64,000 nucleotides of DNA, taken from positions 3,720,001-3,784,000 of the forward strand of contig NZ_LR746496.1 of assembly GCF_902729405.1 (NCBI RefSeq), written 5' to 3'. Shown piece by piece: positions 1 through 64,000 of this stretch. The notes beneath the pieces are model-generated. The model was not told the origin of the DNA. It ran no database searches and worked only from the letters and a program-made list of their open reading frames with translations. How positions within the stretch are numbered: position 1 is the first letter of the stretch; each line of letters opens with the position of its first letter. The stretch is from Acididesulfobacillus acetoxydans (GTDB lineage Bacteria; Bacillota; Desulfitobacteriia; Desulfitobacteriales; Desulfitobacteriaceae). The position numbers and the translations under genes were made by a program.

Positions 1-96
1 CAGCACCTGTTTATCGGCAGCCGCCGCCACGGCCACCCGCGCCCGGCCCAGGCTTTGGGCCCTTTCCAAAAGAACCTCCAACCCGGTAAACCTCAA
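1..96 (-). CDS. ptb: Phosphate butyryl/acetyltransferase, N-terminal 32 codons (runs off window)
   Basis: On the minus strand a TTG codon (94-96) is preceded by AAGGAG seven bases upstream and opens a frame that runs to the window edge. The visible peptide contains LLERAQSLGRARVAVAAADK, the pattern that opens phosphate butyryltransferase and related phosphotransacylases (helix, then a strand ending VAVAAA). Such enzymes exchange CoA for phosphate on short-chain acyl-CoAs, usually paired with butyrate kinase. Only the first 32 residues are visible, so Ptb versus Pta-like cannot be settled. It lies downstream of the ACT/phenylacetate-CoA ligase pair but is separated from it by a terminator and a tandem repeat. 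Confidence 0.55.
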   Translation of the reverse strand, partial: MRFTGLEVLLERAQSLGRARVAVAAAADKQVL

Positions 97-137
97 TTGC
101 CAACACTCCTTGCTCTGTCAAATACCCTGGCCAAAGC

Positions 138-290
138 GTTTTCAAACACCCTTTTCCATTGGCTCTGTTCTTTTTCAGACACCCTTTTCCTGTCGCTCTT
201 TTCTTTTCTTTTTCAGACACCCTTTTCCTGTCGCTCTTTTCTTTTCTTTTTCAGACCACCCTTTTCCTTCGGCTCTGTTCTTTTCTTTCA
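138..290. repeat. 38-bp tandem repeat, about 3.5-4 copies
   Basis: The unit beginning TTTTTCAGACACCC starts at 171, 209 and 247 (period exactly 38), with a more diverged copy beginning near 138. It lies between the terminator of the ACT gene and the start of the phosphate acyltransferase gene, on the 5' side of the latter. The pyrimidine-rich top strand gives open frames in several phases; none looks like a protein. Confidence 0.8.
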
Positions 291-332
291 TTATACCAGT
301 TATCGCCCCAGATTCCAGGCCGAAGGGATCAG

Positions 333-361
333 AAAAAAGCCCCTCTGCTTTCAGAGGGGGT
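333..361 (-). terminator. Rho-independent terminator after the ACT-domain gene
   Basis: Read on the minus strand, CCCCCTCTG-loop-CAGAGGGGC is followed by six T. It sits about 140 bases beyond the ACT gene stop codon. Confidence 0.8.
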
Positions 362-384
362 CTAGTGAACTCGTTCCACTAAGT

Positions 385-480
385 TGAACCTCGGGACTTC
401 GGTTGAACCTCGGGACTTCAGTAAGACGTCTGCCCCCACTGAAGCAACGGGGGAACCACTTCCACTTGCAGGAGTGAGAG
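385..480. repeat. Short direct duplication and hairpin-rich stretch
   Basis: The 17-mer TTGAACCTCGGGACTTC occurs twice in immediate succession (386-402 and 404-420). It is followed by a G/C-rich inverted stretch (CCCCCACT...GGGGG). It resembles debris of a mobile-element end but cannot be assigned. Confidence 0.4.
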
Positions 481-498
481 TTTTGTGATTGGGTCAAG

Positions 499-894
499 CT
501 AATTAAGGCCCAGCTTCTTCAAGGCTTTCTCCATCCCTTGATTGTCCCGGACCCGGATAACCACCTGAGCCTTCTCCCGCGCCTTCTCCACAAAGGCATA
601 CATATATTCGACAACGACACCTTCCGGAACCAGGCGATTCAGAACCCCGACCAGTCCCCCCACCTCGTCCGGAACCTCAAGGACGAACACAGGGGTGAGG
701 CTCACGACGCAATTTTTTTGCCTCAGCTCTTCCGCCACTTGCTCCGGGGAATCGACCATGAGGCGGAGGACGCCATAATCCTTGGTATCCGCCAGCGACA
801 GGGCCCGCACGTTGACGCCGAGATCCGCCAGTAGATTTAAAACTTCGGCCAAACGGCCTTTTGTGTTCTCAAGAAAGATAGACAGTTGCAACAC
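499..894 (-). CDS. Tandem ACT-domain protein
   Basis: About 131 residues beginning MLQLSIFLENTKGRLAEV and containing two ACT folds (about 3-65 and 70-131: first LNLLADLGVNVRALSLADT, second VPDEVGGLVGVLNRLV). ACT domains bind small effectors, often amino acids. This two-ACT family sits next to phenylacetate/indolepyruvate-type CoA ligases, and here it lies directly downstream of the paaK-like gene in the same orientation, so a sensing role in arylacetate or aromatic amino-acid breakdown is inferred. The frame stays open upstream to an ATG at 1023, but that 44-residue extension is not ACT-like and has no ribosome-binding site. The GTG at 892-894 is preceded by GAAGGGG and begins exactly where the family begins. 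Confidence 0.75.
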   Translation of the reverse strand: MLQLSIFLENTKGRLAEVLNLLADLGVNVRALSLADTKDYGVLRLMVDSPEQVAEELRQKNCVVSLTPVFVLEVPDEVGGLVGVLNRLVPEGVVVEYMYAFVEKAREKAQVVIRVRDNQGMEKALKKLGLN

Positions 895-1063
895 CGCAGC
901 GTTCACCCCTTCATCCAATCGTGAGACTTGCGTTTCTACCCGTGAGAGCAGCACCCCATACTCCAAAGCAGCATCCCGTACTCCAAGCTCAAATAATTCT
1001 TGGCGCCCCTCGGCTTGCGTCATTTTTGCTTTGGCAAATGCTCATGTCCGAGGTGGGCCGGAC

Positions 1064-2323
1064 TTAACCCTTGCGCTTATCGACGACCCTTTTCGCTTTT
1101 CCTTCACTGCGGGGAATACTCTTGGGCTCCACTAAACGAACCCTGATCGAAATACCGATAATTTCTTCGATCCGCTGCTGAACGCGCTTCTTCAAAGTCT
1201 CCAGCTCGCGAACTTCATCTATGAAGTTGGCCGCGTTGACCTCGACCTGAACCTCTAACTGGTCGAGTGTGCCCGCGCGCTCCACGATCAACAGATAGTG
1301 GGGTTCCAAACCGTCCACGGCCAGAATCCCTTCCTCGATCTGGCTCGGGAAAACATTCACTCCCCGGATGATCAGCATATCATCCACCCGGGCCGTAACC
1401 CGCTCCATCGTCCAACCGCTATGCCCGCAGCCGCAATCCCCATGGTGCAGAGCCGTTAAATCTTTGGTCCGGTAGCGCAGGACCGGAAAAGCTTCCTTAT
1501 CGATACTCGTAAAGACCAGCTCACCCGGCACGCCCTCAGGCAGCGGCTCTCCCCTTTCGTCCAGGATCTCCGGATAAAAATGCCCGTCTATGTGCAGACC
1601 CCTGTGCTGCGGGCATTCCATCGCCACCCCGGGGCCCATGATTTCGCTCAGGCCGTAGATGTCATAGGCGTCAATCCCCAGCCGCGCTTCGATTTCCTCT
1701 CTCATGCCCTCTGTCCAGGGTTCTGCCCCCAAGACCCCCTTTTTCAAACGCAGCTCCTGGCGGGAAATTCCTGCTTCCCCCAGGCTTTCTCCCAAATAAA
1801 GTGCATAAGAGGGCGTACAGGCGAGGACCGTCGTGCCGAAGTCCCGCATCAGCATCAGCTGACGCCGGGTGTTGCCGCCGGAGATCGGTACCGTCATCGC
1901 TCCCAGTTTCTCCGAGCCGTAGTGCAGCCCCATCCCTCCCGTAAACAAGCCGTAACCATAGGCAACCTGGATCACATCCCCTTTGCCGATCCCCGCCCGC
2001 GCCAAAGACTCGGCCACGATCCCGGACCAAAGCTTGATGTCGTTCTCCGTGTACCCTACCACAGTCGGCTTGCCCGTCGTCCCCGAGGAGGCATGAAGGC
2101 GGACGATGCGCTCCGGCGGCTCGGCAAACAGCCCGAAAGGATAGTTGAGGCGCAGGTCCTCTTTACTCGTTAAAGGGAGACGTTGAAAATCTCCCAGAGT
2201 CCGGATATCACTCGCTTGCTTGACCCCTACCCGCCCCAGACTTTGCTGATAATAAGGAAGGCGCAAGACCCGTTCTACCGTTTTCCTGAGACCGGCCAAC
2301 AGCCGTTCTTCATCCTTGGACAT
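1064..2323 (-). CDS. paaK: Phenylacetate-CoA ligase
   Basis: A 419-residue adenylate-forming enzyme that activates phenylacetate (or a related aryl acid) to its CoA thioester with ATP. Visible motifs are the P-loop-like LHASSGTTGKPTVVGYT, the adenylation motif YDIYGLSEIMGPGVA, YRTKDLTALHHGDCGCG with its cysteine cluster, and the C-terminal hinge/lysine region ending RSEGKAKRVVDKRKG. Length is normal. The ATG at 2321-2323 follows AAAGGAGAGG; a TTG nine codons upstream overlaps that site and is less likely. A consensus promoter and an inverted repeat lie upstream. It is followed by an ACT-domain gene, the usual partner. In anaerobic Clostridia this pair usually serves phenylacetate or indoleacetate from amino-acid fermentation. 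Confidence 0.93.
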   Translation of the reverse strand: MSKDEERLLAGLRKTVERVLRLPYYQQSLGRVGVKQASDIRTLGDFQRLPLTSKEDLRLNYPFGLFAEPPERIVRLHASSGTTGKPTVVGYTENDIKLWSGIVAESLARAGIGKGDVIQVAYGYGLFTGGMGLHYGSEKLGAMTVPISGGNTRRQLMLMRDFGTTVLACTPSYALYLGESLGEAGISRQELRLKKGVLGAEPWTEGMREEIEARLGIDAYDIYGLSEIMGPGVAMECPQHRGLHIDGHFYPEILDERGEPLPEGVPGELVFTSIDKEAFPVLRYRTKDLTALHHGDCGCGHSGWTMERVTARVDDMLIIRGVNVFPSQIEEGILAVDGLEPHYLLIVERAGTLDQLEVQVEVNAANFIDEVRELETLKKRVQQRIEEIIGISIRVRLVEPKSIPRSEGKAKRVVDKRKG

Positions 2324-2372
2324 CCGCTTCCATCCTCTCCTTTGTTCCAAACAATTCTCGCTCTTGCCGTTC

Positions 2373-2428
2373 TGATCTAGTACAGATCACGTTGGCCCCA
2401 GCATAACTTCTAGACCCGTCTTTGTCAA
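2373..2428 (-). promoter_or_regulatory. Promoter and operator-like palindrome of paaK
   Basis: On the minus strand TTGACA (2423-2428) and TATGCT (2400-2405) are 17 bases apart. Downstream, TGATCT-5-AGATCA (2373-2389) is a perfect six-base inverted repeat inside the leader, a plausible repressor site. Confidence 0.6.
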
Positions 2429-2498
2429 GAAACCGCTCGCACATTTTCGTCAGGCTCTTGAGGGCGACACGTTTGTTTACCATGGTCGGCCGTAACCA

Positions 2499-2527
2499 TT
2501 GACAGTGATACGGTTCCCGGTTACTAT
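2499..2527 (+). promoter_or_regulatory. Sigma-A promoter of the permease gene
   Basis: TTGACA (2499-2504), 17-base spacer, TACTAT (2522-2527), about 115 bases before the start codon. The long leader holds a small hairpin (ACATCT...AGATGT) and no recognisable riboswitch. Confidence 0.6.
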
Positions 2528-2649
2528 ACTAAATGGATCTAACATCTATAATTGTTCTTAGATGTGCAAGTCGATGTCGGTCTATCCATGGGTGCACTTG
2601 GACTCAAATGCTTTTATACTTTAACATATTAAACAATTACTAAGGAGAA

Positions 2650-4101
2650 ATGAATGTGAATCAAAAGAAACTCGGTTTCTGGTTACTGGCGGCGCTGGTT
2701 GCCGGGAATATGGTGGGTTCCGCAATCTTCATGCTTCCCCAGTCGCTTGCCAACGTGGGCTCCCCGGCCGGAATCCTGCTTGCCTGGCTGTTCACCGGCC
2801 TCGGCGTTCTCATGATTGCCCACGTCTATGGTCAGCTGTCCGATTTCAAACCGGCGCTGCTCGGTGGCCCGCCCAGTTATACACGGGAGCTGTTTAACGG
2901 CAAGAGCAAACTGGGACAAATCATGGGGTTCGAAATCGCATGGGGGTACTGGACCTCAAACTCTCCGGGGAACGCAGCCATTCTCATAACACTCGTCGGC
3001 TATCTAACGTACTTCCTGCCGGTTCTGCAAAGCAAAGCCATCCTTTTCTCCGTTGGCGGTTTTCATGTACAGACCGGGAATTTCTTTTCGTTTGCCATTG
3101 CTTCCCTCGTTCTCTGGTTTGTTCACTACCTGATGCTCAAAGGGACTTATGCGGCCGGCAAAATAAATTTTGTTGCCACCGTGGCCAAAATTCTTGGCTT
3201 TCTCTTCTTCATCGTCGTCGCTCTCTCTATTTTTGACACAACCTATCTCCACCCTTTCATAGCCGCCAAGACGTTGGCGTCCGGCAAGACGATTGGGCTC
3301 TTTCAGCAAATGAACCGGGGTGCGATTCTGACGCTCTGGGCTTTCGTCGGTATCGAGTCTGCCGCCTGGCTTTCCGGCCGGGCGAAAAGACAACGGGACG
3401 TTAAGTCAGCAACGCTGACCGGGTTGCTCATCGCGTTGATCATCTATCTTCTGATTACTTTCTTGGCCATGGGCACCCTGCCTGCGAAGGAACTGATGGT
3501 CGCAGACAAGCCTTTAGTTGACGTCTTGACAAAAATCATCGGTCCGAAGGGCTCGTTTGTCATGGCAACCCTCGGAGTCCTCTCCATGCTCGGCGCTACG
3601 GTTGGCTGGATTTTACTGAGTGTAGAAGTGCCGTACCAATCTGCACGTCTTAACCTCTTTCCTCACTGGTTTGTAAAGGAAAACAAAAACGGCGCCCCCT
3701 ACCGGGCTGCCTGGATCACTAATGGGCTTACGCAAGTGTTTCTGCTCTCCATGATCTCGAACACGATTGCTAACGCCTTTAACGAAATGGTCATCATCGC
3801 CACTCTGGCCAATCTGGTCCCGTATCTTTTCTCCGGCCTCTATTCTCTGAACGTCGTCGGCAAGGGCGAAAACTACGAAACCGTCTCCCTCAGGAAACGT
3901 TTGCTTGATGGAACCATGGCCCTTGGCGCGACGCTCTACTCCTTCTGGGTCTTAAAATCAGGCTTGAGTGATCTCAAAACCTTGGCTCTCGGCATGCTTC
4001 TCTTCGTGTCCGGTTTGGTCCTCCTTCCGCTGCTTCCGAAGCATGACGCTCCGGAAGAACAGGCCCATTTGGAAACGCCGGTAGAGTCACTTCCTGATTG
4101 A
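2650..4101 (+). CDS. APC-superfamily amino-acid permease/antiporter (ArcD-like)
   Basis: A 483-residue membrane protein with about 12 hydrophobic segments. Helix 1 carries AGNMVGSAIFMLP, the APC-superfamily substrate-backbone motif (G-S-A/G-I-F), and the GGPPSYTRELF loop after helix 2 is typical of the basic amino-acid/polyamine antiporter (arginine-ornithine) branch. It probably imports an amino acid or exchanges it for its product. AAGGAG is only two bases from the first ATG and eight bases from the GTG two codons later, so translation may begin at 2656. It is monocistronic, with its own promoter and a strong terminator. The substrate is inferred from the family only. Confidence 0.88.
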   Translation: MNVNQKKLGFWLLAALVAGNMVGSAIFMLPQSLANVGSPAGILLAWLFTGLGVLMIAHVYGQLSDFKPALLGGPPSYTRELFNGKSKLGQIMGFEIAWGYWTSNSPGNAAILITLVGYLTYFLPVLQSKAILFSVGGFHVQTGNFFSFAIASLVLWFVHYLMLKGTYAAGKINFVATVAKILGFLFFIVVALSIFDTTYLHPFIAAKTLASGKTIGLFQQMNRGAILTLWAFVGIESAAWLSGRAKRQRDVKSATLTGLLIALIIYLLITFLAMGTLPAKELMVADKPLVDVLTKIIGPKGSFVMATLGVLSMLGATVGWILLSVEVPYQSARLNLFPHWFVKENKNGAPYRAAWITNGLTQVFLLSMISNTIANAFNEMVIIATLANLVPYLFSGLYSLNVVGKGENYETVSLRKRLLDGTMALGATLYSFWVLKSGLSDLKTLALGMLLFVSGLVLLPLLPKHDAPEEQAHLETPVESLPD

Positions 4102-4110
4102 ATTTCAAAA

Positions 4111-4180
4111 CCCTGCCGCAGCAATCCACCGGCAGGGACAAGTTCGCTGCATCCTCGCATCGCAAGGGTGCAGCTTTTTT
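4111..4180 (+). terminator. Terminator of the permease gene
   Basis: A first hairpin (CCCTGCCG/CGGCAGGG, 4111-4137) is followed by a second, GCTGCATCCT...AGGGTGCAGC (4146-4174), ending in six T. Confidence 0.8.
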
Positions 4181-4199
4181 AATTACCTCCACTAACCCC

Positions 4200-4478
4200 T
4201 CCCATATGTCCAGCAGGGGTGCAACCAGCATGGGAAATATGGGGATACCGATTTTACAACTGACGGCGGGCGAACCGATAGAAAGCATGGTGGAGAAATT
4301 GAATTCCCGGCAACCCGAATTGCTCCTTGGCTATGCCTCTATAATACGTATTCTGGCTTATGAGCAGCTCGCAGGCCATCTCCAAATAGCGCCAAGGACC
4401 GTCATCAGCCGCTCGGAGGTCTTAACCCCGGAAACACGGCGCCTGGTCAAATCCCACTTGCCCCATACTTCGGCCTAG
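4200..4478 (+). pseudogene. Fragment of a phenylacetate-CoA-ligase-family gene (middle part)
   Basis: About 90 residues in frame containing GNMGIPILQLTAGEPIESMV, ELLLGYASII and ISRSEVLTPETRR. This is the central part of the adenylate-forming PaaK/coenzyme-F390-synthetase-like family. The N-terminal substrate region and the C-terminal domain are missing, and the frame ends shortly after the TPETRR motif. No credible start or ribosome-binding site exists for this part. A separate C-terminal fragment of the same family lies on the opposite strand near 5.8 kb, so they are not halves of one simply interrupted gene. Confidence 0.65.
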
Positions 4479-4510
4479 CGGAACAGGAAGCATAAGCAAA
4501 CCGCTTGCCC

Positions 4511-4564
4511 TTCACCCCCTTTCGGGGAGATCTTAGCTGCCCACCCAGCGCCCTATTCCGCTGT
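4511..4564. repeat. Dispersed ~54-bp element, copy A
   Basis: TTTCGGGGAGATCT, then CACCCAGCGCCCTATT a few bases on, recurs with about 80% identity at 13098-13152. Both copies lie just downstream of a plus-strand reading frame and contain a CCCCTTTCGGGG hairpin. Confidence 0.6.
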
Positions 4565-4681
4565 ACTACAGTCCCGATTTACTTTACGATTGGGAATATT
4601 CCGTGTTACACTGTACGCGAATGGCTCTTGCTATCCTTTTGCTCACCCAAGTCGTCAAGTCATATAGGCAGACACGTCAAC

Positions 4682-4720
4682 CACCCCCTGGCTAAATCGG
4701 TCTGAAGCCAGGGGCTTCCG
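4682..4720. repeat. IS200/IS605-type end-like hairpin
   Basis: CCCCCTGGCT ... AGCCAGGGG forms a hairpin followed by CTTCCGCG, the pattern seen at ends of IS200/IS605-family elements. Related relics occur at 27788-27905 and 28364-28395. No transposase frame is attached. Confidence 0.4.
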
Positions 4721-4820
4721 CGCGAAGTATTCGGTAAAGCATATGAAGGAAGGAGCGCCGGATAAACGCCTTCGCGGAGCTCACGGAACGTGCGAGTTTG
4801 CTCGCAATAGGAGGTTCTAT

Positions 4821-5669
4821 ATGAAATTTTCCCGCATTCTGCCAACCGGCATTGCGGCCGCAGTTCTTCTCTGCGCGACCGCCTGTGGTTCGGGAACACC
4901 AACCGCCACGCCAAATACAAACCGCTCAACATCCGCTGCCAGCGGAATCCATCAAAAAAACACGCCCCCCTCCCATACCGGTGCCGGCAGCCATGGTTTA
5001 CCAACAGGCGAAACGTTAACCGGGGGCAACCCGGTGGCACCCGCGCCGGTTCCCGCCCTTCAGCATAAACAATATCAGACGCCGATACCCGTGTCCGTTC
5101 TTCACGTCACCTACGCTTATCCTGTTCCCAAAGTTCCTTCGTTACCCTCTGAAGTGAGGATGTCACTCCCGACAGATCTCGCCTCAAAATTAACTGCCTA
5201 CTACTTTCCTCTGGGCAGTCGTTCTTTTTACATCGTGGCCCCGAATGGTATGAAAGGAAAAGCAGATGTCGGTCAGGACGGGTCCTATAAACTGGCTTTG
5301 AAAAATCCGGAGGGCACTGAGCTCTATCTGTCCTCCTCGGGAGCATGCCAGGGGTGTGCGGCGGATGCGGCCGCAATGTATTTCACATCGGCTCGAAAGG
5401 ATGCCGTAGACTATGGCGGTCCCTCCGGTCCGTATTTTCAAGACTTACCGGTAAAGATGGTAACGGTCAACTCGCAACTCATCACTTTGGCCTATGCGGA
5501 ACAAAACAAGAAACAGCTTGCCGGCTTTGCCTATTATTTGTCGATTACGACTACCCATGGACAAGGCACATTTTTGAGTGAAAAATATGTTGCGTCCGGC
5601 CAAGACGTACAAAATCTGGCACCGTGGATTTTCCAAAACACACTTTTACAACAAAAAATACCTTTTTAG
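4821..5669 (+). CDS. Uncharacterised secreted lipoprotein
   Basis: A 282-residue protein with a lipoprotein signal peptide: MKFSRILPTG, a hydrophobic core, then the lipobox ATAC-GS with the modified cysteine near residue 22. A Ser/Thr/Pro/Gly-rich linker follows (about 25-75) and then a globular domain (about 90-282) with a CQGC pair near residue 180. I do not recognise the domain and assign no function; it should be anchored to the outer face of the membrane. The ATG follows TAGGAGG; the frame extends 26 codons upstream without a signal peptide, so the later start is preferred. A partly deleted second copy lies at 15652-15790. Confidence 0.75.
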   Translation: MKFSRILPTGIAAAVLLCATACGSGTPTATPNTNRSTSAASGIHQKNTPPSHTGAGSHGLPTGETLTGGNPVAPAPVPALQHKQYQTPIPVSVLHVTYAYPVPKVPSLPSEVRMSLPTDLASKLTAYYFPLGSRSFYIVAPNGMKGKADVGQDGSYKLALKNPEGTELYLSSSGACQGCAADAAAMYFTSARKDAVDYGGPSGPYFQDLPVKMVTVNSQLITLAYAEQNKKQLAGFAYYLSITTTHGQGTFLSEKYVASGQDVQNLAPWIFQNTLLQQKIPF

Positions 5670-5728
5670 CCCGCCGTTGCTCATCAAGAACATACACCCG
5701 GGATTGCCGCATATCATTGTCGGTCAGC

Positions 5729-5860
5729 TTAATTTCCAATCACCCTTTTGGCTTTCCCTTCGCTGCGAGGGATACTCTTGGGTTCGACCAAACAGATCCG
5801 GACCGATATGCCAATGATCTTTTCAATCCGTTGCTGCACGTGCGCCTGTAAGTTTCTCAG
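5729..5860 (-). pseudogene. C-terminal fragment of a second phenylacetate-CoA ligase gene
   Basis: On the minus strand the frame reads VQQRIEKIIGISVRI, then LVEPKSIPRSEGKAKRV and a stop. It matches the C terminus of the intact ligase at 1064-2323 almost residue for residue, and the DNA similarity is obvious. A TGA at 5861-5863 closes the frame on its 5' side. It is a clear relic of a paralogue on the strand opposite the middle fragment at 4200-4478. Confidence 0.85.
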
Positions 5861-5902
5861 TCACTCAGCAACAATGTCACTTCGGATATGGGGCTCGAGC
5901 TT

Positions 5903-6304
5903 CTAGATGTGGCAGATGTTGTCCGGCAGTATCCGGCCGTGCTTGATTACACTAATTTCATCCATAATCAATGTTTTAGAAACGTTCATCGCGTCAATAA
6001 TCTTTTGAAAGCGCTTGTATTGAGGTGCTTCCATCTCATGTTTCCTTTGACCCGTTTCACACTTTCTTATCACAGATACTATCGGTTTAAGAGCATCGGT
6101 CAATTCTTCTTTCGAATAGCGCTCAATCTCACGGTCCTCTGTAATTAGTGCCCTTGAGATATACATCGCCTTGATTCTGTTCTTAAGCAGAGTATATTGA
6201 GAAGTTCCTTCCGCAAATTTAGGCTGTATCTTTTCACATTTACTAATGGTTGACGATACAACTTGTAGGGCGTCTGATAATTCATCTCCTGAATATTTTC
6301 CCAT
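5903..6304 (-). CDS. Hypothetical protein made of two copies of a ~60-residue unit
   Basis: 133 residues with GAGGTG eight bases before the ATG. Residues about 3-60 and 62-120 are repeats of each other: YSGDELSDAL...ISKCEKIQPKF...YTLLKNRIKAMYISRALI and YSKEELTDAL...IRKCETGQRKH...YKRFQKIIDAMNVSKTLI. Each unit is predicted all-helical with a central Cys and a basic patch. No signal peptide or membrane segment. I do not recognise a function. It sits alone between pseudogene fragments, but its intact repeat structure and ribosome-binding site argue that it is a real gene. Confidence 0.65.
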   Translation of the reverse strand: MGKYSGDELSDALQVVSSTISKCEKIQPKFAEGTSQYTLLKNRIKAMYISRALITEDREIERYSKEELTDALKPIVSVIRKCETGQRKHEMEAPQYKRFQKIIDAMNVSKTLIMDEISVIKHGRILPDNICHI

Positions 6305-6424
6305 ATCATTTCACCTCATGCTTGTCGATTGTCTCATTTGCAGACTTTCGTTTCAATTACCAATGAAGTCATTTTGCTTTTTACTCAAGCTGACTTCAGA
6401 TTTCTTGAACTGAATTAAGCATAT

Positions 6425-6611
6425 TTATTTGCCGGGCAGTTGGATGCCGCGCCAGTCGCTTACATCGCATTGACCATATTCATTGTCACCTACAGCGACC
6501 ACCGTGCCGTCAGATTTAAGGCCGATGGTATGAGCGCACCCCGCCGCAACCGCCACAATATCGCGCCAGCCACTTACATTGCATTGAACCACCTCTTTGG
6601 TTACCCAATTT
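6425..6611 (-). pseudogene. RCC1/alpha-tubulin-suppressor-like repeat protein, C-terminal relic
   Basis: The minus-strand frame reads VSGWRDIVAVAAGCAHTIGL, then KSDGTVVAVGDNEYGQCDVS, DWRGIQLPGK and a stop. This is one complete and one partial RCC1-type beta-propeller blade. An in-frame TAA lies just upstream near 6616 and no ribosome-binding site is seen, so only the tail of a much longer gene remains. Confidence 0.7.
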
Positions 6612-6774
6612 TATTTCCCATTGTAGCATAGAGCTGAAACCTTGGTGCGACAGTGGAGGGTTTAAATATATTATTGCCTATTTGCATGAGGCGGAAGTCT
6701 GCGAACGGTTATGTTAAATTGAGAAAAAGACTCAATCCTGCGTTTTCCCGCTTCCCATCTTCCAAACTTTCTCG

Positions 6775-6821
6775 TTGACAACAAATCGTCTTGAGCTATA
6801 ATGTAAGTAAATAGTTACTTA
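6775..6821 (+). promoter_or_regulatory. Promoter and TetR-type operator
   Basis: TTGACA (6775-6780), a 16-base spacer and TATAAT (6797-6802) form a near-consensus promoter. Immediately downstream lies TAAGTAA-ATAG-TTACTTA (6804-6821), a perfect seven-base inverted repeat over the likely transcription start, ideally placed for autorepression by the TetR protein encoded 44 bases later. Confidence 0.8.
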
Positions 6822-6864
6822 AAACCAGGCTTTAAATCTTTGGGGAGAGCAAAGGAAAGAGACC

Positions 6865-7563
6865 ATGGATATGGACGTAGGATCTTCTAAAAAAAGGGTC
6901 CGAGATTCGCAAAAGTCACGGGCGGCCATATTGGACGCGGCTGAGGAGGTTTTTGCCCAAAACGGGTTTGCCGGCGCGCGAATTGAGACCATTGCTAAAG
7001 CCTCGGGCTATAATACCGGCCTGATCTTCAGGTACTTTGGCGACAAACTCGGCCTCTACAGCGAAGTACTGAAGCGCTCCGACTCAGAAGTGAGCGAGCT
7101 CATGGTCAATGCGTTCACACCCTTGTTTACGGATGAAGCCGCGGCTTCCGATGCCGATCATTTTAGGGCCTTTCTCAAAGGGATGATTGTGACCCTTTTT
7201 GACTACTTGCTCGACCATCCCTCCCTGGTGCGCATTTTGACCTGGGAAATGGCCGGGGGCTGGGAAATGCTCGCAAAAACGGCCTCCCAATTCCCGACCG
7301 AAAACAGTGAGCGATTCGTGGCATTCTTTCACAAGGCATGGACAACCGGTTTTCTTCGTTCTAACTTTGCTTTCAAGATTCAATTCTCCTTAGTTATGCA
7401 GATATGCCACGTCTACCTCGCCTACCTTCCCTTGTATCAGATGTTGCTCCCGGGTGAGGATCCTGCCGCAACTGGATCCATGGCGCAAGCACGGGAGCAT
7501 CTTGTCAATTTCATCGTGGCCGGGATGATGACAGAGCCGGAAATAGCGGAAGAAACAACTTAA
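6865..7563 (+). CDS. TetR/AcrR-family transcriptional regulator
   Basis: 232 residues. Residues about 17-65 are the TetR helix-turn-helix: SRAAILDAAEEVFAQNGFAG, then IETIAKASGYNTGLIFRYFG; the remainder is a helical ligand-binding and dimerisation region with no recognisable ligand signature. The ATG at 6865 lies behind a purine-rich site. The promoter/operator directly upstream predicts autoregulation. The next genes on the same strand, a short reading frame and the UbiB-VOC locus, probably form its transcriptional target, since no other promoter is evident before them. Confidence 0.9.
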   Translation: MDMDVGSSKKRVRDSQKSRAAILDAAEEVFAQNGFAGARIETIAKASGYNTGLIFRYFGDKLGLYSEVLKRSDSEVSELMVNAFTPLFTDEAAASDADHFRAFLKGMIVTLFDYLLDHPSLVRILTWEMAGGWEMLAKTASQFPTENSERFVAFFHKAWTTGFLRSNFAFKIQFSLVMQICHVYLAYLPLYQMLLPGEDPAATGSMAQAREHLVNFIVAGMMTEPEIAEETT

Positions 7564-7586
7564 GATAACTTTCAAGGAGGGATATT

Positions 7587-7670
7587 ATGGATACCTCAAC
7601 AATTAGAAATCTATTGTCAAGGTGTGAGAATTTCCGAGAACGGGAACACTGGACTCGTCAGGATCCATGA
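7587..7670 (+). CDS. Possible 27-residue peptide between the TetR gene and the UbiB gene
   Basis: A perfect AAGGAGG lies seven bases before an ATG that opens a 27-codon frame (MDTSTIRNLLSRCENFRERE...). It may be the surviving start of a longer decayed gene or a short leader peptide. Composition is hydrophilic; no function is assigned. Confidence 0.35.
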   Translation: MDTSTIRNLLSRCENFREREHWTRQDP

Positions 7671-7739
7671 GAAACAATCCGGGATTGCTGTGCCGCCGGA
7701 GGTGGAGTGAACCCCATAGCGTTTACAACGGAGGTTAGG

Positions 7740-8744
7740 GTGGCAAAACACAAATTTCTACCGATTCGAACAATTGCCCGCGTAGTCACCGTCACTGCTG
7801 TATGTGCGTGGTACTTTGCGCCACTGGTAATTATCGGAAACAGAAAACGAAATACTGTTAAAATCGCAAATGCTGCAAACCGCACTTTCCACGTCCTCGG
7901 TTCCACTTTTCTTAAATTCGGTCAGTTGATTGCATCGTCCCCTGGCCTGGTCGGTGTAGAAGTTGCAGACATCTTCCGTAGTTGCCTGGACACAGGCCCG
8001 CGCCTCAAAGAAAAATCGCTGCTTTATGCGATAGAACGAGCCGCTGGCTGTCCCATCGGAGAGGCCTACAAAGACATCGATATGACACCCATAGGATCCG
8101 CTTCCATCGCCGTGGTACATTCTGCCACAACCGTCGCGGGCGACAGAGTCGCAATTAAAGTGCGAAGACCAGGCATAAAGCGACGTGTAGCGGACGACAT
8201 ACTCATCCTAAAAGGGTTGATGCGAATCGCTATGCTCTTCGGGAAGTCATCGGATGTAGTTGAGTTGCTCGATCTGATTGATGATTTTGAACGGAATATC
8301 CGAGACGAATTGGATCTGAGACTGGAACGAGAAGCCATGGAACGGATTGGCGGTCAGCTGGCAACTCACGGATTCCGTCAGATCGCAGTTCCAAAGACGT
8401 TTCCGATACTTTCCGATGATACGGTATTGGTAATGGAGATGTTCGATGGAGTTGCTATCGATAATCTACCAGCCATTAAGGCACTGGGCGTCGGGGCACG
8501 GCCGCTGGTCGACGACATAATTCGCGCATGGTTAGTTACGAGCATTGTGGACGGTGAATTTCATGGTGACTGCCATGCCGGTAATGTCCTAATCTTACGC
8601 GACGGGCGCCTTGGTTTGATCGATTGGGGTATTGTCGGGAAACTGGATGAATCGACAAAAACCTTTCTGATTAGACTGCTTGAAGGCAGTGTCGGAGAAG
8701 AAAGCGCTTGGCGGGAAGTCGCTGATTTCTTTTATACACAATAG
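7740..8744 (+). CDS. UbiB/AarF/ABC1-family atypical kinase (frameshifted at its C-terminal part)
   Basis: About 334 residues. Visible UbiB-family motifs: KFGQLIASSPGLVG (KxGQ motif), IGSASIAVVHSA (Ala/Gly-rich nucleotide loop), VAIKVRRPG (lysine), HGDCHAGNVL (catalytic-loop equivalent) and LIDWGIVG (DFG equivalent). The N terminus has a hydrophobic segment. UbiB proteins act in quinone or isoprenoid lipid metabolism. GTG 7740 follows ACGGAGG; GTG 7707 is an alternative. The frame stops at FFYTQ, but the UbiB C-terminal helix (KQLVFFERYARL) continues in the next frame at 8680-10053. Deleting one T from the TTTT run at 8730-8733 joins them, so this is either a frameshift mutation or a sequencing error in a UbiB-VOC fusion. 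Confidence 0.8.
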   Translation: MAKHKFLPIRTIARVVTVTAVCAWYFAPLVIIGNRKRNTVKIANAANRTFHVLGSTFLKFGQLIASSPGLVGVEVADIFRSCLDTGPRLKEKSLLYAIERAAGCPIGEAYKDIDMTPIGSASIAVVHSATTVAGDRVAIKVRRPGIKRRVADDILILKGLMRIAMLFGKSSDVVELLDLIDDFERNIRDELDLRLEREAMERIGGQLATHGFRQIAVPKTFPILSDDTVLVMEMFDGVAIDNLPAIKALGVGARPLVDDIIRAWLVTSIVDGEFHGDCHAGNVLILRDGRLGLIDWGIVGKLDESTKTFLIRLLEGSVGEESAWREVADFFYTQ

Positions 8745-10053
8745 AGAAGAGCTACTCAACGTTTTCGGGACCACAATAGAGGAGTCCTCTTCCAAAATAC
8801 AGGACCTGTTAGGTCCTCTCCTTACAGCACCGTTTGGCCAAAATAGCCTGGCAACTTTTCTCGAACAAGCTGGTCTACAAAATGCTGATGCAACTTCAAC
8901 CAGCAGTATGGACAAAGCGGAGGCAAAGCCGGGAGCGAGTGCTTCCTTTGATCAAGGTTTCTTTCTCTGGATAAAGCAATTGGTCTTTTTCGAGAGATAT
9001 GCGCGTTTACACGAACGCTATCGATCGATCTCGAACTATGCTGCTGAAGTGTTGCCGCTGATACCAGCCTCCAGGATGTATGGAGCAGATATCGTTTCTG
9101 CGGAGTCTGTCGTCATTGATGGTCTGCATCATGTTGGTCATCTCGTGCATGATCTTGAGAGTGGCCTTGCCCTCTACAAAAGACTCGGCTTTACGATGAC
9201 GACACCCAGTGTGCCTGCGGTGCCTCTCCAGAAAGCAGCCCCTTTATCACCATTCGGAGCCGCAAATAGCCATGCTGACTTTGAAGAACACAATTTTGTG
9301 GAACTGGCCACTGTTCTCACAGGCGCAGGAAAAGTTCCTGTGGGAACCAGGCTTGTACCTCTTCAGGTACCGGAGAAAGTAATGCCTCGATTCCTCGAAA
9401 TCATCAATCGAACCCTTACAAAACTTAACGCATGCCTTAATCGCTTTGAAGGGTTACACATTCTCGTCTTCCGGGCAACTGACGTGTATGCCCAGGCCAT
9501 GAGACTCAGCCTAGAGGGCATCGGACATTCCGGTGTGGCATCTACACAACGACAATCTAACGCAGAGAACAAATCATCGGAAGGTGTACTGCGAGTGCTC
9601 GAAATAGACGATCCAAGCAACCCGGTACCGGAAGGGCGTCTCGCGATTGCAGGAACGCCAACAATATCTAGTACTCATCCAAATGGGGCGCTCGGACTTA
9701 TCGAATCGATCCTCTATGTGGCTGAGGCCGATCTGCCCGAATTCTTGCTCCGCTATGAAAAGTATTTGAATCGGCCTGCACGGACTGAAGCAAATGTGAA
9801 CGTATTCGAGTTAGGAGGCTCACGGATCATTATTGCTACTGATTCTGTCCTCGAAACTATTCTACCCGGCGAACACGCTCCAGAGTTGCCGGCCTTTGTT
9901 GCTTTCACTATCAGGGTCCAAAATATAGAACAAACACGTAAATTGCTGCTCAGTCATGGATTCACGCCACGAATATCAAGCCTAGGCGGTCTTTTCGTGC
10001 CGGCTGCTGAAGCTCTTGGTACTGCCATCCTATTCCGGCAAGTTGAAAATTGA
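8680..10053 (+). CDS. UbiB C-terminal segment fused to a glyoxalase/VOC-type domain (second frame of the split gene)
   Basis: Residues about 20-130 carry the tail expected of UbiB kinases, including WIKQLVFFERYARLHERYRS. From about residue 145 a vicinal-oxygen-chelate region begins (IDGLHHVGHLVHDLESGLAL, LYKRLGF), with more VOC-like units following (HPNGALGLIESILYV; VAFTIRVQNIEQTRKLLLSH). VOC proteins include glyoxalases, dioxygenases and resistance proteins; the reaction here is unknown. The start near 8680 lacks a convincing ribosome-binding site, so this part was presumably translated as a continuation of the upstream kinase. Function of the fusion is unassigned. Confidence 0.7.
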   Translation: MKAVSEKKALGGKSLISFIHNREELLNVFGTTIEESSSKIQDLLGPLLTAPFGQNSLATFLEQAGLQNADATSTSSMDKAEAKPGASASFDQGFFLWIKQLVFFERYARLHERYRSISNYAAEVLPLIPASRMYGADIVSAESVVIDGLHHVGHLVHDLESGLALYKRLGFTMTTPSVPAVPLQKAAPLSPFGAANSHADFEEHNFVELATVLTGAGKVPVGTRLVPLQVPEKVMPRFLEIINRTLTKLNACLNRFEGLHILVFRATDVYAQAMRLSLEGIGHSGVASTQRQSNAENKSSEGVLRVLEIDDPSNPVPEGRLAIAGTPTISSTHPNGALGLIESILYVAEADLPEFLLRYEKYLNRPARTEANVNVFELGGSRIIIATDSVLETILPGEHAPELPAFVAFTIRVQNIEQTRKLLLSHGFTPRISSLGGLFVPAAEALGTAILFRQVEN

Positions 10054-10929
10054 CATTCCTCTTTTCCCAAACCTAGTCTAACCCAGATATTCTTACCTAT
10101 TTCAGGCCGTTTTCCAAAGTCTTCAGTTACTTTCTCTACCTATCGAGTGAAGTGAAGAGCATCTTCCCCTGTTTCCTCCTTTAGGTCGCTTCCGAGCCGG
10201 TATCGCCTGATTACAGAGTCGGGGTGCGGCCATTGGGTACTCCAATTTCACGTCAAATCTACGTGAGTCGGAAGTCCGTGAACGGTTGAGCTTGAGAACG
10301 TTCGCTTGGACATTCGCAGCTCAGTCTGGTACTATAGTATCGAAGAGGGTGGTTATCATTGATGAGGCACATTGTTCTCTCGATGTTTATAAATCCGAAC
10401 ATTCAGAGGCATGTACAAAGAACAAAGTAACAAATCTTTCCTTGAGGAATGCTTGCCGTGCGGCCTCGCAACCCGCGTTGGCAATTTGTACACCGCCGGA
10501 CACACTCGTCCGGCGGTGCTGGAGAAAGGCTATTCCTTAGCAGCGAACTCTTCCGCCGCAATACACAGATAGTAACAAAGTCCGAGTTGGTGGTTTTCAA
10601 GCATATTTCTATGAAACTCGTCTTGCAGGAAAAACCTCGTCTGAGCGGCAAATGATTTTGCGGTAATGGCAGTCCCATAACTATTGAGAAACTTTAGATG
10701 CTCGTCGATTTGGGTACGCAGATTTTCATCTGTTGCTGCCCAGTGGTATTAAATAACGATTAATTCGTATTCGTATATAAGACGAATTAAGATTGATTAT
10801 TATAAATTCTGGGGGGGGGGATATCATGGACTATGCTGAAAAATATGCAAAATATCGTACTGAATATGCAAAAGAATTTTGCTATTTCTATAAGTACTTA
10901 GATAATAATTCTAACTCAGATAAGGACGA
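10054..10929. other. Gene-poor region with relics
   Basis: No complete gene is seen. A minus-strand frame (10530-10747) without a start encodes FAAQTRFFLQDEFHRNMLEN-like protein sequence and looks like a gene tail of unknown family. CACCGCCGGAC/GTCCGGCGGTG (about 10491-10518) is an 11-bp perfect stem without a T-run. Near 10757-10790 an AT-rich segment holds the inverted repeat TTAATTCGT/ACGAATTAA. A run of ten G (10811-10820) precedes an ATG at 10826 that opens a 39-codon frame of doubtful reality. The motif CGGAAGTCCGTGAACGGTT (10269-10287) echoes CGGAAGTCTGCGAACGGTT at 6691-6709. Confidence 0.4.
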
Positions 10930-11354
10930 TCGAGGTCTTTTTTAAAGAAAACAAGCAGTATTTGAAACTAGGAAGCTGCCAGTCCCGGGATTTCGACGCC
11001 CAGATTGCCCATGTCACGACGTGTTATCTACTCTACGTCCTGTTAGCGTATTTCCGACGAATGAACGCGTACGAATCCTTGGACGGGCTGTTTGCTGCGA
11101 TCAAGGACGACCTTGTCGAGAAAACCGTGGCGGAACGGCTCTGGGAATTATTTGATGAGCTATTGCAGGTGGTAATCGCTGGCATCGCCAGGTCAGGAAT
11201 AGTGGACATTCTGGAATTTAGGAATTCCGCCGAATACCGGTCGCGACCGAAACTTGAGTATATTGATGAACTCTCAAGTCTATTTGATAATCATAAAGTA
11301 GATAAGACAATTTCACTTACCCTTTATACTCGAAGCTTTGTAGGTCAGGTCTGA
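10930..11354 (+). pseudogene. C-terminal remnant of an IS4-type transposase
   Basis: From about 10930 the frame reads IEVFFKENKQYLKLG, then CQSRDFDAQIAHVTTCYLLY, LLAYFRRMNAYESLDGLF and AERLWELFDELLQVVIAG. This is the C-terminal part of a DDE transposase of the IS4/ISNCY-like type, with the YREK-region surroundings and a long hydrophobic helix. The catalytic N-terminal two thirds are absent and no inverted repeat is found on the left. The last 40 codons no longer look like the family. It is a truncated, inactive copy. Confidence 0.6.
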
Positions 11355-11617
11355 ACAATAAAAGTATAATTCGTTATAGATTTATCGCACATTCTTTATA
11401 CAAGGTGCAAAATCCCATTATGGAAAACATCCGACATACTCTGCAGAAAGTGCTGAGCCTCCTTTGCCTTAGTGTTCAGATCGTCCGGAACGCTCTCTCG
11501 TCTGCGCAGAAGGCCATTTTTCTTTGTCAAAACCCATTTTTGGACCAGCGTTTTTGCAGTTTTCGCAAGCGGCGATATCCTGCCCAAGGTGTGGATAATA
11601 GGAAGGTGAACGAGAAA

Positions 11618-13078
11618 GTGGAAAAAGAGAGAGCAGATGGTTCGTTTGCCGACCGGCTCTTGGCCTGGTTCAGGGCCGAAAAACGCGACCTGCCCTGGCG
11701 CCGGACCACGGACCCCTACCGCATCTGGGTCTCGGAAGTGATGCTGCAACAGACCCAGGTCAAAACCGTCCTGCCTTATTATGAGGAATTCTTGCGGCGC
11801 TTTCCTACCCCAGAAGATTTGGCCGGCGCCGAATTGAACGACGTCCTGACCGCCTGGCGCGGGCTCGGGTATTATGCCAGAGCCAGGCATTTGTGGCAGG
11901 GAGCCCGTCATGTCCTCTCCGTCTGGAGCGGCAAGATCCCCTCGGATTATGAAACACTCCTGCAGATTCCCGGAGTAGGAGAATACACCGCCGGGGCTAT
12001 CGCCAGCATCGCTTTTGGACAAAAGGTACCGGCGTTGGACGGAAACGTGCGCAGAGTCATGGCCCGCCTCCTGGCCTGGCCGGAACCCGCCGCCAAAGCT
12101 TCAGCCTCGCGCCGTTTTCGCGAGCAGCTCAGGGCCTGGCAACCCGCCGCCTGCCCCGGTGACTTTAATCAAGCCCTAATGGAACTCGGTGCCACCGTTT
12201 GTTCTCCCCGCTCCCCCCATTGCCCGGACTGTCCGATCTCCTCCTTCTGCCAAGCTTTCTCCTCAGGCAATTTAGCCTACCCCGTACGCATCCCCAAGAA
12301 AAGACCGGAGACAATGCTCCGGCTCACCTTCGTTCTTCTCCACAAAGGAACTATCTACTTGCAAAAGCGTCCCGCCGGCGGACTCTTAGCTGATCTCTGG
12401 GAATTCCCCGGCTTGGAACTCCCCTTCTCCGGTGTTCCCCCAGCCTCTGTCCCTGCTGTTGATCCCATGTCCCGTGCCGCCCGCCGGCTCCCCGTCAGCC
12501 CGGGTAAGGGAGCAAACCCGTCGCGTGGAGCAAGCAGCGGTCCATCGCTGCCGGCGCCCGACCCGGATGCCCTCACCCATGAACACTTAGGCTTAACCCC
12601 AGCCGAATGGCTCGCCTTCTACCGGGACGCCGTGACCAAACGAACCTTCGACCGCGAGGCTGAGCGCTTCTTCCAAGGGGACTTCCCGCTTTATGGTCCG
12701 GTCGGCCACACTTTCAGCCACCTGCGCTGGGAGCTCTATTGGGTCATCATCACCATCGGAGGCACAGCGGGCGAATCCCCCTCCCTCCGCCTTCCCCTGG
12801 CAACCGCCGGCCCCACCGGCCCCACCGGCCCGTTCCCGGGCCTGTCCCTCCGTTCTCCGGGGGGGAGTTCCGCCCTCTCACACCAGAAAACTCTCCTTCA
12901 CACTCGGCCGGGCTTTTTCTCCTCTCCTTCCCTGCTGCGCGAAACCCCGCCCGCCCCGCCGACGCCAACATCACTCCCTAACTCCACGGGTTCCTGGGTG
13001 GCCCCGGAGGCCCTCGCCGAATATCCTTTGCCCTCGGCGTTTTCCGCCATTCTTGAGCACGTGCGGCAATGGGCATAG
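11618..13078 (+). CDS. mutY: A/G-specific adenine DNA glycosylase MutY
   Basis: Removes adenine mispaired with 8-oxoguanine. The catalytic domain (about 1-225) has LPWRRTTDPYRIWVSEVMLQ, the helix-hairpin-helix IPGVGEYTAGAI, the catalytic-Asp segment PALDGNVRRVMARLL and the [4Fe-4S] ligands C-x6-C-x2-C-x5-C in CSPRSPHCPDCPISSFC. A NUDIX-like C-terminal domain begins at about 235 (LRLTFVLLHKGTIYLQKRP). It is broken by a Pro/Ser/Gly-rich insert (about 275-325) and ends in another low-complexity stretch (about 390-450), making the protein 486 residues instead of about 350-390. GTG 11618 follows GGAAGG; GTG 11606 is possible, and the frame stays open well upstream without MutY similarity. Confidence 0.93.
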   Translation: MEKERADGSFADRLLAWFRAEKRDLPWRRTTDPYRIWVSEVMLQQTQVKTVLPYYEEFLRRFPTPEDLAGAELNDVLTAWRGLGYYARARHLWQGARHVLSVWSGKIPSDYETLLQIPGVGEYTAGAIASIAFGQKVPALDGNVRRVMARLLAWPEPAAKASASRRFREQLRAWQPAACPGDFNQALMELGATVCSPRSPHCPDCPISSFCQAFSSGNLAYPVRIPKKRPETMLRLTFVLLHKGTIYLQKRPAGGLLADLWEFPGLELPFSGVPPASVPAVDPMSRAARRLPVSPGKGANPSRGASSGPSLPAPDPDALTHEHLGLTPAEWLAFYRDAVTKRTFDREAERFFQGDFPLYGPVGHTFSHLRWELYWVIITIGGTAGESPSLRLPLATAGPTGPTGPFPGLSLRSPGGSSALSHQKTLLHTRPGFFSSPSLLRETPPAPPTPTSLPNSTGSWVAPEALAEYPLPSAFSAILEHVRQWA

Positions 13079-13097
13079 TTGCCCCTTGTCCATCCGG

Positions 13098-13152
13098 CCT
13101 CACCCCTTTCGGGGAGATCTCGGCCACTCACCCAGCGCCCTATTTCCCTGTC
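13098..13152. repeat. Dispersed ~54-bp element, copy B
   Basis: The second copy of the element at 4511-4564, again 20-30 bases beyond the end of a plus-strand frame (mutY). It contains the CCCCTTTCGGGG hairpin and CACCCAGCGCCCTATT. Confidence 0.6.
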
Positions 13153-13187
13153 GAGTGTGCGGACGCCGTCCATCAACAACGCCTTGA

Positions 13188-13424
13188 TCAGTGGATCAAG
13201 GATTCACTCAAGGTCTCCACGAAATGCATAAACCCGGATATTTGTTCAACAAGAGTTTCTGTCAGTGAACCTACCCCCTTGACCAATGGCTCCATCTTGC
13301 GCCAGCGCAGCTCAGATCCATAGGCATGGCGAAACATATGCCGAAAACGCCGGTATTCATCCAATTCCTCGGCTGTAAGGCGGGATATAATCCTTGGACG
13401 GATCCCGGGAATAGTAACTGTCAT
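13188..13424 (-). pseudogene. HEPN-domain (HepT-like) toxin, N-terminally truncated
   Basis: 78 residues containing GIRPRIISRLTAEELDEYRR and FRHMFRHAYGSELRW. These form the second half of a HepT/DUF86-type HEPN ribonuclease, including its R-x4-6-H catalytic pattern (RRFRHMFRH). Intact members are about 140-150 residues. The upstream helix (DIQDDLNSVQHILND) is readable only in another frame and is itself cut by a TGA, so the gene has suffered frameshift and deletion. Its partner nucleotidyltransferase lies 82 bases upstream in the same orientation. Confidence 0.65.
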
Positions 13425-13506
13425 TGAGTATATGTTGTACTGAGTTTAAGTCATCCTGAATATCGACTCAGTTTTTTGTACTGTACCCGCCTTTTTTCCG
13501 CGCTCG

Positions 13507-13857
13507 TCATAACCGCACCCCATCTCTCATAATGCGTTCTTTTATACGGTCCTGAGCAAACTCCAACTGTATGAAATCCAATGGAATAGGTTCAGCGATG
13601 TTTTCCGCTATCTTGTAGGCCTTAAAATACTGTTCTTCGGACAGCCCTTTTACGGCAATATCAATATCCGACTCCTCTTCAAACAAATCGGTGGTCAGCG
13701 AACCAAATAAGTAAACTTCCACGCCGGAAAACGCACTGCTTAGTGCCAAAGCAACCTTCTTCGCCTTTTCGCGGGCTTCCGCATAGTGGTTAAGTCGTTG
13801 TTGTTCCTCGGCTTCGATTTTTGCTTGATTTCCAGCGACATATGGGGAGATATCCAC
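13507..13857 (-). CDS. MNT-type minimal nucleotidyltransferase (antitoxin-like)
   Basis: About 116 residues with the nucleotidyltransferase motif GSLTTDLFEEESDIDIAV (G-S-x10-D-x-D), the core of MNT proteins. In the HepT-MntA type of toxin-antitoxin, MNT neutralises its HEPN partner by transferring AMP groups to it. GTG 13857 lies eight bases after GGAGG; a TTG two codons earlier is too close. The neighbouring HEPN gene is truncated, so the antitoxin may now be orphaned. The active-site acidic residues are intact. Confidence 0.75.
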   Translation of the reverse strand: MDISPYVAGNQAKIEAEEQQRLNHYAEAREKAKKVALALSSAFSGVEVYLFGSLTTDLFEEESDIDIAVKGLSEEQYFKAYKIAENIAEPIPLDFIQLEFAQDRIKERIMRDGVRL

Positions 13858-14010
13858 GCTCAACGCCTCCGCTATGCAGACTTCCTATATATACCATATC
13901 ACAATTGCCATCGCGTGACAATTAAAACTTGTCATAATTAGCCCCTATGACCAAGAGGCTTAGCCGCGAGATTCCATAGGATGAACTTCTTTTGCGGATA
14001 CTAAGACATA

Positions 14011-14051
14011 AGCAAAAGTAGCCCACCCGCAAAGTGAGAGCTACTTTTGCT
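14011..14051. terminator. Bidirectional terminator-like hairpin
   Basis: AGCAAAAGTAGC (14011-14022) pairs perfectly over 12 bases with GCTACTTTTGCT (14040-14051). It stands between the MNT gene and the ABC relic. Confidence 0.6.
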
Positions 14052-14062
14052 TTCCCCCAAAA

Positions 14063-14128
14063 GGCCGCTCATGCGGCTGTGAGTTGTACGGCTAGGCGTT
14101 CCGCCAGGACGTTCTAGCCTTATTTTTA
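14063..14128 (+). terminator. Compact structured stretch ending in a T-run
   Basis: GCCGC-TCAT-GCGGC (14064-14077) is followed by GGCTAG.CGT...ACG..CTAGCC (14090-14119) and TTATTTTT. It could be the end of a small plus-strand transcript or simply a terminator; no upstream plus-strand gene is visible. Confidence 0.4.
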
Positions 14129-14286
14129 TATCCTTTACCCTTTTATTATAACAGAAAAAGAGAAAAAATAGACCGTGTCAAACAAAAATAGTGGTGTGCG
14201 GTGCCCGGTCATTGTATGGTCACAACGTAGTTTCCTTTTCCTTTATCAATTTTCAGGTCCTTAGGCACCGCCAGATAAATCGCCTG

Positions 14287-15000
14287 TCAACCCAGCGTGT
14301 TCGTGGCATATGCAAGGCCGGACCTATTTGTCGCATTGCCTGTACTCCTTTCCTGAAATTGCTTTACGACCCAAGGACTTTGCATGACCTTATAAGTCAG
14401 CCTCTGGGGCAGGCCGGGCTCAACCGTTAAGGTGCCGTGCCCAAAAGAGATGCGAGGCGGTGCGATGCGTTGGGTAAAGTCGATTCCGCTGGCCTCAGAG
14501 GTCGTGACGAAGGTAGCCGCCTCGATTTTTCTCTGCTTCATGTCCTTTTTCTGAACCAGGATGATATAACTACCGGTGTTACCGGTAATGTTGAAGTGCA
14601 AGGTGGTGTCTTTAGTCCTTCCCAGAGTGAACACCTGCCCGCTGTTTTGATAGATTCCGTTGGGGTAAGCTCTCGTTCCCAGAACCGGACTTTGCCCATG
14701 CACAATGTCAGCCAACGTCAACGAAGCCGGAAAGGCCATGCCGTCGTCCACGAAAATCGTGTTGGCCGAGATGCTCAGGTCATTAAAGGGCTCGCGCTCA
14801 AAAACCCGCAGCATCCCCCCGGTCGGGCGCAGATAGCCGGCGATCATTTTCAGCAAAGTTGTCTTGCCCGCCCCATTGCGGCCTATCAAGCCTGTGATTG
14901 TGTTTTCTTTTATGGCAAAGGACAGCCCCTGAACCGCCTGCACCCCACCTTTGACTTGCCTATAGGTTTTGCACAGCTCCCTGGCTTCCACGGCTATCAT
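14287..15000 (-). pseudogene. Chimeric relic: ABC ATPase N terminus joined to an unrelated protein
   Basis: Residues 1-about 100 are an ABC transporter ATPase with Walker A (GLIGRNGAGKTTLLKMIAGY) and the start of the helical region. At about LADIVHG the sequence changes to an unrelated beta-rich protein (SGQVFTLGRTKDTTLHFNIT...). The Q-loop end, LSGGQ signature, Walker B and H-loop are all absent, so it cannot hydrolyse ATP as an ABC protein. After the stop, a further piece (IYLAVPKDLKIDKGKGNYVV) continues in another frame. An internal deletion that fused two genes, followed by a frameshift, explains this. The GntR gene upstream overlaps it in the usual YtrA-ABC arrangement. Confidence 0.7.
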
Positions 15001-15052
15001 CGCTTCTTATCCCCTCTTTCCTTTTCCAATCCTTTTCCTGGGAAAGGGATAA

Positions 15053-15490
15053 TCATGGGCTTTCATGGTTATTATCCTCTCTTTCCTTTTCTGGTCCTCT
15101 CTCCTCTGTCATGTCTTCCGAATCCTCTCTGCCTATTTTCCTGATCAAGCTTATGAGTTCTTCAGTTCCCATTCCCAAACGTCCGGCTTCCGAGACCACT
15201 TCCCGCACCAACCCACTTACAAACCGCCCTTTGCGTTTCGCCAAAATCCTGGCTTGGGCATCGCGGGCGACATACATCCCGAGCCCCCGCTGTTTGTAGA
15301 CAATCTCCTCATCCGCCAGCAGATTCAGCCCTTTGGCCGCGGTCGCCGGATTGACATTGAACATCTCCGCCAGCTGATACTGGGAGTAGACACGCTCATC
15401 CCCCGGGAGGTGTCCGTTGAGGATCTCCCCCTCCAACCATGCGGCAATTTGGACATAGATGGGTTTCATACTCGCGGGATTGAGGATCAT
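15053..15490 (-). CDS. GntR-family regulator, YtrA subfamily
   Basis: About 145 residues: an N-terminal winged helix (PIYVQIAAWLEGEILNGHLP; YSQYQLAEMFNVNPATAAKG; VYKQRGLGMYV) and a short C-terminal helical tail with no ligand-binding domain, typical of YtrA regulators. The ATG at 15490 is preceded by GGAGGTGACC; an ATG nine codons earlier lacks a site. YtrA proteins control adjacent ABC transporters, and the downstream ABC gene is in the same orientation but broken. GCTATAGC within 15541-15575 is a palindrome that could be its operator. Confidence 0.85.
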   Translation of the reverse strand: MILNPASMKPIYVQIAAWLEGEILNGHLPGDERVYSQYQLAEMFNVNPATAAKGLNLLADEEIVYKQRGLGMYVARDAQARILAKRKGRFVSGLVREVVSEAGRLGMGTEELISLIRKIGREDSEDMTEERGPEKEREDNNHESP

Positions 15491-15651
15491 AAAGGTCACC
15501 TCCAGGCCCCGGTGCATCTCAGGCGCTTCTGAACCTTAGTGCATTAGTGCTATAGCGTACTGTAACTCAGGTTCACCGCTTTGTCAAGGGGCTGTGCAGC
15601 CGGCGGAACCCGAAATTTGCGGGGATCTTTTAACCCCTCAAGCGCAGCCCG

Positions 15652-15790
15652 TCTAAAAAAAACCGACCGCCTCCGCTATCGGTGCCGGCAGCCACAGCTT
15701 AAAGCCGGACGAAACGTTAACAGAGGGGCGGCCGCAATGTATTTCACATCCGCTCGCAAGGATACCGCAGACTGTGGCGGTGCCCCGGGA
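15652..15790 (+). pseudogene. Internally deleted copy of the lipoprotein gene
   Basis: 15652-15720 matches 4950-5020 of the intact lipoprotein gene, and 15728-15784 matches 5367-5423, including GCGGCCGCAATGTATTTCAC. About 345 bases between the two matches are missing. Only these two blocks survive; there is no start, signal peptide or C terminus. Confidence 0.75.
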
Positions 15791-15794
15791 TTTC

Positions 15795-16361
15795 TCAGTT
15801 TCCGTCCCGTTTGCCGGGATCCAGCGAGTCCACCAGTACCTGCAACAAGCGTGAAATGGCCTTGCGGGTGAATTCGTCCGTAAGATTTCCGTCCTGATCG
15901 AATTTCGTGTTGGCATTCATGATGAATACTTCCGGCTTGTTCAGGGGCAGAAGATTGAGTCCCACGCACACCTGACGCAAGTGATACTGAACACGCGCAC
16001 CGCCAAACATGCCCGTCGAGGCGCTGAGGATGGCGAGGTGTTTGCCGGACAAAGGGAGATCCTTTCCCCTGGAAGCCCAATCCAGGGCATTCTTCAGAAC
16101 CGGCGGAATGGAATAGTTATACTCGGGAGTCGCAATGAGAAGCGCGTCCGCCGCGGCGATTTTCTCTTTGAACCGGGCCACGGTCTCAGGAACGCCCAGC
16201 GCTTCCAGATCTTCATTGAAAAACGGGATCGACTTAAGATCCGCAATGTCCAGAACAGCGCCTGCCGGCAACAGCTCTTGCGCGGCCCGCAGTGCGGCCA
16301 TGTTATATGATTTACGACGCAGGCTTCCGGTAAAACCAAGGATTTTAACTTTGGGCGGCAT
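15795..16361 (-). CDS. NADPH-dependent FMN reductase (flavodoxin fold)
   Basis: 188 residues: ILGFTGSLRRKSYNMAALRA (phosphate-binding loop for FMN), then TPEYNYSIPPVLKNALDWAS, the signature of the NADPH-dependent FMN reductase/chromate-quinone reductase family. A cytosolic homodimer or tetramer reducing flavin, quinones or azo compounds is expected. AAAGG is eight bases before the ATG at 16361; an ATG three codons earlier abuts it. It overlaps the 3' end of the GH13 gene by a few codons and so is probably the last gene of the glycogen transcript. Confidence 0.88.
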   Translation of the reverse strand: MPPKVKILGFTGSLRRKSYNMAALRAAQELLPAGAVLDIADLKSIPFFNEDLEALGVPETVARFKEKIAAADALLIATPEYNYSIPPVLKNALDWASRGKDLPLSGKHLAILSASTGMFGGARVQYHLRQVCVGLNLLPLNKPEVFIMNANTKFDQDGNLTDEFTRKAISRLLQVLVDSLDPGKRDGN

Positions 16362-18774
16362 CCGAATCATCCTTTCTTTGCATCGTGTGAGGAGCGAGAC
16401 AAAGCAAGACCCGGGCGGACAGCGGACCCATACCGACCCGCTTGGCCGCTGGGCGCAGGCTTTCCCCGCTGAGCAAATCCAGAAGCGGCAGGCTGAGCCC
16501 GGGATCCGGGCTCAAGGCCGGCGGCAGGACGGCCTCCCTCGCCTCTGAGGTGTGGCGGTTGACCAGCACCATGATTTGTTCCGCCACCCCGAAACGCCGA
16601 AAACCAAAAACGTCCGGGCCACAGCTGAAAGCTTGAAAACCGCCCGCTTGCAAAGTCTTATGTTCCCGGCGCAGGCGGGCCACTTGCTTGTGCCACTCCA
16701 GAATCTCCGCATCCTCCCGTCCCCAAGGATAAGTTCCCCGGTTATACGGATCACTGTACCCTTCCAGGCCGGCCTCATCTCCGTAATAAATGCACGGCAC
16801 GCCGGGAAAGGTCATCTGGATCAAAGTGAACAATTTCAAGCGGCGCACCGCCAGCTGACGCGCCTTAACCGAGAGCCTCCAAGTTCGCTTTTCCCTATCT
16901 GCCAGTCCCTCCTCGGGCGGGGCTTCCCCCAGAAGAGTCAGGATGCGCACCCGGTCGTGGCTGCCGACTAGGTTCATGGCAGCGAAGAAGTTCTCCCGGG
17001 GATAGTTTTCGTAAAGACTCATCACCCGGCGGTAAACCTGAGGCGCATCCTCCTCTCCCAGTAAAAACCTCAGGAAAATCTCCCGCCAAGGATAGTTCAT
17101 CGTCGCGTCCAGCTCGTCACCCCAAAAATACCGGCGCAGCTTGCCATAGCTGAATTTGTTCGAAGCGTCCTCCCAGACTTCGCCGATGAGAACGGCCTCG
17201 GAATTGAGGCTTTTGACTGTTTCCCTGAGTTTGCGGATGAATTCGTCCGGGAGCTCGTCGGCTACGTCCAAACGCCAGCCGGCGACTCCTTTTTTCATCC
17301 ACTTTTGGATCACCCCATCTTCCGGATCGAAGAGAAACTTTTGCCAAGAAGGTTTCAGTTCGTCCACTTCGGGAAGGGTGTCGATACCCCACCAGGACTT
17401 ATAGGCAAGGTCGCCGTATTCGCCGGTTTTCACTTCTGCGAGTTTGGTTCCGCCGGGTTTAGGTTCGGCGGATTCAAGTTCACCGGCTTTGCGCTCTCCG
17501 GATTCACGGCTATCGGGCCGAAATTGATACCACTCGAAGTAGGGCGAAGCCGGCGATTGGCAGGCACCCAAACCCGGATATGTGCCTTCGCGGTTGAAAT
17601 AAAGGCTGTCACTCCCCGTGTGACTAAAGACTCCGTCTAAGACCAGCGATATCCCGCGCTGTTTCGCTTCTCGGATCAGGCACTCAAACACCTCTTCGTC
17701 TCCATACATCGGGTCGATCCGCTGATAATCCGCCGTATCGTATTTGTGATTGCTGGCGGCTTCAAAAATGGGATTGAGGTAGAGAATGCTGACACCGAGC
17801 TCTTGAAGATAGGGAAGTTTGGCGATGAGCCCTTCCAGGTTTCCGCCAAAAAAGTCCCAGTGGGTCACCCGACCTCGATCATCCTTGACATAAATCGGGG
17901 TATCGTACCAATCCAGATGCAGAAGGGCATTTTGGCGCGGCCGGCCGGCCCGGTTTCCCGCTTGCGACCCAAGGCCCCATTCCTGCCTCCCTGCCGCCGG
18001 GTCCGGGGCCTCTTGCGGCGAATCTCCGATTCTTGTCTGCGCTCGCTCGACTATTTGACCTCCTGTTGCCGGCTGCGCCCCTCCCGATGATGCTTGACCT
18101 CCCGTTTTCGACCCCGGCCCCCCTGCTCCCGCTGCCTCCCCGTCCGCTCGCTGCCCAGTACCGCTGGTGGAACCCGGTGACCCGGCTTGGGCCCGGTGGA
18201 AACGTTCGACAAAAATCTGATACATGATCCCCCGCGTGTACCATTTTGGGATCCGCATCGGGCGGTAGACCGTCAGTTGGTAGGAAGGCGGTTCCCCGGC
18301 CCACAGCGCCCCTTCTCCTCCCAGCTTGTCCTCATTGTTGCCGTAATAAAATTCCCGGCCTCCGGCCCGAACCCGGAAATAATACCAGAGGAGCCCGGGT
18401 TCCTCCCGGACTTCATACACCGCCTCAAACACAGCCCAGGGAGCCCCGGCTTCCACTGCCGGTTCCTCGGCTTCTGCCGCCGGCTCTTCCACGTGTACCG
18501 GCCGTTCCCCTCTTTCCGCCCCGGCTGCTTCTGCCGCCGCTTCTTCCGCTTCGGTCACCCATTCCCCGGCAGCCGCCGCTTCACTCTTTTCCGCCGCGGG
18601 GGACATCGGGACCAGTTTCTCCCTCTCCCCCAGCCAAAGGCGCAAATAACAGGCTTCCACCGGGAACATCGACCGTGTTTTCAGGCGGAACCGCACTCGG
18701 CTGCCGCAGGGCACCGCTCCGAAGGGATTGCGGTAAAACAAGTTATGTGAGTCATGATAGGCGTTAAATTCCAT
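16345..18774 (-). CDS. GH13 alpha-glycosidase (cyclomaltodextrinase/neopullulanase-like)
   Basis: About 809 residues. An N-terminal carbohydrate-binding-like beta domain is followed by the GH13 barrel with all four regions: LVLDGVFSHTG, GWRLDVADELP (nucleophile Asp), VLIGEVWED (acid/base Glu) and LVGSHDRVRIL, then PGVPCIYYGDEAGLEGYSDP. It should hydrolyse alpha-glucan oligomers, fitting a role in trimming glycogen products. Unlike relatives of about 600 residues it carries three low-complexity inserts: a Glu/Ala-rich one near 60-115, a Gly/Ser/Ala-rich one near 185-275 and a Glu/Lys/Ala-rich one near 400-435. ATG 18774 follows GGGAGA; the frame is open 24 codons further and overlaps glgA. Confidence 0.88.
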   Translation of the reverse strand: MEFNAYHDSHNLFYRNPFGAVPCGSRVRFRLKTRSMFPVEACYLRLWLGEREKLVPMSPAAEKSEAAAAGEWVTEAEEAAAEAAGAERGERPVHVEEPAAEAEEPAVEAGAPWAVFEAVYEVREEPGLLWYYFRVRAGGREFYYGNNEDKLGGEGALWAGEPPSYQLTVYRPMRIPKWYTRGIMYQIFVERFHRAQAGSPGSTSGTGQRADGEAAGAGGPGSKTGGQASSGGAQPATGGQIVERAQTRIGDSPQEAPDPAAGRQEWGLGSQAGNRAGRPRQNALLHLDWYDTPIYVKDDRGRVTHWDFFGGNLEGLIAKLPYLQELGVSILYLNPIFEAASNHKYDTADYQRIDPMYGDEEVFECLIREAKQRGISLVLDGVFSHTGSDSLYFNREGTYPGLGACQSPASPYFEWYQFRPDSRESGERKAGELESAEPKPGGTKLAEVKTGEYGDLAYKSWWGIDTLPEVDELKPSWQKFLFDPEDGVIQKWMKKGVAGWRLDVADELPDEFIRKLRETVKSLNSEAVLIGEVWEDASNKFSYGKLRRYFWGDELDATMNYPWREIFLRFLLGEEDAPQVYRRVMSLYENYPRENFFAAMNLVGSHDRVRILTLLGEAPPEEGLADREKRTWRLSVKARQLAVRRLKLFTLIQMTFPGVPCIYYGDEAGLEGYSDPYNRGTYPWGREDAEILEWHKQVARLRREHKTLQAGGFQAFSCGPDVFGFRRFGVAEQIMVLVNRHTSEAREAVLPPALSPDPGLSLPLLDLLSGESLRPAAKRVGMGPLSARVLLCLAPHTMQRKDDSDAAQS

Positions 18775-18817
18775 ACTTTCTCTCCCAGTGACAGTCCGGA
18801 AATGAGACCGAAGATCC

Positions 18818-20248
18818 TCACAAAAGTGACCGGTAAAGTTCGACATAAGCCTTGGCAGACTTGTCCCAACTAAAGTCGCGCCTGAAAGCCTGTTTTTTCA
18901 AGCGGTTCCAAGCCGGCTTATTCTCATAATAGAGGCGCACCGCCCGTTCGACCGTGAACAGGAATTCATGGGCATTGTAGTTGCCGAAGCTGAAGCCGTC
19001 ACCGTCGCCCGTAAATTCATTATACGGCTTGACCGTGTCTTTCAGCCCCCCGGTCTCCCGCACGACAGGCAGGGTTCCGTAGCGCATGGCCATCATTTGG
19101 GCAATGCCGCAAGGTTCAAAACGCGACGGCATGAGCAGAAGGTCACTCCCGGCAAAAATTTTGTGTCCCAATTCATCATTGAACTCACGGCGCAGGGCAA
19201 ACTTCTCAGGGTGTCTCCCGGCTTGGGCCTGCAGTTCCTCCTCGTACTTGCGCTCCCCCCGCCCCAGGATCACCAGCTGTACATCCAGCCGCAAGATTTC
19301 CTCCAGCACCCGGAGGACGAGATCAAGTCCCTTTTGGTCGACAAGACGGCTGACCATCCCCAGCAGGGGCCAGCCCCGGCGCGGCGGCAACCCGAGGGAG
19401 CGCTGCAGATCCTGCTTATTCTCCTCTTTGGCCCGGGGGGAAGCGGAAAACGGGACTGCCAGATACCTATCCGTTTCCGGATTGTAAACCTCGTAGTCAA
19501 TCCCGTTAAGAATGCCTGCCAAAACGTCCCGCCTTTGCCGCAGAACTCCGTCCAAGCGCTCGCCGTAGAAAGGATCCTGTATTTCCTGAGCATAGGTTGG
19601 GCTCACTGTCGTAATCCTGTCGGCATAGAGGAGGCCTGCTTTCATAAAGTTAACCGCGCCATGGAATTCCAACCTATCTTCCCTAAAATATTTCTCGTCC
19701 AGACCCAGCACGTCATCCAGAACTTCATGGGGAAAAATCCCCTGATATTTCAGGTTGTGAATCGTAAACACGGTCTTGACCGAGTAATGCAGCGGTTCTT
19801 TGTTATAAAACTCCTTTAACATGAGGGGAATAAGTGCCGTATGCCAATCGTGGCAGTGAATAATATCCGGCTTAAACTCGGGCAGATGCAAGAGACTTTC
19901 CAAAACCGCCCGAGCGAAAAAAGCGTAACGTTCGGCTTCATCATATTCGCCATAGACATGGGTCCGCTTAAAGTAATACTCATTGTCGATAAAATAATAA
20001 CGAATACCCCGGTAATTCATCTCTTCTAAACCGCAATACTGCCGCCGCCAGGCCACGGGTACGGGAAAATGAGTGATCGGCTTGAACTGGCGGCGAAAAT
20101 GTTCCGGGATTTCACTGTATTTCGGCATGATGACACAAACGTCCGCACCTTGTCCCTGCAGGGCCGCAGGTAAGGAACCTCCGACCTCACCCAAGCCGCC
20201 CGTCTTGATAAAAGGGTCTGCTTCCGCAATAGCAAATACGATTTTCAT
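18818..20248 (-). CDS. glgA: Glycogen synthase
   Basis: 476 residues, normal for bacterial ADP-glucose-dependent GT5 synthases. It has the N-terminal ADP-glucose loop KTGGLGEVGGSLP (15-27), PDIIHCHDWHTALIPLML, and the C-terminal GT-B motif LLLMPSRFEPCGIAQMMAMR containing the catalytic-region Glu. It extends alpha-1,4-glucan from ADP-glucose made by GlgC/GlgD. GAGGGG precedes the ATG. It lies 21 bases downstream of glgD in one operon. Confidence 0.96.
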   Translation of the reverse strand: MKIVFAIAEADPFIKTGGLGEVGGSLPAALQGQGADVCVIMPKYSEIPEHFRRQFKPITHFPVPVAWRRQYCGLEEMNYRGIRYYFIDNEYYFKRTHVYGEYDEAERYAFFARAVLESLLHLPEFKPDIIHCHDWHTALIPLMLKEFYNKEPLHYSVKTVFTIHNLKYQGIFPHEVLDDVLGLDEKYFREDRLEFHGAVNFMKAGLLYADRITTVSPTYAQEIQDPFYGERLDGVLRQRRDVLAGILNGIDYEVYNPETDRYLAVPFSASPRAKEENKQDLQRSLGLPPRRGWPLLGMVSRLVDQKGLDLVLRVLEEILRLDVQLVILGRGERKYEEELQAQAGRHPEKFALRREFNDELGHKIFAGSDLLLMPSRFEPCGIAQMMAMRYGTLPVVRETGGLKDTVKPYNEFTGDGDGFSFGNYNAHEFLFTVERAVRLYYENKPAWNRLKKQAFRRDFSWDKSAKAYVELYRSLL

Positions 20249-20269
20249 ACTACCCCTCTTTTCTTCATC

Positions 20270-21418
20270 TCAGACCAATGAACCCTTGAGCGCGACGAAA
20301 GGAGCATTCCGGCTTCCTTTTAGCACCTTGCCTGCGTGAACCTTGACAAACTTATCGAGAATAACATACTCCAAAAGGGCCCCGGCAGCAATCGAGGATT
20401 TCTGCATAATGACACAGTTCCTGACAACAGCCCCGGGTTCAACGATCACACCCCGGGACAGAACCGAATTATACACCTCCCCTTCGATGGTGCACCCGCT
20501 GGAAATCAAGGAGTTGGCGACTTTGGCCCGAGCCCCGTGCTTGGTGGGAGGATTGTCCACGATTTTGGTGTGAATCCGGTTCTGACCGGTCAGGACCTCT
20601 TTGCGGACGTCCGGGTTTAGCAGTTCCATACTCCGTGCCAAATAATCCTCGACGGAATTAATGGTACCGAAGTACCCCGTAAAAGGAAAAGCAAAAACCC
20701 TCAGCCTGCCAAGCCCCGCTTCAATCGCCGTCAGCAGGTCCGGGATTTCCGGCCCCTCCTCCGCAATCATCTCCAGAAGCAGCCGGCGCCGGATGATCAG
20801 CATGTCGATGAAGTAAGCCTCGCTCGGTCGCGCCGGCGAAGCCTCCTCCCCCAACGACGCGTCCTCTCCCTGCGAAGCCTCCTGCCGCAAAGCGATGACC
20901 CCGCCGTCGGACGCCAGCACAAGGCTATCCCTTTCTCCCCTCTGAAAGACATCAGGGCCCTTCTTAACAATCAAAGTGATATCCGCCCGCTGTTTTTCCT
21001 GAAAAGCCAAGGCCTCCCGGTAATCCATATTGAAAATATGATTGCACCCGCTGATAATCACGTTTTCCGCAAAATCTTTTTGCAGATACTCCACATTGAG
21101 CCGCAGGTCTTTCAGCCGGAACGTCCCGCCACCGTCCGGCAACTCCGGCATTGCTCCGGGTAAGATGAACAAACCGCCGGCTTTGCGATCGAGAAACCAA
21201 TCTTTACCCGCTCCCAAATGGTCGAGCATGGCTCTATTGTGGGGGGGAGTCACCAACCCGATCGTTCGCAGGCCGGAATTGACCATGCTGGAGAGGGCGA
21301 AATCTAACAAGCGATAGCGCCCGGCAAAAGGCAGGGCTGCCATGGACCGTTGAAAAGTCAACCCCTGCAGAATATCCGAACCGTCATTCCCGAACAGGAG
21401 ACCTATAACACTCGACAT
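20270..21418 (-). CDS. glgD: GlgD, second (regulatory) subunit of ADP-glucose pyrophosphorylase
   Basis: About 382 residues. The nucleotidyltransferase fold is recognisable (FAGRYRLLDFALSSMVNSGL, VIISGCNHIFNMDYREAL), but the N-terminal loop reads LLFGNDGSDILQGLT instead of the catalytic GGRGxRL motif, as in GlgD subunits of Firmicutes. These are catalytically weak and modulate GlgC. A left-handed beta-helix follows at the C terminus. A short Glu/Ala/Ser-rich insert (QGEDASLGEEASPARPS) sits near residue 185. Start chosen at MSSVIGLLFG with GGATGGTGG upstream; a 12-codon extension is possible. Confidence 0.93.
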   Translation of the reverse strand: MSSVIGLLFGNDGSDILQGLTFQRSMAALPFAGRYRLLDFALSSMVNSGLRTIGLVTPPHNRAMLDHLGAGKDWFLDRKAGGLFILPGAMPELPDGGGTFRLKDLRLNVEYLQKDFAENVIISGCNHIFNMDYREALAFQEKQRADITLIVKKGPDVFQRGERDSLVLASDGGVIALRQEASQGEDASLGEEASPARPSEAYFIDMLIIRRRLLLEMIAEEGPEIPDLLTAIEAGLGRLRVFAFPFTGYFGTINSVEDYLARSMELLNPDVRKEVLTGQNRIHTKIVDNPPTKHGARAKVANSLISSGCTIEGEVYNSVLSRGVIVEPGAVVRNCVIMQKSSIAAGALLEYVILDKFVKVHAGKVLKGSRNAPFVALKGSLV

Positions 21419-21532
21419 CCACCATCCCTGGTTTCCATGACGCAGAGCGGCCACAATAACCGCAACGTTACCTCTTTTTCCTGCCGACTAAACAGGAGGC
21501 AGCCACACAGGACTTAACCGCCGGCACGAAAC

Positions 21533-21692
21533 TCCCGCCTCTCACCGCCCCAGGGGAGACGATACCCCGCACCCTCGGCGCGGGCCCCCGTCTCTCACCG
21601 CTCCGGGGGAGACGATACCCCGCACCCTCGGCACGGGCCCCCGCCTCTCACCACCCCGGGGGCGAGACCCCGTACCCTCGGCGCGGGCTCCT
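21533..21692. repeat. 53-bp tandem repeat, three copies
   Basis: CTCACCGCCCC and its variants recur at 21541, 21594 and 21647, giving two exact 53-bp periods; each unit also contains ACCCTCGGC(G/A)CGGGC. It fills the glgC-glgD intergenic gap, on the 5' side of glgD, and does not continue either reading frame. Confidence 0.85.
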
Positions 21693-21849
21693 TGCCTATC
21701 GTCACCCCGCGCGGCCGAGGCCTGCCGTGACCCCGGCGGACAGTCCGGACTGCCCGGAAACCAGGCTTTTCACTCCCCTCGCCTTAAAGCTCTGAAAACC
21801 TTTTTCCGACGGAACCCCTGCCAACATACGCGCAAAACAGCCACCCACC

Positions 21850-23040
21850 CTAGCGAGCCGCGTAAAAATTTTCCCCTGCCGGGACCACCGACCCCTTTTC
21901 CAAAACGGTGTGATCCCCAATAACGGTAATTCCCGCCGGGTGTGCGGCGGAAGGTGCTTCCAGCCCGACGGAACAATGGCTTCGGATCTTTGCCCCTTCC
22001 CCGACGATCGCCTTCTTGATTAAAGACTGACGATGAACCCGCGCGTGCGGCAGCAGGATAGAATCCAAAACCACTGCCCCTTCCCCGACATAAGCGCCAG
22101 GCGCAAGAATGGAGTGGCGCACCTGACCCAAGACGACACAGCCGTTGCTGACCAGACTGTCCTCTATCTGCGCGGAGAGTCCCACGTACTGAGGAGGCAA
22201 AATATCTTCATTGGAAAAAATCCTTTGGGCCGGGTCGAAAAGATCGAGCCCGCTCTCGCCGTTAATTAGCTCCATATTAGCGTTGTAATAGCTTTCTATC
22301 GTGCCGACATCGCGCCAATACCCCTTAAACTTATAGGCAAACACTCTTTTGCCCAGTTCGATCTGCCCGGGAAGCACGTTCTTGCCGAAATCATTGTCGG
22401 AATGAAGATCGTGAGCATCCGCCAGCAGAGCTTGTCTCAGCACCGGCCAGTTAAAAATGTAGATCCCCATTGACGCCAGATTACTCTCCGGCCTGGGCAC
22501 TTTCTCGGTGAATTTGGTAATCCGGCCCTCCCCGTTGACACTTACGGTGCCGAAACGGGAGACTTCGTCCCAGGGGACTTCTATCGTCGAGATGGTAATG
22601 TCCGACCCCTTCTCTTTATGAAAGTCCAGCATAGACAGGTAATTCATTTTATAAATATGGTCGCCGGAAATTATGAGCACGTATTGCGGAGAATAGAAAT
22701 CGATAAAATCGAGATTCTGAAAAACGGCGTTAGCCGTCCCGTTGTACCAGTTTCCCTCGTTTTCACCCACAAAAGGCGGCAGGATGTGCACGCCCCCGTG
22801 GGGATTGTCCAAATCCCAAGCCGCACCGAGTCCGATGTACATGTTGAGCAAGAATGGTTTATATTGCGTGAGGACCCCCACAGTATTTATGTTTGAATTT
22901 GCACAATTACTCAAACTAAAATCAATAATGCGGTATTTACCGCAAAATGAAACCGCAGGTTTAGCAATGTTGCGGGTGAGGGCGCCTAAGCGGCTGCCCC
23001 TTCCTCCCGCCAACAGCATAGCAATACATTCTTGGTACAT
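21850..23040 (-). CDS. glgC: Glucose-1-phosphate adenylyltransferase, catalytic subunit
   Basis: 396 residues. [16 protein letters not shown] is the intact nucleotide-binding loop, [15 protein letters not shown] the allosteric and substrate region, WYNGTANAV and [10 protein letters not shown] the catalytic and metal-binding segments, and FTEKVPRP the glucose-1-phosphate-binding Lys region. A C-terminal beta-helix follows. It makes ADP-glucose, the committed step of glycogen synthesis. The gene follows glgP by 39 bases and precedes glgD across a 430-base gap holding a tandem repeat. Confidence 0.97.
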
Positions 23041-23079
23041 CCGCTTTACCCTTTCTCTTCACAACCCCATCTGTTCGGT

Positions 23080-25500
23080 TTAGCAGACTCGTGGGATTTT
23101 CCAAATCTGCTCCGCATATTCCTGAATTGTCCGGTCACTGGAAAAAATACCCGCTTCGGCAATGTTAACCAGAGACATCTTCTGCCACTGTTCCTTATCC
23201 GCATAACAGGCCTGTAACCTCTGATAAGTCTCCAGGTAAGAATCGAAATCCTTCAAGACAAAAAACTCATCATTGTAAAGCAGGAGCGAATCAAAAATCA
23301 CGCGGAACTCTTCGCCGGCCGTTTCAAAAAATCCGTTGACCAGCTGGTCAACACAGAGTTTAAGATCGGGACTGGTATAATACTGGTCTAAAGACTTATA
23401 TCCCCCCCTTCGTATGTAATCCAGAACTTCCCGGGCTCTGAGCCCAAAAATAAACATATTCTCGTCGCCCACCGCCTCTTGAATCTCCACGTTGGCCCCG
23501 TCCAGCGTCCCGATCGTAACCGCCCCGTTCAGCATGAATTTCATGTTTCCCGTACCCGAAGCTTCTTTACTGGCGGTGGAAATCTGTTCACTGACATCGG
23601 CCGCCGGATAGATCAACTCCCCGAGGGTGACATTGAAATTTTCCAAGAAGACGACTTTCAGTTTATCCTTGGCGCCGGCATCTTTGTTGATTTTGGCCGC
23701 CAAAGTGTTAATGAGTTTAATCACGGTCTTGGCATAATGGTATCCCGGCGCCGCCTTTCCGGCAAAAATGAAAGTGTGGGATCCCTCCACCGCACCCGGA
23801 TCCCTCTGCAGCCGGTTGTATAACTCCATGATCTTCAAAAGATTGAGCAGCTGCCGTTTATAGGCGTGAATCCTCTTGACCTGAACATCGAAGAGGGATA
23901 ACGGATCGAGTACGATTCCCTGGGTTTCCCGCACCCTCTCCGCCAGGCGGCATTTGTTAAGATACTTAACCCGGGCCAGCTTCTCCAGGAAACTTCTGTC
24001 ATCCCGCACGGAGAGCAGTTTGTGCAGTTCCTCGGCATTTTTCTTCCAGCCGGGCCCGATCGCCTCCGTGATCAACCCGGACAAGTCGGAATTTGCCGCC
24101 AAAAGAAACCGCCGGTGGTTCACCCCGTTGGTCTTATTATTGAATTTATAGCCAAATATCCGGTAATAATCCTTAAAAACCTCATTTTTCAAAATCTCCG
24201 TATGCAGGGCGGCTACCCCGTTCACAGAAGAAGAGCCGATCACAGCCAGGTTAGCCATCGAGATCTGGCCGTCTTTAATAATCTGGGTGCGCCGAACGAG
24301 GTCCCCGTCCCCCGGGTAAATCCTAGCCGTTCGCTCTTTAAATCGGCGGTCGATTTCCTCCACGATCATATAAATCCGGGGCAGAAGCCCGCGGAAAAGG
24401 TCAATGGGCCACTTCTCCATCGCTTCGGGCATGATCGTATGGTTCGTAAAGGACATGCTGTTCACAGTGATATTCCAGGCTTGATCCCAGCCCAGACCTT
24501 CTTCATCAATCAAAATGCGCATAAGCTCGGGAATGCAGAGGACGGGGTGCGTATCATTGATATGTACCGCCACCCAGCGCGGAAAATCCGCCAGAGCGCG
24601 GTTGCGCTTTTTATAGCTCCTGATGATGGAACCCAGTCCGGCGGCAACAAAGAAATACTCCTGTTTCAGTCTCAGTTCCCGGCCGGAACGGCTGCTGTCA
24701 TCGGGATACAGAATATAAGATATCGCTTCCACCTCGGACTTCAGACTGACGGCCTGTTCAAAATCGCCGCGGTTAAAAGAATCCAAATCCAGCTCATTGG
24801 ACAACGGCTCGGCGCTCCACAGGCGCAGGTTATTGATATTCACGGAGTTGTCATAGCTCATGATCGGGACATCATAGGGCACCGCCAGCACCGGTTCAAA
24901 GTCCTCATGATAAAACATCCATTTACCTTCTGCGTTTTCCACCCGCACATTACCCTTGAACTTAACCACGACGCTCTTGTCGAGCTTGGGAGTTTCCCAG
25001 GGATAGCCGTTTTTCAGCCAGTTGTCGGCCACCTCGGTCTGGAAACCGTTCCTGATCTTCTGTTCAAACAGCCCATATTTAAACCTTATGCCATTGCCGT
25101 GTCCGGATATGCCCCAGAAAGCCATCGAATCCAGAAAACAGGCCGCCAACCTGCCCAGCCCGCCGTTTCCCAGACCCGGATCCGCTTCCTGGCGCAGCAA
25201 CTCGTCCAGGTTAATCCCTAGATCTTGCAAGCCTTCCCGCACGATCTCCTCGATCCCCATATTCACTAAATAATAGTGCAAGAGTTTACCGATCAGGAAC
25301 TCCATGGAAAAGTAGTACACTTCTTTGCTCCGGGCCGGACAATTCCGGGTCAAGGCCCGGTAGGAACCCATTTTCTCCTTGAGCAAAATCACCAAAGTCT
25401 TGTATTTATCCCAGGGACTGCTTTCCTCAAGAATAATTCCTTCCGTCTCACTGATTTTGGTCAAGTAGGCCTGCTTAAAACTCTCTTTATCAGCGAACAT
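23080..25500 (-). CDS. glgP: Glycogen/maltodextrin phosphorylase
   Basis: 806 residues, normal for GT35. The pyridoxal-phosphate site is EASGTGNMKFMLNGAVTIGT, with the Lys forming the Schiff base. Other family blocks: GLGNGGLGRLAACFLDSMA near residue 110, and HINDTHPVLCIPELMR. It releases glucose-1-phosphate from non-reducing ends. GGGAGG precedes the ATG, which overlaps the end of glgB to within two bases, suggesting translational coupling. Confidence 0.97.
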   Translation of the reverse strand: MFADKESFKQAYLTKISETEGIILEESSPWDKYKTLVILLKEKMGSYRALTRNCPARSKEVYYFSMEFLIGKLLHYYLVNMGIEEIVREGLQDLGINLDELLRQEADPGLGNGGLGRLAACFLDSMAFWGISGHGNGIRFKYGLFEQKIRNGFQTEVADNWLKNGYPWETPKLDKSVVVKFKGNVRVENAEGKWMFYHEDFEPVLAVPYDVPIMSYDNSVNINNLRLWSAEPLSNELDLDSFNRGDFEQAVSLKSEVEAISYILYPDDSSRSGRELRLKQEYFFVAAGLGSIIRSYKKRNRALADFPRWVAVHINDTHPVLCIPELMRILIDEEGLGWDQAWNITVNSMSFTNHTIMPEAMEKWPIDLFRGLLPRIYMIVEEIDRRFKERTARIYPGDGDLVRRTQIIKDGQISMANLAVIGSSSVNGVAALHTEILKNEVFKDYYRIFGYKFNNKTNGVNHRRFLLAANSDLSGLITEAIGPGWKKNAEELHKLLSVRDDRSFLEKLARVKYLNKCRLAERVRETQGIVLDPLSLFDVQVKRIHAYKRQLLNLLKIMELYNRLQRDPGAVEGSHTFIFAGKAAPGYHYAKTVIKLINTLAAKINKDAGAKDKLKVVFLENFNVTLGELIYPAADVSEQISTASKEASGTGNMKFMLNGAVTIGTLDGANVEIQEAVGDENMFIFGLRAREVLDYIRRGGYKSLDQYYTSPDLKLCVDQLVNGFFETAGEEFRVIFDSLLLYNDEFFVLKDFDSYLETYQRLQACYADKEQWQKMSLVNIAEAGIFSSDRTIQEYAEQIWKIPRVC

Positions 25501-25501
25501 G

Positions 25502-27406
25502 CTAGACCTCCCGTCTCAATTTGTACGCGGACTGCGGCTTCAATATAACGGTTGCTAAAGGAGGAAGCTTAATTCTTAAAGAGTAAGCCTGCCCCTGCCA
25601 GGGAACACGCTCGGCGACCAGCGGCGCGGGGTTAGTAATATTCAGACCGCCGAAAGCCTCGCGATCAGAATTAAAGATCTCGGAGTATACCTTACGCTCA
25701 GGCACCCCGATGCGGAAGTCCGGGTAGGAGACGGGGCGAAAATTGCTGACGACGACTAGGAAATTGGCGGGATCCCTGGCCGAGCGCCGGAACACCAGGA
25801 TACTTTGCCCCCGATTATCGGCATCTGTCCACTGGAAGCCCGCCCAGTCACTGTCATTTTCCCAGAGCGCTTTTTCCCGACGGTAGAGTTCATTCACGCT
25901 CTTGACAAACTCCCGGTACTTCCTGTGCATGTCGTAAGCCAAGAGGAACCAGTCCAGTTCCCCCGCATAGCGCCACTCAATAAACTGGGCAAACTCCCCG
26001 CCCATGAACATCAGTTTCTTGCCCGGGTGTGTGATGAGATAGGTTTGCAAATTGCGCAGGCCGGCAAATTTCCGCCCGTAATCTCCCGGCATCTTGTCGA
26101 TGAGCGATTTCTTGCCATGCACCACCTCGTCGTGCGAAAGCGCCAGGATGAAGTTCTCCGAAAAAGCGTAAGTGAGGGAAAAGGTCAGAAGCGTGTGTTG
26201 GTTTTGGCGTTGGTCAAAATCCAGTTGCATATATCTTAATATGTCATTCATCCAGCCCATGTTCCATTTGAAATTAAAGCCCAGGCCCCCGGCATAGGTC
26301 GGCGCCGATACGAGCGGCCAATCCGTCGCTTCTTCGGCAATCATGAGCACGCCCGGATGGTCGCGAAAAACAACCTGATTGAGTTTGCGCATAAAAGCGA
26401 CAGCCTCAAGATTTTCCCTGCCCCCATGAATATTGCGCTTCCAGACCTGCCCCTCTTTACCGTAGTCCAAATAGAGCATGCTGCTCACCCCGTCCACCCG
26501 CAGGCCGTCCACATGGTAATTCTCCAGCCAGAAAAGCGCGTTAGAGATGAGAAAGCTCCAGACCTCGGTCTGGGCAAAATTAAAATTGTAGGTTCCCCAT
26601 TGACCGTGTTCCTCTTTTTCGTAAACCGCTGCCCCGTTCAGCCTGCCCAAGCCATGGGCGTCTTTGCAGAAATGCCCGGGAACCCAATCCAGGATGACCC
26701 CGATCCCGGCTTGGTGGCAGCGATCGACGAAAGACATGAACCCCTTCGGATCCCCGTAGCGGCTGGTGACGGAATAATACCCCGTCACCTGATAACCCCA
26801 GGAACCGTCATAAGGGTGCTCCATAATTGGCATGAGCTCAATGTGTGTGTAACCCAAGTCGAGCACATAAGGCAGGAGTTCGCCGGCAAATTCCTCCCAG
26901 GAATAAAAATCCCCGTCTTTCTTGCGCCGCCAGGAACCCAGATGGACTTCGTAGATCGAAAGGGGTTTGTCCTGCTGCCGGCCTTTTTCCCGGTCCTTAA
27001 GCCACTTTCCATCCCGCCAGGGATACCCTTCCAGAGAATAGACGAGCGACGCCGTCAAAGGCCGCCGTTCGCTGTAAAACGCGTAAGGATCAGATTTCAG
27101 AAACACTTCACCCGACCGGCTCCGAATCGCATACTTGTATCTTTGCCCCTGCAGGTCCCCCGGCACCAAGGTCGTCCAGACGCCCGTCTCACCGGTCTGG
27201 CTCAGGGGGTTCCGGACGGCATCCCAGGCATTGAAATCCCCCACCACGGAAACTCCCGCCACCTCCGGAACCCAGAGCGCGAAGTGAGTCCCCTCGTACC
27301 CGTCTTGCTCGATCCGGTGCGCACCGAACTGGGTATAGCTCTTATAGAGTTCGCCCCGGTTAAATAAGTAAATTTCCTCCGGGCTCAAAAACGGCGGGCT
27401 ATCCAT
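25502..27406 (-). CDS. glgB: 1,4-alpha-glucan branching enzyme
   Basis: About 634 residues, GH13_9. An N-terminal CBM48 (HFALWVPEVAGVSVVGDFNA) is followed by the barrel with GVILDWVPGHFCKD, GLRVDGVSSMLYLDYG (nucleophile Asp), LMIAEEATDWP (Glu) and LALSHDEVVHGKKSL. It creates alpha-1,6 branches. GGAGG lies five bases before the ATG at 27406; two ATG/TTG codons further upstream lack a site. It is the first gene of the glgB-glgP-glgC-glgD-glgA-GH13 series. Confidence 0.96.
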   Translation of the reverse strand: MDSPPFLSPEEIYLFNRGELYKSYTQFGAHRIEQDGYEGTHFALWVPEVAGVSVVGDFNAWDAVRNPLSQTGETGVWTTLVPGDLQGQRYKYAIRSRSGEVFLKSDPYAFYSERRPLTASLVYSLEGYPWRDGKWLKDREKGRQQDKPLSIYEVHLGSWRRKKDGDFYSWEEFAGELLPYVLDLGYTHIELMPIMEHPYDGSWGYQVTGYYSVTSRYGDPKGFMSFVDRCHQAGIGVILDWVPGHFCKDAHGLGRLNGAAVYEKEEHGQWGTYNFNFAQTEVWSFLISNALFWLENYHVDGLRVDGVSSMLYLDYGKEGQVWKRNIHGGRENLEAVAFMRKLNQVVFRDHPGVLMIAEEATDWPLVSAPTYAGGLGFNFKWNMGWMNDILRYMQLDFDQRQNQHTLLTFSLTYAFSENFILALSHDEVVHGKKSLIDKMPGDYGRKFAGLRNLQTYLITHPGKKLMFMGGEFAQFIEWRYAGELDWFLLAYDMHRKYREFVKSVNELYRREKALWENDSDWAGFQWTDADNRGQSILVFRRSARDPANFLVVVSNFRPVSYPDFRIGVPERKVYSEIFNSDREAFGGLNITNPAPLVAERVPWQGQAYSLRIKLPPLATVILKPQSAYKLRREV

Positions 27407-27603
27407 AGCAACCTCCATCTCGCCGCTATCGCGACGATACACAGACGTCTCTGCTCTTGCGCTCCTTGTTTGGCTTTCTCGGGGCCTTGTCCCAGATAGT
27501 ATCCCCTTCGCCCACCTGCTCCTGCGTCAGTTCCTTCCCTTACAGTCGAATTTTCTAGGGTTGAACTTTCTATGGTTGCATTCTCTATAGCTGTATTCTC
27601 GCC

Positions 27604-27693
27604 GGGTATGTTCTCATCGGGTGTGTTCTTATCGGGTGTGTTCTTATCGGGTATGTTCTTATCGGGTGTGTTCTTATCGGGTATGTTCTCGTA
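27604..27693. repeat. 15-bp tandem repeat, six copies
   Basis: The unit GGGTGTGTTCTTATC (variants with A for G or C for T) starts at 27604, 27619, 27634, 27649, 27664 and 27679. More diverged copies reach back to about 27545. It lies upstream of glgB. Being a multiple of three, it yields open frames on both strands (plus strand FLSGV-type, minus strand PDKNT-type pentapeptides), but no start site supports a gene. Confidence 0.85.
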
Positions 27694-27779
27694 TTCCCCT
27701 GGTTGTATTCTCTGTATTCTATCTCTGAAGCGTTTCTCCTCTTTGCGAAAAGAATCTTTACACTGTCTTTACCGGAATC

Positions 27780-28437
27780 CCGAATCTCCCCCTGGCTAAA
27801 GCCAGGCTACGGTCAAGGGGTTCTAAGAACCTATGATTGACTGCGTTTTGATCGGCTCTCGCCTAAAGGCTGCCGCGCCGGACTAAAGCCAGGGGAACGC
27901 GCTTAGCCTCTTGGTCAGAGAATGTTGTATCAGAGTCTGAGACTGAGAATCCTGTCGTTACGGCTCTGTCTTGAAATTATTCTTATTACAATTATGAAAC
28001 TGCTATTACTTATTGTCAAGAGGGCTCAACCTTTTTGCCGCTGCGCCACCAAGAAAGTTTGCTTGGCACCGTATTCGCCGCAGGCTTTTCCTCCTTGGTT
28101 GAAGGGTTCAAGTAAGTTGGATTTACGCAAGGTCGTGGTGGATGGTGTGAAGGACGCCTCACAGCTCGAAGGCCTGTCGGGCCTGGGACCAAGCCTTGCG
28201 GCGAAGGCAGCTGAGTCAAATGTTTCTCTCAATGCGAAGTACTGATAAAATGATTTAAGGTAAGAAGCCTTCCAGACTTCTTACCTCGTGGGACCGCAAA
28301 CCGGCCGTTGCCGCACCGCGGCGCCAGGCGCGAAACCTACTGATGCCAGACAGATACTAAATCTCCCCCGGCTACAGCCAGGGCCATGCGGCCGGGCTTA
28401 TTGGTCAGGTCACGCCCGCCGCCGGCGGCGGCCTGTG
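27780..28437. other. Degenerate mobile-element-like region
   Basis: Three stretches resemble the hairpin CCCCTGGCTAAAGCCAGGGG of IS200/IS605-type ends (27788-27812, 27868-27893, 28362-28385). AGCCTCTTGGTCA (27907-27919) also occurs inverted near 13950. A plus-strand frame to 28245 ends in KVVVDGVKDASQLEGLSGLG, which may be a transposase tail but is not convincing. The stem AGGTAAGAAG/CTTCTTACCT (28258-28286) could terminate the PduL-GNAT gene. Confidence 0.35.
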
Positions 28438-29679
28438 CTAAAGGATCCGGCTTAGGGTCTGAAGAGCCAGTTCCATAGTGGCCGTATTCAATCTGGCCTC
28501 TGCCGTCTCCGGTTTGAACATGAGGAGGATATTTTCACCCAACTTAATTTGGTCCGAGGGATAAAAAGAGGTGTCCACGGGAATGGCCCCCAGGTTCAAG
28601 AAGAAATGTTTGCGGTCGTCTAAGTGTTCTTTATTTAAACGGACTTCAAAGAGGACTCCCTCGATCTCAGGGTGATTCTTTTCCAAAATGGCAATCACTT
28701 TGTTAAAGAGGAAACTCCCGATCCCGCGATCCTGATATTCCGGAATGATGCCCAGGTGCTCAAAGTAGGCTATTTTGGTCCTCGGCATCCAGTAGAAACT
28801 CGCGATGCCAAAGACCCGCCCGCCTTCGACCGCCGTGAAAAGGTAATAGCGATTCGGCTCAACGCGCTCGGGCGCCAGCAGCTTCTCCTCCACATCCCGC
28901 CCGATGGACTCGGGGTATTCAAAAACCGTATGTAAGAGGTGGATCGCTTCCTGGACATACGGATCATCGGGCTTTTTCCCTTGGATAAACTTCACATTCT
29001 CGCGGCTGACGTCCAAGGTGTTTCCCCACTTGTCCTTGATGACGAATTCCTTGTGCCGGATCATGGCCAAATCACCGGTATCGACAAAAGCCGCGTTAGC
29101 CTCATCCGTGTCAATATGAAATTCAGTCATCCCCTTCTCCACCACCCTGACTTTGACATCATAGTAGCAGACTTTTTTCTCTCCTTTGATGAGTACCACC
29201 ACTTCGTCTCCCTGCGCCAACTCCAGCTTCTCCGCCTCTTTGGCCAAAAGATGAATATGCGCCTTGGCAATGATGCAGCCCTGATTCAGTACCACCACAC
29301 CTTTGGGACCGATCAGCACCGCCCCCGGCGTCCCTTCCACATCACCGGAATGCCGCAGGGGAGCATCGATACCTAAGACATAGGTGTCCGTGCGGGCCAA
29401 TTCCACCTGCGTCTTGGCCCGGGCCGGGCCGATAATGCGAACCTGCTGCAAAACACCCTTTGACCCGACCACATTCACCGTTTCCTTGGCGGCAAATTCT
29501 CCGGCCTGCCCGAGCTCCCTGAGCAGGGTCAGACCATGCCCCGGACCGAAAAGAGCCTCGATATGTTCCGGAGTCAGATGGACGTGGGCCCGGGAAACCC
29601 CGACCCTGACCAGCCAACGGGTATCCCTCTTGAAATCCGCTTTGTTAACATCGAGACTTGAATCGAAATTAGCTGCCAT
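28438..29679 (-). CDS. PduL-type phosphate acyltransferase fused to a GNAT N-acetyltransferase
   Basis: 413 residues. Residues about 22-235 are a PduL phosphotransacylase (RVGVSRAHVHLTPEHIEALF; DAPLRHSGDV; GCIIAKAHIHL), including the paired His motifs that bind the metal sites. PduL interconverts acyl-CoA and acyl phosphate. Residues about 250-395 are a GNAT domain (AYFEHLGIIPEYQDRGIGSF, motif A Q-x-x-G-I-G). It lacks a microcompartment-targeting N-terminal peptide and has no shell genes nearby, so it is probably cytosolic. GAGGTGAGC precedes the ATG. Both halves appear intact. The GNAT substrate is unknown; see finding. Confidence 0.88.
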   Translation of the reverse strand: MAANFDSSLDVNKADFKRDTRWLVRVGVSRAHVHLTPEHIEALFGPGHGLTLLRELGQAGEFAAKETVNVVGSKGVLQQVRIIGPARAKTQVELARTDTYVLGIDAPLRHSGDVEGTPGAVLIGPKGVVVLNQGCIIAKAHIHLLAKEAEKLELAQGDEVVVLIKGEKKVCYYDVKVRVVEKGMTEFHIDTDEANAAFVDTGDLAMIRHKEFVIKDKWGNTLDVSRENVKFIQGKKPDDPYVQEAIHLLHTVFEYPESIGRDVEEKLLAPERVEPNRYYLFTAVEGGRVFGIASFYWMPRTKIAYFEHLGIIPEYQDRGIGSFLFNKVIAILEKNHPEIEGVLFEVRLNKEHLDDRKHFFLNLGAIPVDTSFYPSDQIKLGENILLMFKPETAEARLNTATMELALQTLSRIL

Positions 29680-30008
29680 TCAGCTCACCTCTTTCTGCCT
29701 AATGAACTGCTCATCCTGCCTTATCATAACAGGCTGCGACCTCAGTTTCAAACGGGACACAGGGGCCTGACCCGGATCCCTGGCCCCCGGCCGGAAAGGG
29801 GCAGCCGGCTTTTTTCTGTCCCCCGCTCCGGCCTACGACACACTGACACAAAAAAACAGCGAGATGCCCGACCGGCACCCGCCGTTTTTCCTTTCCCCGT
29901 ACCGAATTGGGGTCACCCCTATGGAAGGGCCCTCTTTTCCAGCCGTTAGGTTTCTTCCCTTCTGTGTACCCTTTGCTGCCACTTTAAAGCCCCCGGCCGG
30001 CGGCTCCG
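29680..30008. other. Intergenic, no gene seen
   Basis: GC-rich spacer between two minus-strand genes. CCGGC...GCCGG followed by T6 near 29790-29816 is a weak plus-strand terminator shape; no plus-strand gene precedes it. Confidence 0.4.
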
Positions 30009-31490
30009 CTATTTTGCCGTCCCGAAGCGGCCCAGGTCTCTTTCGGATTTGCTTGCTAAACCCCCGGTCAGCAAACTGACCGCCGCTAAAACCACTAAAT
30101 TGACGATCATGGCGACGATCCCCACATTCAGGTCTTTAACAGCCTGAGGCAGCGCCGGAAAGAGTGAGCCCACACTGGAATTCGTCACCGTGATGTAGGT
30201 CACCGTGAGGACGCCGGCTAAGATCCCGGCAAAAGCTCCGAATTTCGTTACAAAATTATTCTTAAGGAGACTGAAGATGAAAGCGGGAAAAATCTGAGTA
30301 ACCAAGCTGTAACCCGCCAGAAGGAGCACCACAATCGCGGCTCCGCTGTTAAAAGTGAAGTAAACCGCTACCAAAGCCACCACCGGCACCAGCAATCGAG
30401 CAATTTTCGCCACCTGCTCTTCGGAAGTCGAGGGAGCAAACACTTGATAGATGTTCTTGGCGACGATTGTGGAAGACGCCATGAGCAGCATAGAGCCGGG
30501 CACCAGAGCCGTCAGAATCCCGGCCGCCCCAATCAAGCCGACAAACCAGGGGGCAAAGGTCATCTTGGCCAGCCTGAGCAGCGAGAGATCCCCGTTGGCC
30601 AGTTTAGGAATCTGCAGTACAGCCGCGAACCCGGCAAAAAAGACGAAGAGCAGGACCAACTGGTAGAGGGGCAGAACGATGGCATTTTTGCGGAAGACCC
30701 GCTCGTTTTTGGCCGCGTAGGAGGAGGCGAAAGAATGGGGCCACATGTAAAAGCCTAGGGCCGTCAGCACCACCGTGGATATGAACCAGGATACGCTCAG
30801 GCCCTTGGCAGGCAGGGTGAGAAAGCCCGGTTTGGCTTGGGCAATCGCGGAAAACATATTCTGATAACCCCCGTAATAATGGAAAGGCAGGTAGATACCC
30901 AGGAAGACCACGATCAACAAAATCATGCTGTCTTTGAGCACCGCAGTCCAGGCCGAGCCGTGGATGCCGGAGATCATCACATAGATCGTAACGACAATCA
31001 CGCCGATCCAGACGGCCACCGTAGGGGAAATGGAGCCGTAGGAAACTTCGGACACAATACTTCCCAAGCCCTTCAACTGCAAGACGAGATAAGGCACCAT
31101 GGCGATAACCCCGACCACGGCGACCAGCAACCCCAAAACGGGACTATTATATTTATGAACAAAGAAATCCGACTGGGACATCAGGTTGTTCTTCTTCGCA
31201 TAGCGCCAGACCGCCGGCAGCATCCAATAAGACATGATGTAAGCCAAAGCTCCGTAGCACAGAATATAGAAGGTCGGTCCGCCTTTGCCGTAGGCCCAGC
31301 CGCTGCCACCCAGAAAAGTGAAGGTCGTATAGATCTCTCCGGCCATTAACAAAAATACCAATAGACTGCCAAAGCCGCGTCCCCCAACGGTCCATTGCTC
31401 CAGATTCATTTTCCGTCCTTGTCTGGCCCGAATCCCCAAATACAACGAGATGAGCAGAAAGGCGGCTATCTCCAGCAGCGCGAAGCTCAT
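30009..31490 (-). CDS. Sodium:solute symporter (SSS family), probably for a monocarboxylate
   Basis: 493 residues and about 13 transmembrane helices. WTVGGRGFGSLLVFLLMAGE, followed by the YTTFTFLGGSGWAYGKGG segment and later ASTIVAKNIYQVFAP, fits the SSS branch that includes MctP and pantothenate-type permeases. It overlaps the small upstream DUF3311 gene by four bases (ATGA), the two-gene arrangement typical of this branch. Transport of a short organic acid by sodium symport is inferred. Confidence 0.9.
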   Translation of the reverse strand: MSFALLEIAAFLLISLYLGIRARQGRKMNLEQWTVGGRGFGSLLVFLLMAGEIYTTFTFLGGSGWAYGKGGPTFYILCYGALAYIMSYWMLPAVWRYAKKNNLMSQSDFFVHKYNSPVLGLLVAVVGVIAMVPYLVLQLKGLGSIVSEVSYGSISPTVAVWIGVIVVTIYVMISGIHGSAWTAVLKDSMILLIVVFLGIYLPFHYYGGYQNMFSAIAQAKPGFLTLPAKGLSVSWFISTVVLTALGFYMWPHSFASSYAAKNERVFRKNAIVLPLYQLVLLFVFFAGFAAVLQIPKLANGDLSLLRLAKMTFAPWFVGLIGAAGILTALVPGSMLLMASSTIVAKNIYQVFAPSTSEEQVAKIARLLVPVVALVAVYFTFNSGAAIVVLLLAGYSLVTQIFPAFIFSLLKNNFVTKFGAFAGILAGVLTVTYITVTNSSVGSLFPALPQAVKDLNVGIVAMIVNLVVLAAVSLLTGGLASKSERDLGRFGTAK

Positions 31491-31687
31491 TCTGCCTCAC
31501 CCCCCTTGTTGATCGGATCAAGCTTATAGATAATTCCCATAATAACAGATGTAACTACAACACACATGACGATCCAAAATAGGATGAAAGGAAGGCCTAA
31601 TACATAAGGTGTAACGCGGTTGACAAACGGTATCCCGACCAGCATAGCCAAAAAAGGCAATAGCGCCAAAAGGCGGAACATTTTCAT
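31487..31687 (-). CDS. DUF3311 small membrane protein, symporter partner
   Basis: 66 residues, two hydrophobic segments (LLALLPFLAMLVGIPFVN and a long second helix) with a short polar tail. DUF3311 proteins are encoded directly before SSS symporters and are thought to be accessory subunits. GAGGAGG lies nine bases before the ATG, and the stop overlaps the symporter start, implying coupled translation. Confidence 0.88.
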   Translation of the reverse strand: MKMFRLLALLPFLAMLVGIPFVNRVTPYVLGLPFILFWIVMCVVVTSVIMGIIYKLDPINKGGEAE

Positions 31688-31857
31688 GCCTTGTATCCTC
31701 CTCTTCCAATGTTCTCTAGCTTAGCCTGCGTGCGCATGACAAACTCTTTCTCTCCGGCCGTCATCCCCCTCCGGCGCCCCCTCTTCGTCAGTCCCTCGCA
31801 ACACTCCATCCAGCCCTTCTTATCAGTCCTTCGGAACGTGGACGCCTCTTACTGATG

Positions 31858-31881
31858 CAAAACGACAGGAAGCGTCGTTTA
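31858..31881 (-). terminator. Terminator of the M20 amidohydrolase gene
   Basis: Minus strand AACGAC-GCTTCCT-GTCGTTTTG: a six-base stem with a short T-run just after the stop codon. Confidence 0.5.
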
Positions 31882-31886
31882 CCCAA

Positions 31887-33224
31887 TTAAAGCGGAGAAT
31901 TCAGTAAAGCGAAGGTGGCATGAAGAAAAATCTTGATTCCGTTGGCCAGGGCGCTCTCATCAATGATAAAACGGGCGTGGTGATGCGGGTAGACGTATCC
32001 TTTGGCCCGGCTGCCGCCGCCGAGGAAGAAGAAGGCGCCCGGGGCCTTCTGCAAATAAGCGGAGAAGTCTTCGCCTCCCATGTTCGGCCGCACATACTCC
32101 AGCGCTGCCTCGCCCATAACCGCGCGCACGCTCTTTTCCAGGACACGGACAACGCGCTCATCGTTGATCACCGGTCTGTACCCCTTGATAATATTGAACT
32201 CGTAAGTCGCACCATGCGCTTCCGTAATACCTTTAACCACTCGCTCCATCAAACGCGGAACTTCCTCGCGCACCTTGGGATCCAGCGTGCGGATCGTACC
32301 CTCGATCTTAGCGCTCCCCGCAATGACATTTTCCTTGACTCCCCCGCTGAATTGGCCGACCGTAACGACCACGCTATCCAAGGGATCGATATTGCGGGCT
32401 GTGACATGCTGCAAATTGACGACCACCTCCGCACCGATCACTATAGCGTCGACCGTCTGCTGGGGCATGGCCCCATGTCCCCCTTGGCCATGAATCACGA
32501 TGGTAAACGTGTCAGGCGAAGCCATCATCGGGCCGTAAGCCAAGCCCACTTTACCCGCTTCCAGCGGCGCCCAGATGTGTCCGCCTATAATCGCGTCCAC
32601 CCCGTCCATCACACCGGCCTCCACCAGTTCCTCGGCCCCCCCGGGCGGAAACAGTTCCTCGGCGTGCTGAAAGATGAAACGCACCTCCCCCGCAATCTCA
32701 TCCTGCAATCCGGACAAGATCTTCGCGGTTCCCAGCAGCATAGCCGTATGGGTGTCATGCCCACAGGCATGCATCACGCCGGGATTCCCGGACACATAGG
32801 GAAAGTCGTTCTCTTCTTGGATCGGTAAAGCATCAATATCCGCCCGAATGGCAACCGTTTTGCCGGGCCTTTTACCCTTCAGGCGCGCCATGACGCTGGT
32901 TTTCGCCGGCCGGCTCAGCTCCAGATGCCCGAAAGACGACAGAGTGTCATAGAGAAACTGCGCGGTTTTTTCCTCATGGTAAGACAATTCCGGGTTCTGG
33001 TGCAAATGCCTCCTCCAAGCTATGACCTCGTCCATCGCCGAGTCTGCCAGGGTCTTCAGTAGTTCCTCTTCCATCTCTTCCGTGAACTCCTTTTTCTTTT
33101 CCGTGAATCCCTCTTCTTTTTCCGTGAACTCCTCTTCCTTTCCTGTGAACGCCTTTTTCTTTTCCGTGAATCCCTCTTCCTTTTCTGTGAACGCCCCTTG
33201 CTTCTCCTTAAACTCCTTTTTCAC
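31887..33224 (-). CDS. M20-family amidohydrolase with a heptad-repeat N terminus
   Basis: The catalytic part (about 52-445) is an M20/aminoacylase-type metal-dependent amidohydrolase: AIRADIDALPIQEENDFPY, HACGHDTHTAMLLG (metal His/Asp), HAEELFPPGGAEELVEAG (catalytic Glu) and PNMGGEDFSAYLQ. It likely removes acyl groups from amino acids or opens cyclic amides. Residues 8-50 are six copies of a seven-residue unit ending FT (EKEEGFT, EKKKAFT and variants), encoded by 21-bp repeats. Translation could begin at GTG 33224, which has a poor site, or at ATG 33074, preceded by AAAGGAG and GGAAGAG, giving a normal 395-residue enzyme. The repeat would then be leader sequence. Confidence 0.88.
   Translation of the reverse strand: MKKEFKEKQGAFTEKEEGFTEKKKAFTGKEEEFTEKEEGFTEKKKEFTEEMEEELLKTLADSAMDEVIAWRRHLHQNPELSYHEEKTAQFLYDTLSSFGHLELSRPAKTSVMARLKGKRPGKTVAIRADIDALPIQEENDFPYVSGNPGVMHACGHDTHTAMLLGTAKILSGLQDEIAGEVRFIFQHAEELFPPGGAEELVEAGVMDGVDAIIGGHIWAPLEAGKVGLAYGPMMASPDTFTIVIHGQGGHGAMPQQTVDAIVIGAEVVVNLQHVTARNIDPLDSVVVTVGQFSGGVKENVIAGSAKIEGTIRTLDPKVREEVPRLMERVVKGITEAHGATYEFNIIKGYRPVINDERVVRVLEKSVRAVMGEAALEYVRPNMGGEDFSAYLQKAPGAFFFLGGGSRAKGYVYPHHHARFIIDESALANGIKIFLHATFALLNSPL
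33079..33205. repeat. 21-bp tandem repeat, six copies
   Basis: The unit TCCGTGAACTCCTTTTTCTTT and variants is repeated in frame at the 5' end of the M20 gene. On the coding strand each unit carries a purine-rich AAGGAG- or GGAAGAG-like stretch resembling a ribosome-binding site. Confidence 0.8.
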
Positions 33225-33383
33225 TCTTCACGAAAATCCGGAAACGCAAAGGTCGCATCGTTCACCAATCTTTCACCTCCCTCCTTCTTTTCATCAGGCT
33301 TGTCTTACGGTCCATTTACGGCCATGTCCCTATATCCTTGCAACTATTATATAATAGCGGATTCGCTTTGAACAGATGAGAGT

Positions 33384-33408
33384 GAAAAAAAAAGCCCTCC
33401 TGGGCTTA
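33384..33408 (-). terminator. Terminator of the HTH regulator gene
   Basis: Minus strand AAGCCC-AGGA-GGGCTT followed by nine T, about 50 bases after the stop. Confidence 0.85.
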
Positions 33409-33458
33409 AACAAGCAAGCATCTTAATTCACCGAGCTAACGGTCAAGCCGCCCGGACA

Positions 33459-34718
33459 TCAACCTGAACTGTCGCCGAAGTTCACCCTGTAGATTCGCCG
33501 CGGCCGGCCTCGGGGGTGGGGATTGCTTTCGCCGACCACTTCGGCATACCCTGCCGCCTCCAAGGCCAGCAAAAGCCGACGCGCGCTGCGGGGTTGAACC
33601 CTTAGATGCTGGGCCAAGTCATGGGCATTTATCTCCCTATGCCCGATTTTTTTCAACACGGAATCGAGCTTGCTTAAAGTAGAAACACTGAGGCCGGAGT
33701 CATGGCTGGTCTGTTGCAAGGTCTCCGGGGCACAGGAATAAGCAACCTGCTCCGGGTGTCCCAAAGGTCCGACAATTGTATTGTCATCGAAAAAGGCCAT
33801 CCAGCTTCCCTTCCCCTGCCCATGCGCGTGCAGCAAAGCTTGCCCGGCATGCGTTTCGGCCTCATAAGCACTGGTTCCCGTCCCGATCCCGCAAGTAATG
33901 GCACCCGGGGCGATTTTCAGGTCCTCAAGATCCGGAACAAAGTGAAAGTCCCCGGTAATATCCTCCAACAGTTTTCTGGTGGTGAATATCACATAACGTC
34001 CCGGCCCCGCCTGTTTAAGCGAGCCGCGAACTTTCCTGGCATAACGCAGGAGTTTCTCCGTCACTTGCAGTTCCAGCTTGTAAAGTTCGTCTGTGACAAA
34101 CTTGTTTTTGATTAGTCCCAGAAAAGTATCGACCTCGATCATCTGAACGGCGATCTGTGCTTCCCGAAAGTGCAAGGCTTCCTTGGCCCGCAAAATGAGG
34201 TTAAGCACCGATTCCACGCTGGCCACGGTCGGCAAAACCCGAAAAGCCGGTACTCCCCGGCGCTGAAGTTCCAAGAAGGCCGAACGCAGACAGGTGACCG
34301 CGCCTTCCGTCCGCCCCCCCCGGTAAAGTGCTTCATGATAGTCACTCAGTTCCTTGACCGAAATCACGCCCGGATAATACTTAACATGGACCGGCTTTGC
34401 TTGAATGTTGGCCTCGGCAAAAGTCCGTTCCAACACACTCGGCCTGAACGTATCGTAGCTGAGACGTTCCAGATTCCACTTCCGCTCCAGGGCAATCTGA
34501 AGCAGCGTCCGGTAAAGACTGGACCCTTCGTATGTCACATAAAACATGGGCTTGGTCACCCCGCCCCAGGCTTTGGCGATGGCATAGGGCACCTGCCCGG
34601 AAAAAAGCCACATGTCCGCCTCGTTAACACGGGATTCCAGCTTGGCGACGATTTCTTCCTCTCTCAAGTAAAAAATCGGCACCAGTTCAAATTCTTTATA
34701 CCCCCTGGCAATCGCCAC
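33459..34718 (-). CDS. Probable transcriptional regulator with C-terminal winged helix; start uncertain
   Basis: 419 residues from GTG 34718. The C-terminal 70 residues form a helix-turn-helix (INAHDLAQHLRVQPRSARRL; PRGRPRRIYRV). The middle (about 190-345) has a cyclase/GGDEF-like rhythm (VDTFLGLI...GIGTGTSAYEAETHAGQAL) without a GGDEF signature. The N terminus resembles a small-molecule or receiver-like sensor. The conserved-looking frame continues upstream of the GTG (RLGILGADDTLELI) to an in-frame TAA at 34782-34784, with only ATT and CTG as possible starts. It sits between the M20 amidohydrolase and the GntP cluster and may control one of them. The family is not named with confidence. Confidence 0.65.
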   Translation of the reverse strand: MAIARGYKEFELVPIFYLREEEIVAKLESRVNEADMWLFSGQVPYAIAKAWGGVTKPMFYVTYEGSSLYRTLLQIALERKWNLERLSYDTFRPSVLERTFAEANIQAKPVHVKYYPGVISVKELSDYHEALYRGGRTEGAVTCLRSAFLELQRRGVPAFRVLPTVASVESVLNLILRAKEALHFREAQIAVQMIEVDTFLGLIKNKFVTDELYKLELQVTEKLLRYARKVRGSLKQAGPGRYVIFTTRKLLEDITGDFHFVPDLEDLKIAPGAITCGIGTGTSAYEAETHAGQALLHAHGQGKGSWMAFFDDNTIVGPLGHPEQVAYSCAPETLQQTSHDSGLSVSTLSKLDSVLKKIGHREINAHDLAQHLRVQPRSARRLLLALEAAGYAEVVGESNPHPRGRPRRIYRVNFGDSSG

Positions 34719-34993
34719 AATCAGCTCCAGCGTGTCGTCCGCGCCCAGTATCCCAAGTCTAATGGCAGCCAGCCGCCTTTCTTAAAGCGTCGTCGGAAAG
34801 CTCCGCCCGCCCATCGCTCATCCTTTATTCATATAATAACAGATCCTGCTCCTAGGCAAAACACCGCCTTCCGGGAATTTGAACCCAGCCGGCGTCTCAT
34901 TTTTCTCCTCCGGCCAACGTCGATTTCTGTTCCTCGAAAGGTCCGGTGAACCACCCTTATGGAAACCCATTACGTCCGTTTAGCCGAAACAGC

Positions 34994-35023
34994 GAAAAAG
35001 CAGATGCTTAACACACCTGCTGT
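34994..35023 (-). terminator. Terminator downstream of the GntP permease gene
   Basis: Minus strand AGCAGGTG...CATCTGCT followed by TTTT. The rest of 34785-35101 holds no gene. Confidence 0.65.
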
Positions 35024-35101
35024 TTCCGTCTGTGCTGGGTCCATCTGTTTTTTCCGACTCATCGACTGGATCAATCGGTAAACTTAGCCCCGGAAAGGAT
35101 T

Positions 35102-36496
35102 CTAGACAAAATGGAGAATACTTTGCAAACCGATGAGCAGGAAGACCGTTCCCGCTTTCATAAGGGTAATAGCAAAGATATCTTTATAAGATTGTTTATG
35201 CGTGAGCCCCGAAATCCCCAAGAGCGTAATGACCGCTCCATTATGCGGCAGGGTGTCAAAACCGCCGGAAGCCATGGCAGCTACCCTGTGCAGCAGTTCC
35301 GGGCTAATCCCTGTCCGGTGGGCCCAAGCCAAATACTCTTTGCCAAAAGTCGCCAAAGCAATGCTCAAACCGCCCGAAGCCGAACCCGTTACGCCCGCCA
35401 GAGTGTTGACCGTCACCGCTTCTGAAAGCAGCGGGCTGCCGCCGTGATTAATCCCCATCAGGGCATGAGCGATCGTCTGAAAGCCCGGCAGAGTCTTGAT
35501 GACATTGCCGTATCCGACTTCTGAAGCGGTATTCAGAACGGCTAACAAGGAGCCGATCGCGCCGGCGTTGATCGCCGTGGCCACATGTCCCTTGATCCGG
35601 CGGGGATTAATAGCCATCGCCAGAATGATCCCGACCAGCAAAGCGATGATCAGGGCCCAGTTGTTCATGACGCCGATAACTCCGCCTTTAGGAATGCTGT
35701 AAGGCGCTTTGGTCACCCAGGAGCTGATGTCCCAATGCGGAAAAACCATCGTTTGCAAAATCAGCGTCATGGCCAGCACCGCGACCAGAGGCAGGGCGGA
35801 TAACCAGGGGTTGGGCAGACTCGTGTCCTCAACCATCTCCGGCTCCTGTTTATGATTCGTTCCGTATCCTTCGCCTTTGGCCTGAGCCGTACGCTTGCGC
35901 CACTCCAGGTAAAATATCCCCGCTACCAAAATGATCACCGCTCCCAGGGTGCCGAAAACCGGAGCCGCGTACAAATTCGTATTAAAAAACTGCATAGGAA
36001 TCGAGTTCTGGATCTGGGGAGTTCCCGGCAGAGCATCCATAGTAAAAGTAAAGGCGCCCAGGGCGATGCTCGCGGGAATGAGGCGTTTGGGGATATCCGC
36101 TTCTTTAAAAATCGAGGCGGCAAAGGGATAGACCGCAAAGGCCACCACGAACAGGCTGACACCGCCATAGGTCAAAATCGCTGCCGACAGTACCACGGCT
36201 AGGATGGCCTGGCGTTTGCCCAGTTTTTGTACAATCACCTTGGCAATCGCTTTCGCCGCCCCCGACTCCTCCATCGCTTTGCCGAAGACGGCTCCGAGGA
36301 GGAAGAATGGGAAATATACTTTAATATAGTCCGCTAAATTCGGCAAAAAGATTTGAGTATACGTAGGCATGATCGCCATGCCGGAGAAAATGGCCGCCAG
36401 AAGTGCGAATACCGGGGCAAAAAATATCACGGAAAAACCCCTGTAGGCCATAAACATCAAGAGTCCAAGGCTAAGCAAAATGCCCAGCACTGCCAT
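35102..36496 (-). CDS. GntP-family proton symporter, probably for a hydroxy/keto acid
   Basis: 464 residues and about 12 hydrophobic helices. Family signatures include VLAVVLSAAILTYGGVSLFV, DALPGTPQIQNSIP, SGGLSIAL and ASGGFDTLPHNGAVITLL. GntP homologues carry gluconate and other hydroxy acids; members encoded with CoA-transferase, SDR and thiolase genes are often 3-hydroxybutyrate or short-chain acid permeases, which is inferred here. GGAGGTG precedes the ATG. It is the last gene of the cluster, followed by a terminator. Confidence 0.88.
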   Translation of the reverse strand: MAVLGILLSLGLLMFMAYRGFSVIFFAPVFALLAAIFSGMAIMPTYTQIFLPNLADYIKVYFPFFLLGAVFGKAMEESGAAKAIAKVIVQKLGKRQAILAVVLSAAILTYGGVSLFVVAFAVYPFAASIFKEADIPKRLIPASIALGAFTFTMDALPGTPQIQNSIPMQFFNTNLYAAPVFGTLGAVIILVAGIFYLEWRKRTAQAKGEGYGTNHKQEPEMVEDTSLPNPWLSALPLVAVLAMTLILQTMVFPHWDISSWVTKAPYSIPKGGVIGVMNNWALIIALLVGIILAMAINPRRIKGHVATAINAGAIGSLLAVLNTASEVGYGNVIKTLPGFQTIAHALMGINHGGSPLLSEAVTVNTLAGVTGSASGGLSIALATFGKEYLAWAHRTGISPELLHRVAAMASGGFDTLPHNGAVITLLGISGLTHKQSYKDIFAITLMKAGTVFLLIGLQSILHFV

Positions 36497-36612
36497 GAAT
36501 CAACACCTCCGAAAATATTTACTCCTTCTCTATCCCTTCCGCCACCCTTGTCACCTTCCGGGTCCCAACCCTCCGCCCGGACAAAGTCTTTCTCTAACCC
36601 TTCTCCAACCTC

Positions 36613-36725
36613 TGTCTAACCCGTGTCTAATCCGTGGTCTAATCCGTGGTCTAATCCGTGGTCTAACCCGTGGTCTAACCTCTTGTCTGACCTCTTGTCT
36701 GGCCTGTACCCCAGCCCGTGTCTAA
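36613..36725. repeat. 12-bp tandem repeat, about eight copies
   Basis: GTCTAATCCGTG repeats with increasing divergence (GTCTAACCCGTG, GTCTAACCTCTT, GTCTGACCTCTT). It occupies the thiolase-GntP gap, upstream of the GntP start. The surrounding 36497-36924 holds no gene. Confidence 0.85.
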
Positions 36726-36924
36726 CCTTTCTGCTACCCTTGTTTAACCCTGTTCGACCCTTCTTCAACTTTTCTTGTCCACTGCTTAACCCGTTTTCTA
36801 TCCTTTTTCCGCCCCTGTCGGCCTCTCCGGTACGGATCGGAGCGCTCTCCGACCCGCACCGGGCCCCTGCGACTGCGCGGCCGGATTTCTTTCCGGCTTC
36901 GCACTTCTTCACACTTCCGGCGGG

Positions 36925-38106
36925 CTAAAGCCTTTCGACCACGAGGGCGATTCCCTGTCCGCCGCCGATACAGAGAGTCGCCAAGCCGCGCTTCACCTCC
37001 CTCTTCTCCATCTCGTGCAAGAGTGTCACTAAAATCCGGGTACCGCTGGCACCGATCGGGTGGCCCAGGGCGATAGCTCCACCATTAACATTGGTTTTAT
37101 CCCCGGCCAGTCTGAGTTCCCGGGCCACTGCCAAAGTCTGAGAAGCAAAAGCCTCATTGGCCTCCACCAAATCGATATCCTCTATCTGCAAACCCGCCTT
37201 CGCCAAAGCCCTGCGGCTGGCCGGAATCGGGCCGGTCCCCATAATCCTCGGATCGACGCCGGCCGAAGCCCAGGAAACGAGGCGGACGAGCGGCTTAATG
37301 CCCAGGCTCTCCGCTTTTTCTCTCGCCATCACCACAACGGCCGCGGCTCCGTCATTGATCCCGGAAGAATTCCCCGCCGTCACGCTGCCGTCTTTCTTAA
37401 AAGCAGGCCGCAGCTTGGCCAAAGCCTCGGCTGTCGTGCCAAAGCGCGGAAACTCATCCTGGACAACAAGAAGCGGCTCTCCTTTCCGTTGCGGCACTGC
37501 CACCGGCACGATCTCGCCGACAAATTTTCCGGCCTTGATCGCCGCCTCCGCCCTCTGCTGACTGGACAGGGCATAATCGTCCTGATCCTGGCGAGAAAAA
37601 CCGAACTGCTCGGCTATATTCTCAGCCGTAATCCCCATATGCACATCGTAAAAGGCGTCCCAGAGCCCCTCGTGAATCATGCTGTCCACCAGGGGGCCGT
37701 CTCCCATGCGGTAGCCGGAGCGCGCCTGGGGCAAAAGGTAAGGGGCTGCCGACATATTTTCCATGCCCCCGGCCACGATCACATCCGCGTCTCCAGCCAG
37801 GATCGCCTGAGCCGCGCTCACCACCGTTTTCAGACCCGAGCCGCAAACTTTGTTAAGCGTCAAAGCTGGCACTTCCTGAGGCAGCCCGGCCCTGACGGCC
37901 GCCTGACGCGCCGGGTTCTGCCCCAGACCCGCCTGCAGCACATTGCCCATAATCACCTCGTCGACCTGCTCCGGCTTAACCCCGGCCCGCCGGAGGGCTT
38001 CCGCGATTACCAGAGCACCAAGTTCAACCGCCGGGACCGATCCCAAAGCCCCTTGAAAGGAACCTACCGCTGTGCGCACCGCACTCGCAATTACTGCTTC
38101 CCGCAT
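36925..38106 (-). CDS. Acetyl-CoA acetyltransferase (thiolase)
   Basis: About 393 residues. The nucleophile Cys is in [19 protein letters not shown]; the C-terminal motifs are [20 protein letters not shown] (His) and [18 protein letters not shown] (second Cys). It cleaves acetoacetyl-CoA to two acetyl-CoA, or the reverse. ATG 38106 follows GTGGAGG; a GTG four codons earlier overlaps that site. It works with the neighbouring CoA-transferase and SDR in short-chain keto/hydroxy-acid use. Confidence 0.95.
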
Positions 38107-38143
38107 TTTTACCTCCACTTGACAACTTTAATTTCTCCGCTGC

Positions 38144-38230
38144 GAGGAACCGGTTGAGAAAGAAAGCACCACACCCTTGTACATCGACTCTTGATCAGGG
38201 CCGGCTTCCCGTTCCAAAAACCGGTTCCTC
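38144..38230. repeat. 12-bp inverted repeat in the thiolase leader
   Basis: GAGGAACCGGTT (38144-38155) and AACCGGTTCCTC (38219-38230) are perfect inverted copies 63 bases apart, between the SDR stop and the thiolase start; they could fold the leader or bind a protein. Confidence 0.55.
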
Positions 38231-38377
38231 AGGGTTGCAAGCTTGCAGTCAACCCTCACTCCGCCGCCATACGCGGCGTTGCTTATTTTCGGCATGAAGC
38301 CTCATCCTGCTGAATCGGAAAGGGCAACGTGCAAAAACTCGCCTAATATCGAGATCTCGAGCAGCCGTCTTAACTCG

Positions 38378-39124
38378 CTAAATCAGAAATCCGCCGTTAA
38401 TGTCGAGCACCGCCCCAGTCACATAAGCTGAGGAGTCAGCCGCAAAGAAGAGAGCCGCCTCAGCGATCTCCTCCGGCTCAGCCAGGCGCCCCGCCGGAAT
38501 CTTGGCGATGAGAGCTTTAAGCTGTTCCTCCGGATACCTGAGCATCATATCGGTCTTCACATAGCCCGGCGCCAAGGCATTACAGGTAATCCCTTTGGTG
38601 GCGTTCTCAGCCGCCGTAACCTTTGTCAGTCCGATCAACCCCGCCTTGGTTGTCGCATAGTAACCGGTTCCGAAAATACCCATGCGCGCCGTGAGAGAAG
38701 ACATATTCACAATCCGCCCGTACCCCTGCTGTCTCATCCCCGGCAACACCGCTTTCGTACAGTTAAAAGGCCCGGTCAAATTGACGGCGACTACCGCCTC
38801 CCAATTCTTACTTTCCGCTTTATGCAAGAGCCCGTCGCGGTTTATCCCCGCATTGTTAACGAGAATGTCAATCCGGCCGAACCGCGCCAGGACCCCAGCC
38901 ACCATTCCCCCGACTTCCGCTTCCCGGCTGACGTCCGCCGGAAAAAACTCTGCTTCCACGCCCAACTGACGGATCTCTTGCACCGTTTGGACGGCTTTCC
39001 CTTCATTGAAAGGAATATCGTTCACCGCGATCTTGGCGCCTTCACGGGCAAAAGCCAACGCAATAGCCCGGCCCAATCCCTGACCGCTCCCTGTAATCAA
39101 GGCAACTCGATTCCCAACCTTCAT
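38378..39124 (-). CDS. Short-chain dehydrogenase (3-oxoacyl / 3-hydroxybutyrate type)
   Basis: About 248 residues of classical SDR: cofactor loop TGSGQGLGRAIALAFA, NNAGINRDG, Ser in NMSSLTARMG, catalytic YATTKAG, and a C terminus VTGAVLDINGGFLI. Sequence style is FabG/PhaB-like, but the cluster (CoA-transferase upstream, thiolase and GntP permease downstream) favours oxidation of a 3-hydroxyacyl compound such as 3-hydroxybutyrate or its CoA ester. ATG 39124 follows AGGGAGG at 11 bases; ATG 39148 is an alternative. Confidence 0.9.
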   Translation of the reverse strand: MKVGNRVALITGSGQGLGRAIALAFAREGAKIAVNDIPFNEGKAVQTVQEIRQLGVEAEFFPADVSREAEVGGMVAGVLARFGRIDILVNNAGINRDGLLHKAESKNWEAVVAVNLTGPFNCTKAVLPGMRQQGYGRIVNMSSLTARMGIFGTGYYATTKAGLIGLTKVTAAENATKGITCNALAPGYVKTDMMLRYPEEQLKALIAKIPAGRLAEPEEIAEAALFFAADSSAYVTGAVLDINGGFLI

Positions 39125-39288
39125 AATCTTTTTAACCTCCCTAATCATCTTGAAATTCCCTTCGAAGTGTAATCGAAGTACCATAAAATTCCTTCCGCTT
39201 CTTCTGCAGGCCACCTGACAGTGCCTTCCGCCGCCCGGCCAGGTTCCGTCTGCCTTTATCCCATAACCCGGCCAAGTTCGGCCTGCCT

Positions 39289-40836
39289 CTATCCCATTAG
39301 CTCAGGCTTGAAAATCCTCTCGTCCATTACCTTTAAATCCGTTGCAACGATGGGTTTGAAACCCATTTGAGAAAGGATATCCCGTTGCAGATCCAGACCG
39401 GGTGCCACTTCGACCAGAACCAGTCCTTCAGCCCTCAGCTCAAAGACCGCGCGCTCGGTCACAAAGAGGACCTTTTGCCCCCGCTTACGCGCATAGTTGC
39501 CGCTGAAGGTAACCTGTTCCACATCCTGAACAAGCTTCGTAATCTTCCCTTCTTTCAGCACGCGCAGGCGACCGTCCTCGATCCGGACCTCACCGCCATT
39601 GGCGGTGAACGTTCCGCAGAAAACTACTTCTTTGGCGTTTTGGGAAATGTTGATAAACCCGCCCGCCCCGGCGATCCGGGACCCAAAACGACTGACGTTG
39701 ACATTTCCTTCCCGGTCCATCTGGGCCATCCCCAGCACGGTCAAGTCCAACCCGCCCCCATCATAGAAATCGAACTGATAAGGCTGGTCGATCACACATT
39801 CCGGGTTAAAGCTGGCCCCAAAACTCATTCCCCCTGCCGGCACGCCCCCGATCGGCCCTGACTCCACGGTAAGGACAAACTCCTGGAGTTTACCCTCCTC
39901 GGCCGCCACGGAAGCGACCCCTTCCGGCATTCCGATCCCCAGGTTGACGATGGCGCCCGGACAAATTTCCCGGAAAGCCCGGCGCGCAATCACCTTGCGC
40001 TCGTCCAAAGGCATGGATTTTAACTGATTCAAGGGCAGGCGCAGCTCCCCGCTGTAAGCCGGATTATACTGCTCGGCAAAAGACTGCATGTGATTCTCGG
40101 GCCGGGAGGCCACGACCACCACATCCACTAAAATCCCCGGGATAACGACCTCGCGCGGATTCAAACTGCCGCGCTGTACCACCCGCTCCACCTGTACGAT
40201 TACCAGACCGCCGCTGTTTCTGGCTGCCTGAGCCGCCGAGAGCGTCTCCAGGGTCAGCGCTTCCCGCGCGAAGGAGATGTTCCCGTCCTCATCGGCATAA
40301 GTGCCGCGCACGAGTGCCACGTCAATCGGAAAAGCGTGATAGAACAAATACTCCCGTCCGCGCACTGTCATGAGCTCCACCAGGTCCTCCTGGGTCACCC
40401 GGTTGAGCTTTCCGCCTCCCCGGCGCGGATCGACAAAGGTTTCCAGGCCGACATGGGTTAAAGTCCCCGGCTTACCGGCAGCAATATCCCGGAAGAGATG
40501 GGTAACCACACCCTGAGGAAAATTATAGGCTTCGATTTTCTCCTCCACCGCCAGTTTTCCCAACTTAGGCGCCAGATTCCAGTGTCCCCCGACCACTCGC
40601 TTGATCAGCCCTTCATATCCGAGATGGTTCATGCCGCGATCTTTACCGTCTCCTTGTCCGGCCGCGTAAACCAGGGAAAGATTGCGGGGACTTCCGCTGC
40701 GCAAAAATCTCTGTTCCAGTGCGACCGTCAATTCCTCGGGATGACCGATACTGACAAAGCCATCGATGGCCACCATACTGCCGTCCTTAATCAGAGCCAC
40801 AGCCTCATCCGCACTGAGAAACTGCTTCCTCTTCAT
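39289..40836 (-). CDS. Acyl-CoA:acetate/acetoacetate CoA-transferase (YdiF type, fused alpha and beta)
   Basis: About 515 residues beginning [20 protein letters not shown]. The alpha-like half is residues 1-270; the beta-like half contains the catalytic Glu in [20 protein letters not shown] and [16 protein letters not shown]. It moves CoA between acetyl-CoA and a short-chain acid, activating the acid. GGAGGGG lies nine bases before the ATG; a 66-codon upstream extension of the frame is not coding, because it crosses the sigma-54 promoter and a terminator. First gene of the cluster. Confidence 0.93.
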
Positions 40837-40870
40837 GTTGTACTTCCCCTCCAATCTGAAGAGTGATAAT

Positions 40871-40886
40871 TGCAAAACCTGTGCCA
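40871..40886 (-). promoter_or_regulatory. Sigma-54 promoter of the CoA-transferase operon
   Basis: Minus strand TGGCAC-AGGTT-TTGCA, a perfect -24/-12 element with the invariant GG and GC ten bases apart, 35 bases before the start codon. Confidence 0.88.
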
Positions 40887-40893
40887 AGCGCGC

Positions 40894-40925
40894 AAAAAAA
40901 CCCCGAAGTCCCAATCCTTCCGGGT
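40894..40925 (-). terminator. Terminator insulating the sigma-54 promoter
   Basis: Minus strand CCCGGAAG-GATTGGGA-CTTCGGGG followed by seven T; its T-run ends a few bases upstream of the -24 element. Confidence 0.7.
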
Positions 40926-40974
40926 TTGCGGAGTTTTTTCCTAAAATAAGAATAGCTCGTCCTCTTTGAAGAGT

Positions 40975-41072
40975 GTCGCTCGTTCGCGACGTTCGCAAGC
41001 CTGTCCCGCTCAAATAATCTGAAAGATGAGCCATAAATGGCTGCTGTAACTTATTCGCGACATGTCGCGAAT
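40975..41072 (-). promoter_or_regulatory. Upstream activator sites for the enhancer-binding regulator
   Basis: A 20-base perfect palindrome ATTCGCGACATGTCGCGAAT (41053-41072) and a half-matched site GTCGC-6-GCGAC (40975-40990) lie about 90-190 bases upstream of the sigma-54 promoter, the usual distance for enhancer sites. Confidence 0.7.
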
Positions 41073-41272
41073 ACGCGTTACCTATAACCTGCTTCGCTTC
41101 TTATGCCTGTCTTAATTCTTACGGCTGCTGTGAAAAAAGACAGTTTTTATCGTCAGATGGTGGTGCCGCCTGAGCGCCATGGGCATCTACTCTACTTCTT
41201 AAGGCTGCACTTTGCTTCTTACGACCCCTTTGTTTCTCACACCTTTCACACCTGCCCCCGCCGCTTCTCAGA

Positions 41273-41398
41273 GCCGCTTGGCCTTCCCCCGCCCTCAGTC
41301 CTCGCCCCGCAGCGTTCCATCTTACGGCCGCCTCTCGGAACCGCTTGGTTCTCCCCCGCCCTCAGTCCTCGACCCCATAGCGTTCCATCTTACGATAG
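41273..41398. repeat. 68-bp tandem duplication spanning the regulator 3' end
   Basis: CCGCTTGG...CCCCCGCCCTCAGTCCTCG...CGTTCCATCTTACG occurs at 41273 and again at 41341 (period 68). The second copy includes the stop codon and last codons of the sigma-54 regulator; the first is an untranslated duplicate just beyond it. Confidence 0.8.
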
Positions 41399-43158
41399 AG
41401 ATTCGCCCGGTGAATGCCCAGTAATTCCGCCGCCCGAACTTTGTTCCCACCCGTAGCCTTGAGAGCGCGTATGATGGCCGTACGCTCCGCCTCCGCTACC
41501 TCTTGGGCCAAGGGCTGCAGCACGCCCTCACCGCGCCTGTTCTCAAGGTCCTTGAGGTAGAGGGGCAAATCCTCTAAGACAATGGTTTCGCTTTCCGCCA
41601 CATTCACCGCCCGCTCAACCACGTTCTGCAGTTCCCGGACATTACCCGGCCAATGATACTTCAGGAACAGGCTCTCGACCCGGCTCTCCAGCCGTTTCAC
41701 CCGGGAACCCAGTTCCCGTCGAAACTTCTGCAGCAGATAAGCGCTGAGGAGAGGAATATCTCCCTCCCGCTCCCGCAAGGGCGGAACAGTCAGGGTGAAA
41801 ACATTCAACCGGTAATAAAGATCCTGGCGGAACTCCCCGGTTTTCACCATCTGCTCCAGATCTCTGTGCGTGGCAGCGATGACCCGGATATCCAGCTGTT
41901 GCAGGCGGTTGCCGCCCACCCGTTCCACTTCCCTCTCCTGCAAGACACGTAACACTTTCGCCTGCATTGTCAAGGGCAGATCGCCCACCTCATCCAAGAA
42001 GATCGTCCCGCCATGGGCCAGCTCAAATTTGCCCGGTTTGCCTCCCTTTTTCGCTCCTGTGAAAGCCCCTTCCTCATAGCCAAAGAGCTCCGATTCCAAG
42101 AGTTCGGCCGGAATGGCCCCACAATTAACCCGGACAAAAGGAAAAGCCTGCCGGGGGCTGATGGCGTGAATCGAGTGGGCGAAGAGCTCTTTCCCCGTGC
42201 CGCTCTCCCCTCGCAGCAGGACCGTCGACTTGCCCTGAGCCGCTTTTTCCGCCAACTCTTTGGCCCGCACGAGCGGGCGGCTTTGCCCGACGATGTCGCT
42301 CAGAGTATAGCGGACTTTCTGATAATGCTGCTGGTAATGCTGCAGTTCTTTTTCGTAAAACTTCACTTTGTTTTCCAGGAGGTTCAGCTTTTCGGCGAGT
42401 GAACGCAGTTCCTGCACATCCCGAAACATCACCTTGCCGACCGCGCCCACGATTTCCCCGTTTTCCCAGAGGGGAATGCGCATGACCATGGCTTCTTTGC
42501 CCCGGATGTTCATGAGTTCGCCGATTTCGGCTTCCCCTGTCTGCACGACAATGTGCATACGGCTGGTCGGCAAGACTTCGGTAACATGTTTGCCGATCGC
42601 CTCTTCCTGGGTAGTCTCGAGGAAGTTGCAGTACGCTTTCGTAATCCGCGTCACAATACCGTTGCGGTCGATCACGATCACGCCGTCATAAGCGTGTTCG
42701 AAGATGTTTTCCAGATTTGTGAGAATGCTTTGCGTGCTGCCCAGCCGGGACAGCAGTTCTTGCAGCTCGCTCCCATCCTGGAAGACCGCCACCGCCGCCA
42801 CAACCTTGCCGCCGGCATATACCGGCGCCCGGTTGGTAATCATTAGCCTGCCATCGATATACAGCCGGGCGGGCTGCGGTTTCCCGTCTTCCAGAACCTG
42901 CCCCAATTCGGACTCCGGTATGACCTCCCGGATCTGGCGTCCGAGAATGGCGGAAATCCCGCGACCGATAATATCCGCCGCCATCTGATTGCAAAAGATA
43001 ATATTCTGCTCTCGGTCAATGACAATAACGCCGGCGCGGATAGCTTCGAGAACACCCCGGGCCGCGATAGCGCCCGTCGTCGGCACACTCTCACCCTCTC
43101 CATCATACACCCGATACACAAGTTCGCTCAGGTTCTTCTCATTCTTGTCTTTGTTCAT
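41362..43158 (-). CDS. Sigma-54-dependent enhancer-binding regulator with PAS sensors
   Basis: 598 residues. Two PAS-like sensor domains (about 28-135 and 150-260) are followed by the AAA+ domain with Walker A (LLRGESGTGKELFAHSIHAI), the sigma-54 contact loop ELFGYEEGAFTGAKKGG, Walker B (TIFLDEVGDLPL) and the R-finger region. A Fis-type HTH closes the protein (KVRAAELLGIHRANLYRKME). It should activate the sigma-54 promoter 480 bases downstream through the palindromic sites between them. No receiver domain, so the PAS domains probably sense a ligand or redox state directly. Confidence 0.95.
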   Translation of the reverse strand: MNKDKNEKNLSELVYRVYDGEGESVPTTGAIAARGVLEAIRAGVIVIDREQNIIFCNQMAADIIGRGISAILGRQIREVIPESELGQVLEDGKPQPARLYIDGRLMITNRAPVYAGGKVVAAVAVFQDGSELQELLSRLGSTQSILTNLENIFEHAYDGVIVIDRNGIVTRITKAYCNFLETTQEEAIGKHVTEVLPTSRMHIVVQTGEAEIGELMNIRGKEAMVMRIPLWENGEIVGAVGKVMFRDVQELRSLAEKLNLLENKVKFYEKELQHYQQHYQKVRYTLSDIVGQSRPLVRAKELAEKAAQGKSTVLLRGESGTGKELFAHSIHAISPRQAFPFVRVNCGAIPAELLESELFGYEEGAFTGAKKGGKPGKFELAHGGTIFLDEVGDLPLTMQAKVLRVLQEREVERVGGNRLQQLDIRVIAATHRDLEQMVKTGEFRQDLYYRLNVFTLTVPPLREREGDIPLLSAYLLQKFRRELGSRVKRLESRVESLFLKYHWPGNVRELQNVVERAVNVAESETIVLEDLPLYLKDLENRRGEGVLQPLAQEVAEAERTAIIRALKATGGNKVRAAELLGIHRANLYRKMERYGVED

Positions 43159-43264
43159 CCTGGTCGTCCGTTTGTCCTTTCACCCAAATCGTCTTTCTTG
43201 TTCCCGTCTCTACCATTGTACTTCAACCGTGTATCACAAGCAAAAGCCGGGGCCCAAGGAAACC

Positions 43265-43317
43265 GGATGAAGGATGACGCTCCCACACCACAAGAGCGCC
43301 ACTTCCTACATCCGTCA
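43265..43317 (-). terminator. Long hairpin after the esterase gene
   Basis: GGATG.AGGA...CGCTC pairs with GAGCG...TCCT.CATCC around a 12-base loop just beyond the stop. There is no strong T-run, so termination is only suggested. Confidence 0.4.
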
Positions 43318-43325
43318 AGTACATC

Positions 43326-44534
43326 TCAATAGGTCAAAAGGTTGTCGGTCAGACCCTGAGCAAACGCCTCCACACTTTTGTACAAACCCGAAGCGGGTGG
43401 CATCACATTTCGTTCAACCCATTCTTCCAGATAATAAATAGCGGCTTCATAATAAGGGTGAACGCTCTGCTGGTCTCCCTTGCTCCCTTGATACAATCCT
43501 TCAACATGATTTCCCCGGTCAATCTCGTATAACCGGTGCAAATGACCTCTTCCCTGTCCCCAAACCAGGTTAGCATAAGCTTCCGCATGGTACTTGAAGG
43601 GAATTAGACAATCCCAATTCCCGGCAACTGACAGCAGCGGTTTACCAATTGAACCGGTATTAGACAAAGGCCGAATGCGCTCATCCAAATACTCCCTGCG
43701 GTCCTCCCAGGGATAGTGGGTGAGGGGACTGGTTTCCCCAATAAGCCGATCAGACCATTCAGTCTTGAAAGGTTCCCACTCGGGATCAAGATTACGCCCA
43801 TAGAGCCACAACGTCAAAGCCCAATAAGCCCTGTAGTATAGTTCCCAGTAGGGCTCGGACAAAGGGTGTAAGCCGGCATCCAGCAACTTAGAAAAGGCTG
43901 TATCACGTTCGTCTGTGCCACGGTCTCCTCGTAAATTCCGGTATACGGGATATGACTCGACATACTCCGGTATAGTGGTCAAAAAGTGACGGCCCTCAGG
44001 GGCCCAAAGGACCCCCTCCCACTCTACCCCTCCGTCAAAAAGCTGAGGGCATTGTTCTAGCAAACGGCGGGTTATATAACCGCCGTTGCTTATTCCGGAG
44101 ACGTAAACACGCTGCGGAGCCACCTGATAAAACTGTTCCGCCAACTCTGCCGCGACTCTTGCAAGCTGTTCGTAGTTTGTCACCCACTCCGCCATGCTTC
44201 GGTTCGGATTCCTCAAACTGAGTCCGGGGGTACCTTTGTCGGAAGCCGCGTAGGCGTACCCACGTTGAACTACAATGTCGCTCAATATGAAATCAAGACA
44301 ATATTCCGTTCTGACAGCCGCAGTTCCACCAATCATAAGTTTTCCGTTCCATAACGATTTTTCCGGCAATCTGATCAGCGCACGGGCGTTACCGATATGT
44401 CCGGTCCAAACATACCCTGGTATCGCCTTGCGAATCACGGGACGCTTACAGACCAGAGCAGCGGCATCTGAGTTATCGGAATGACTCTTTGTAGTCAAGT
44501 CGGCGACTTTTTGTAGATATGGCAGTAGATACAT
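43326..44534 (-). CDS. Tannase/feruloyl-esterase-like alpha/beta hydrolase
   Basis: 402 residues. The nucleophile elbow is VSGISNGGYITRRL, with an acidic residue in NWDCLIPF and a His in RGNHVEGLY as likely triad partners. WTGHIGNARALIRLPEKSLW and ASDKGTPGL match the tannase/feruloyl-esterase and 3-hydroxybutyrate-oligomer-hydrolase-like family. No signal peptide, so it is cytosolic and probably cleaves an imported ester. It follows the MFS gene in what looks like a two-gene sigma-54-controlled operon. AAGGAG precedes the ATG. Confidence 0.75.
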   Translation of the reverse strand: MYLLPYLQKVADLTTKSHSDNSDAAALVCKRPVIRKAIPGYVWTGHIGNARALIRLPEKSLWNGKLMIGGTAAVRTEYCLDFILSDIVVQRGYAYAASDKGTPGLSLRNPNRSMAEWVTNYEQLARVAAELAEQFYQVAPQRVYVSGISNGGYITRRLLEQCPQLFDGGVEWEGVLWAPEGRHFLTTIPEYVESYPVYRNLRGDRGTDERDTAFSKLLDAGLHPLSEPYWELYYRAYWALTLWLYGRNLDPEWEPFKTEWSDRLIGETSPLTHYPWEDRREYLDERIRPLSNTGSIGKPLLSVAGNWDCLIPFKYHAEAYANLVWGQGRGHLHRLYEIDRGNHVEGLYQGSKGDQQSVHPYYEAAIYYLEEWVERNVMPPASGLYKSVEAFAQGLTDNLLTY

Positions 44535-44606
44535 CCTGTTTACACTCCTTCAATTCAATAACAAGCTGTGTTTTTACTCCGTATTTAAGCCAATATTCTT
44601 AAGGGG

Positions 44607-45773
44607 TCAATCTCTCAATTTACTAGGCTCCGGCAGGAAGAAGGAACCGACGAAGAAAGAACATTCTACAATCGTTATAAACACGAAGGCCATTTTGAAG
44701 TCTCCATGATTTGCATCAACAATCGCCCCAAATAGCGTCGGAACCACCGTAGCCACGATATAGCTGATGGACCAAAACAAACTGAAAGTGACGGAGATTT
44801 TTCTCGGTGTCATGTTGGGCATTTCTTGCGCCAGGGTAACTAGTGCCGTCATGGGCAAAAACATGAAGATTCCCAAAACAGCAGCGCTGATGGTCGCCAG
44901 CGTAGCGTTGTTCCCAGAGAAATTAAGTCCGATAATCGATACGATTTGGATTAAGCCGGAAATCTTGATTACAGGAATTCTCTTGGCAACCTTTCTCGAA
45001 TAAATAATCCCTAAAACAGCACCAACTATACCCATCAAAATCACAATTTTCGCTTGTGATATGCCGGCTGTCGGGTAAAATGTGAACAGCACGATATAGA
45101 ATGCCAGAAGCCCGGAATAGGTCAAGGCAAATTTCCAATTAAACGGATCCTTTAAACCGTCAATAAAAGAGTAATTCTCGTCGAGAGGTCTCACATTTGG
45201 CGAAGCAGTTTTATCTTCCTTATACTTTCCAAATACGAGCCAAAGAACAAAGAAAACGATACTTGCCAAAGACAAAGCCACCAGGGTCTGTCTCCAGCCG
45301 CCGAAAATGCCGATGAAATTCTTGAAAAAGAACATGACTATGGCTGTACCTACATTGAAAGCTACTGCGTTGAGCCCATTGACAAGAGGTCTCTCTTCGG
45401 GTTCAAACCACTGCATAACGATGGGATTGAAATAAACAACCACCAAGGCTCCGCCTAATCCCATGAGAAATCGAGAGGCAAGCAACACAGAATAATTCGC
45501 TGAGAATGGCGTCAGGATACTCATAGCAATCATTAGAGACGCAAGGCTAAAAGCGTTTCGAATACCTAATTTCAAGGCAACCCATGCGGCAATGGCGGTC
45601 CCGACAATTTTAGCAAAGGTAACACTCGTGCTAATGAAACTCGCCGAGGCCAAATTATGGATCCCCATAGCCTTCATGATTGGGGCCATAAAAGCATCCC
45701 CACCCGACCATGCCATAGCAAATAAGGCATAACTGAAGAACAAGATGAACTCAATTAAATATTTCCGCTTCAT
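44607..45773 (-). CDS. MFS transporter
   Basis: 388 residues with 12 hydrophobic helices; SRFLMGLGGALVVVYFNPIV (helix 4) and the inter-domain loop near residue 190 fit the major facilitator superfamily, closest in style to nitrate/oxalate-formate or sugar-acid carriers. GAGGAGG precedes the ATG. It is the first gene after the sigma-54 promoter at 45858-45874 and probably imports the ester or acid handled by the downstream hydrolase. Confidence 0.85.
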   Translation of the reverse strand: MKRKYLIEFILFFSYALFAMAWSGGDAFMAPIMKAMGIHNLASASFISTSVTFAKIVGTAIAAWVALKLGIRNAFSLASLMIAMSILTPFSANYSVLLASRFLMGLGGALVVVYFNPIVMQWFEPEERPLVNGLNAVAFNVGTAIVMFFFKNFIGIFGGWRQTLVALSLASIVFFVLWLVFGKYKEDKTASPNVRPLDENYSFIDGLKDPFNWKFALTYSGLLAFYIVLFTFYPTAGISQAKIVILMGIVGAVLGIIYSRKVAKRIPVIKISGLIQIVSIIGLNFSGNNATLATISAAVLGIFMFLPMTALVTLAQEMPNMTPRKISVTFSLFWSISYIVATVVPTLFGAIVDANHGDFKMAFVFITIVECSFFVGSFFLPEPSKLRD

Positions 45774-45809
45774 TCAAACATCCTCCTCAAAATATTCTGT
45801 TGTATAGGT

Positions 45810-45874
45810 ATTCGTGCACGAATGGGAATCCTGCGGTACCACCTGCTTACATCATTATGCAATAACCGTGCCCA
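45810..45874 (-). promoter_or_regulatory. Sigma-54 promoter of the MFS-esterase operon, with leader palindrome
   Basis: Minus strand GGGCAC-GGTTA-TTGCA (45858-45874) has the invariant GG/GC spacing. ATTCGTGCACGAAT (45810-45823), a perfect 14-base palindrome, lies in the leader between promoter and start codon. Confidence 0.75.
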
Positions 45875-45881
45875 AATCAGA

Positions 45882-45912
45882 AAAGGCCTCCAGTCCTTAA
45901 ACTGAAGGCTTT
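45882..45912 (-). terminator. Terminator of the second sigma-54 regulator gene
   Basis: Minus strand AAAGCCTTCAGT-TTAAGG-ACTGGAGGCCTTTT lies directly upstream of the sigma-54 promoter. Confidence 0.65.
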
Positions 45913-45970
45913 CGTGTGGAAATGAGCTGAGGCAACGTCGTAACATTCAGACACACTTTGTTTCATTTTG

Positions 45971-45984
45971 TTTCAATTGGAACG
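45971..45984 (-). promoter_or_regulatory. Possible enhancer site of the second sigma-54 unit
   Basis: GTTTCAATTGGAAC is palindromic at 12 of 14 positions and lies about 100 bases upstream of the sigma-54 promoter. Confidence 0.45.
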
Positions 45985-45988
45985 AATC

Positions 45989-47374
45989 CTATTCCAGTTT
46001 GTATTCTTTCATCTTCCGGTAGAGAGTGACTCTGGGAATATCAAGCTTAGCTGCGGCCAAGCTCTTGTTGAGTTTGGCTTCATCAAGAGCCGCTCTAATC
46101 ATCCTTTTTTCAATAGAGCGCAAAACATCATTAAGCCCCATGTTAGCAAACCTAAAGTCACTCTCAAATGAGGCGTTTAAGATATTTTTCGGCAAGTCAT
46201 TAATCGTTATCTCGGTATCATCGGCATTGACAGCCATTTTGTGCACCACGTTTTTGAGTTCTCGTATGTTGCCGGGCCAGTCATATTTCCGGAGAACGTC
46301 CATCGCAGGTTTTGACATCTTGCGGAAAAGACCTGATTCTTTCCAAAATGAGTCTAAAAAAACGCGGACAAGTTGGGAGATATCTTCGCTTCTCTCTCTA
46401 AGCGGTGGAACTTCAATTGTTAAGACATTTAACCGGTAATAGAGATCGTCCCTGAATTCTCCATTTTTAATCATAAGGGGAAGATCTTTGTGCGTAGCGC
46501 AAATAACCCTCACGTCAATGGCCGTCGGATTTTTCCCCCCGATCTTAGTGATCTCTTTTTCCTGCAACACTCTAAGGAGCTTGGCCTGCATGTAATAAGG
46601 CATATCTCCAATCTCGTCCAAAAAAATGGTCCCACCATCCGCAAGCTCAAACTTGCCAATGTTGCCACCCCTCTTAGCCCCGGTAAATGAACCCTCTTCA
46701 TACCCAAACAGTTCGGACTCCAGAAGGTGTTCGGGGATAGCCGAACAATTGATGCCGACAAACGGTTGATCGTGTCGGCTACTCAAATTGTGCAGTGCAT
46801 GGGCAACCAGCTCCTTGCCAACACCACTTTCCCCGAAGATTAGCACGTTTAAGCTGATGCCGGAGCATTTCTGCAGTTGTTTCTTACACCGAGCAATCGC
46901 CGGGGAATCTCCCAAGATATCTTGGATACTGTATTTAGCCGTGTTAATTTTGGCCAGCTCGTTTTTATACATCCTTAGCTCTCTATCAAGATTTTCATAC
47001 TGTTTAATAATACCAATAATTTGATCAACCTGCTCAAATACAACCATTCCGAAACCACCCAGCAGCTCTCCGTCGTTCCCGAAAATCGGTATTCTATGCA
47101 CAATTGCTTCCTTCCCGGCGCTAGGAAAGGTGTGTCTCATGGCAATGTCAGCCTTTTGGGCCTTTAGAGTTTCCATAAACTTCGAGGTCGGATTAACGTC
47201 GGTCACAATGCGACCGATGATATCCTCTAGGGGAATACGCAAAAAGTCAGCAAACACCTTATTCATGTAAATAATTTTGCCATCTGCATCGAGGAAGTCG
47301 ACAAGGATAGGTAGATTGTCAAAGGCTCCATGGCAAAACTCTATAAATTTTCTGGTCTTCATAAAATTCGACAT
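45989..47374 (-). CDS. Sigma-54-dependent enhancer-binding regulator with one PAS domain
   Basis: 461 residues. A single PAS domain (about 10-120) precedes the AAA+ domain: LIFGESGVGKELVAHALHNL (Walker A), ELFGYEEGSFTGAKRGG (sigma-54 loop with GSFTGA instead of GAFTGA, a tolerated variant), TIFLDEIGDMPYYMQ (Walker B). The C-terminal Fis HTH ends KLDIPRVTLYRKMKEYKLE. It lies just upstream of the MFS-esterase operon and presumably activates it. GAGGTGG precedes the ATG. Confidence 0.94.
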   Translation of the reverse strand: MSNFMKTRKFIEFCHGAFDNLPILVDFLDADGKIIYMNKVFADFLRIPLEDIIGRIVTDVNPTSKFMETLKAQKADIAMRHTFPSAGKEAIVHRIPIFGNDGELLGGFGMVVFEQVDQIIGIIKQYENLDRELRMYKNELAKINTAKYSIQDILGDSPAIARCKKQLQKCSGISLNVLIFGESGVGKELVAHALHNLSSRHDQPFVGINCSAIPEHLLESELFGYEEGSFTGAKRGGNIGKFELADGGTIFLDEIGDMPYYMQAKLLRVLQEKEITKIGGKNPTAIDVRVICATHKDLPLMIKNGEFRDDLYYRLNVLTIEVPPLRERSEDISQLVRVFLDSFWKESGLFRKMSKPAMDVLRKYDWPGNIRELKNVVHKMAVNADDTEITINDLPKNILNASFESDFRFANMGLNDVLRSIEKRMIRAALDEAKLNKSLAAAKLDIPRVTLYRKMKEYKLE

Positions 47375-47549
47375 CCGGTACCCACCTCAACTCCTGACCA
47401 GGCATCAAGACCTAGTACACGAAGCTCAAAATCGCGCCCCTATTCATACCATTTTTGAACGCCGGCAGCCCACCGTTCCCCAGCTGAAGAACAATAAAAG
47501 ACTGCCGGAATCTCATTCCAAACCCACCCGCCGGGCATCTCCACCGGCT

Positions 47550-48827
47550 CTAGAACACATGCTCAGACAACAGTTCAGTTAAGGGCAGCCCCCAGCGCGA
47601 CGGCTTACCGCCCGTCCTGTAATACATCTCTTTGAAAGCCAACTTCAGCGCAAAGATCATGCGCCCCATCTTGAGAATGCTCGTCTTGCCCCCGTACCAC
47701 ACATCCGAATGAATGTAAAAAGCCTTGTCCCGGCCCATGTCGCCCATGCAGATGACCTCCGGCTTAAACACTTCTGCCGCACTCTCCGCCGGCAGGCGCC
47801 CCAAGTCCTTGGCGATCTGCGCCGCCACAATCCGGGCCTGCATGTCCCCCAGGGTTCCCAGCTTGGGAACGGTCAAAGCCGCCGCGTCCCCAACCGCAAA
47901 AATCTTTGGGTAATCCGGGCTGCGCATCGTCAGATCCGTGACCACAAAGCCCTCCTCGTCCGCAATCGGCAAATCTTTCATGAAATCATGTGCCTTCCAA
48001 TCGGGTAAGACGAGCTTGACTTCTGCCTCCAAACTGGTCCCATTGGCAAATTCGATCCCATCCTTCGTCAAACGCCTGATATCCTCTGTCTTGTTGACAT
48101 AATGATACCCCATGTTCCCGGCCATTTCCAGGAATTTCGAGACGATCTCCTCTCCGGCATCCTCCGCGATAACCGGAGCCGGCGTAAACAAAGTAATCTT
48201 GTTCGGACCGCCCCAAGAATGATCCTCCAACCAAGCACCCATTGACAGGGCGATCTCTAACGGCGGACCTTCACAGGCCGCCAGGGCCGTAGGCAGCCAG
48301 TCCGGTTTGCCCTTGCTCCCTTGATGGAAGCGGGCGGAACCGATCACGATTGGACCTCCTTTATATCCTCCCTCGTGCAGGTAACGGCGGAACCGGTTGC
48401 CGTAGTAAGTATCCGACAGGGTAAACCCGTATTCCCCAAAGCCTTCGATCTGATCATAAGCCAGCCGGGCGCCCAATGCCACCACCAGGTAATCGTATTG
48501 AATATGTTCTACCGGCGCCCCCGGCCGCTCCGTGACCACAAAATCCACCTGCGAGTTTTCCACGTCAATCGCCCGGACGTCCGCCTGAATAAACTCACTC
48601 CCATCACCGTGCAGGACATGTTCAATCGGCATGTGCAGACTATTCTGCGGATCGCGGTTGGCGAACACCTCTATGGGGATATTCGGCACGAAGACCAAGT
48701 AAGACTTACGATCAATGACCGTAATGTCGACAGCCCCGCCACACTGCTCCCGGATAAACCGAGCTGTAGTCAATCCGGCAAAGTTCGCTCCCAGCACCAA
48801 AACCCGGGGTTTCTTGCTTCCTTGCAT
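47550..48827 (-). CDS. FAD-dependent pyridine-nucleotide-type oxidoreductase (SQR/NDH-2-like)
   Basis: 425 residues. The N-terminal dinucleotide fold is VLVLGANFAGLTTARFI; the second FAD motif is YPKIFAVGDAAAL. The family includes sulfide:quinone reductases and type II NADH dehydrogenases. The Cys residues are few and not at the usual SQR disulfide positions, so sulfide oxidation is not supported. A membrane-associated quinone-reducing role is possible through its C-terminal amphipathic segment (MIFALKLAFKEMYYRTGG). AAGGAGGG precedes the ATG. It is monocistronic. Confidence 0.82.
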   Translation of the reverse strand: MQGSKKPRVLVLGANFAGLTTARFIREQCGGAVDITVIDRKSYLVFVPNIPIEVFANRDPQNSLHMPIEHVLHGDGSEFIQADVRAIDVENSQVDFVVTERPGAPVEHIQYDYLVVALGARLAYDQIEGFGEYGFTLSDTYYGNRFRRYLHEGGYKGGPIVIGSARFHQGSKGKPDWLPTALAACEGPPLEIALSMGAWLEDHSWGGPNKITLFTPAPVIAEDAGEEIVSKFLEMAGNMGYHYVNKTEDIRRLTKDGIEFANGTSLEAEVKLVLPDWKAHDFMKDLPIADEEGFVVTDLTMRSPDYPKIFAVGDAAALTVPKLGTLGDMQARIVAAQIAKDLGRLPAESAAEVFKPEVICMGDMGRDKAFYIHSDVWYGGKTSILKMGRMIFALKLAFKEMYYRTGGKPSRWGLPLTELLSEHVF

Positions 48828-48841
48828 GACCTTTCCCTCCT

Positions 48842-48990
48842 TCTATTTGCTTCGGCCTATTTGCTTCGGGGCATCCGCACCCGGTCGACCTGAGCCAAGG
48901 CATCCCGCCTGAACCTTAGCGTACCCACTCTCCGTCGGCCTTAGTATACCCACCCCCCGTCGGTCTCGGCGTATCCACTCTCTACTGCGG
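48842..48990. repeat. 25-bp tandem repeat upstream of the flavoprotein gene
   Basis: CCTTAGCGTACCCACTCTCC with GTCGG (48914-48938), a second copy (48939-48963) and a third diverged copy (48964-48990). Just before it CTATTTGCTTCGG is duplicated. The remaining 48991-49180 holds a hairpin ACCCCACTTCTACAAGTGGG-like element (49068-49090) and no gene. Confidence 0.7.
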
Positions 48991-49180
48991 GTAGTCTTCC
49001 TCAGGATTATAACACTGTCCCAACATCGTTTGCAATAGTTCTAATTTAGTATTTACCCAAATTGCAAGACCCCACTTCTACAAGTGGGAGTGGGTCCCAT
49101 GTACCCTATAGTGCCGCACCACCGTTGTTGAAACTTCAGTGCAAAAGGCCCGTTTTCGAACTGTGATAGGTAAAATCACG

Positions 49181-49224
49181 AAAAAAGGGGGAACCAACCG
49201 CAAATAATAAACAGATGGTTCCCA
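49181..49224 (-). terminator. Terminator of the VanW-family gene
   Basis: Minus strand GGGAACCA...TGGTTCCC followed by CCTTTTTT. Confidence 0.75.
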
Positions 49225-49268
49225 CCACGATTCTTGTACAGAAGCGCTAAATTCGCTCTGACGCTCCT

Positions 49269-50777
49269 TTATTTATCCGTTTTATCGGGTCCGACCGCGA
49301 CAATTGTGGGTGTGGGCGCATAGTAACTCGAAGGAAGATTTTCCGTGCTCACCACTTTGCCGTTCAGCAGAACCGTACGGGTCGTCGTCACTTTGTACCC
49401 CTGAACACCCTGCTGTCTCACCTGTTGTTGCCCCGCGGGCAGGGAGGGATCTTTCACGGTCTGCACGGGGGGAGGAACCGGAGTTGGGTAGTCTTTAATA
49501 ACCACCTTTCGACCCGGCTGGGCCTGGCCGTAGAAATTGATCGTCAGGCTGTCGGTTCCCATTTTCGTCCGGATCAAAACATACCCCCCGGAGTCGTTTT
49601 CAAACTGCACGTCCGGACCGGGCCAAGCAACCGTGGCATCCTGCCCCAAAGGCATATACGAGATAACAAGGTCGTGATTGGTGCGCTGCGTCACGCGCAG
49701 GTCGGAATAGAGGACCGCGTTATAGAGCGTGCTGGAAACCTGACAGACACCACCGCCCCGGCCTTCCACAAACTGTCCGTTGACTATGATATAAGCATCG
49801 ACATAACCCTTCGCCGCCGTGCATTCGCCCACCGTCTTATTGAAAGAAAATACCGCTCCCGGAGCCACCACCGTCCCGTTGATAGCCGCAGCGGCCAGAC
49901 CGACATTTTTCGTCCGGCCGACCTGGGAAGGGTCAAAATAGCTGGTATAAGAACCCAAGAGCCCCGTAATCTTTTCTTTTTCCAAAGTCGCAGCAGTCAA
50001 TTTTGGCGGTTCTTGGGTAAACGATACCTTAAGCGTGTTTGAGGGCAACGAAGTATCCAGTCCTTGTACCTGCTTGGCCAGGGCCGTGATATCAACGGCC
50101 TTGCCGGCACTGTCCGGCGTTATCTTCATCGTGTTCTGAGGCGTAATCGTAAAAGAGGCATCATGTGGCGCGACAGCAAAGGGTGCGAACATTTTCGTCA
50201 GGGCCTGGGACAACTTCTTTTTGTCCCAGGCTGTGCTCAGGTCAAAGCTCATCCCCTGCGAGGCTGCTTTCTTCTGCTCTGCTTTTTCGATCAGGTTTCC
50301 CTGCCGGCCCACGGCATACGCCTCAGTTAAAGCTTTGTCCGCCGTGAGTGTCAGCCCCAGATCCCCGAGTGTGCTTTTCAGCGTCTTCCCCTCGACCTCG
50401 AACTTCACGACATGCGAGCGAATCCCGGCGATTTTTTGATTGACCCGCGCTTGCCCCGCCGCTTGGGTCATATTTCCCACGTTAATCCCCGCCACCGAAA
50501 GACCGGGCATAAAGACACCGGTATCTCTCGTATACACGGCCAAGGCGGTCACTCCGGACCCCAAGACAAGGATTAGGACGATAATAATCGATAATGTGAC
50601 TTTATGTGTGAGAAAACGAACCAAAGGACTTCTTCTGTGTCTTCTGGACCTGCGTCGGTGTTCCCTCAGAGGCAACCCCGCTGCCTCCCCTGCGACCGCA
50701 ACTTCCCGCCGGGTTAAATGACTGGGATCCACCGGCCGCTCGGTACCTCGTCCTTCGTAATTACTGCCGTCGTCCAT
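49269..50777 (-). CDS. VanW-family cell-envelope protein with G5 domain
   Basis: 502 residues. A cytoplasmic basic N terminus (HRRRSRRHRRSP) is followed by one membrane helix (about 58-82). Next come a YoaR-like putative peptidoglycan-binding domain (about 90-260), the VanW domain (VAPGAVFSFNKTVGECTAAK; GRGGGVCQVSSTLYNAVLYS) and a short C-terminal G5-like domain (YKVTTTRTVLLNGKVVSTEN). It is membrane-anchored with the bulk outside, acting on or binding the cell wall; the exact activity of VanW is not established. GAGGAGAAGGA precedes the ATG. Confidence 0.9.
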   Translation of the reverse strand: MDDGSNYEGRGTERPVDPSHLTRREVAVAGEAAGLPLREHRRRSRRHRRSPLVRFLTHKVTLSIIIVLILVLGSGVTALAVYTRDTGVFMPGLSVAGINVGNMTQAAGQARVNQKIAGIRSHVVKFEVEGKTLKSTLGDLGLTLTADKALTEAYAVGRQGNLIEKAEQKKAASQGMSFDLSTAWDKKKLSQALTKMFAPFAVAPHDASFTITPQNTMKITPDSAGKAVDITALAKQVQGLDTSLPSNTLKVSFTQEPPKLTAATLEKEKITGLLGSYTSYFDPSQVGRTKNVGLAAAAINGTVVAPGAVFSFNKTVGECTAAKGYVDAYIIVNGQFVEGRGGGVCQVSSTLYNAVLYSDLRVTQRTNHDLVISYMPLGQDATVAWPGPDVQFENDSGGYVLIRTKMGTDSLTINFYGQAQPGRKVVIKDYPTPVPPPVQTVKDPSLPAGQQQVRQQGVQGYKVTTTRTVLLNGKVVSTENLPSSYYAPTPTIVAVGPDKTDK

Positions 50778-51028
50778 TCCTTCTCCTCCTCAGGCAAAAG
50801 CACCTTATCTCAAATTGTAATTCCTCTGACCTCAAACTACAATAGACTTCATTCATTAAACTTTTGTAAACTTCGTCTGCCGAAAAAGTCGTATAAATCA
50901 GCTATCGGATTTCCCGGGGAAACGCAAAGAGGCGCCGTTTTTGTGCACGGCGCGGTTTATGGCATCGAAAACCGTTGGATGAACCTACCCTTTTGCCTTC
51001 TGCCGACAGACGCAGCCGGTTGATCGGA

Positions 51029-51739
51029 TCATTTTGAAGCCCTGAAATAACCGTATGTCATCGGTTCTTCGTCACTGTAGAGCCCCCCGTTAACCACATC
51101 CAACAAATAGAGAGTATGGGTACCGCAATCCAGCTTATCCCTCACTTTTCCCTCCAAAAAGCCCAGGCAGCCTTCCGGCAACGGTACCCCGGTCATTCCC
51201 GTCCGATAAGGGATCCCCGCAAACTTATCTCCGTCTCGGCCGGAGCGGTAACCGAAACGGCGGGCTAAATTATGCCCTTGGCGATCCAGAATAGATATCC
51301 CGACCACCCCGCTCGCTTCTATGAAATCGTGGGTATAGTTGCTTTTGTTGATGCCGATCGCTACCGTTGCCGGCTCAGAGGTGATTTGAAAGACCGTATT
51401 AGCACATTGGGCATTAATCTCCTCACCGCGGCGGGAAGATACGATGAACAACCCATATGTGATCTTGTGCAGCGCTTGTTTCGGGCCGCCTTTGACGAGA
51501 GATTCCCCGGCGCCGCTGCCCGCCGGCCGAACCCCCGGAGTAACCCCTTCCGCTCTCATGGTTCCGGCTTCGGAGTTTCTCTCCGCCTTTCCCAATCCGG
51601 CGGCGCTTGCGCTGCCTTCCTCAGCTCCGGCCGTTACTTCCTCAAAAAACGACGAATCCGCCCCGCACACCGGGCATACATCCGGTGGAGTCTCACCGGT
51701 ATGAATATACCCGCAAATCGTACAACGCCATTGTTTCAC
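51029..51739 (-). CDS. Rubredoxin-flavin reductase fusion
   Basis: 236 residues. Residues 1-35 are a rubredoxin knuckle pair, CTICGY and CPVCGA, binding one iron. Residues about 95-236 are a flavin-reductase-like FMN domain (YGLFIVSSRRGEEINAQCAN; GISILDRQGHNLARRFG). The two are joined by a long Ala/Gly/Glu-rich linker (about 37-92). Such proteins pass electrons from NADH or rubredoxin partners to oxygen- or NO-reducing flavodiiron proteins in anaerobes. GTG start behind GGGAGG. Compared with high-molecular-weight rubredoxins the domain order is reversed and the linker is unusually long. Confidence 0.88.
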   Translation of the reverse strand: MKQWRCTICGYIHTGETPPDVCPVCGADSSFFEEVTAGAEEGSASAAGLGKAERNSEAGTMRAEGVTPGVRPAGSGAGESLVKGGPKQALHKITYGLFIVSSRRGEEINAQCANTVFQITSEPATVAIGINKSNYTHDFIEASGVVGISILDRQGHNLARRFGYRSGRDGDKFAGIPYRTGMTGVPLPEGCLGFLEGKVRDKLDCGTHTLYLLDVVNGGLYSDEEPMTYGYFRASK

Positions 51740-51849
51740 GCTATGACCTCCCTTGCCCCGATTTCTCGGCTAATAGAACCAAGTATAGCACGAATCGACA
51801 GATTTCGCTTCTTAGCAACCCTTTCCTTTAGCAAGGTGCTACCCTTTTT

Positions 51850-51990
51850 TCTTTTGGCAAAGTATCACCTCTGTTCCCTTGACAAGGCATCACCCCTGTT
51901 CCCTTGGCAGGGTATCACCTCTGTTCCCTTGGCAGGGTATCACCCCTGTTCCCTTGGCAGGGCATCACCTCTGTTCCCTTGGCAAGGCGC
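51850..51990. repeat. 25-bp tandem repeat, five to six copies
   Basis: The unit CCTTGGCAGGGTATCACCTC ending TGTTC starts at about 51877, 51902, 51927, 51952 and 51977, plus one diverged copy before. It lies upstream of the rubredoxin-flavoprotein gene. The remainder of 51740-52124 contains no gene. Confidence 0.85.
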
Positions 51991-54051
51991 CCTCCCCTAT
52001 TTCTTGCGTCAGTTCCACCGGGGAGCACCCCGCTGCAGCGGAATCCGCCAAACAAAGACCCCCCGACGTTGGCATCAGTGGAGTGCAATAGTTTATCACG
52101 AGAGTGCGATATTAGCCCCGCCGCCTAGTCACCGATCGCTTTCGCCAGCAGTGCGGCGTAAGCCTCAGCCCCGGTGGGATTAAGGTGAACCCCGTCCGGG
52201 TAAAAGTAATCGCTATGCCCGGCACTGGCCGCATACCAGTCCACCAAAGTCGTATGGGGATAACCCGCCGCGACCTGAGCCAAAGTCTGATTGACCACCC
52301 CTTGCCACGGGCGAGGCACCCGGGTGTTTACAAGAATGATCTGCCTAGAACCCAGGGAGCGCAGCAGCGCGGTCAATTGGTCCTTGGTGAAAGGGCCGTT
52401 TGTGCCCAATTCGATAATCACCCGCCGTCCCAAGCCGCCCCGGGCCTTAAGTTGAGCCACCACCGGACCCGCCTGATACAACTGCCGGCCGATGTGGGCG
52501 TCCACGACGATACCGGGCAGACGCTGCTTTAGGTAAGGTGCGACATCCACCATCACAGAATCCCCGATGGCCGTGACCCCTTTGCCCGCCTGTGGGACAG
52601 ACGCTGCGCCTCCCCCGTCAGTACCGTCCCCAGGGTGGGGAGTGGAAGCAGTGCCACCTGGGGCAGCAGGTTCCTGGGCAGGGGGCTTTTGCCCGGTCAA
52701 TGCCGGGGAAGTCGACCCGGATGACGCACTCTCTTTGGGGTGTTCCGGCTCGATTTTTCCCGGAAAACCCAGTCCCGGAGCCTGGCCCGGTTTCGGCATC
52801 CACGGCTGCGCCAGGAACCCGGCGGCGCCGGCAGCCGCCGGCCTTCCCCCGGAGTGAGCACCAAAGATGGCAGAGGCTAGGTCTGTTCTCGTGAAGAAGA
52901 TGACCCCCGCTATGACCAGGCAGGATATCCCCAGTAATAACCATGCCCCTTTTGAAGTGATCCAGCCGCTGACCGATACGTGCTCCCCATGCCCTTTCGA
53001 GCTTAGCGAAGGGTGGCGCTTCCTTTTCCGGTAACCATGACGGATCGGTTCCTCCACCAGACGCCACGACAAGGCGGCCAAAGCGACGCTGGCTGCCACT
53101 TGTCCGAGAGCACGCCCAACATTCACCCCACCGGTATTCACGGCAGGACTGGTCAGCACGATCACCGGGTAATGCCAAAGATAGATGCCATAGGAGCGCT
53201 CCCCCAGCCAGCGCCAGGGCTGTCCCCCGAAAATCTTGCCCAAGCGGCCGGCCGGGTGAGCCAATACCCCAACCAGTACGAGGGCCGCCGCGGAGAAAAG
53301 TACCAACCCGCCCCGGTAGAGAAAGGTTTCGTATTGATTGGTTGCCACCATCATGTAGACCACGGCCACGAGCGCCACGACCCCAACCAGGTCAAGCAGG
53401 AAGCGGCCCTTCGCCGGCAAAGTCGGAGAGAGTTTCCGGCTTGGCCAGACCAGAGCCAGCGCCCCACCCATCAGCAAGGCAAAAGCGCGGGTGTCTGTCC
53501 CGTAATAAACGCGGCTGGGATCGGTGCCGGGCTGATAAAGCAAAGCCATCACCAAGGCCGAACCCAGCGCGCCAAGCAAGATAAGTTCCACCAAGCGCCC
53601 CCTTTTTCGGACAAAACGCAGGCCCAACCAGAGCAGCAGGGGCCATATCAGGTAAAACTGTTCCTCCACCGCCAAAGACCAGAGGTGCCCCAGAGGAGAA
53701 GGGGGGCCAAAGCGAGCGAAGTATGACACGTGGTGGAAAACGAACCACCAGTTGCTGACATAGAAAACCGCGGCCAGCACGTCTTCCCACAAAGAGCGCA
53801 GGCGGGAAGGATCGAGAAGCGCCTGCCAGGCCACCACTCCCGCCAGCATGACGAACAAAGCCGGCAGAAGGCGGCGGGCGCGCCGCAACCAGAAGTTCTT
53901 CAGGTTGATCCGGCCGTTGAGCTTCCATTCCGCTACGAGAAGATCAGTAATCAGATAACCGGAGAGCACGAAAAACAGACCCACCCCCAAAAGCCCATCC
54001 GGAAGACAAGCTAAGTTAAGATGATATGCGATCACCGCCAACACGGCCAAA

Positions 54052-55552
54052 GAGGACGTATGAAGTTTTGTGTAAATGGTTAAAACTACCAATAAGGAGT
54101 TGATCATTTATGCAAGATGTTAAAGACCGGTTAGCCCGTGAAGTCGCCAAGGACTGTAAGACCGTCGAAGACGTCCACAACACGCTCAAAGACCTCTTCA
54201 GACGCACCCTGCAGGAGATTCTGGAAACCGAGATGAGCGACCATCTTGGTTATGAAAAACATAGTGTTGAGGGCAACAATTCAGGCAACAGCCGCAATGG
54301 ATATTCGAGAAAGACCATTCAAACACGTATGGGTGAAACAGAACTGGCGATTCCCCGGGATCGCAACGGCGAGTTTGAACCACACATCATCAAGAAGTAC
54401 GAGAAAAACGCCAGTGAACTCGAACAACAGATTATCGCGATGTATGCCAAAGGCATGTCGACTCGGGATATTGAAGCCCATATGCGCGATATCTACGGCA
54501 TTGATGTCTCAGCCGAGTTGGTCAGTAAAATCACGGACAAGGTCATGCCACTCGTCACAGAATGGCAATGCAGACCCCTTGAGCGTATCTATCCCATCGT
54601 CTTTCTGGACGCGATTCACTTCAAGGTTCGCAAAGATAATCGGATTGTCACCAAAGCCGCTTACTCTGTTTTGGGCCTGGATGTACAAGGCCGTAAAGAT
54701 ATTCTCGGAATCTGGATTGGCGAAAGTGAAACTGCCAGCTTCTGGCTCAGTGTCTGCAACGACTTAAAGAATCGGGGCGTAGAAGACATCCTAATTGCCA
54801 GCAAAGACGGGCTGACAGGCTTCTCAGAGGCCATAAACAGCGTTTTTCCCCGAACATCGATTCAACTGTGCGTGATTCATCAGATTCGCAACTCCATGAA
54901 GTATATTTCCTTCAAAGATCGAAAGCCGGTGATGGCTGACTTAAAACAGGTTTACCAAGCGGCGACTTTGGATGAAGCCGAATTTGCTTTCGAAATGTTC
55001 AAAGAAAAATGGGGTAAGAAATTTCCATTGGTAATTCGTTCCTGGGAAAACAACTGGCTGGAGCTCACCACTTACTTTGCTTTCCCCCGAGAAATCCGCC
55101 GGCTGATTTATACAACCAATACAGTGGAAGCCTATCACCGACAACTGCGGAAAATCACGAAAACGAAAACGGCTTTTCCCACGGATGATGCCCTACGAAA
55201 AATCGTTTACCTGGCAACCATGGAAATCACGAAGAAATGGACTATGCCCGTTCAAAATTGGGCAGAATGTATCTCACAGTTTGCGATACAATATGGGGAC
55301 CGGCTCAGCGGTGCCCTCTAGTCAGGGGCTTCGCCCCTGGAGTTTATCGCCTTGGTTCTGCCCGTGAGGAAATGGAGTTGGAAAGGGAAACCTCGAACAG
55401 ACAGTTCCCATTTCCTCCGGCAGAAACCAGCTGGGCGCTCAGGTTGCTCTCCAGCAGAGCCCTGCCCTCCCAGATTGGCAAGAGCCAGCTATATTCTAAC
55501 CCAAAAATCGTTTGAGCAAAGATTCCATTTACACAAAATAATTTACATTCCC
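54052..55552 (+). mobile_element. IS256-family insertion sequence, 1,501 bp, complete
   Basis: Terminal inverted repeats of about 28 bases (54052-54079 and 55525-55552) share TTTTGTGTAAATGG and begin with GAGGACG / GGGAATG. They are flanked by the perfect 8-bp duplication CGGCCAAA (54044-54051 and 55553-55560). One intact transposase gene lies inside. A hairpin CAGGGGC-TTC-GCCCCTG follows its stop. The matching target duplication and intact transposase suggest a recent insertion. Confidence 0.95.
54110..55321 (+). CDS. IS256-family (Mutator-type) transposase
   Basis: 403 residues, normal length. The DDE residues lie in IVFLDAIHFKVR (first Asp), IASKDGLTGFSEAI (second Asp) and YTTNTVEAYHRQLRKITK (Glu), with the family motif CVIHQIRNSMKYI between. 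The N terminus carries the helical DNA-binding part (LGYEKHSVEGNNSGNSRNGY). AAGGAG lies ten bases before the ATG. It is apparently functional. Confidence 0.96.
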   Translation: MQDVKDRLAREVAKDCKTVEDVHNTLKDLFRRTLQEILETEMSDHLGYEKHSVEGNNSGNSRNGYSRKTIQTRMGETELAIPRDRNGEFEPHIIKKYEKNASELEQQIIAMYAKGMSTRDIEAHMRDIYGIDVSAELVSKITDKVMPLVTEWQCRPLERIYPIVFLDAIHFKVRKDNRIVTKAAYSVLGLDVQGRKDILGIWIGESETASFWLSVCNDLKNRGVEDILIASKDGLTGFSEAINSVFPRTSIQLCVIHQIRNSMKYISFKDRKPVMADLKQVYQAATLDEAEFAFEMFKEKWGKKFPLVIRSWENNWLELTTYFAFPREIRRLIYTTNTVEAYHRQLRKITKTKTAFPTDDALRKIVYLATMEITKKWTMPVQNWAECISQFAIQYGDRLSGAL

Positions 55553-55712
55553 CGGCCAAAGCCCGTAATCCATCCAAACCCGGCATGTAACGGCGATCCT
55601 TGTGCCGCCTGCCGCCGAGTCGGCGGCGTTCCTCATGCGGCTTGGCGCCGGACACCGTTTCAAATCCGTCTGGGCTGGGACTCACTTCTTTGCCAAAGCT
55701 CACGTTCTTCAC

Positions 55713-56534
55713 TCCCCACGTTCTACCGAAAAATTCCCTCTCGCTTTAATAACGGAATATCTTCTTCCCATGTCACAGTCAAAAACAAACCCCAAACGGA
55801 ACTATCACCCCGAGCACCGGCCCCACACTTGAAATAGAGGCCACCCCGGACACGGGCGCCACTACGGATGCGAACTTTAACCCGAACACAAAGGCCACTC
55901 TGGGCGCGAACACCACCCTGACGCGCTTGTTACCCCGGATGTACTCGTCACCCCTAGCGTGCTCGTTACTCGAGCGCGGACTCTACAGCCCCCGGACAAC
56001 CCCAAATATCCAATAGTACTACCTCTTTCTCCTTTTTCCCCTCAAGAATATCAAGTTTCTCTCCCCGGTACTTTACAGAACCCTTAAAAATACTTACGGA
56101 AAGGTTACGCCGGCGCTAAATTACGGAAAAGAAAATAAGCCTGTTGACCTTTACTCAAAAGACCAACAGGCTGCCACAAAACTCCAACCCATTTTCAGCT
56201 TACAATCCCTTTTTCACCGACCTGTACACCCCCGAAGCATCTCTCACCGGCATGCTATGCTTCGGCTCCCTCTTTCACCCGCTTAGCTACGAGAAGCCCC
56301 GGCCGCCCGCACGTAGGATCAACCGGCATATCGCACGTCGCTCGGACCGCCCTCCATGATCCCCGGAGTCACTTCTGACAGACGGAGACCGTTTGTGCTC
56401 AGGTGGCTCATGCAACCTTTAGCCACCCCCAGAGCCACCTTCTGCCTGACGGGGACCCTCGGCTTAGTCAGCCCCAAAACCCCCGGACCGCCCGCGTGAG
56501 TTCCCGCGTGCCTGATACGTACCGGTCCTACGCG
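55713..56534. other. Intergenic with a terminator and a 3'-end duplication
   Basis: No gene is seen. AGCCTGTTG...CAACAGGCT (56138-56172), read on the minus strand and followed by TTATTTTCTTTT, is a terminator. A 30-base segment (56496-56525) repeats perfectly at 56563-56592, inside the helicase remnant. The 5' half (55840-56000) is a loosely repetitive GC-rich stretch without a readable frame. Confidence 0.6.
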
Positions 56535-56822
56535 CTAACTGGAATAACCTTCCAGCAGCCGTGTGAGTTCCCGCGTGCCTGATACGTACCGGACTTTGCT
56601 CCACTCGCGGGGATAGAGCCTCCGATAAGCGAGGCACCCAAAACGCTCGTCGATTAACATCACGATTCCCCGGTCCGTCTTCGTCCGGATCACCCGCCCC
56701 GCAGCCCGCAACACCTTATTGAATCCCCGATACATATAGGCAAATTCAAAGCCTTGCCCCGAACTCTCCTGATAATAAGAACGGATGAGTTCGCGTTCCG
56801 GATAGATTTGCGGTAAGCCCAC
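56535..56822 (-). pseudogene. Rad3/DinG-type helicase, C-terminal remnant
   Basis: 95 residues containing GLPQIYPERELIRSYYQES, GFEFAYMYRGFNKVLRAAGR and VIRTKTDRGIVMLIDERFG. These are the last helicase motifs (V and VI) of DEAD_2/Rad3-like DNA helicases. The first 500 or more residues, including the Walker motifs and the FeS cluster, are absent. Upstream, minus-strand sequence to about 56940 is open in another frame but is not recognisably the same gene. Confidence 0.75.
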
Positions 56823-57036
56823 CCGCCACTCCCAAGAACTTCCGCAAGGCCTTCAGCAGGAGGGCGGGCCGCGCTTTCTCCGCATAACCCCAATCCCCGC
56901 GGTCGGCAACGGGCAGGAAAAACTGCTCTCTTTGGGCGGCGGCTAAAAAACTAACTGACTTATTGTATAGGCTTGCCGTCTGTTTCTAATCGTAGTATTA
57001 TGATGGCGTAAGCAAATGAAACGAAGGTGAACTTGA

Positions 57037-57519
57037 TTGGATTCGATTGATTTGAAGGCCATATCTGAGTTAATGACGAATGGCCGCACGTCCTGGGCAG
57101 AACTTGCCAACTGTCTAGGACTGTCAAGCCCAGCCACAGCCGAACGGGTGCATCGGCTAGAAGAGCAAGGGGTAATTAGAGGATTCACGGCTCTCGTCGA
57201 ACCCGAAGCCGTGGGTTGTGGTCTGGCGGCTTTCGTGGCTGTTACCTTGGACCGTCCGGAACACCGGAATCCCTTTTTGCAGCGAATTTCGGAGATGCGA
57301 GAAATACAGGAGTGCCACCATGTCGCCGGAGAGGATGATTACCTTCTGAAGGTGCGATGTCGGGGAACGCGAGACCTGGAACGGGTGGTCAGCGAAGAGA
57401 TTAAAGACATACCCGGTGTCGCAAGAACTCGAACAACCATTGTGATGAGCACCCACAAAGAGACTCCCGTGCTTCCGATGTTTCCGGAACACGTGGTTGA
57501 TGTTTCGACTCGGAAGTAG
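57037..57519 (+). CDS. Lrp/AsnC-family regulator
   Basis: 160 residues: an N-terminal HTH (LKAISELMTNGRTSWAELAN; LSSPATAERVHRLEEQGVIR) and a C-terminal RAM effector-binding domain (VAVTLDRPEHRNPFLQRISE; CHHVAGEDDYLLKVRCRGTR). TTG start at 57037 with AAGGTGA upstream. It binds an amino acid and controls the adjacent exporter gene, 15 bases downstream. Confidence 0.93.
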   Translation: MDSIDLKAISELMTNGRTSWAELANCLGLSSPATAERVHRLEEQGVIRGFTALVEPEAVGCGLAAFVAVTLDRPEHRNPFLQRISEMREIQECHHVAGEDDYLLKVRCRGTRDLERVVSEEIKDIPGVARTRTTIVMSTHKETPVLPMFPEHVVDVSTRK

Positions 57520-57534
57520 AGGGGAGTCGGTTTA

Positions 57535-58158
57535 ATGGATTTTCTTTTGAGGGGCCTCATCATCGGCGTGTCAATCGCCGCTCCGGTCGGTCCGATTGGC
57601 CTTCTGTGTATCCAGCGCACTCTAATGCAAGGTCGAATATCCGGGTTCCTAAGCGGTCTGGGTGCGGCCACGGCGGACGCTGTGTACGGCGGCATAGTCG
57701 GTTTCGGCATTAATCTTGTATCGAGCTTCTTGATGGACCAGCGAATATGGATTCATTTGACAGGCGGCGCTTTATTGCTTTTGCTAGGAATAAAAGGCCT
57801 CTTTGCCAGGCCCGCTGAACGGGCCGCGCAGACAAAAACCCCTGTGCGCGGATTGTGGTGGAGCTATCTGTCCACCTTTGTACTCACACTCGCCAATCCC
57901 ATGACCATCTTATCCTTTGTGGCCGTGTTTGCCGCGCTTGGCGTCGCCAACTCCTCCCACCAATACTTGCGTGCCACTTTAACCGTGAGCGGGGTCTTCC
58001 TTGGCAGCGCTCTCTGGTGGCTGATTCTGAGTGGCGTTGCCGCCCGGCTTAAAGGAAAACTCAATAGATCAGCCCTCGTGTGGATTGGCAGATTATCCGC
58101 GGCCATCATTATCGGGTTCGGAATCTTCGGCATCGTAAGTTCCGGCGTCGTCGCTTGA
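57535..58158 (+). CDS. LysE/RhtB-family amino-acid exporter
   Basis: 207 residues and about six membrane helices. The family opening GLIIGVSIAAPVGPIGLLCI (with PVGP) and the middle motif TLANPMTILSFVAVFAALG are diagnostic. It exports an amino acid; the Lrp regulator just upstream is the standard partner. GAGGGGAG lies seven bases before the ATG. It converges with the cmr operon, the stop codons being 45 bases apart with no clear terminator. Confidence 0.94.
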   Translation: MDFLLRGLIIGVSIAAPVGPIGLLCIQRTLMQGRISGFLSGLGAATADAVYGGIVGFGINLVSSFLMDQRIWIHLTGGALLLLLGIKGLFARPAERAAQTKTPVRGLWWSYLSTFVLTLANPMTILSFVAVFAALGVANSSHQYLRATLTVSGVFLGSALWWLILSGVAARLKGKLNRSALVWIGRLSAAIIIGFGIFGIVSSGVVA

Positions 58159-58202
58159 TGCTCGCGACTCCAACACCTCCAGCCCACCCCCGTACACGTC
58201 AC

Positions 58203-59531
58203 TCAGGACATGAAACCGTAGCCGACCGCTGTCTTGGCACCTATCCCCTGCTCTTTCAAAGCTTGTTCTAACCCTGTACGTGCCACCTCCAAAACTCTCT
58301 TGCCGGCGAAACACCCAGATTTTATTTCGACATTGTCCTCTTTTCGAATGGCCAGGGTAAAACGAAACTCTGTCTTCTTTCCCACCGTGAGAAAAAGAAT
58401 AGGATTGGGCTCGTAATAGTCCGCCGGGGCCTTATTCTTTGAACCATAGTAATCCGCGTTGTGTGGAGTCATGACGTCAACTTCAATCTCAGGGTTTCCC
58501 AGCGGGAAGGCGTCAAAAAAAAGGACGCTTCCCTTCCGGATCTCCTTCTTGTCCTCCGTTTTACCGCCAAAGAGACGGATGAATCCCTCGTCCTGCCCGG
58601 CTTTGCACGGCCGCGCCTCCTCCTGCCCGGACTTCTCTCCCCCGGACTCCTCCTGCGCGCTCTCGTCCTGCCACCCGGGTTCCTCCTGCTCCCTTCCCTC
58701 CCGCTCGGCAAAATGTTCCGCCCAGATCCAGGAGCGCGTTACGCCTTTCACCGCGCTTCCCGGAAGATAAGGAAAGCCGTAGAGGTGGTGCAAAGTAATC
58801 GAGGTTTCATAGACGGAGGCGCCACCTAAGCCGACGACCACCCTCCACTCCGGTTTTGCCGTAAAACTCAGGGTTTCGAAACCCAAGTCCAAAATACTCT
58901 TCTCCCGCCGCGCTAGGATCTCGGGCAACCGACAGAAAGAAAACTCGGGGGCAAGAGTTCCGGACAAGAGTCCCCTCTGGTCATGCTGGACGACGACAAA
59001 TCTTTCTTTCTCAGCCCCGCCTTTGCGGCCATTTTGGACAAGTGGAAATTTGTTCAGCCGCAAGTAATAATTCTCAAACTTCACTTCACTTTCTGCCAGA
59101 AGCTCTCTCGTGTCCCGGGGGATATACCGGGGAACCTCACGCTCCGCGGGAAAATAACCCCCTCCTTCCCGCCGTCCCTGTGTCCCGTTCATATTCCAGT
59201 TACCCGCGCCTGCCCTCATCTCCGCATCCCCTCTGCGCGGTCCACCCTGCGCCGCCGCTTGGGGCCTGAGGGGCGGAATCCCCTTCTCGTTACGTTTATA
59301 TTCGTGAACCGGAGTTCTCTCCTCCCTGCAAAGACTGACAGCATTCACTTGGCTCGGGTTTCCCTCACGGATCACGGTGAACTCCACTTCGGCCCCAAGA
59401 GCAAGCTGATTCTTAAGCTGATTGTTCTCCGAAGCCAGATCGAAACTGTACTTTTTCCCATCTTCACCCAGTATGATCCCTTTTCCCCGTTCACAGGAAA
59501 ACTGAAATATCCTTAATCTTTTACGATTCAT
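58203..59531 (-). CDS. cmr6: Type III-B CRISPR RAMP protein Cmr6 with an N-terminal cold-shock-like domain
   Basis: About 442 residues. The C-terminal half (about 135-442) is a RAMP: SITLHHLYGFPYLPGSAVKG is the Cmr6 substrate-helix motif, FFDAFPLGNPEIEVDVMTPH follows, and the glycine-rich loop GIGAKTAVGYGFMS ends the protein. Residues about 1-70 (FSCERGKGIILGEDGKKYSF; LALGAEVEFTVIREG) have the pattern of a cold-shock/OB-fold RNA-binding domain. A disordered linker (about 75-125) and a Glu/Gln/Gly-rich insert (about 285-325) are present. Cmr6 sits at the head end of the Cmr complex, beside Cmr1. ATG 59531 lies eight bases after GAGGG. Last gene of the operon. Confidence 0.88.
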   Translation of the reverse strand: MNRKRLRIFQFSCERGKGIILGEDGKKYSFDLASENNQLKNQLALGAEVEFTVIREGNPSQVNAVSLCREERTPVHEYKRNEKGIPPLRPQAAAQGGPRRGDAEMRAGAGNWNMNGTQGRREGGGYFPAEREVPRYIPRDTRELLAESEVKFENYYLRLNKFPLVQNGRKGGAEKERFVVVQHDQRGLLSGTLAPEFSFCRLPEILARREKSILDLGFETLSFTAKPEWRVVVGLGGASVYETSITLHHLYGFPYLPGSAVKGVTRSWIWAEHFAEREGREQEEPGWQDESAQEESGGEKSGQEEARPCKAGQDEGFIRLFGGKTEDKKEIRKGSVLFFDAFPLGNPEIEVDVMTPHNADYYGSKNKAPADYYEPNPILFLTVGKKTEFRFTLAIRKEDNVEIKSGCFAGKRVLEVARTGLEQALKEQGIGAKTAVGYGFMS

Positions 59532-59542
59532 CTCTCCCACCC

Positions 59543-59971
59543 TCAATTCTCCTCAGGCTCACCCTCAATTAACCCTTCGGCAAAGCGCCGCAGCCAACTG
59601 AAAAGGCCCAAGACCTCCACCGTAACTGACCGGTATTGGGGCGACGGCAGGGTTATGACCTCTTCAACCAAATCCTTCCCCTCCGTCAATAATTCCTTCT
59701 CCCGCAACCAAGCCGCAATTTGGCTGTAAATCCGACCATAAGGTGTTTCCTTTGCTCTTTGCTTTGAATCCGTCCCCATTTTTGAGCGGACAAATGCCAG
59801 AGTAGCCGCCAACCCATTGGTCTTGATCAGCATGGGAATCTTTTTGACATAGGATTTGTATTTCTTGTCGTCAACTCCCAAAGCTTGTTTCGCCTCTTCC
59901 ACCATCTCGTAAGCCCGTGCGGCGCGGCCCTGCTCAATCAGCGAAACTCTATTTTGAACTTTGTTCGCCAT
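59543..59971 (-). CDS. cmr5: Type III-B CRISPR small subunit Cmr5
   Basis: 142 residues, all helical, with the family signature YKSYVKKIPMLIKTNGLAAT followed by LAFVRSKM. It forms the inner filament of the Cmr complex along the crRNA-target duplex. GGAGGTG lies 11 bases before the ATG, and the gene overlaps cmr4 by 23 bases, indicating coupled translation. Confidence 0.96.
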   Translation of the reverse strand: MANKVQNRVSLIEQGRAARAYEMVEEAKQALGVDDKKYKSYVKKIPMLIKTNGLAATLAFVRSKMGTDSKQRAKETPYGRIYSQIAAWLREKELLTEGKDLVEEVITLPSPQYRSVTVEVLGLFSWLRRFAEGLIEGEPEEN

Positions 59972-60908
59972 GGTCCTTCACCTCCAAGAGATTATCCCCA
60001 AGACCTACGAGCCCCTTGCCAATCGTCGCGTCCCCGCCGATCTGTACTAGCGGCGGCAGGTTTTCTTGAAAAAACCTTAAAACTGCCTTTTCCCCGTCTG
60101 TGAAGACACCCTTCTTGACATTAAAGACCGGTGCCGTCAAAACAAGTGAGTAAAGAACTGTCTCCGCGGGTAGGTATTCCTCGGTAAAAAGTGCTCCTTT
60201 CTCAACCGTACCAGTCTTTTGGTCGATTTTCGTCCTGGTTATGACCTCTGTCGACATTTGGACAAAATCACTAAAATCGTCGTCACTCAGAACCAGCAGA
60301 TCCCGGGTCATCTTACTGCGCAGGTAGTCAAAAGAAGGCCCTTGCGGCAAACTAACTTCAGCGAGCCAGCCCGCAAGGCGGCTGCAAGCGGCGTCGGGCC
60401 GAGCCTCGAAGGTATACTCCTCAAGAACGATTTTCCCTGACTTTGCCCCAACGTAGAGAGAACACCCATCCGGCGTCGAGTTTGTCGCTGGTACGTCCCA
60501 CGCCTGGGCAACATCGGCAAGGAGCAGATCGTTTTTAAACCTCTCCAAAACCTGGGGACAGGTGACCCAGGCATAGACCCCTTTGACAGATCGCACAGGG
60601 AACAGCAGAACCCGGGCATCGGTTAAACCCAGGGCTGCCGCGTATTCTCCGCCGGTCTCAGGACCGAAAACGAGGGCCATGCTCTCTTCCCTTGCCTCCC
60701 CGCTTAATTCACGCCCTTGAAAATATAGCCTTTCCCTTCGTCTCACGGCGTCTCGCAGGCTCCCTTTGAGCCCGGAAGCCTCGATCTTCGGAAAGCCGGT
60801 GTGGCGCTCTCTCTGGATCGGCAGATCCACAATGCCAAGATCGCTGCCGCTGCCGGCATGGACTGACGATTCGCAGAACAGGAAAACGGGTCTCGCCAAT
60901 TTGTACAT
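59949..60908 (-). CDS. cmr4: Type III-B CRISPR backbone RAMP Cmr4
   Basis: 319 residues. The N-terminal motif HAGSGSDLGIVDLPIQRERH followed by TGFPKIEASGLKGSLR is the Cmr4 hallmark, carrying the Asp of the target-RNA cleavage loop (GSDLG). GGDATIGKGLVG near the C terminus is the RAMP glycine loop. Several copies form the backbone and cut target RNA at six-base steps. GGGAGGGG precedes the ATG. Confidence 0.96.
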   Translation of the reverse strand: MYKLARPVFLFCESSVHAGSGSDLGIVDLPIQRERHTGFPKIEASGLKGSLRDAVRRRERLYFQGRELSGEAREESMALVFGPETGGEYAAALGLTDARVLLFPVRSVKGVYAWVTCPQVLERFKNDLLLADVAQAWDVPATNSTPDGCSLYVGAKSGKIVLEEYTFEARPDAACSRLAGWLAEVSLPQGPSFDYLRSKMTRDLLVLSDDDFSDFVQMSTEVITRTKIDQKTGTVEKGALFTEEYLPAETVLYSLVLTAPVFNVKKGVFTDGEKAVLRFFQENLPPLVQIGGDATIGKGLVGLGDNLLEVKDHGEQSSK

Positions 60909-60929
60909 CTTGTTAACCCCTCCCTCTTG

Positions 60930-62114
60930 TCAAGAACGCGGTTTTTGTAAAGGAACCTGATCAAATTTTCCTTCTTTCAGGCTGTCGTACTGCTCTTCCA
61001 TCCACTTCGAATAGAGTTTGTCAGTAGAATTATCTTGTATATAAAAGTAGTTGTAGATTTTCAGGTTCTCCCCCTCCGGTTTATACTGGATTCTGAAACG
61101 CCCGGAACAGTCCTTGAAGACAAAGGTATCTCTTATTCGCGTATGACTCAACTCCTTGTCATTGTAGAGCTCCAGGACGACCCCTCGGTCTCTTAAATCC
61201 TCCAGCTTCTTGCAAAGCCTCTGCAATGATTGCAGCAACTCCTTTTTTCTCGTCTTCTCTTCACTCCAGTACTTTCCACCTCGCGGCATATAGACCAGGA
61301 AAAAGGACTGATATCTCTGCCAAAATATCATTCCCACCGCATTCAGAGCAATCATGGCCGACCCGTCGTCCTTAATCTCCTCGACACATGAGCTAAAGTC
61401 GTCCTCAACGGCATGCAAGCGCTTATAGTTTTCCCAACTCTCCTCCACGCCCTTCGCCAATTCCTTAAATAATTCGCTGTATTTGGCGAAAAGGCCCCAC
61501 GAGATATCGACCGGAGCCTGCGGGATTTTCAGAAGCTCATGGGTATCTTCAAAAAGATAATAGATTGGGATGTTATAGACCTGACCGAGAAGAGTCAGAT
61601 AGGGAATTGTCCCTTTGTAGCCGCCGGTGATATTTAGTACCAAGTCATCCGTGAAAAACTCACCACATTCCAGCGCTAGAACGTTAAAGCGCTTGACCAG
61701 GTTAACCATTCCCTCTTGGGCAAAGGTATGGGCATCCAGTACCTGTAAACCTTTAATCACATCATCATCCGGATCAAAAAAGACCGGTATCTCCCCTTGG
61801 GTATTGAAATACTTCTGCACCATTTCCGCCGCCAGCCTAGATTCAATCGTATCACTGCAAAGGAGATGAACCTCACAATTCTCCGCGAATTGCTCTTTTA
61901 GTTTCCAAGTGCTGCTGATTTCGGCCGAAGCATTCTGATTTCCCGCCATCCATCGTGATACGGCTTTCCGAATCTCCTCAATACGCTCTTGGTTCTCCTG
62001 CCAACGGCTGTGCCTTTTCCCCTTGATCCCATTCAGGTGATCCCTCATGTCTTTCCGCTCATTGTCGTAATTGGAGAAAATCGACGTACCGACTGTCGTG
62101 ATGATCCTTTTCAT
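60930..62114 (-). CDS. CARF-domain ancillary effector of the type III system, non-HEPN C terminus
   Basis: 394 residues. The CARF sensor (about 1-205) has ITTVGTSIFSN (motif I, 5-15) and LNITGGYKGTIPYLTLLGQV (motif II, about 160-179), followed by IYYLFEDTHELLKIP. It should bind the cyclic oligoadenylate made by Cas10. A helical linker (about 206-284) leads to a small C-terminal domain (about 285-380; LRDRGVVLELYNDKELSHTR, then FKDCSGRFRIQYKPEGENLK) of two helices and a beta-sheet. No C-terminal R-x4-6-H HEPN motif and no PD-(D/E)xK pattern is visible. The layout resembles CARF-RelE proteins (Cami1), which cleave mRNA on ribosomes; this is inference. GGAGGAG precedes the ATG, which overlaps cmr3 by four bases. 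Confidence 0.85.
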   Translation of the reverse strand: MKRIITTVGTSIFSNYDNERKDMRDHLNGIKGKRHSRWQENQERIEEIRKAVSRWMAGNQNASAEISSTWKLKEQFAENCEVHLLCSDTIESRLAAEMVQKYFNTQGEIPVFFDPDDDVIKGLQVLDAHTFAQEGMVNLVKRFNVLALECGEFFTDDLVLNITGGYKGTIPYLTLLGQVYNIPIYYLFEDTHELLKIPQAPVDISWGLFAKYSELFKELAKGVEESWENYKRLHAVEDDFSSCVEEIKDDGSAMIALNAVGMIFWQRYQSFFLVYMPRGGKYWSEEKTRKKELLQSLQRLCKKLEDLRDRGVVLELYNDKELSHTRIRDTFVFKDCSGRFRIQYKPEGENLKIYNYFYIQDNSTDKLYSKWMEEQYDSLKEGKFDQVPLQKPRS

Positions 62115-63196
62115 GTGCTCACTCCTCCTACCAAAACCGTACCAAACCCTTCCCGGCTATAGGAATTCTCCTCCATCGGCCTATAGTGAAAAATATCCTG
62201 CACCTGTTCCGGATCCCCGTCCAGCAGTTCGAAACAGTAAACACTACCGGCAGGCACCGCCCTTTTCATCGGTTTCGGGCTATTTTCCTTTATGTTAAAG
62301 CCGCCTACCGAAACATACTTGTCAATGGCCGCAGTTAATAACCTAAGGGACAAACCCCGGTAGTTCCCAGTTAAATCCTTTTCATTCAGCCATTCCGGCA
62401 GCCACCCGTTGGCTAAAACCGCCGGAGTCAGCAAATAGAGCTTAAAGCGTTTCTCCCCGAACGGCGCCGGTTGGGGAAGCCACTTCCGCTCGATCGTCTC
62501 GTAGCCAGCCACCTTACCTTCCCCGCCTAGCCTGATAAATCCCTTGTTCGGCAGTTCCAAACCTTCATAGTCCACCAGGAAAGAGGTCTCCTTCGTCGCT
62601 AAACCACTACCACGGTCCGGCGCAAGGCGCTTCATCCCTATGCGGTAAAGTTTGTGCCCTTCCGCCCGACGGTACTGACGGTCTAACGTAATTCCTATCT
62701 TCGGCTCCTCCGTCACAAACTCCGATATCATGCGGTAAGGGAGCGCCTCCTGTGACCCGGAGAGGTAGTCTATAAATGTCAGGCGTTCGAGCAGTGCTCC
62801 GCTCAGCGTCTCGGCTTCCCGACCTTCGGGTACGGTTAAAACCTGCGGTAGAAAATAGTTGGAAGACCTCCCGGCCGGAGACAGTTGCAAGGGATATGCC
62901 CTTTGGACCTCCGTCTCTTCTTTGTCCTTCACGACATCCAGCGGGCAAGGGAAGTAAATTGTTTCCCCATTCATGAGAAGGATTGAGCGGATGCGCAAAT
63001 TGAGAGTAGGATCCTTATCCGTAGTCGCATTCGGTAGAAAGGACGGATTTTCGGCAAAAAAAGCCGTGCGCAAAGCCCCATAAAAAACAGAAGGGAACGG
63101 CGGAAAAAACCCTTCCGCCCAAAAATCCTCTCCCATCGTAAAAGGCTTACCGTCACGAAAAAAGAGAGGATCAAGCGCCTTGATTTTTAATAACAC
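62111..63196 (-). CDS. cmr3: Type III-B CRISPR protein Cmr3
   Basis: 361 residues beginning LLKIKALDPLFFRDGKPFTM, the Cmr3 signature. PPFPSVFYGALRTAFF and the C-terminal GFGTVLVGG RAMP loop follow. Cmr3 binds the crRNA 5' tag and docks on Cmr2. GTG start behind GGGAGG. It overlaps cmr2 by 26 bases and the CARF gene by four. Confidence 0.95.
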   Translation of the reverse strand: MLLKIKALDPLFFRDGKPFTMGEDFWAEGFFPPFPSVFYGALRTAFFAENPSFLPNATTDKDPTLNLRIRSILLMNGETIYFPCPLDVVKDKEETEVQRAYPLQLSPAGRSSNYFLPQVLTVPEGREAETLSGALLERLTFIDYLSGSQEALPYRMISEFVTEEPKIGITLDRQYRRAEGHKLYRIGMKRLAPDRGSGLATKETSFLVDYEGLELPNKGFIRLGGEGKVAGYETIERKWLPQPAPFGEKRFKLYLLTPAVLANGWLPEWLNEKDLTGNYRGLSLRLLTAAIDKYVSVGGFNIKENSPKPMKRAVPAGSVYCFELLDGDPEQVQDIFHYRPMEENSYSREGFGTVLVGGVST

Positions 63197-64000
63197 GCGG
63201 TACCGCCTCCCTGCTCAAAAAGCGTACGACTTCGAGAAAATCGAGGAAACTATCCAGACGTTTAAGGCGGATATAATCCCGGGAGAGCACGTTCCACAGC
63301 AAATCACTTCGGGTCCTTTTGTCTTGTTCCGCCCCTGAATAGGACCGAAGGAGCAACCGTCTCAGCTCACTCCGAACCATCTCGTCAAGATGTCCCGAAG
63401 TGTTTTTGGGGTCGTCCTGTTCTTGGCTCAGGGGACGAAATTCCCTGCCGAAGATCGTGATAAAAGAGTCCGAAAAATCCTCATCGAGATTTTTCAGGAT
63501 CACTTGAATATCGTCGGTAAGCCAAGTCTCGTCTCCCGAACGCCATGGGCCCACCGTTTTAACTGTTTCACCGGAATGTTTTACAACCGCCAGTCCTAAG
63601 GCGTCCTTCCCGCTCTCAGGCTCCTTCGCTTCTTTTTCCATTCGGCGCGCCCAGTTCAGAGCTATACCCAAAGGGGTCTTATAATGGGCGATTGCCACGC
63701 CGGCTGAAAAAGTTAACTTATCAGGACTGTAAGCGGAAAAATCCAATCGGTCGAATTCGCTTCTTAACGCTTTCAGGATCTCCATTAAAGAGGACAGGTT
63801 GACCAGTCCGAGAAAATCGTCCCCCCCGGCATAAACCGTCACTCCCCGCGAATTGACGAGTATATCTCTCGCGGCTCGGCGAGCGAACTGAGACAGCGCC
63901 AGGCTCAACTCGCGATGAAAATCCCGCAGGGAAACCCCTGGCGTCAGCCTTTGCCCGGACAGCCATTTACCCATGCTATCCCCGTCGAAAACGAGAATGG
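63171..64000 (-). CDS. cmr2: Cas10/Cmr2, C-terminal ~276 residues (runs off window)
   Basis: The frame is open to the window edge, beginning ILVFDGDSMGKWLSGQRLTP, the palm-domain opening of Cmr2. VTVYAGGDDFLGLVNLSSLM holds the GGDD cyclase motif, intact, so synthesis of cyclic oligoadenylate from ATP upon target RNA binding is expected. FSAGVAIAHYKTPLGIALN and the D4 helical domain follow. The HD nuclease and first cyclase-like domain lie outside the window. First visible gene of the cmr2-cmr3-CARF-cmr4-cmr5-cmr6 transcript. Confidence 0.95.
   Translation of the reverse strand, partial: ILVFDGDSMGKWLSGQRLTPGVSLRDFHRELSLALSQFARRAARDILVNSRGVTVYAGGDDFLGLVNLSSLMEILKALRSEFDRLDFSAYSPDKLTFSAGVAIAHYKTPLGIALNWARRMEKEAKEPESGKDALGLAVVKHSGETVKTVGPWRSGDETWLTDDIQVILKNLDEDFSDSFITIFGREFRPLSQEQDDPKNTSGHLDEMVRSELRRLLLRSYSGAEQDKRTRSDLLWNVLSRDYIRLKRLDSFLDFLEVVRFLSREAVPRVIKNQGA

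Follow-up and report, generated by a model that had tools for sequence, protein, structure and literature searches.

A probable horizontally acquired UbiB kinase–VOC gene cut by a single frame slip in Acididesulfobacillus acetoxydans

In the 64,000-nucleotide stretch of the Acididesulfobacillus acetoxydans genome analyzed here (the window), we found a UbiB/ABC1-type kinase whose sequence runs on into a VOC protein once a single frame slip is bridged, as both the domains and the frames indicate and as a preliminary description of this DNA had proposed. The explanation that we favor, and regard as probable though well short of certain, is a single gene of horizontal origin that joined a complete UbiB/ABC1-type kinase end to end with a complete two-domain VOC protein, and that was then cut by one recent +1 slip in the kinase tail. 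No relative found carries the fusion; we infer both a former single fused protein and a present loss of the VOC product.

A frame change inside the kinase tail

The kinase and VOC proteins lie in two overlapping open reading frames, with the change of frame confined to a short stretch near the end of the first (Table 1). A run of four T is present at 8730-8733, and reading through both ORFs after the removal of one base gives an uninterrupted frame of 781 codons from GTG 7707, or 770 from GTG 7740, in agreement with the more than 760 codons described initially. Both starts are preceded by GGAGG, but GTG 7707 sits inside an inverted scrap of a ligase gene, so that GTG 7740 is the likelier start. 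The earlier proposal that the kinase frame ends at 8744 while the UbiB C-terminal tail continues in the next frame was borne out by the ORFs, tblastn and a codon model. Specifically, the model, trained on the 32 other long ORFs of the window (14,747 codons), favored the kinase frame through the 120-base segment that begins at 8641 and, from 8731 onward, the second frame. Own-frame scores were near zero (kinase 0.08, tail 0.00 and VOC 0.00, versus 0.23 for the TetR gene), and hence only the contrast between frames carries the switch point.

The stretch after the slip aligned to the tails of kinase relatives (tblastn E-values of 3.5e-11 for L060, 4.5e-10 for L058 and 3.9e-9 for L059), with KQLMYFERYG in the relatives corresponding to KQLVFFERYA in the window. 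All 13 close kinase relatives examined, from 13 genomes, encode kinase and tail in a single frame, which places the slip within the kinase. The relatives' proteins stop 34-72 residues past the start of the KQL motif (12 loci, comprising 11 of the 13 tail relatives and L096, the same gene as L059). In the window, some 30 to 40 residues connect the kinase end to the first VOC strand, and no stop occurs over some 440 codons after the slip, from the tail through the VOC region. An in-frame start is absent from the position where VOC relatives begin, although an ATG at 9076 lies in frame about 17-18 codons before a conserved HHVGH. Seven possible start codons lie in the second frame as far as 9120, none preceded by a Shine-Dalgarno sequence at a suitable distance, the only candidate being GAAGG, 2 bases before GTG 8689. 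Together, these features make the two halves continuous in frame after the slip.

Conservation differed on the two sides of the break. At columns at least 90% conserved, the window kinase deviated at 27 of 106 before the slip and at 12 of 28 after it, while its relatives deviated at 20 at most before the slip and at 0-8 after it in the 13 relatives. The post-slip tail therefore deviates more than that of any of the 13, which counts against a fully maintained tail, and its decay, or a looser constraint on it, may go back further than the word "recent" would suggest. A search of plasmids with the tail alone gave no match.

Table 1. Features of the kinase–VOC locus, in window coordinates
Feature	Position	Strand	Basis or detail
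Ligase remnant, residues 158-244 joined to 442-452	4182..4475	+	86% identity over 158-244
Sigma-70-type promoter match, TTGACA-16-TATAAT, 12/12	6775..6802	+	Before TetR gene; consensus scan
Palindrome TAAGTAA-N4-TTACTTA	6804..6821	.	Directly after promoter
TetR-family regulator, native here	6865..7563	+	Pfam TetR_N 1.5e-13; orthologue in same order in sister species
Ligase remnant, about first 25 residues	7587..7661	+	Directly after TetR; 52%, E 0.001; DNA synteny to 7649
Ligase remnant, inverted, residues about 106-128	7654..7721	-	79%, 9.7e-9
Probable foreign insert, block without counterpart in syntenic sister contig	7722..10171	+	Synteny resumes at 10172
Kinase ORF, first frame	7707-8744	+	345 aa; stop TAG 8742-8744
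UbiB/ABC1-type kinase, first frame	7740..8744	+	Likely start GTG 7740, GGAGG upstream; profiles, codon model, motifs
Kinase motifs	KFGQ 7914, ASIAVVH 8100, IKVRRPG 8154, HGDCHAGN 8562, IDWG 8619	+	Pattern search
Second ORF, next frame	8680-10053	+	457 aa
Reading-frame change (+1)	8717..8745	+	Sequence, tail alignment, codon model, relatives' frames
Kinase C-terminal tail in second frame, with KQLVFFERYARL	8746..9075	+	tblastn, relatives' alignment
Two-domain VOC protein, same frame as tail	9076..10053	+	Profile, conservation, predicted structure
VOC candidate ligands	H 9130, E 9301, H 9457, E 9601	+	Conservation

The two halves and their separate relatives

The kinase ORF matched Pfam ABC1 (E 1.6e-50; 171.9 bits, curated cut-off 22.9) and the NCBIfam UbiB model TIGR01982 (6.1e-63; 212.9 bits, under the equivalog cut-off of 487.55). 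The defining marks of the UbiB/ABC1 kinase family are KxGQ, the nucleotide-binding Lys, HGDxHxGN and the metal-binding Asp motif, and all were located by pattern. The window kinase shares with this atypical kinase family (AarF, COQ8/ADCK; PF03109) the ABC1 domain, KxGQ, an equivalent of the Ala-rich loop, HGDxHAGN and the metal-binding Asp (IDWG), and with the nearest subfamily a C-terminal KQLxxFERY tail; it differs in having that tail in another frame, followed by the VOC protein without a stop. The nearest solved chains by sequence were 5yjz (5.9e-19), then 7cy2 and COQ8A (4ped).

Among 61 surrounding genomes, the nearest non-self kinase matches were ordinary UbiB proteins at 26-31% identity, and the window kinase does not resemble L001, the canonical UbiB of this genome. 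Closer matches came from 296 genomes of the phylum of an Actinomycetota centre, where three (39-43%) extended into the tail. A further 247 genomes, drawn from the class to which the best Actinomycetota match belongs, gave 21 matches in 16 genomes, most reaching query residues 434-443 and none extending into the VOC region, which begins near residue 469. In the tree, the window kinase grouped with 14 rows from the Actinomycetota searches (100/97) and not with L001, on a long branch (1.35) whose placement was flagged as unsure; the nearest relative is only 46% identical. By these comparisons, the window kinase appears to belong to a subfamily found here in Actinomycetota. On plasmids, 254 records contained ABC1 kinases, with identities of about 30-33% for the best among the matches listed, and viral contigs searched with the kinase gave no match.

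The second ORF matched Pfam Glyoxalase_3 from its residue 149 (1.8e-11; 44.9 bits, cut-off 25.1) and none of the NCBIfam models. In the predicted structure of the VOC region (pLDDT 83.5, pTM 0.83), paired beta-alpha-beta-beta-beta modules gave a two-domain, HPPD-type match, and four units open with a strand and helix (starts at 14-23, 128-134, 205-215 and 273-281), in line with the "VOC-like repeats" reported beforehand. Residues H19, E76, H128 and E176 were invariant in all 22 VOC sequences, and in the model they sit on the strands that open and close each of the first two modules. A His-Glu-His-Glu set within one domain is the glyoxalase-I type of metal ligands, and the predicted arrangement would fit a glyoxalase-I-like, metal-dependent candidate site. 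The HPPD fold (1t47) likewise has two VOC domains per chain and superposed on the model with Z 21.3 and an rmsd of 2.9 over 257 residues, at 13% identity and with the rows below it tied. However, HPPD (4-hydroxyphenylpyruvate dioxygenase) binds iron in its C-terminal domain, whereas the invariant His and Glu of the window VOC lie in the N-terminal half, with none in residues 205-325 across the 22 sequences.

The closest known counterparts of this half are stand-alone Glyoxalase_3 (PF13468) proteins of about 300-350 aa from Actinomycetes, Shimazuella and Sorangium, which have 40-48% identity, the same length and the same invariant residues, but are separate genes, while the window VOC is joined to a kinase. 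Among 23 relatives, 85 columns reach 90% conservation or more; the window copy keeps 72 of them, and its 13 deviations, mostly mild, fall within the relatives' range of 0-19. The family was sparse: it was present in three of 100 related genomes (this one, the sister species G001, and G014), in three of 73 genomes of the order, and at 23 loci in a collection of 84,980 species that was screened with two short peptide patterns only. Relatives were recovered by a scan with a three-row VOC profile; a single-protein scan of genome contigs with the second ORF returned 54 stretches and no relative. Plasmids held one VOC match (Streptomyces anulatus), and neither viral contigs searched with the VOC profile nor phage records gave any. 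The relative in Actinocrispum wychmicini (L044, 6001-6787) matched in several frames and may be broken or misread. Additionally, a divergent ORF family lay directly before the VOC gene at eight of 24 loci (L023, L028-L030, L032, L034, L042 and L044; about 5270-6040, minus strand). TetR_N was confirmed in the one such ORF scanned, and a divergent TetR-like ORF in this position suggests an inducible function in those bacteria. A common TetR–VOC pair was considered and rejected for the window, whose TetR matches these ORFs only in the DNA-binding end (nine loci, E <0.01) and is tied by synteny to a ligase.

We also looked for a second kinase–VOC fusion. The fused-protein query, in four overlapping draws (398, 188, 299 and 247; 1,132 genomes), returned no second genome with both halves in one match, under E limits of 1e-46 to 1e-60 and with at most five candidates scored per genome, settings at which weaker fusions could be missed. 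The draws overlap in that G1121 is G014 again, and G254, G330 and G350 recur from the 296-genome search. None of 25 VOC loci (L007, L022-L045) had a kinase nearby at 1e-3, within flanks of mostly about 6 kb per side (extended to 8 kb for L022, shorter for L038 and L045, and initially 1.5 kb for L007, around which 20 kb was later covered as L083); at E up to 1, the only match was a weak one in L025 (0.025). An apparent kinase remnant before the Shimazuella VOC gene (a match to query residue 400, with five stops) was dismissed, as direct comparison gave the VOC protein only. Literature searches pairing UbiB with "vicinal oxygen chelate", or on ABC1 atypical kinases in actinobacteria, found nothing, and a kinase–VOC fusion was not named among the matches listed for UbiB/AarF/glyoxalase fusion and domain-architecture literature. 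Intact UbiB–VOC fusions, which the preliminary description had suggested seeking in relatives, were thus not found in the genomes searched. Relatives encoding two proteins with the same boundary, which it had named as counting against a fusion, are what we found on both sides. Since these relatives are separate proteins, the join does not represent a conserved fusion family, and from the sequences compared the fusion appears to be peculiar to this genome or to an unsampled donor.

Cause of the slip and standing of the fusion

The preliminary wording, "frameshifted or wrongly sequenced", spans the two likeliest causes of the break. A sequencing or assembly error, with an intact fused gene of about 770 codons in the living organism, would account for the intact kinase catalytic motifs and VOC ligand candidates and for a frame broken only once within 2.3 kb of sequence that is elsewhere open and conserved; we nevertheless consider it rather unlikely, given that the homopolymer run involved is only four bases long, that the assembly consists of a single contig with 97.7% completeness, and that matched genes around the locus show no frame splits. 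Specifically, the sister contig has 151 ORFs of 150 aa or longer, and 92 of them had a match at no less than 60% in 264 kb of this genome; 86 of these were intact in one frame over at least 85%, and none of the other six was frame-split here. In the reverse comparison, 82 of 87 were intact and two of the remaining five were frame-split in the sister species. The 86 intact matches cover 97,101 bases, and in nine of their alignments there are in-frame stops, 17 in total and often close to the start; some of these ORFs may be spurious. With none of 92 matched genes frame-split, frame errors are rare and a true mutation is favored over poor sequence. Programmed +1 frameshifting, yielding a truncated kinase and the full fusion from one message, is very improbable. 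A tRNA on UUU may re-pair one base on within UUUU, a mechanism that this site could accommodate, but no stop or obviously slow codon directly follows the slip (the stop comes four codons on), the RNA folds no better than shuffled sequences (z -1.21; 25 of 200 as good), and the 13 kinase relatives need no shift. The relatives' frames and the folding thus lend no support to the programmed slippage that had been put forward for checking.

It could also be that there never was a fusion, and that two neighboring genes lost the kinase stop and the VOC start through small deletions and the slip during decay of the locus, or that the VOC protein starts at ATG 9076. The relatives of each half are separate genes, the region is rearranged, and that ATG is in frame 18 codons before HHVGH. 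The uninterrupted passage from tail into VOC and the lack, upstream of the VOC region, of either a well-placed ribosome site or a start where relatives begin make this account improbable in our judgment.

Under the favored explanation of one fused and then broken gene, the intact protein would link a UbiB unit that uses ATP and is tied to membrane lipids or quinones with a VOC enzyme that depends on a metal; that the UbiB unit fed a membrane substrate to the VOC site is speculative. As the gene stands, translation would yield a kinase domain that retains the catalytic motifs yet lacks the tail, and hardly any VOC protein or none, because no well-placed ribosome site precedes the VOC region. 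ABC1 kinases with an N-terminal Usp or RIO1 domain are known (PMC1262709), a join other than that of kinase and VOC, and the word "glyoxalase" is absent from the main text of that paper. A fusion of a xylose-isomerase-like barrel with HPPD (5hmq) joins the VOC family to another domain, though not to an ABC1 kinase. The UbiB kinase–VOC join is therefore new relative to the searches made here, while each family was already known joined to other domains. To our knowledge, the substrates of UbiB proteins have yet to be settled, and a natural join to a VOC enzyme that depends on a metal would supply a partner reaction that could be tested for UbiB. As there is only one, broken copy, it is mainly a pointer toward the donor's intact gene.

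A probable foreign block in a rearranged locus

Third-position GC was.485 in the kinase,.456 in the tail and.429 in the VOC region, versus.627 in the 32 other long ORFs and.608 in TetR. This composition, the trees and the patchy occurrence of the relatives suggest a foreign origin for the kinase–VOC gene. The syntenic contig of the sister species (L079) corresponds to the window on both sides of the block, which stands between an inverted ligase scrap and the point where synteny resumes. In 7560-10300, the block was not bounded by repeats of at least 16 bases, direct or inverted, so that no mark of transposition was found, and no Rfam families were detected in 6500-10300.

The adjoining TetR regulator had initially been taken to govern the kinase–VOC gene, a role that the sister species contradicts. 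There, the TetR orthologue (86% over 224 residues) and an exact copy of the palindrome before it (L075) precede an intact adenylate-forming ligase of 452 residues (AMP-binding 6.7e-8; F390-synthetase-related 3e-38, below cut-off). In the window, this ligase is broken into at least three pieces, at 4098-4478 and 7587-7721, one of them inverted. Since TetR natively precedes a ligase whose debris flanks the block, it came to stand ahead of the kinase by accidental rearrangement, and only through that accident could the TetR promoter now read into the kinase–VOC block. The palindrome, the sole site with at most one mismatch in this genome, is a probable TetR operator by its sequence and placement; three further palindrome-like sites in the window were no more than chance (1.51 expected). 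Across 6300-10400, eight promoter-like sites compared with 4.4 (sd 1.9) expected from shuffles, and only one matched 12/12. The locus offers a clean example of a foreign gene in a shattered operon, beside a regulator that looks related to it and is not.

The sister species carries two VOC fragments at contig ends (L008 and L009), which keep only residues from about 251 on and lack the N-terminal part. One adjoins a TnpB-like ORF (Cas12f1-like_TNB, 2.1e-8), and the ORF at the other contig end had no Pfam match; we infer an insertion element at these ends. No kinase was found in 60 kb of that genome around the VOC fragments and the syntenic region. Over 203 codons, the window and sister VOC sequences differed with dN 0.197 and pS 0.733, dS being saturated (about 2.8), compared with dS between the two species of 0.38 for TetR and 0.47 for the ligase piece; the dN/dS of about 0.07, for the VOC region only, rests on that saturated dS and is indicative only. 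In the tree, the two VOC versions share a stem of 0.86, beyond which the window branch measures 0.11 and the sister-species branch 0.32. As the synonymous divergence of the VOC region is far above that of the two native genes, the two copies probably arrived separately, and by their sequences they probably came on two occasions from the same donor lineage, the protein having been under selection meanwhile. A bolder and doubtful extension is that an unsampled bacterial lineage has a working UbiB kinase–VOC fusion, in which ATP would drive the draw of a lipid- or quinone-like substrate to the VOC metal site, that the gene passed at least twice into this genus, and that the window holds the first copy seen to keep nearly all of it.

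Several smaller traces of rearrangement or shared DNA were noted nearby. A DUF4850 protein (window 4743-5669, plus strand; 2.9e-11) has its sister-contig match elsewhere in the gene order, which is another rearrangement. In L008, an ORF for a YafQ-type toxin (1194-1752; 4.5e-34), with a small ORF before it, occupies the place where the first half of the sister VOC gene would be. A 133-residue ORF of the window (5903-6304, minus strand), with no Pfam match and two halves similar by eye, has a homologue beside the other sister VOC fragment (L009 3-314, minus strand). Finally, L009 431-1426 (minus strand) encodes a MerR-type DNA-binding domain followed by RCC1 repeats in one ORF, and related DNA, without a long ORF, lies at 6444-6671 of the window.

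Follow-up and report, generated by a model that had tools for sequence, protein, structure and literature searches.

A PduL phosphotransacylase fused to a GNAT domain in Acididesulfobacillus acetoxydans and other Bacillota, a candidate acyl-phosphate-fed acyltransferase

Protein acetylation by acetyl phosphate in bacteria is regarded as mostly non-enzymatic, and enzymatic acetylation uses acetyl-CoA. Pat/PatZ of types I and II carry an acyl-CoA-forming enzyme domain and a GNAT domain on one chain; in type I, the metabolic domain is N-terminal and the GNAT is C-terminal. The metabolic domain of types I and II is inactive and is retained as a sensor of acetyl-CoA (PMC8556138). In Bacillus subtilis, acuA, which encodes the GNAT AcuA, adjoins the acetyl-CoA synthetase gene acsA (PMC8556138). 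Fusions of PduL with acetate kinase, proposed to aid channelling, are described by Erbilgin et al. 2016 (PMC4784909). A different PduL fusion, with a Cob_adeno_trans-like domain N-terminal to PduL, was observed in genus g6 of family f1 (Table 1).

We analyzed a stretch of 64,000 nucleotides (the window; positions 3,720,001-3,784,000 of the closed 4.52-Mb genome of A. acetoxydans), in which one gene encodes PduL and GNAT domains on the same chain. A preliminary description, made from the sequence alone, had reported a single 413-residue frame with a full PduL domain, a full GNAT domain, and a Q-x-x-G-x-G loop in the GNAT half. The ORF scan and Pfam searches bore this out, and the loop reads Q316-D-R-G-I-G321. 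The PTAC match scored 222 bits against a cut-off of 25 and ran over model positions 2-174 of 176 (173 covered). The protein aligned with the rPduL structure 5CUO without gaps across residues 23-207 (phmmer E 9.8e-45), and its score for the NCBIfam phosphate propanoyltransferase was over the cut-off. In the GNAT half, Acetyltransf_1 matched residues 261-335 (7.9e-9; 36.3 bits against a cut-off of 20.7), and Acetyltransf_7 matched residues 278-364 with a score at its cut-off. Pfam detected no other domain in the protein besides PTAC and GNAT; an NDP-forming acyl-CoA synthetase-like domain was absent. A structure predicted from a shallow alignment of three sequences only had a mean pLDDT of 40.7.

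Table 1. Positions of the features discussed; those with an L label lie at other loci, the rest in the window.
Feature	Position	Strand	Basis or remark
PduL-GNAT fusion CDS	28438..29679	(-)	413 aa + stop; uninterrupted from ATG
PduL (PTAC, PF06130) domain, residues 26-198	29086..29604	(-)	Pfam 4.5e-66
First metal-binding motif A31-H-V-H34	29578..29589	(-)	H32/H34 = rPduL His48/His50, 25/25
Second metal-binding motif A140-H-I-H143	29251..29262	(-)	H141/H143 = rPduL His157/His159, 25/25
GNAT region, residues 228-413 (Pfam Acetyltransf_1/7 core 261-364)	28441..28998	(-)	Pfam; PDB profile matches all GNATs
GNAT acetyl-CoA phosphate loop Q316-D-R-G-I-G321	28717..28734	(-)	xxGxG form in 25/25 fusions
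Shine-Dalgarno-like GAGGTGAG	29684..29691	(-)	directly ahead of ATG, read from sequence
Promoter-like site TTGAAA-17-TATGAT, extended -10 TG	29723..29751	(-)	upstream of fusion; consensus match only
Terminator-like hairpin, 14 pairs, T-rich tail	28257..28287	(-)	~150 bp past stop; pattern match only
ptb-buk / acetate-CoA ligase-linked stand-alone GNAT loci	L130:4028-11624; L131:9260-12299; L134:7179-10117; L135:2151-5064; L133:7123-9577		
Cob_adeno_trans-PduL fusions	L102:3862-5241; L103:834-2333; L104:4983-6491; L105:3-1274; L106:5732-6766		

The preliminary description had named an assembly error as a threat to the fusion and a search for the domain pair in other genomes as a check. An assembly error was excluded, and the join is genuine, because the same-genus genome L006 (record Peptococcaceae bacterium CEB3) has a 99%-identical copy and many other, independent genomes have full-length fusions. 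The search collected 25 distinct fusion genes of the same architecture from Desulfitobacteriales and at least four further families of Bacillota. Thirteen of the 73 genomes of the order carried the fusion, as did 11 of the 398 genomes sampled from the phylum (families coded f1, f2, f14, f56, f68, and f77) and 7/7 near-complete genomes of the class containing f14 and f56. The scan of named genomes gave two loci only. Viral contigs gave no matches, and plasmids yielded stand-alone PduL only. No split version of the exact PduL and GNAT pair was seen. One branch set the fusions apart from the other sequences both in the PduL-half tree (SH-aLRT 59) and in the GNAT-half tree (bootstrap/SH-aLRT 85/81). 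The trees favour a single origin of the fusion, without strong support.

The genome of the window holds a second fusion, a paralogue at 3,229,822-3,231,021 that is 63% identical. In both genomes of the genus, a PAS-sigma54 activator gene follows this paralogue on the same strand 11-78 bp on (L075:8532-11668 and L077:7450-10575).

The PduL half resembles PduL (PF06130, 5CUO/5CUP) over the whole domain without gaps. In rPduL, His48, His50, and Glu109 are ligands of Zn1, His157, His159, and His204 are ligands of Zn2, and Arg103 is a phosphate contact (PMC4784909). The six ligands and Arg103 (rPduL numbering) were intact in all 25 fusions, the window protein included; the window protein also keeps Gln107, Ser127, Arg194, and Asn211. 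Ser45, Gln74, and Arg97 (rPduL numbering) were conserved in 24/25 fusions. All three were lost in L098, the most divergent fusion, and this copy may differ from the others in function. Residue 61 of the window protein (rPduL position 77) is Glu, as in PduLs of acetyl/propionyl-type compartments.

Unlike PduL, the window protein has a C-terminal GNAT, no obvious encapsulation peptide, Arg in place of Lys70, and Ala in place of Arg in both RHxH motifs, which thus read AHxH. The second of these Arg residues was Ala or Ser in all 25 fusions, whereas 37 of the 41 stand-alone PduLs that could be scored have Arg there (Fisher p ~2e-14, relatedness ignored). It was also missing from 4/41 of the stand-alone proteins; RHxH in both halves is typical of PduL, not strictly defining. 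The first Arg was replaced by Ala or His in 18/25 fusions. Judged by the residues kept, the PduL domain of the fusions is likely to be catalytically competent, though this is not certain because the second RHxH Arg is gone from all of them.

Loss of active-site residues from one half across homologues had been raised as evidence that would count against a working pair. No catalytic residue was lost in either half. When the two copies from the same genus were compared, dN/dS was ~0.014 in the PduL half and ~0.017 in the GNAT half, which indicates strong purifying selection on each. Degeneration of one half was excluded by residue conservation and dN/dS.

In the GNAT half, E307 stands ahead of the phosphate loop in 25/25 fusions, and its position was Glu or Asp in 19/19 rows of a wider GNAT alignment. 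E307 is a possible general base. Comparison of the GNAT half with PDB profiles gave mostly small-molecule enzymes, namely diamine and aminoglycoside acetyltransferases; RimI and NAA30 also matched. Every match was weak (E ~1e-5), including that of the best solved relative, a diamine acetyltransferase, and the matches were confined to the CoA-binding core common to all GNATs.

Stand-alone members of the same GNAT family were found in families f14, f55, f7, and f68. Three were encoded directly before phosphate butyryltransferase and butyrate kinase (ptb-buk), and two directly before acetate-CoA ligase, one of the latter with ptb-buk and 2-oxoacid oxidoreductase-like genes upstream. Others adjoined spoVA-like, cydAB-like, or alanine dehydrogenase genes; the two closest to the fusion branch were beside alanine dehydrogenase and cydAB-like genes. 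The ptb-buk and acetate-CoA ligase contexts indicate that acyl-CoA and acyl-phosphate metabolism is the probable theme of the family. In gene context, the members beside acetate-CoA ligase or ptb-buk are like AcuA, and they are candidates for an AcuA-like regulatory arrangement in an apparently unnamed family; the fused PduL-GNAT differs from AcuA in having no adjacent acs gene. For the function of the fusion, the ptb/acs context is indirect, because these GNATs were 23-26% identical to the window GNAT and separated from it by a long branch.

A stand-alone PduL and a PTA/PTB-family protein were present in 14/14 fusion-bearing genomes checked. Their presence suggested that the fusion is specialised and not needed for bulk exchange of acetyl-CoA and acetyl phosphate, and a role in bulk acetate metabolism was disfavoured. 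The preliminary description had also stated that no microcompartment genes are near. This held for the window and for 23/24 other fusion loci (flanks examined, several contigs being short); the exception was a Desulfosporosinus MAG (L007/L078), with genes for BMC shell proteins and diol dehydratase at a distance of 5 kb from the fusion. A microcompartment enzyme was likewise disfavoured, as BMC homologues were absent from the window and the same 23/24 loci. In the exceptional MAG, the fusion heads a diol-dehydratase microcompartment locus (L078:3649-17548), in which it is followed by genes for a PocR-type kinase, acetate kinase, BMC shell proteins, and diol dehydratase; the locus also holds a stand-alone PduL.

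The preliminary description had proposed that acyl-CoA could be formed and used on a single polypeptide, or that the GNAT could acetylate a partner according to the acyl-phosphate level; the domains and their conservation partly support this interpretation. The reading that we tentatively favour is that the fusion is an acyl-phosphate-fed acyltransferase, probably regulatory and protein-directed. At its di-zinc site, the PduL domain would convert a short-chain acyl phosphate to acyl-CoA and back, the acyl group probably being acetyl or propionyl. The GNAT domain would then move the acyl group from acyl-CoA to an amine; the most likely acceptor is a lysine in a protein that belongs to acyl-CoA or acyl-phosphate metabolism, and the acyl-phosphate level would be read out as acylation of the target. 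Activity of both sites, their coupling, and a protein substrate are inferred. Pat comes closest in function, by analogy at most: its type I form has the same domain order, but its metabolic domain is like NDP-forming acyl-CoA synthetases and is inactive, whereas that of the fusion is an unrelated PduL domain of ~200 residues. The acyl-phosphate-fed acyltransferase is favoured because this PduL domain keeps its catalytic residues. The Arg losses from the RHxH motifs count against it, as they could reduce or alter PduL activity, and the mostly small-molecule enzymes among the PDB profile matches of the GNAT half count against a protein target. In decreasing order of probability, the acyl-phosphate-fed acyltransferase is followed by a sensor, a small-molecule acyltransferase, and mere co-localisation of two activities.

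In the second of these, the PduL domain would bind acyl-CoA, CoA, or acyl phosphate and control the GNAT allosterically, as in Pat/PatZ. This role stays open because Pat, the nearest parallel, pairs an inactive acyl-CoA-forming domain with a GNAT, and it would agree with the loss of the RHxH Arg residues (second, 25/25; first, 18/25) and with the separate PduL and PTA/PTB-family protein in every fusion-bearing genome checked. However, pseudoenzymes usually lose some of their metal ligands and phosphate contacts, whereas the fusions kept all seven residues in every case, and the residue lost in Pat is the catalytic His. We regard a sensor as rather unlikely.

Less probable again is acylation of a small-molecule amine (a polyamine, an amino acid, or similar) with the acyl group supplied via acyl phosphate. 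The diamine and aminoglycoside acetyltransferases at the top of the PDB profile matches fit such a substrate, as does the lack of a conserved protein partner beside the gene; but the matches are weak and reach only the core that all GNATs share, and the related stand-alone GNATs adjoin genes for acyl-CoA and acyl-phosphate enzymes, not amine pathways. It is improbable that the two activities are independent and share a chain merely for, e.g., dosage or PduL dimerisation. PduL is a dimer (PMC4784909), and unrelated PduL fusions exist, with acetate kinase (same source) and with the cobalamin adenosyltransferase domain; yet CoA and acyl-CoA are the currency of both halves, and the join has been retained across distant families with no split pair seen. 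Like the acetate kinase fusions, the PduL-GNAT fusion joins PduL to an enzyme that shares its substrate, with the difference that the GNAT uses acyl-CoA and the kinase uses acyl phosphate.

If the acyl-phosphate-fed acyltransferase is correct, acyl phosphate would drive enzymatic acylation, beyond the known non-enzymatic kind. The fusion would link the acyl-phosphate and acyl-CoA pools on one chain and would give sulfate-reducing and fermenting anaerobes a specific way to regulate acylation through acyl phosphate. It would also add to the reported GNAT architectures one whose metabolic domain seemingly retains its catalytic residues, in contrast to that of Pat. A literature search, with most subscription journals outside its reach, found no published account of a PduL-GNAT fusion, which may convert acyl-phosphate levels into chemical tags on proteins or small molecules by a route not described before. 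A stronger claim, which we consider doubtful, is that the fusion adds a sixth type to the architectures of bacterial GNAT protein acyltransferases: its phosphotransacylase would be active and pass acyl-CoA to the GNAT, and the acyl-phosphate level would directly drive target-specific enzymatic acylation.

In the window, glgB-glgP-glgC-like genes come after the fusion, and genes for a monocarboxylate-type symporter and an amidohydrolase come before it (gene calls in the neighbourhood are longest-ORF picks). The terminator-like hairpin stands between the fusion and the glycogen genes, and the gap to glgB is 1 kb. Together with the promoter-like site, of a kind similarly numerous in the region and in shuffles, these features suggest that the fusion may be transcribed as a single gene. 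No Rfam elements were found at window positions 20000-36000. No neighbour was conserved across the fusion loci, and no target gene was consistently adjacent; at other loci, the neighbours varied and included genes for a BenE transporter, glycyl-tRNA synthetase, NUDIX, an ABC transporter, and a histidine kinase.

Control of glycogen storage by the fusion is highly improbable: glycogen phosphorylase adjoins the fusion in four f14 genomes and lies two genes from it in both genomes of the window's genus, but it occurs in only 7/13 fusion carriers of the order against 46/73 genomes overall, and this comparison and the hairpin ahead of glgB largely refuted a general glycogen role.

Three further observations concern the rest of the window. 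The amidohydrolase ORF (31887-33224) opens with repetitive sequence (EKEEGFTEKKKAF...) and, at 445 aa, is longer than the same-genus copy in L076 (395 aa); its true start may lie further inside. Positions 33459-34718 encode a 419-aa protein without a Pfam or NCBIfam match. At 58203-63998, a run of minus-strand ORFs resembles, by eye, a type III CRISPR Cmr gene set.
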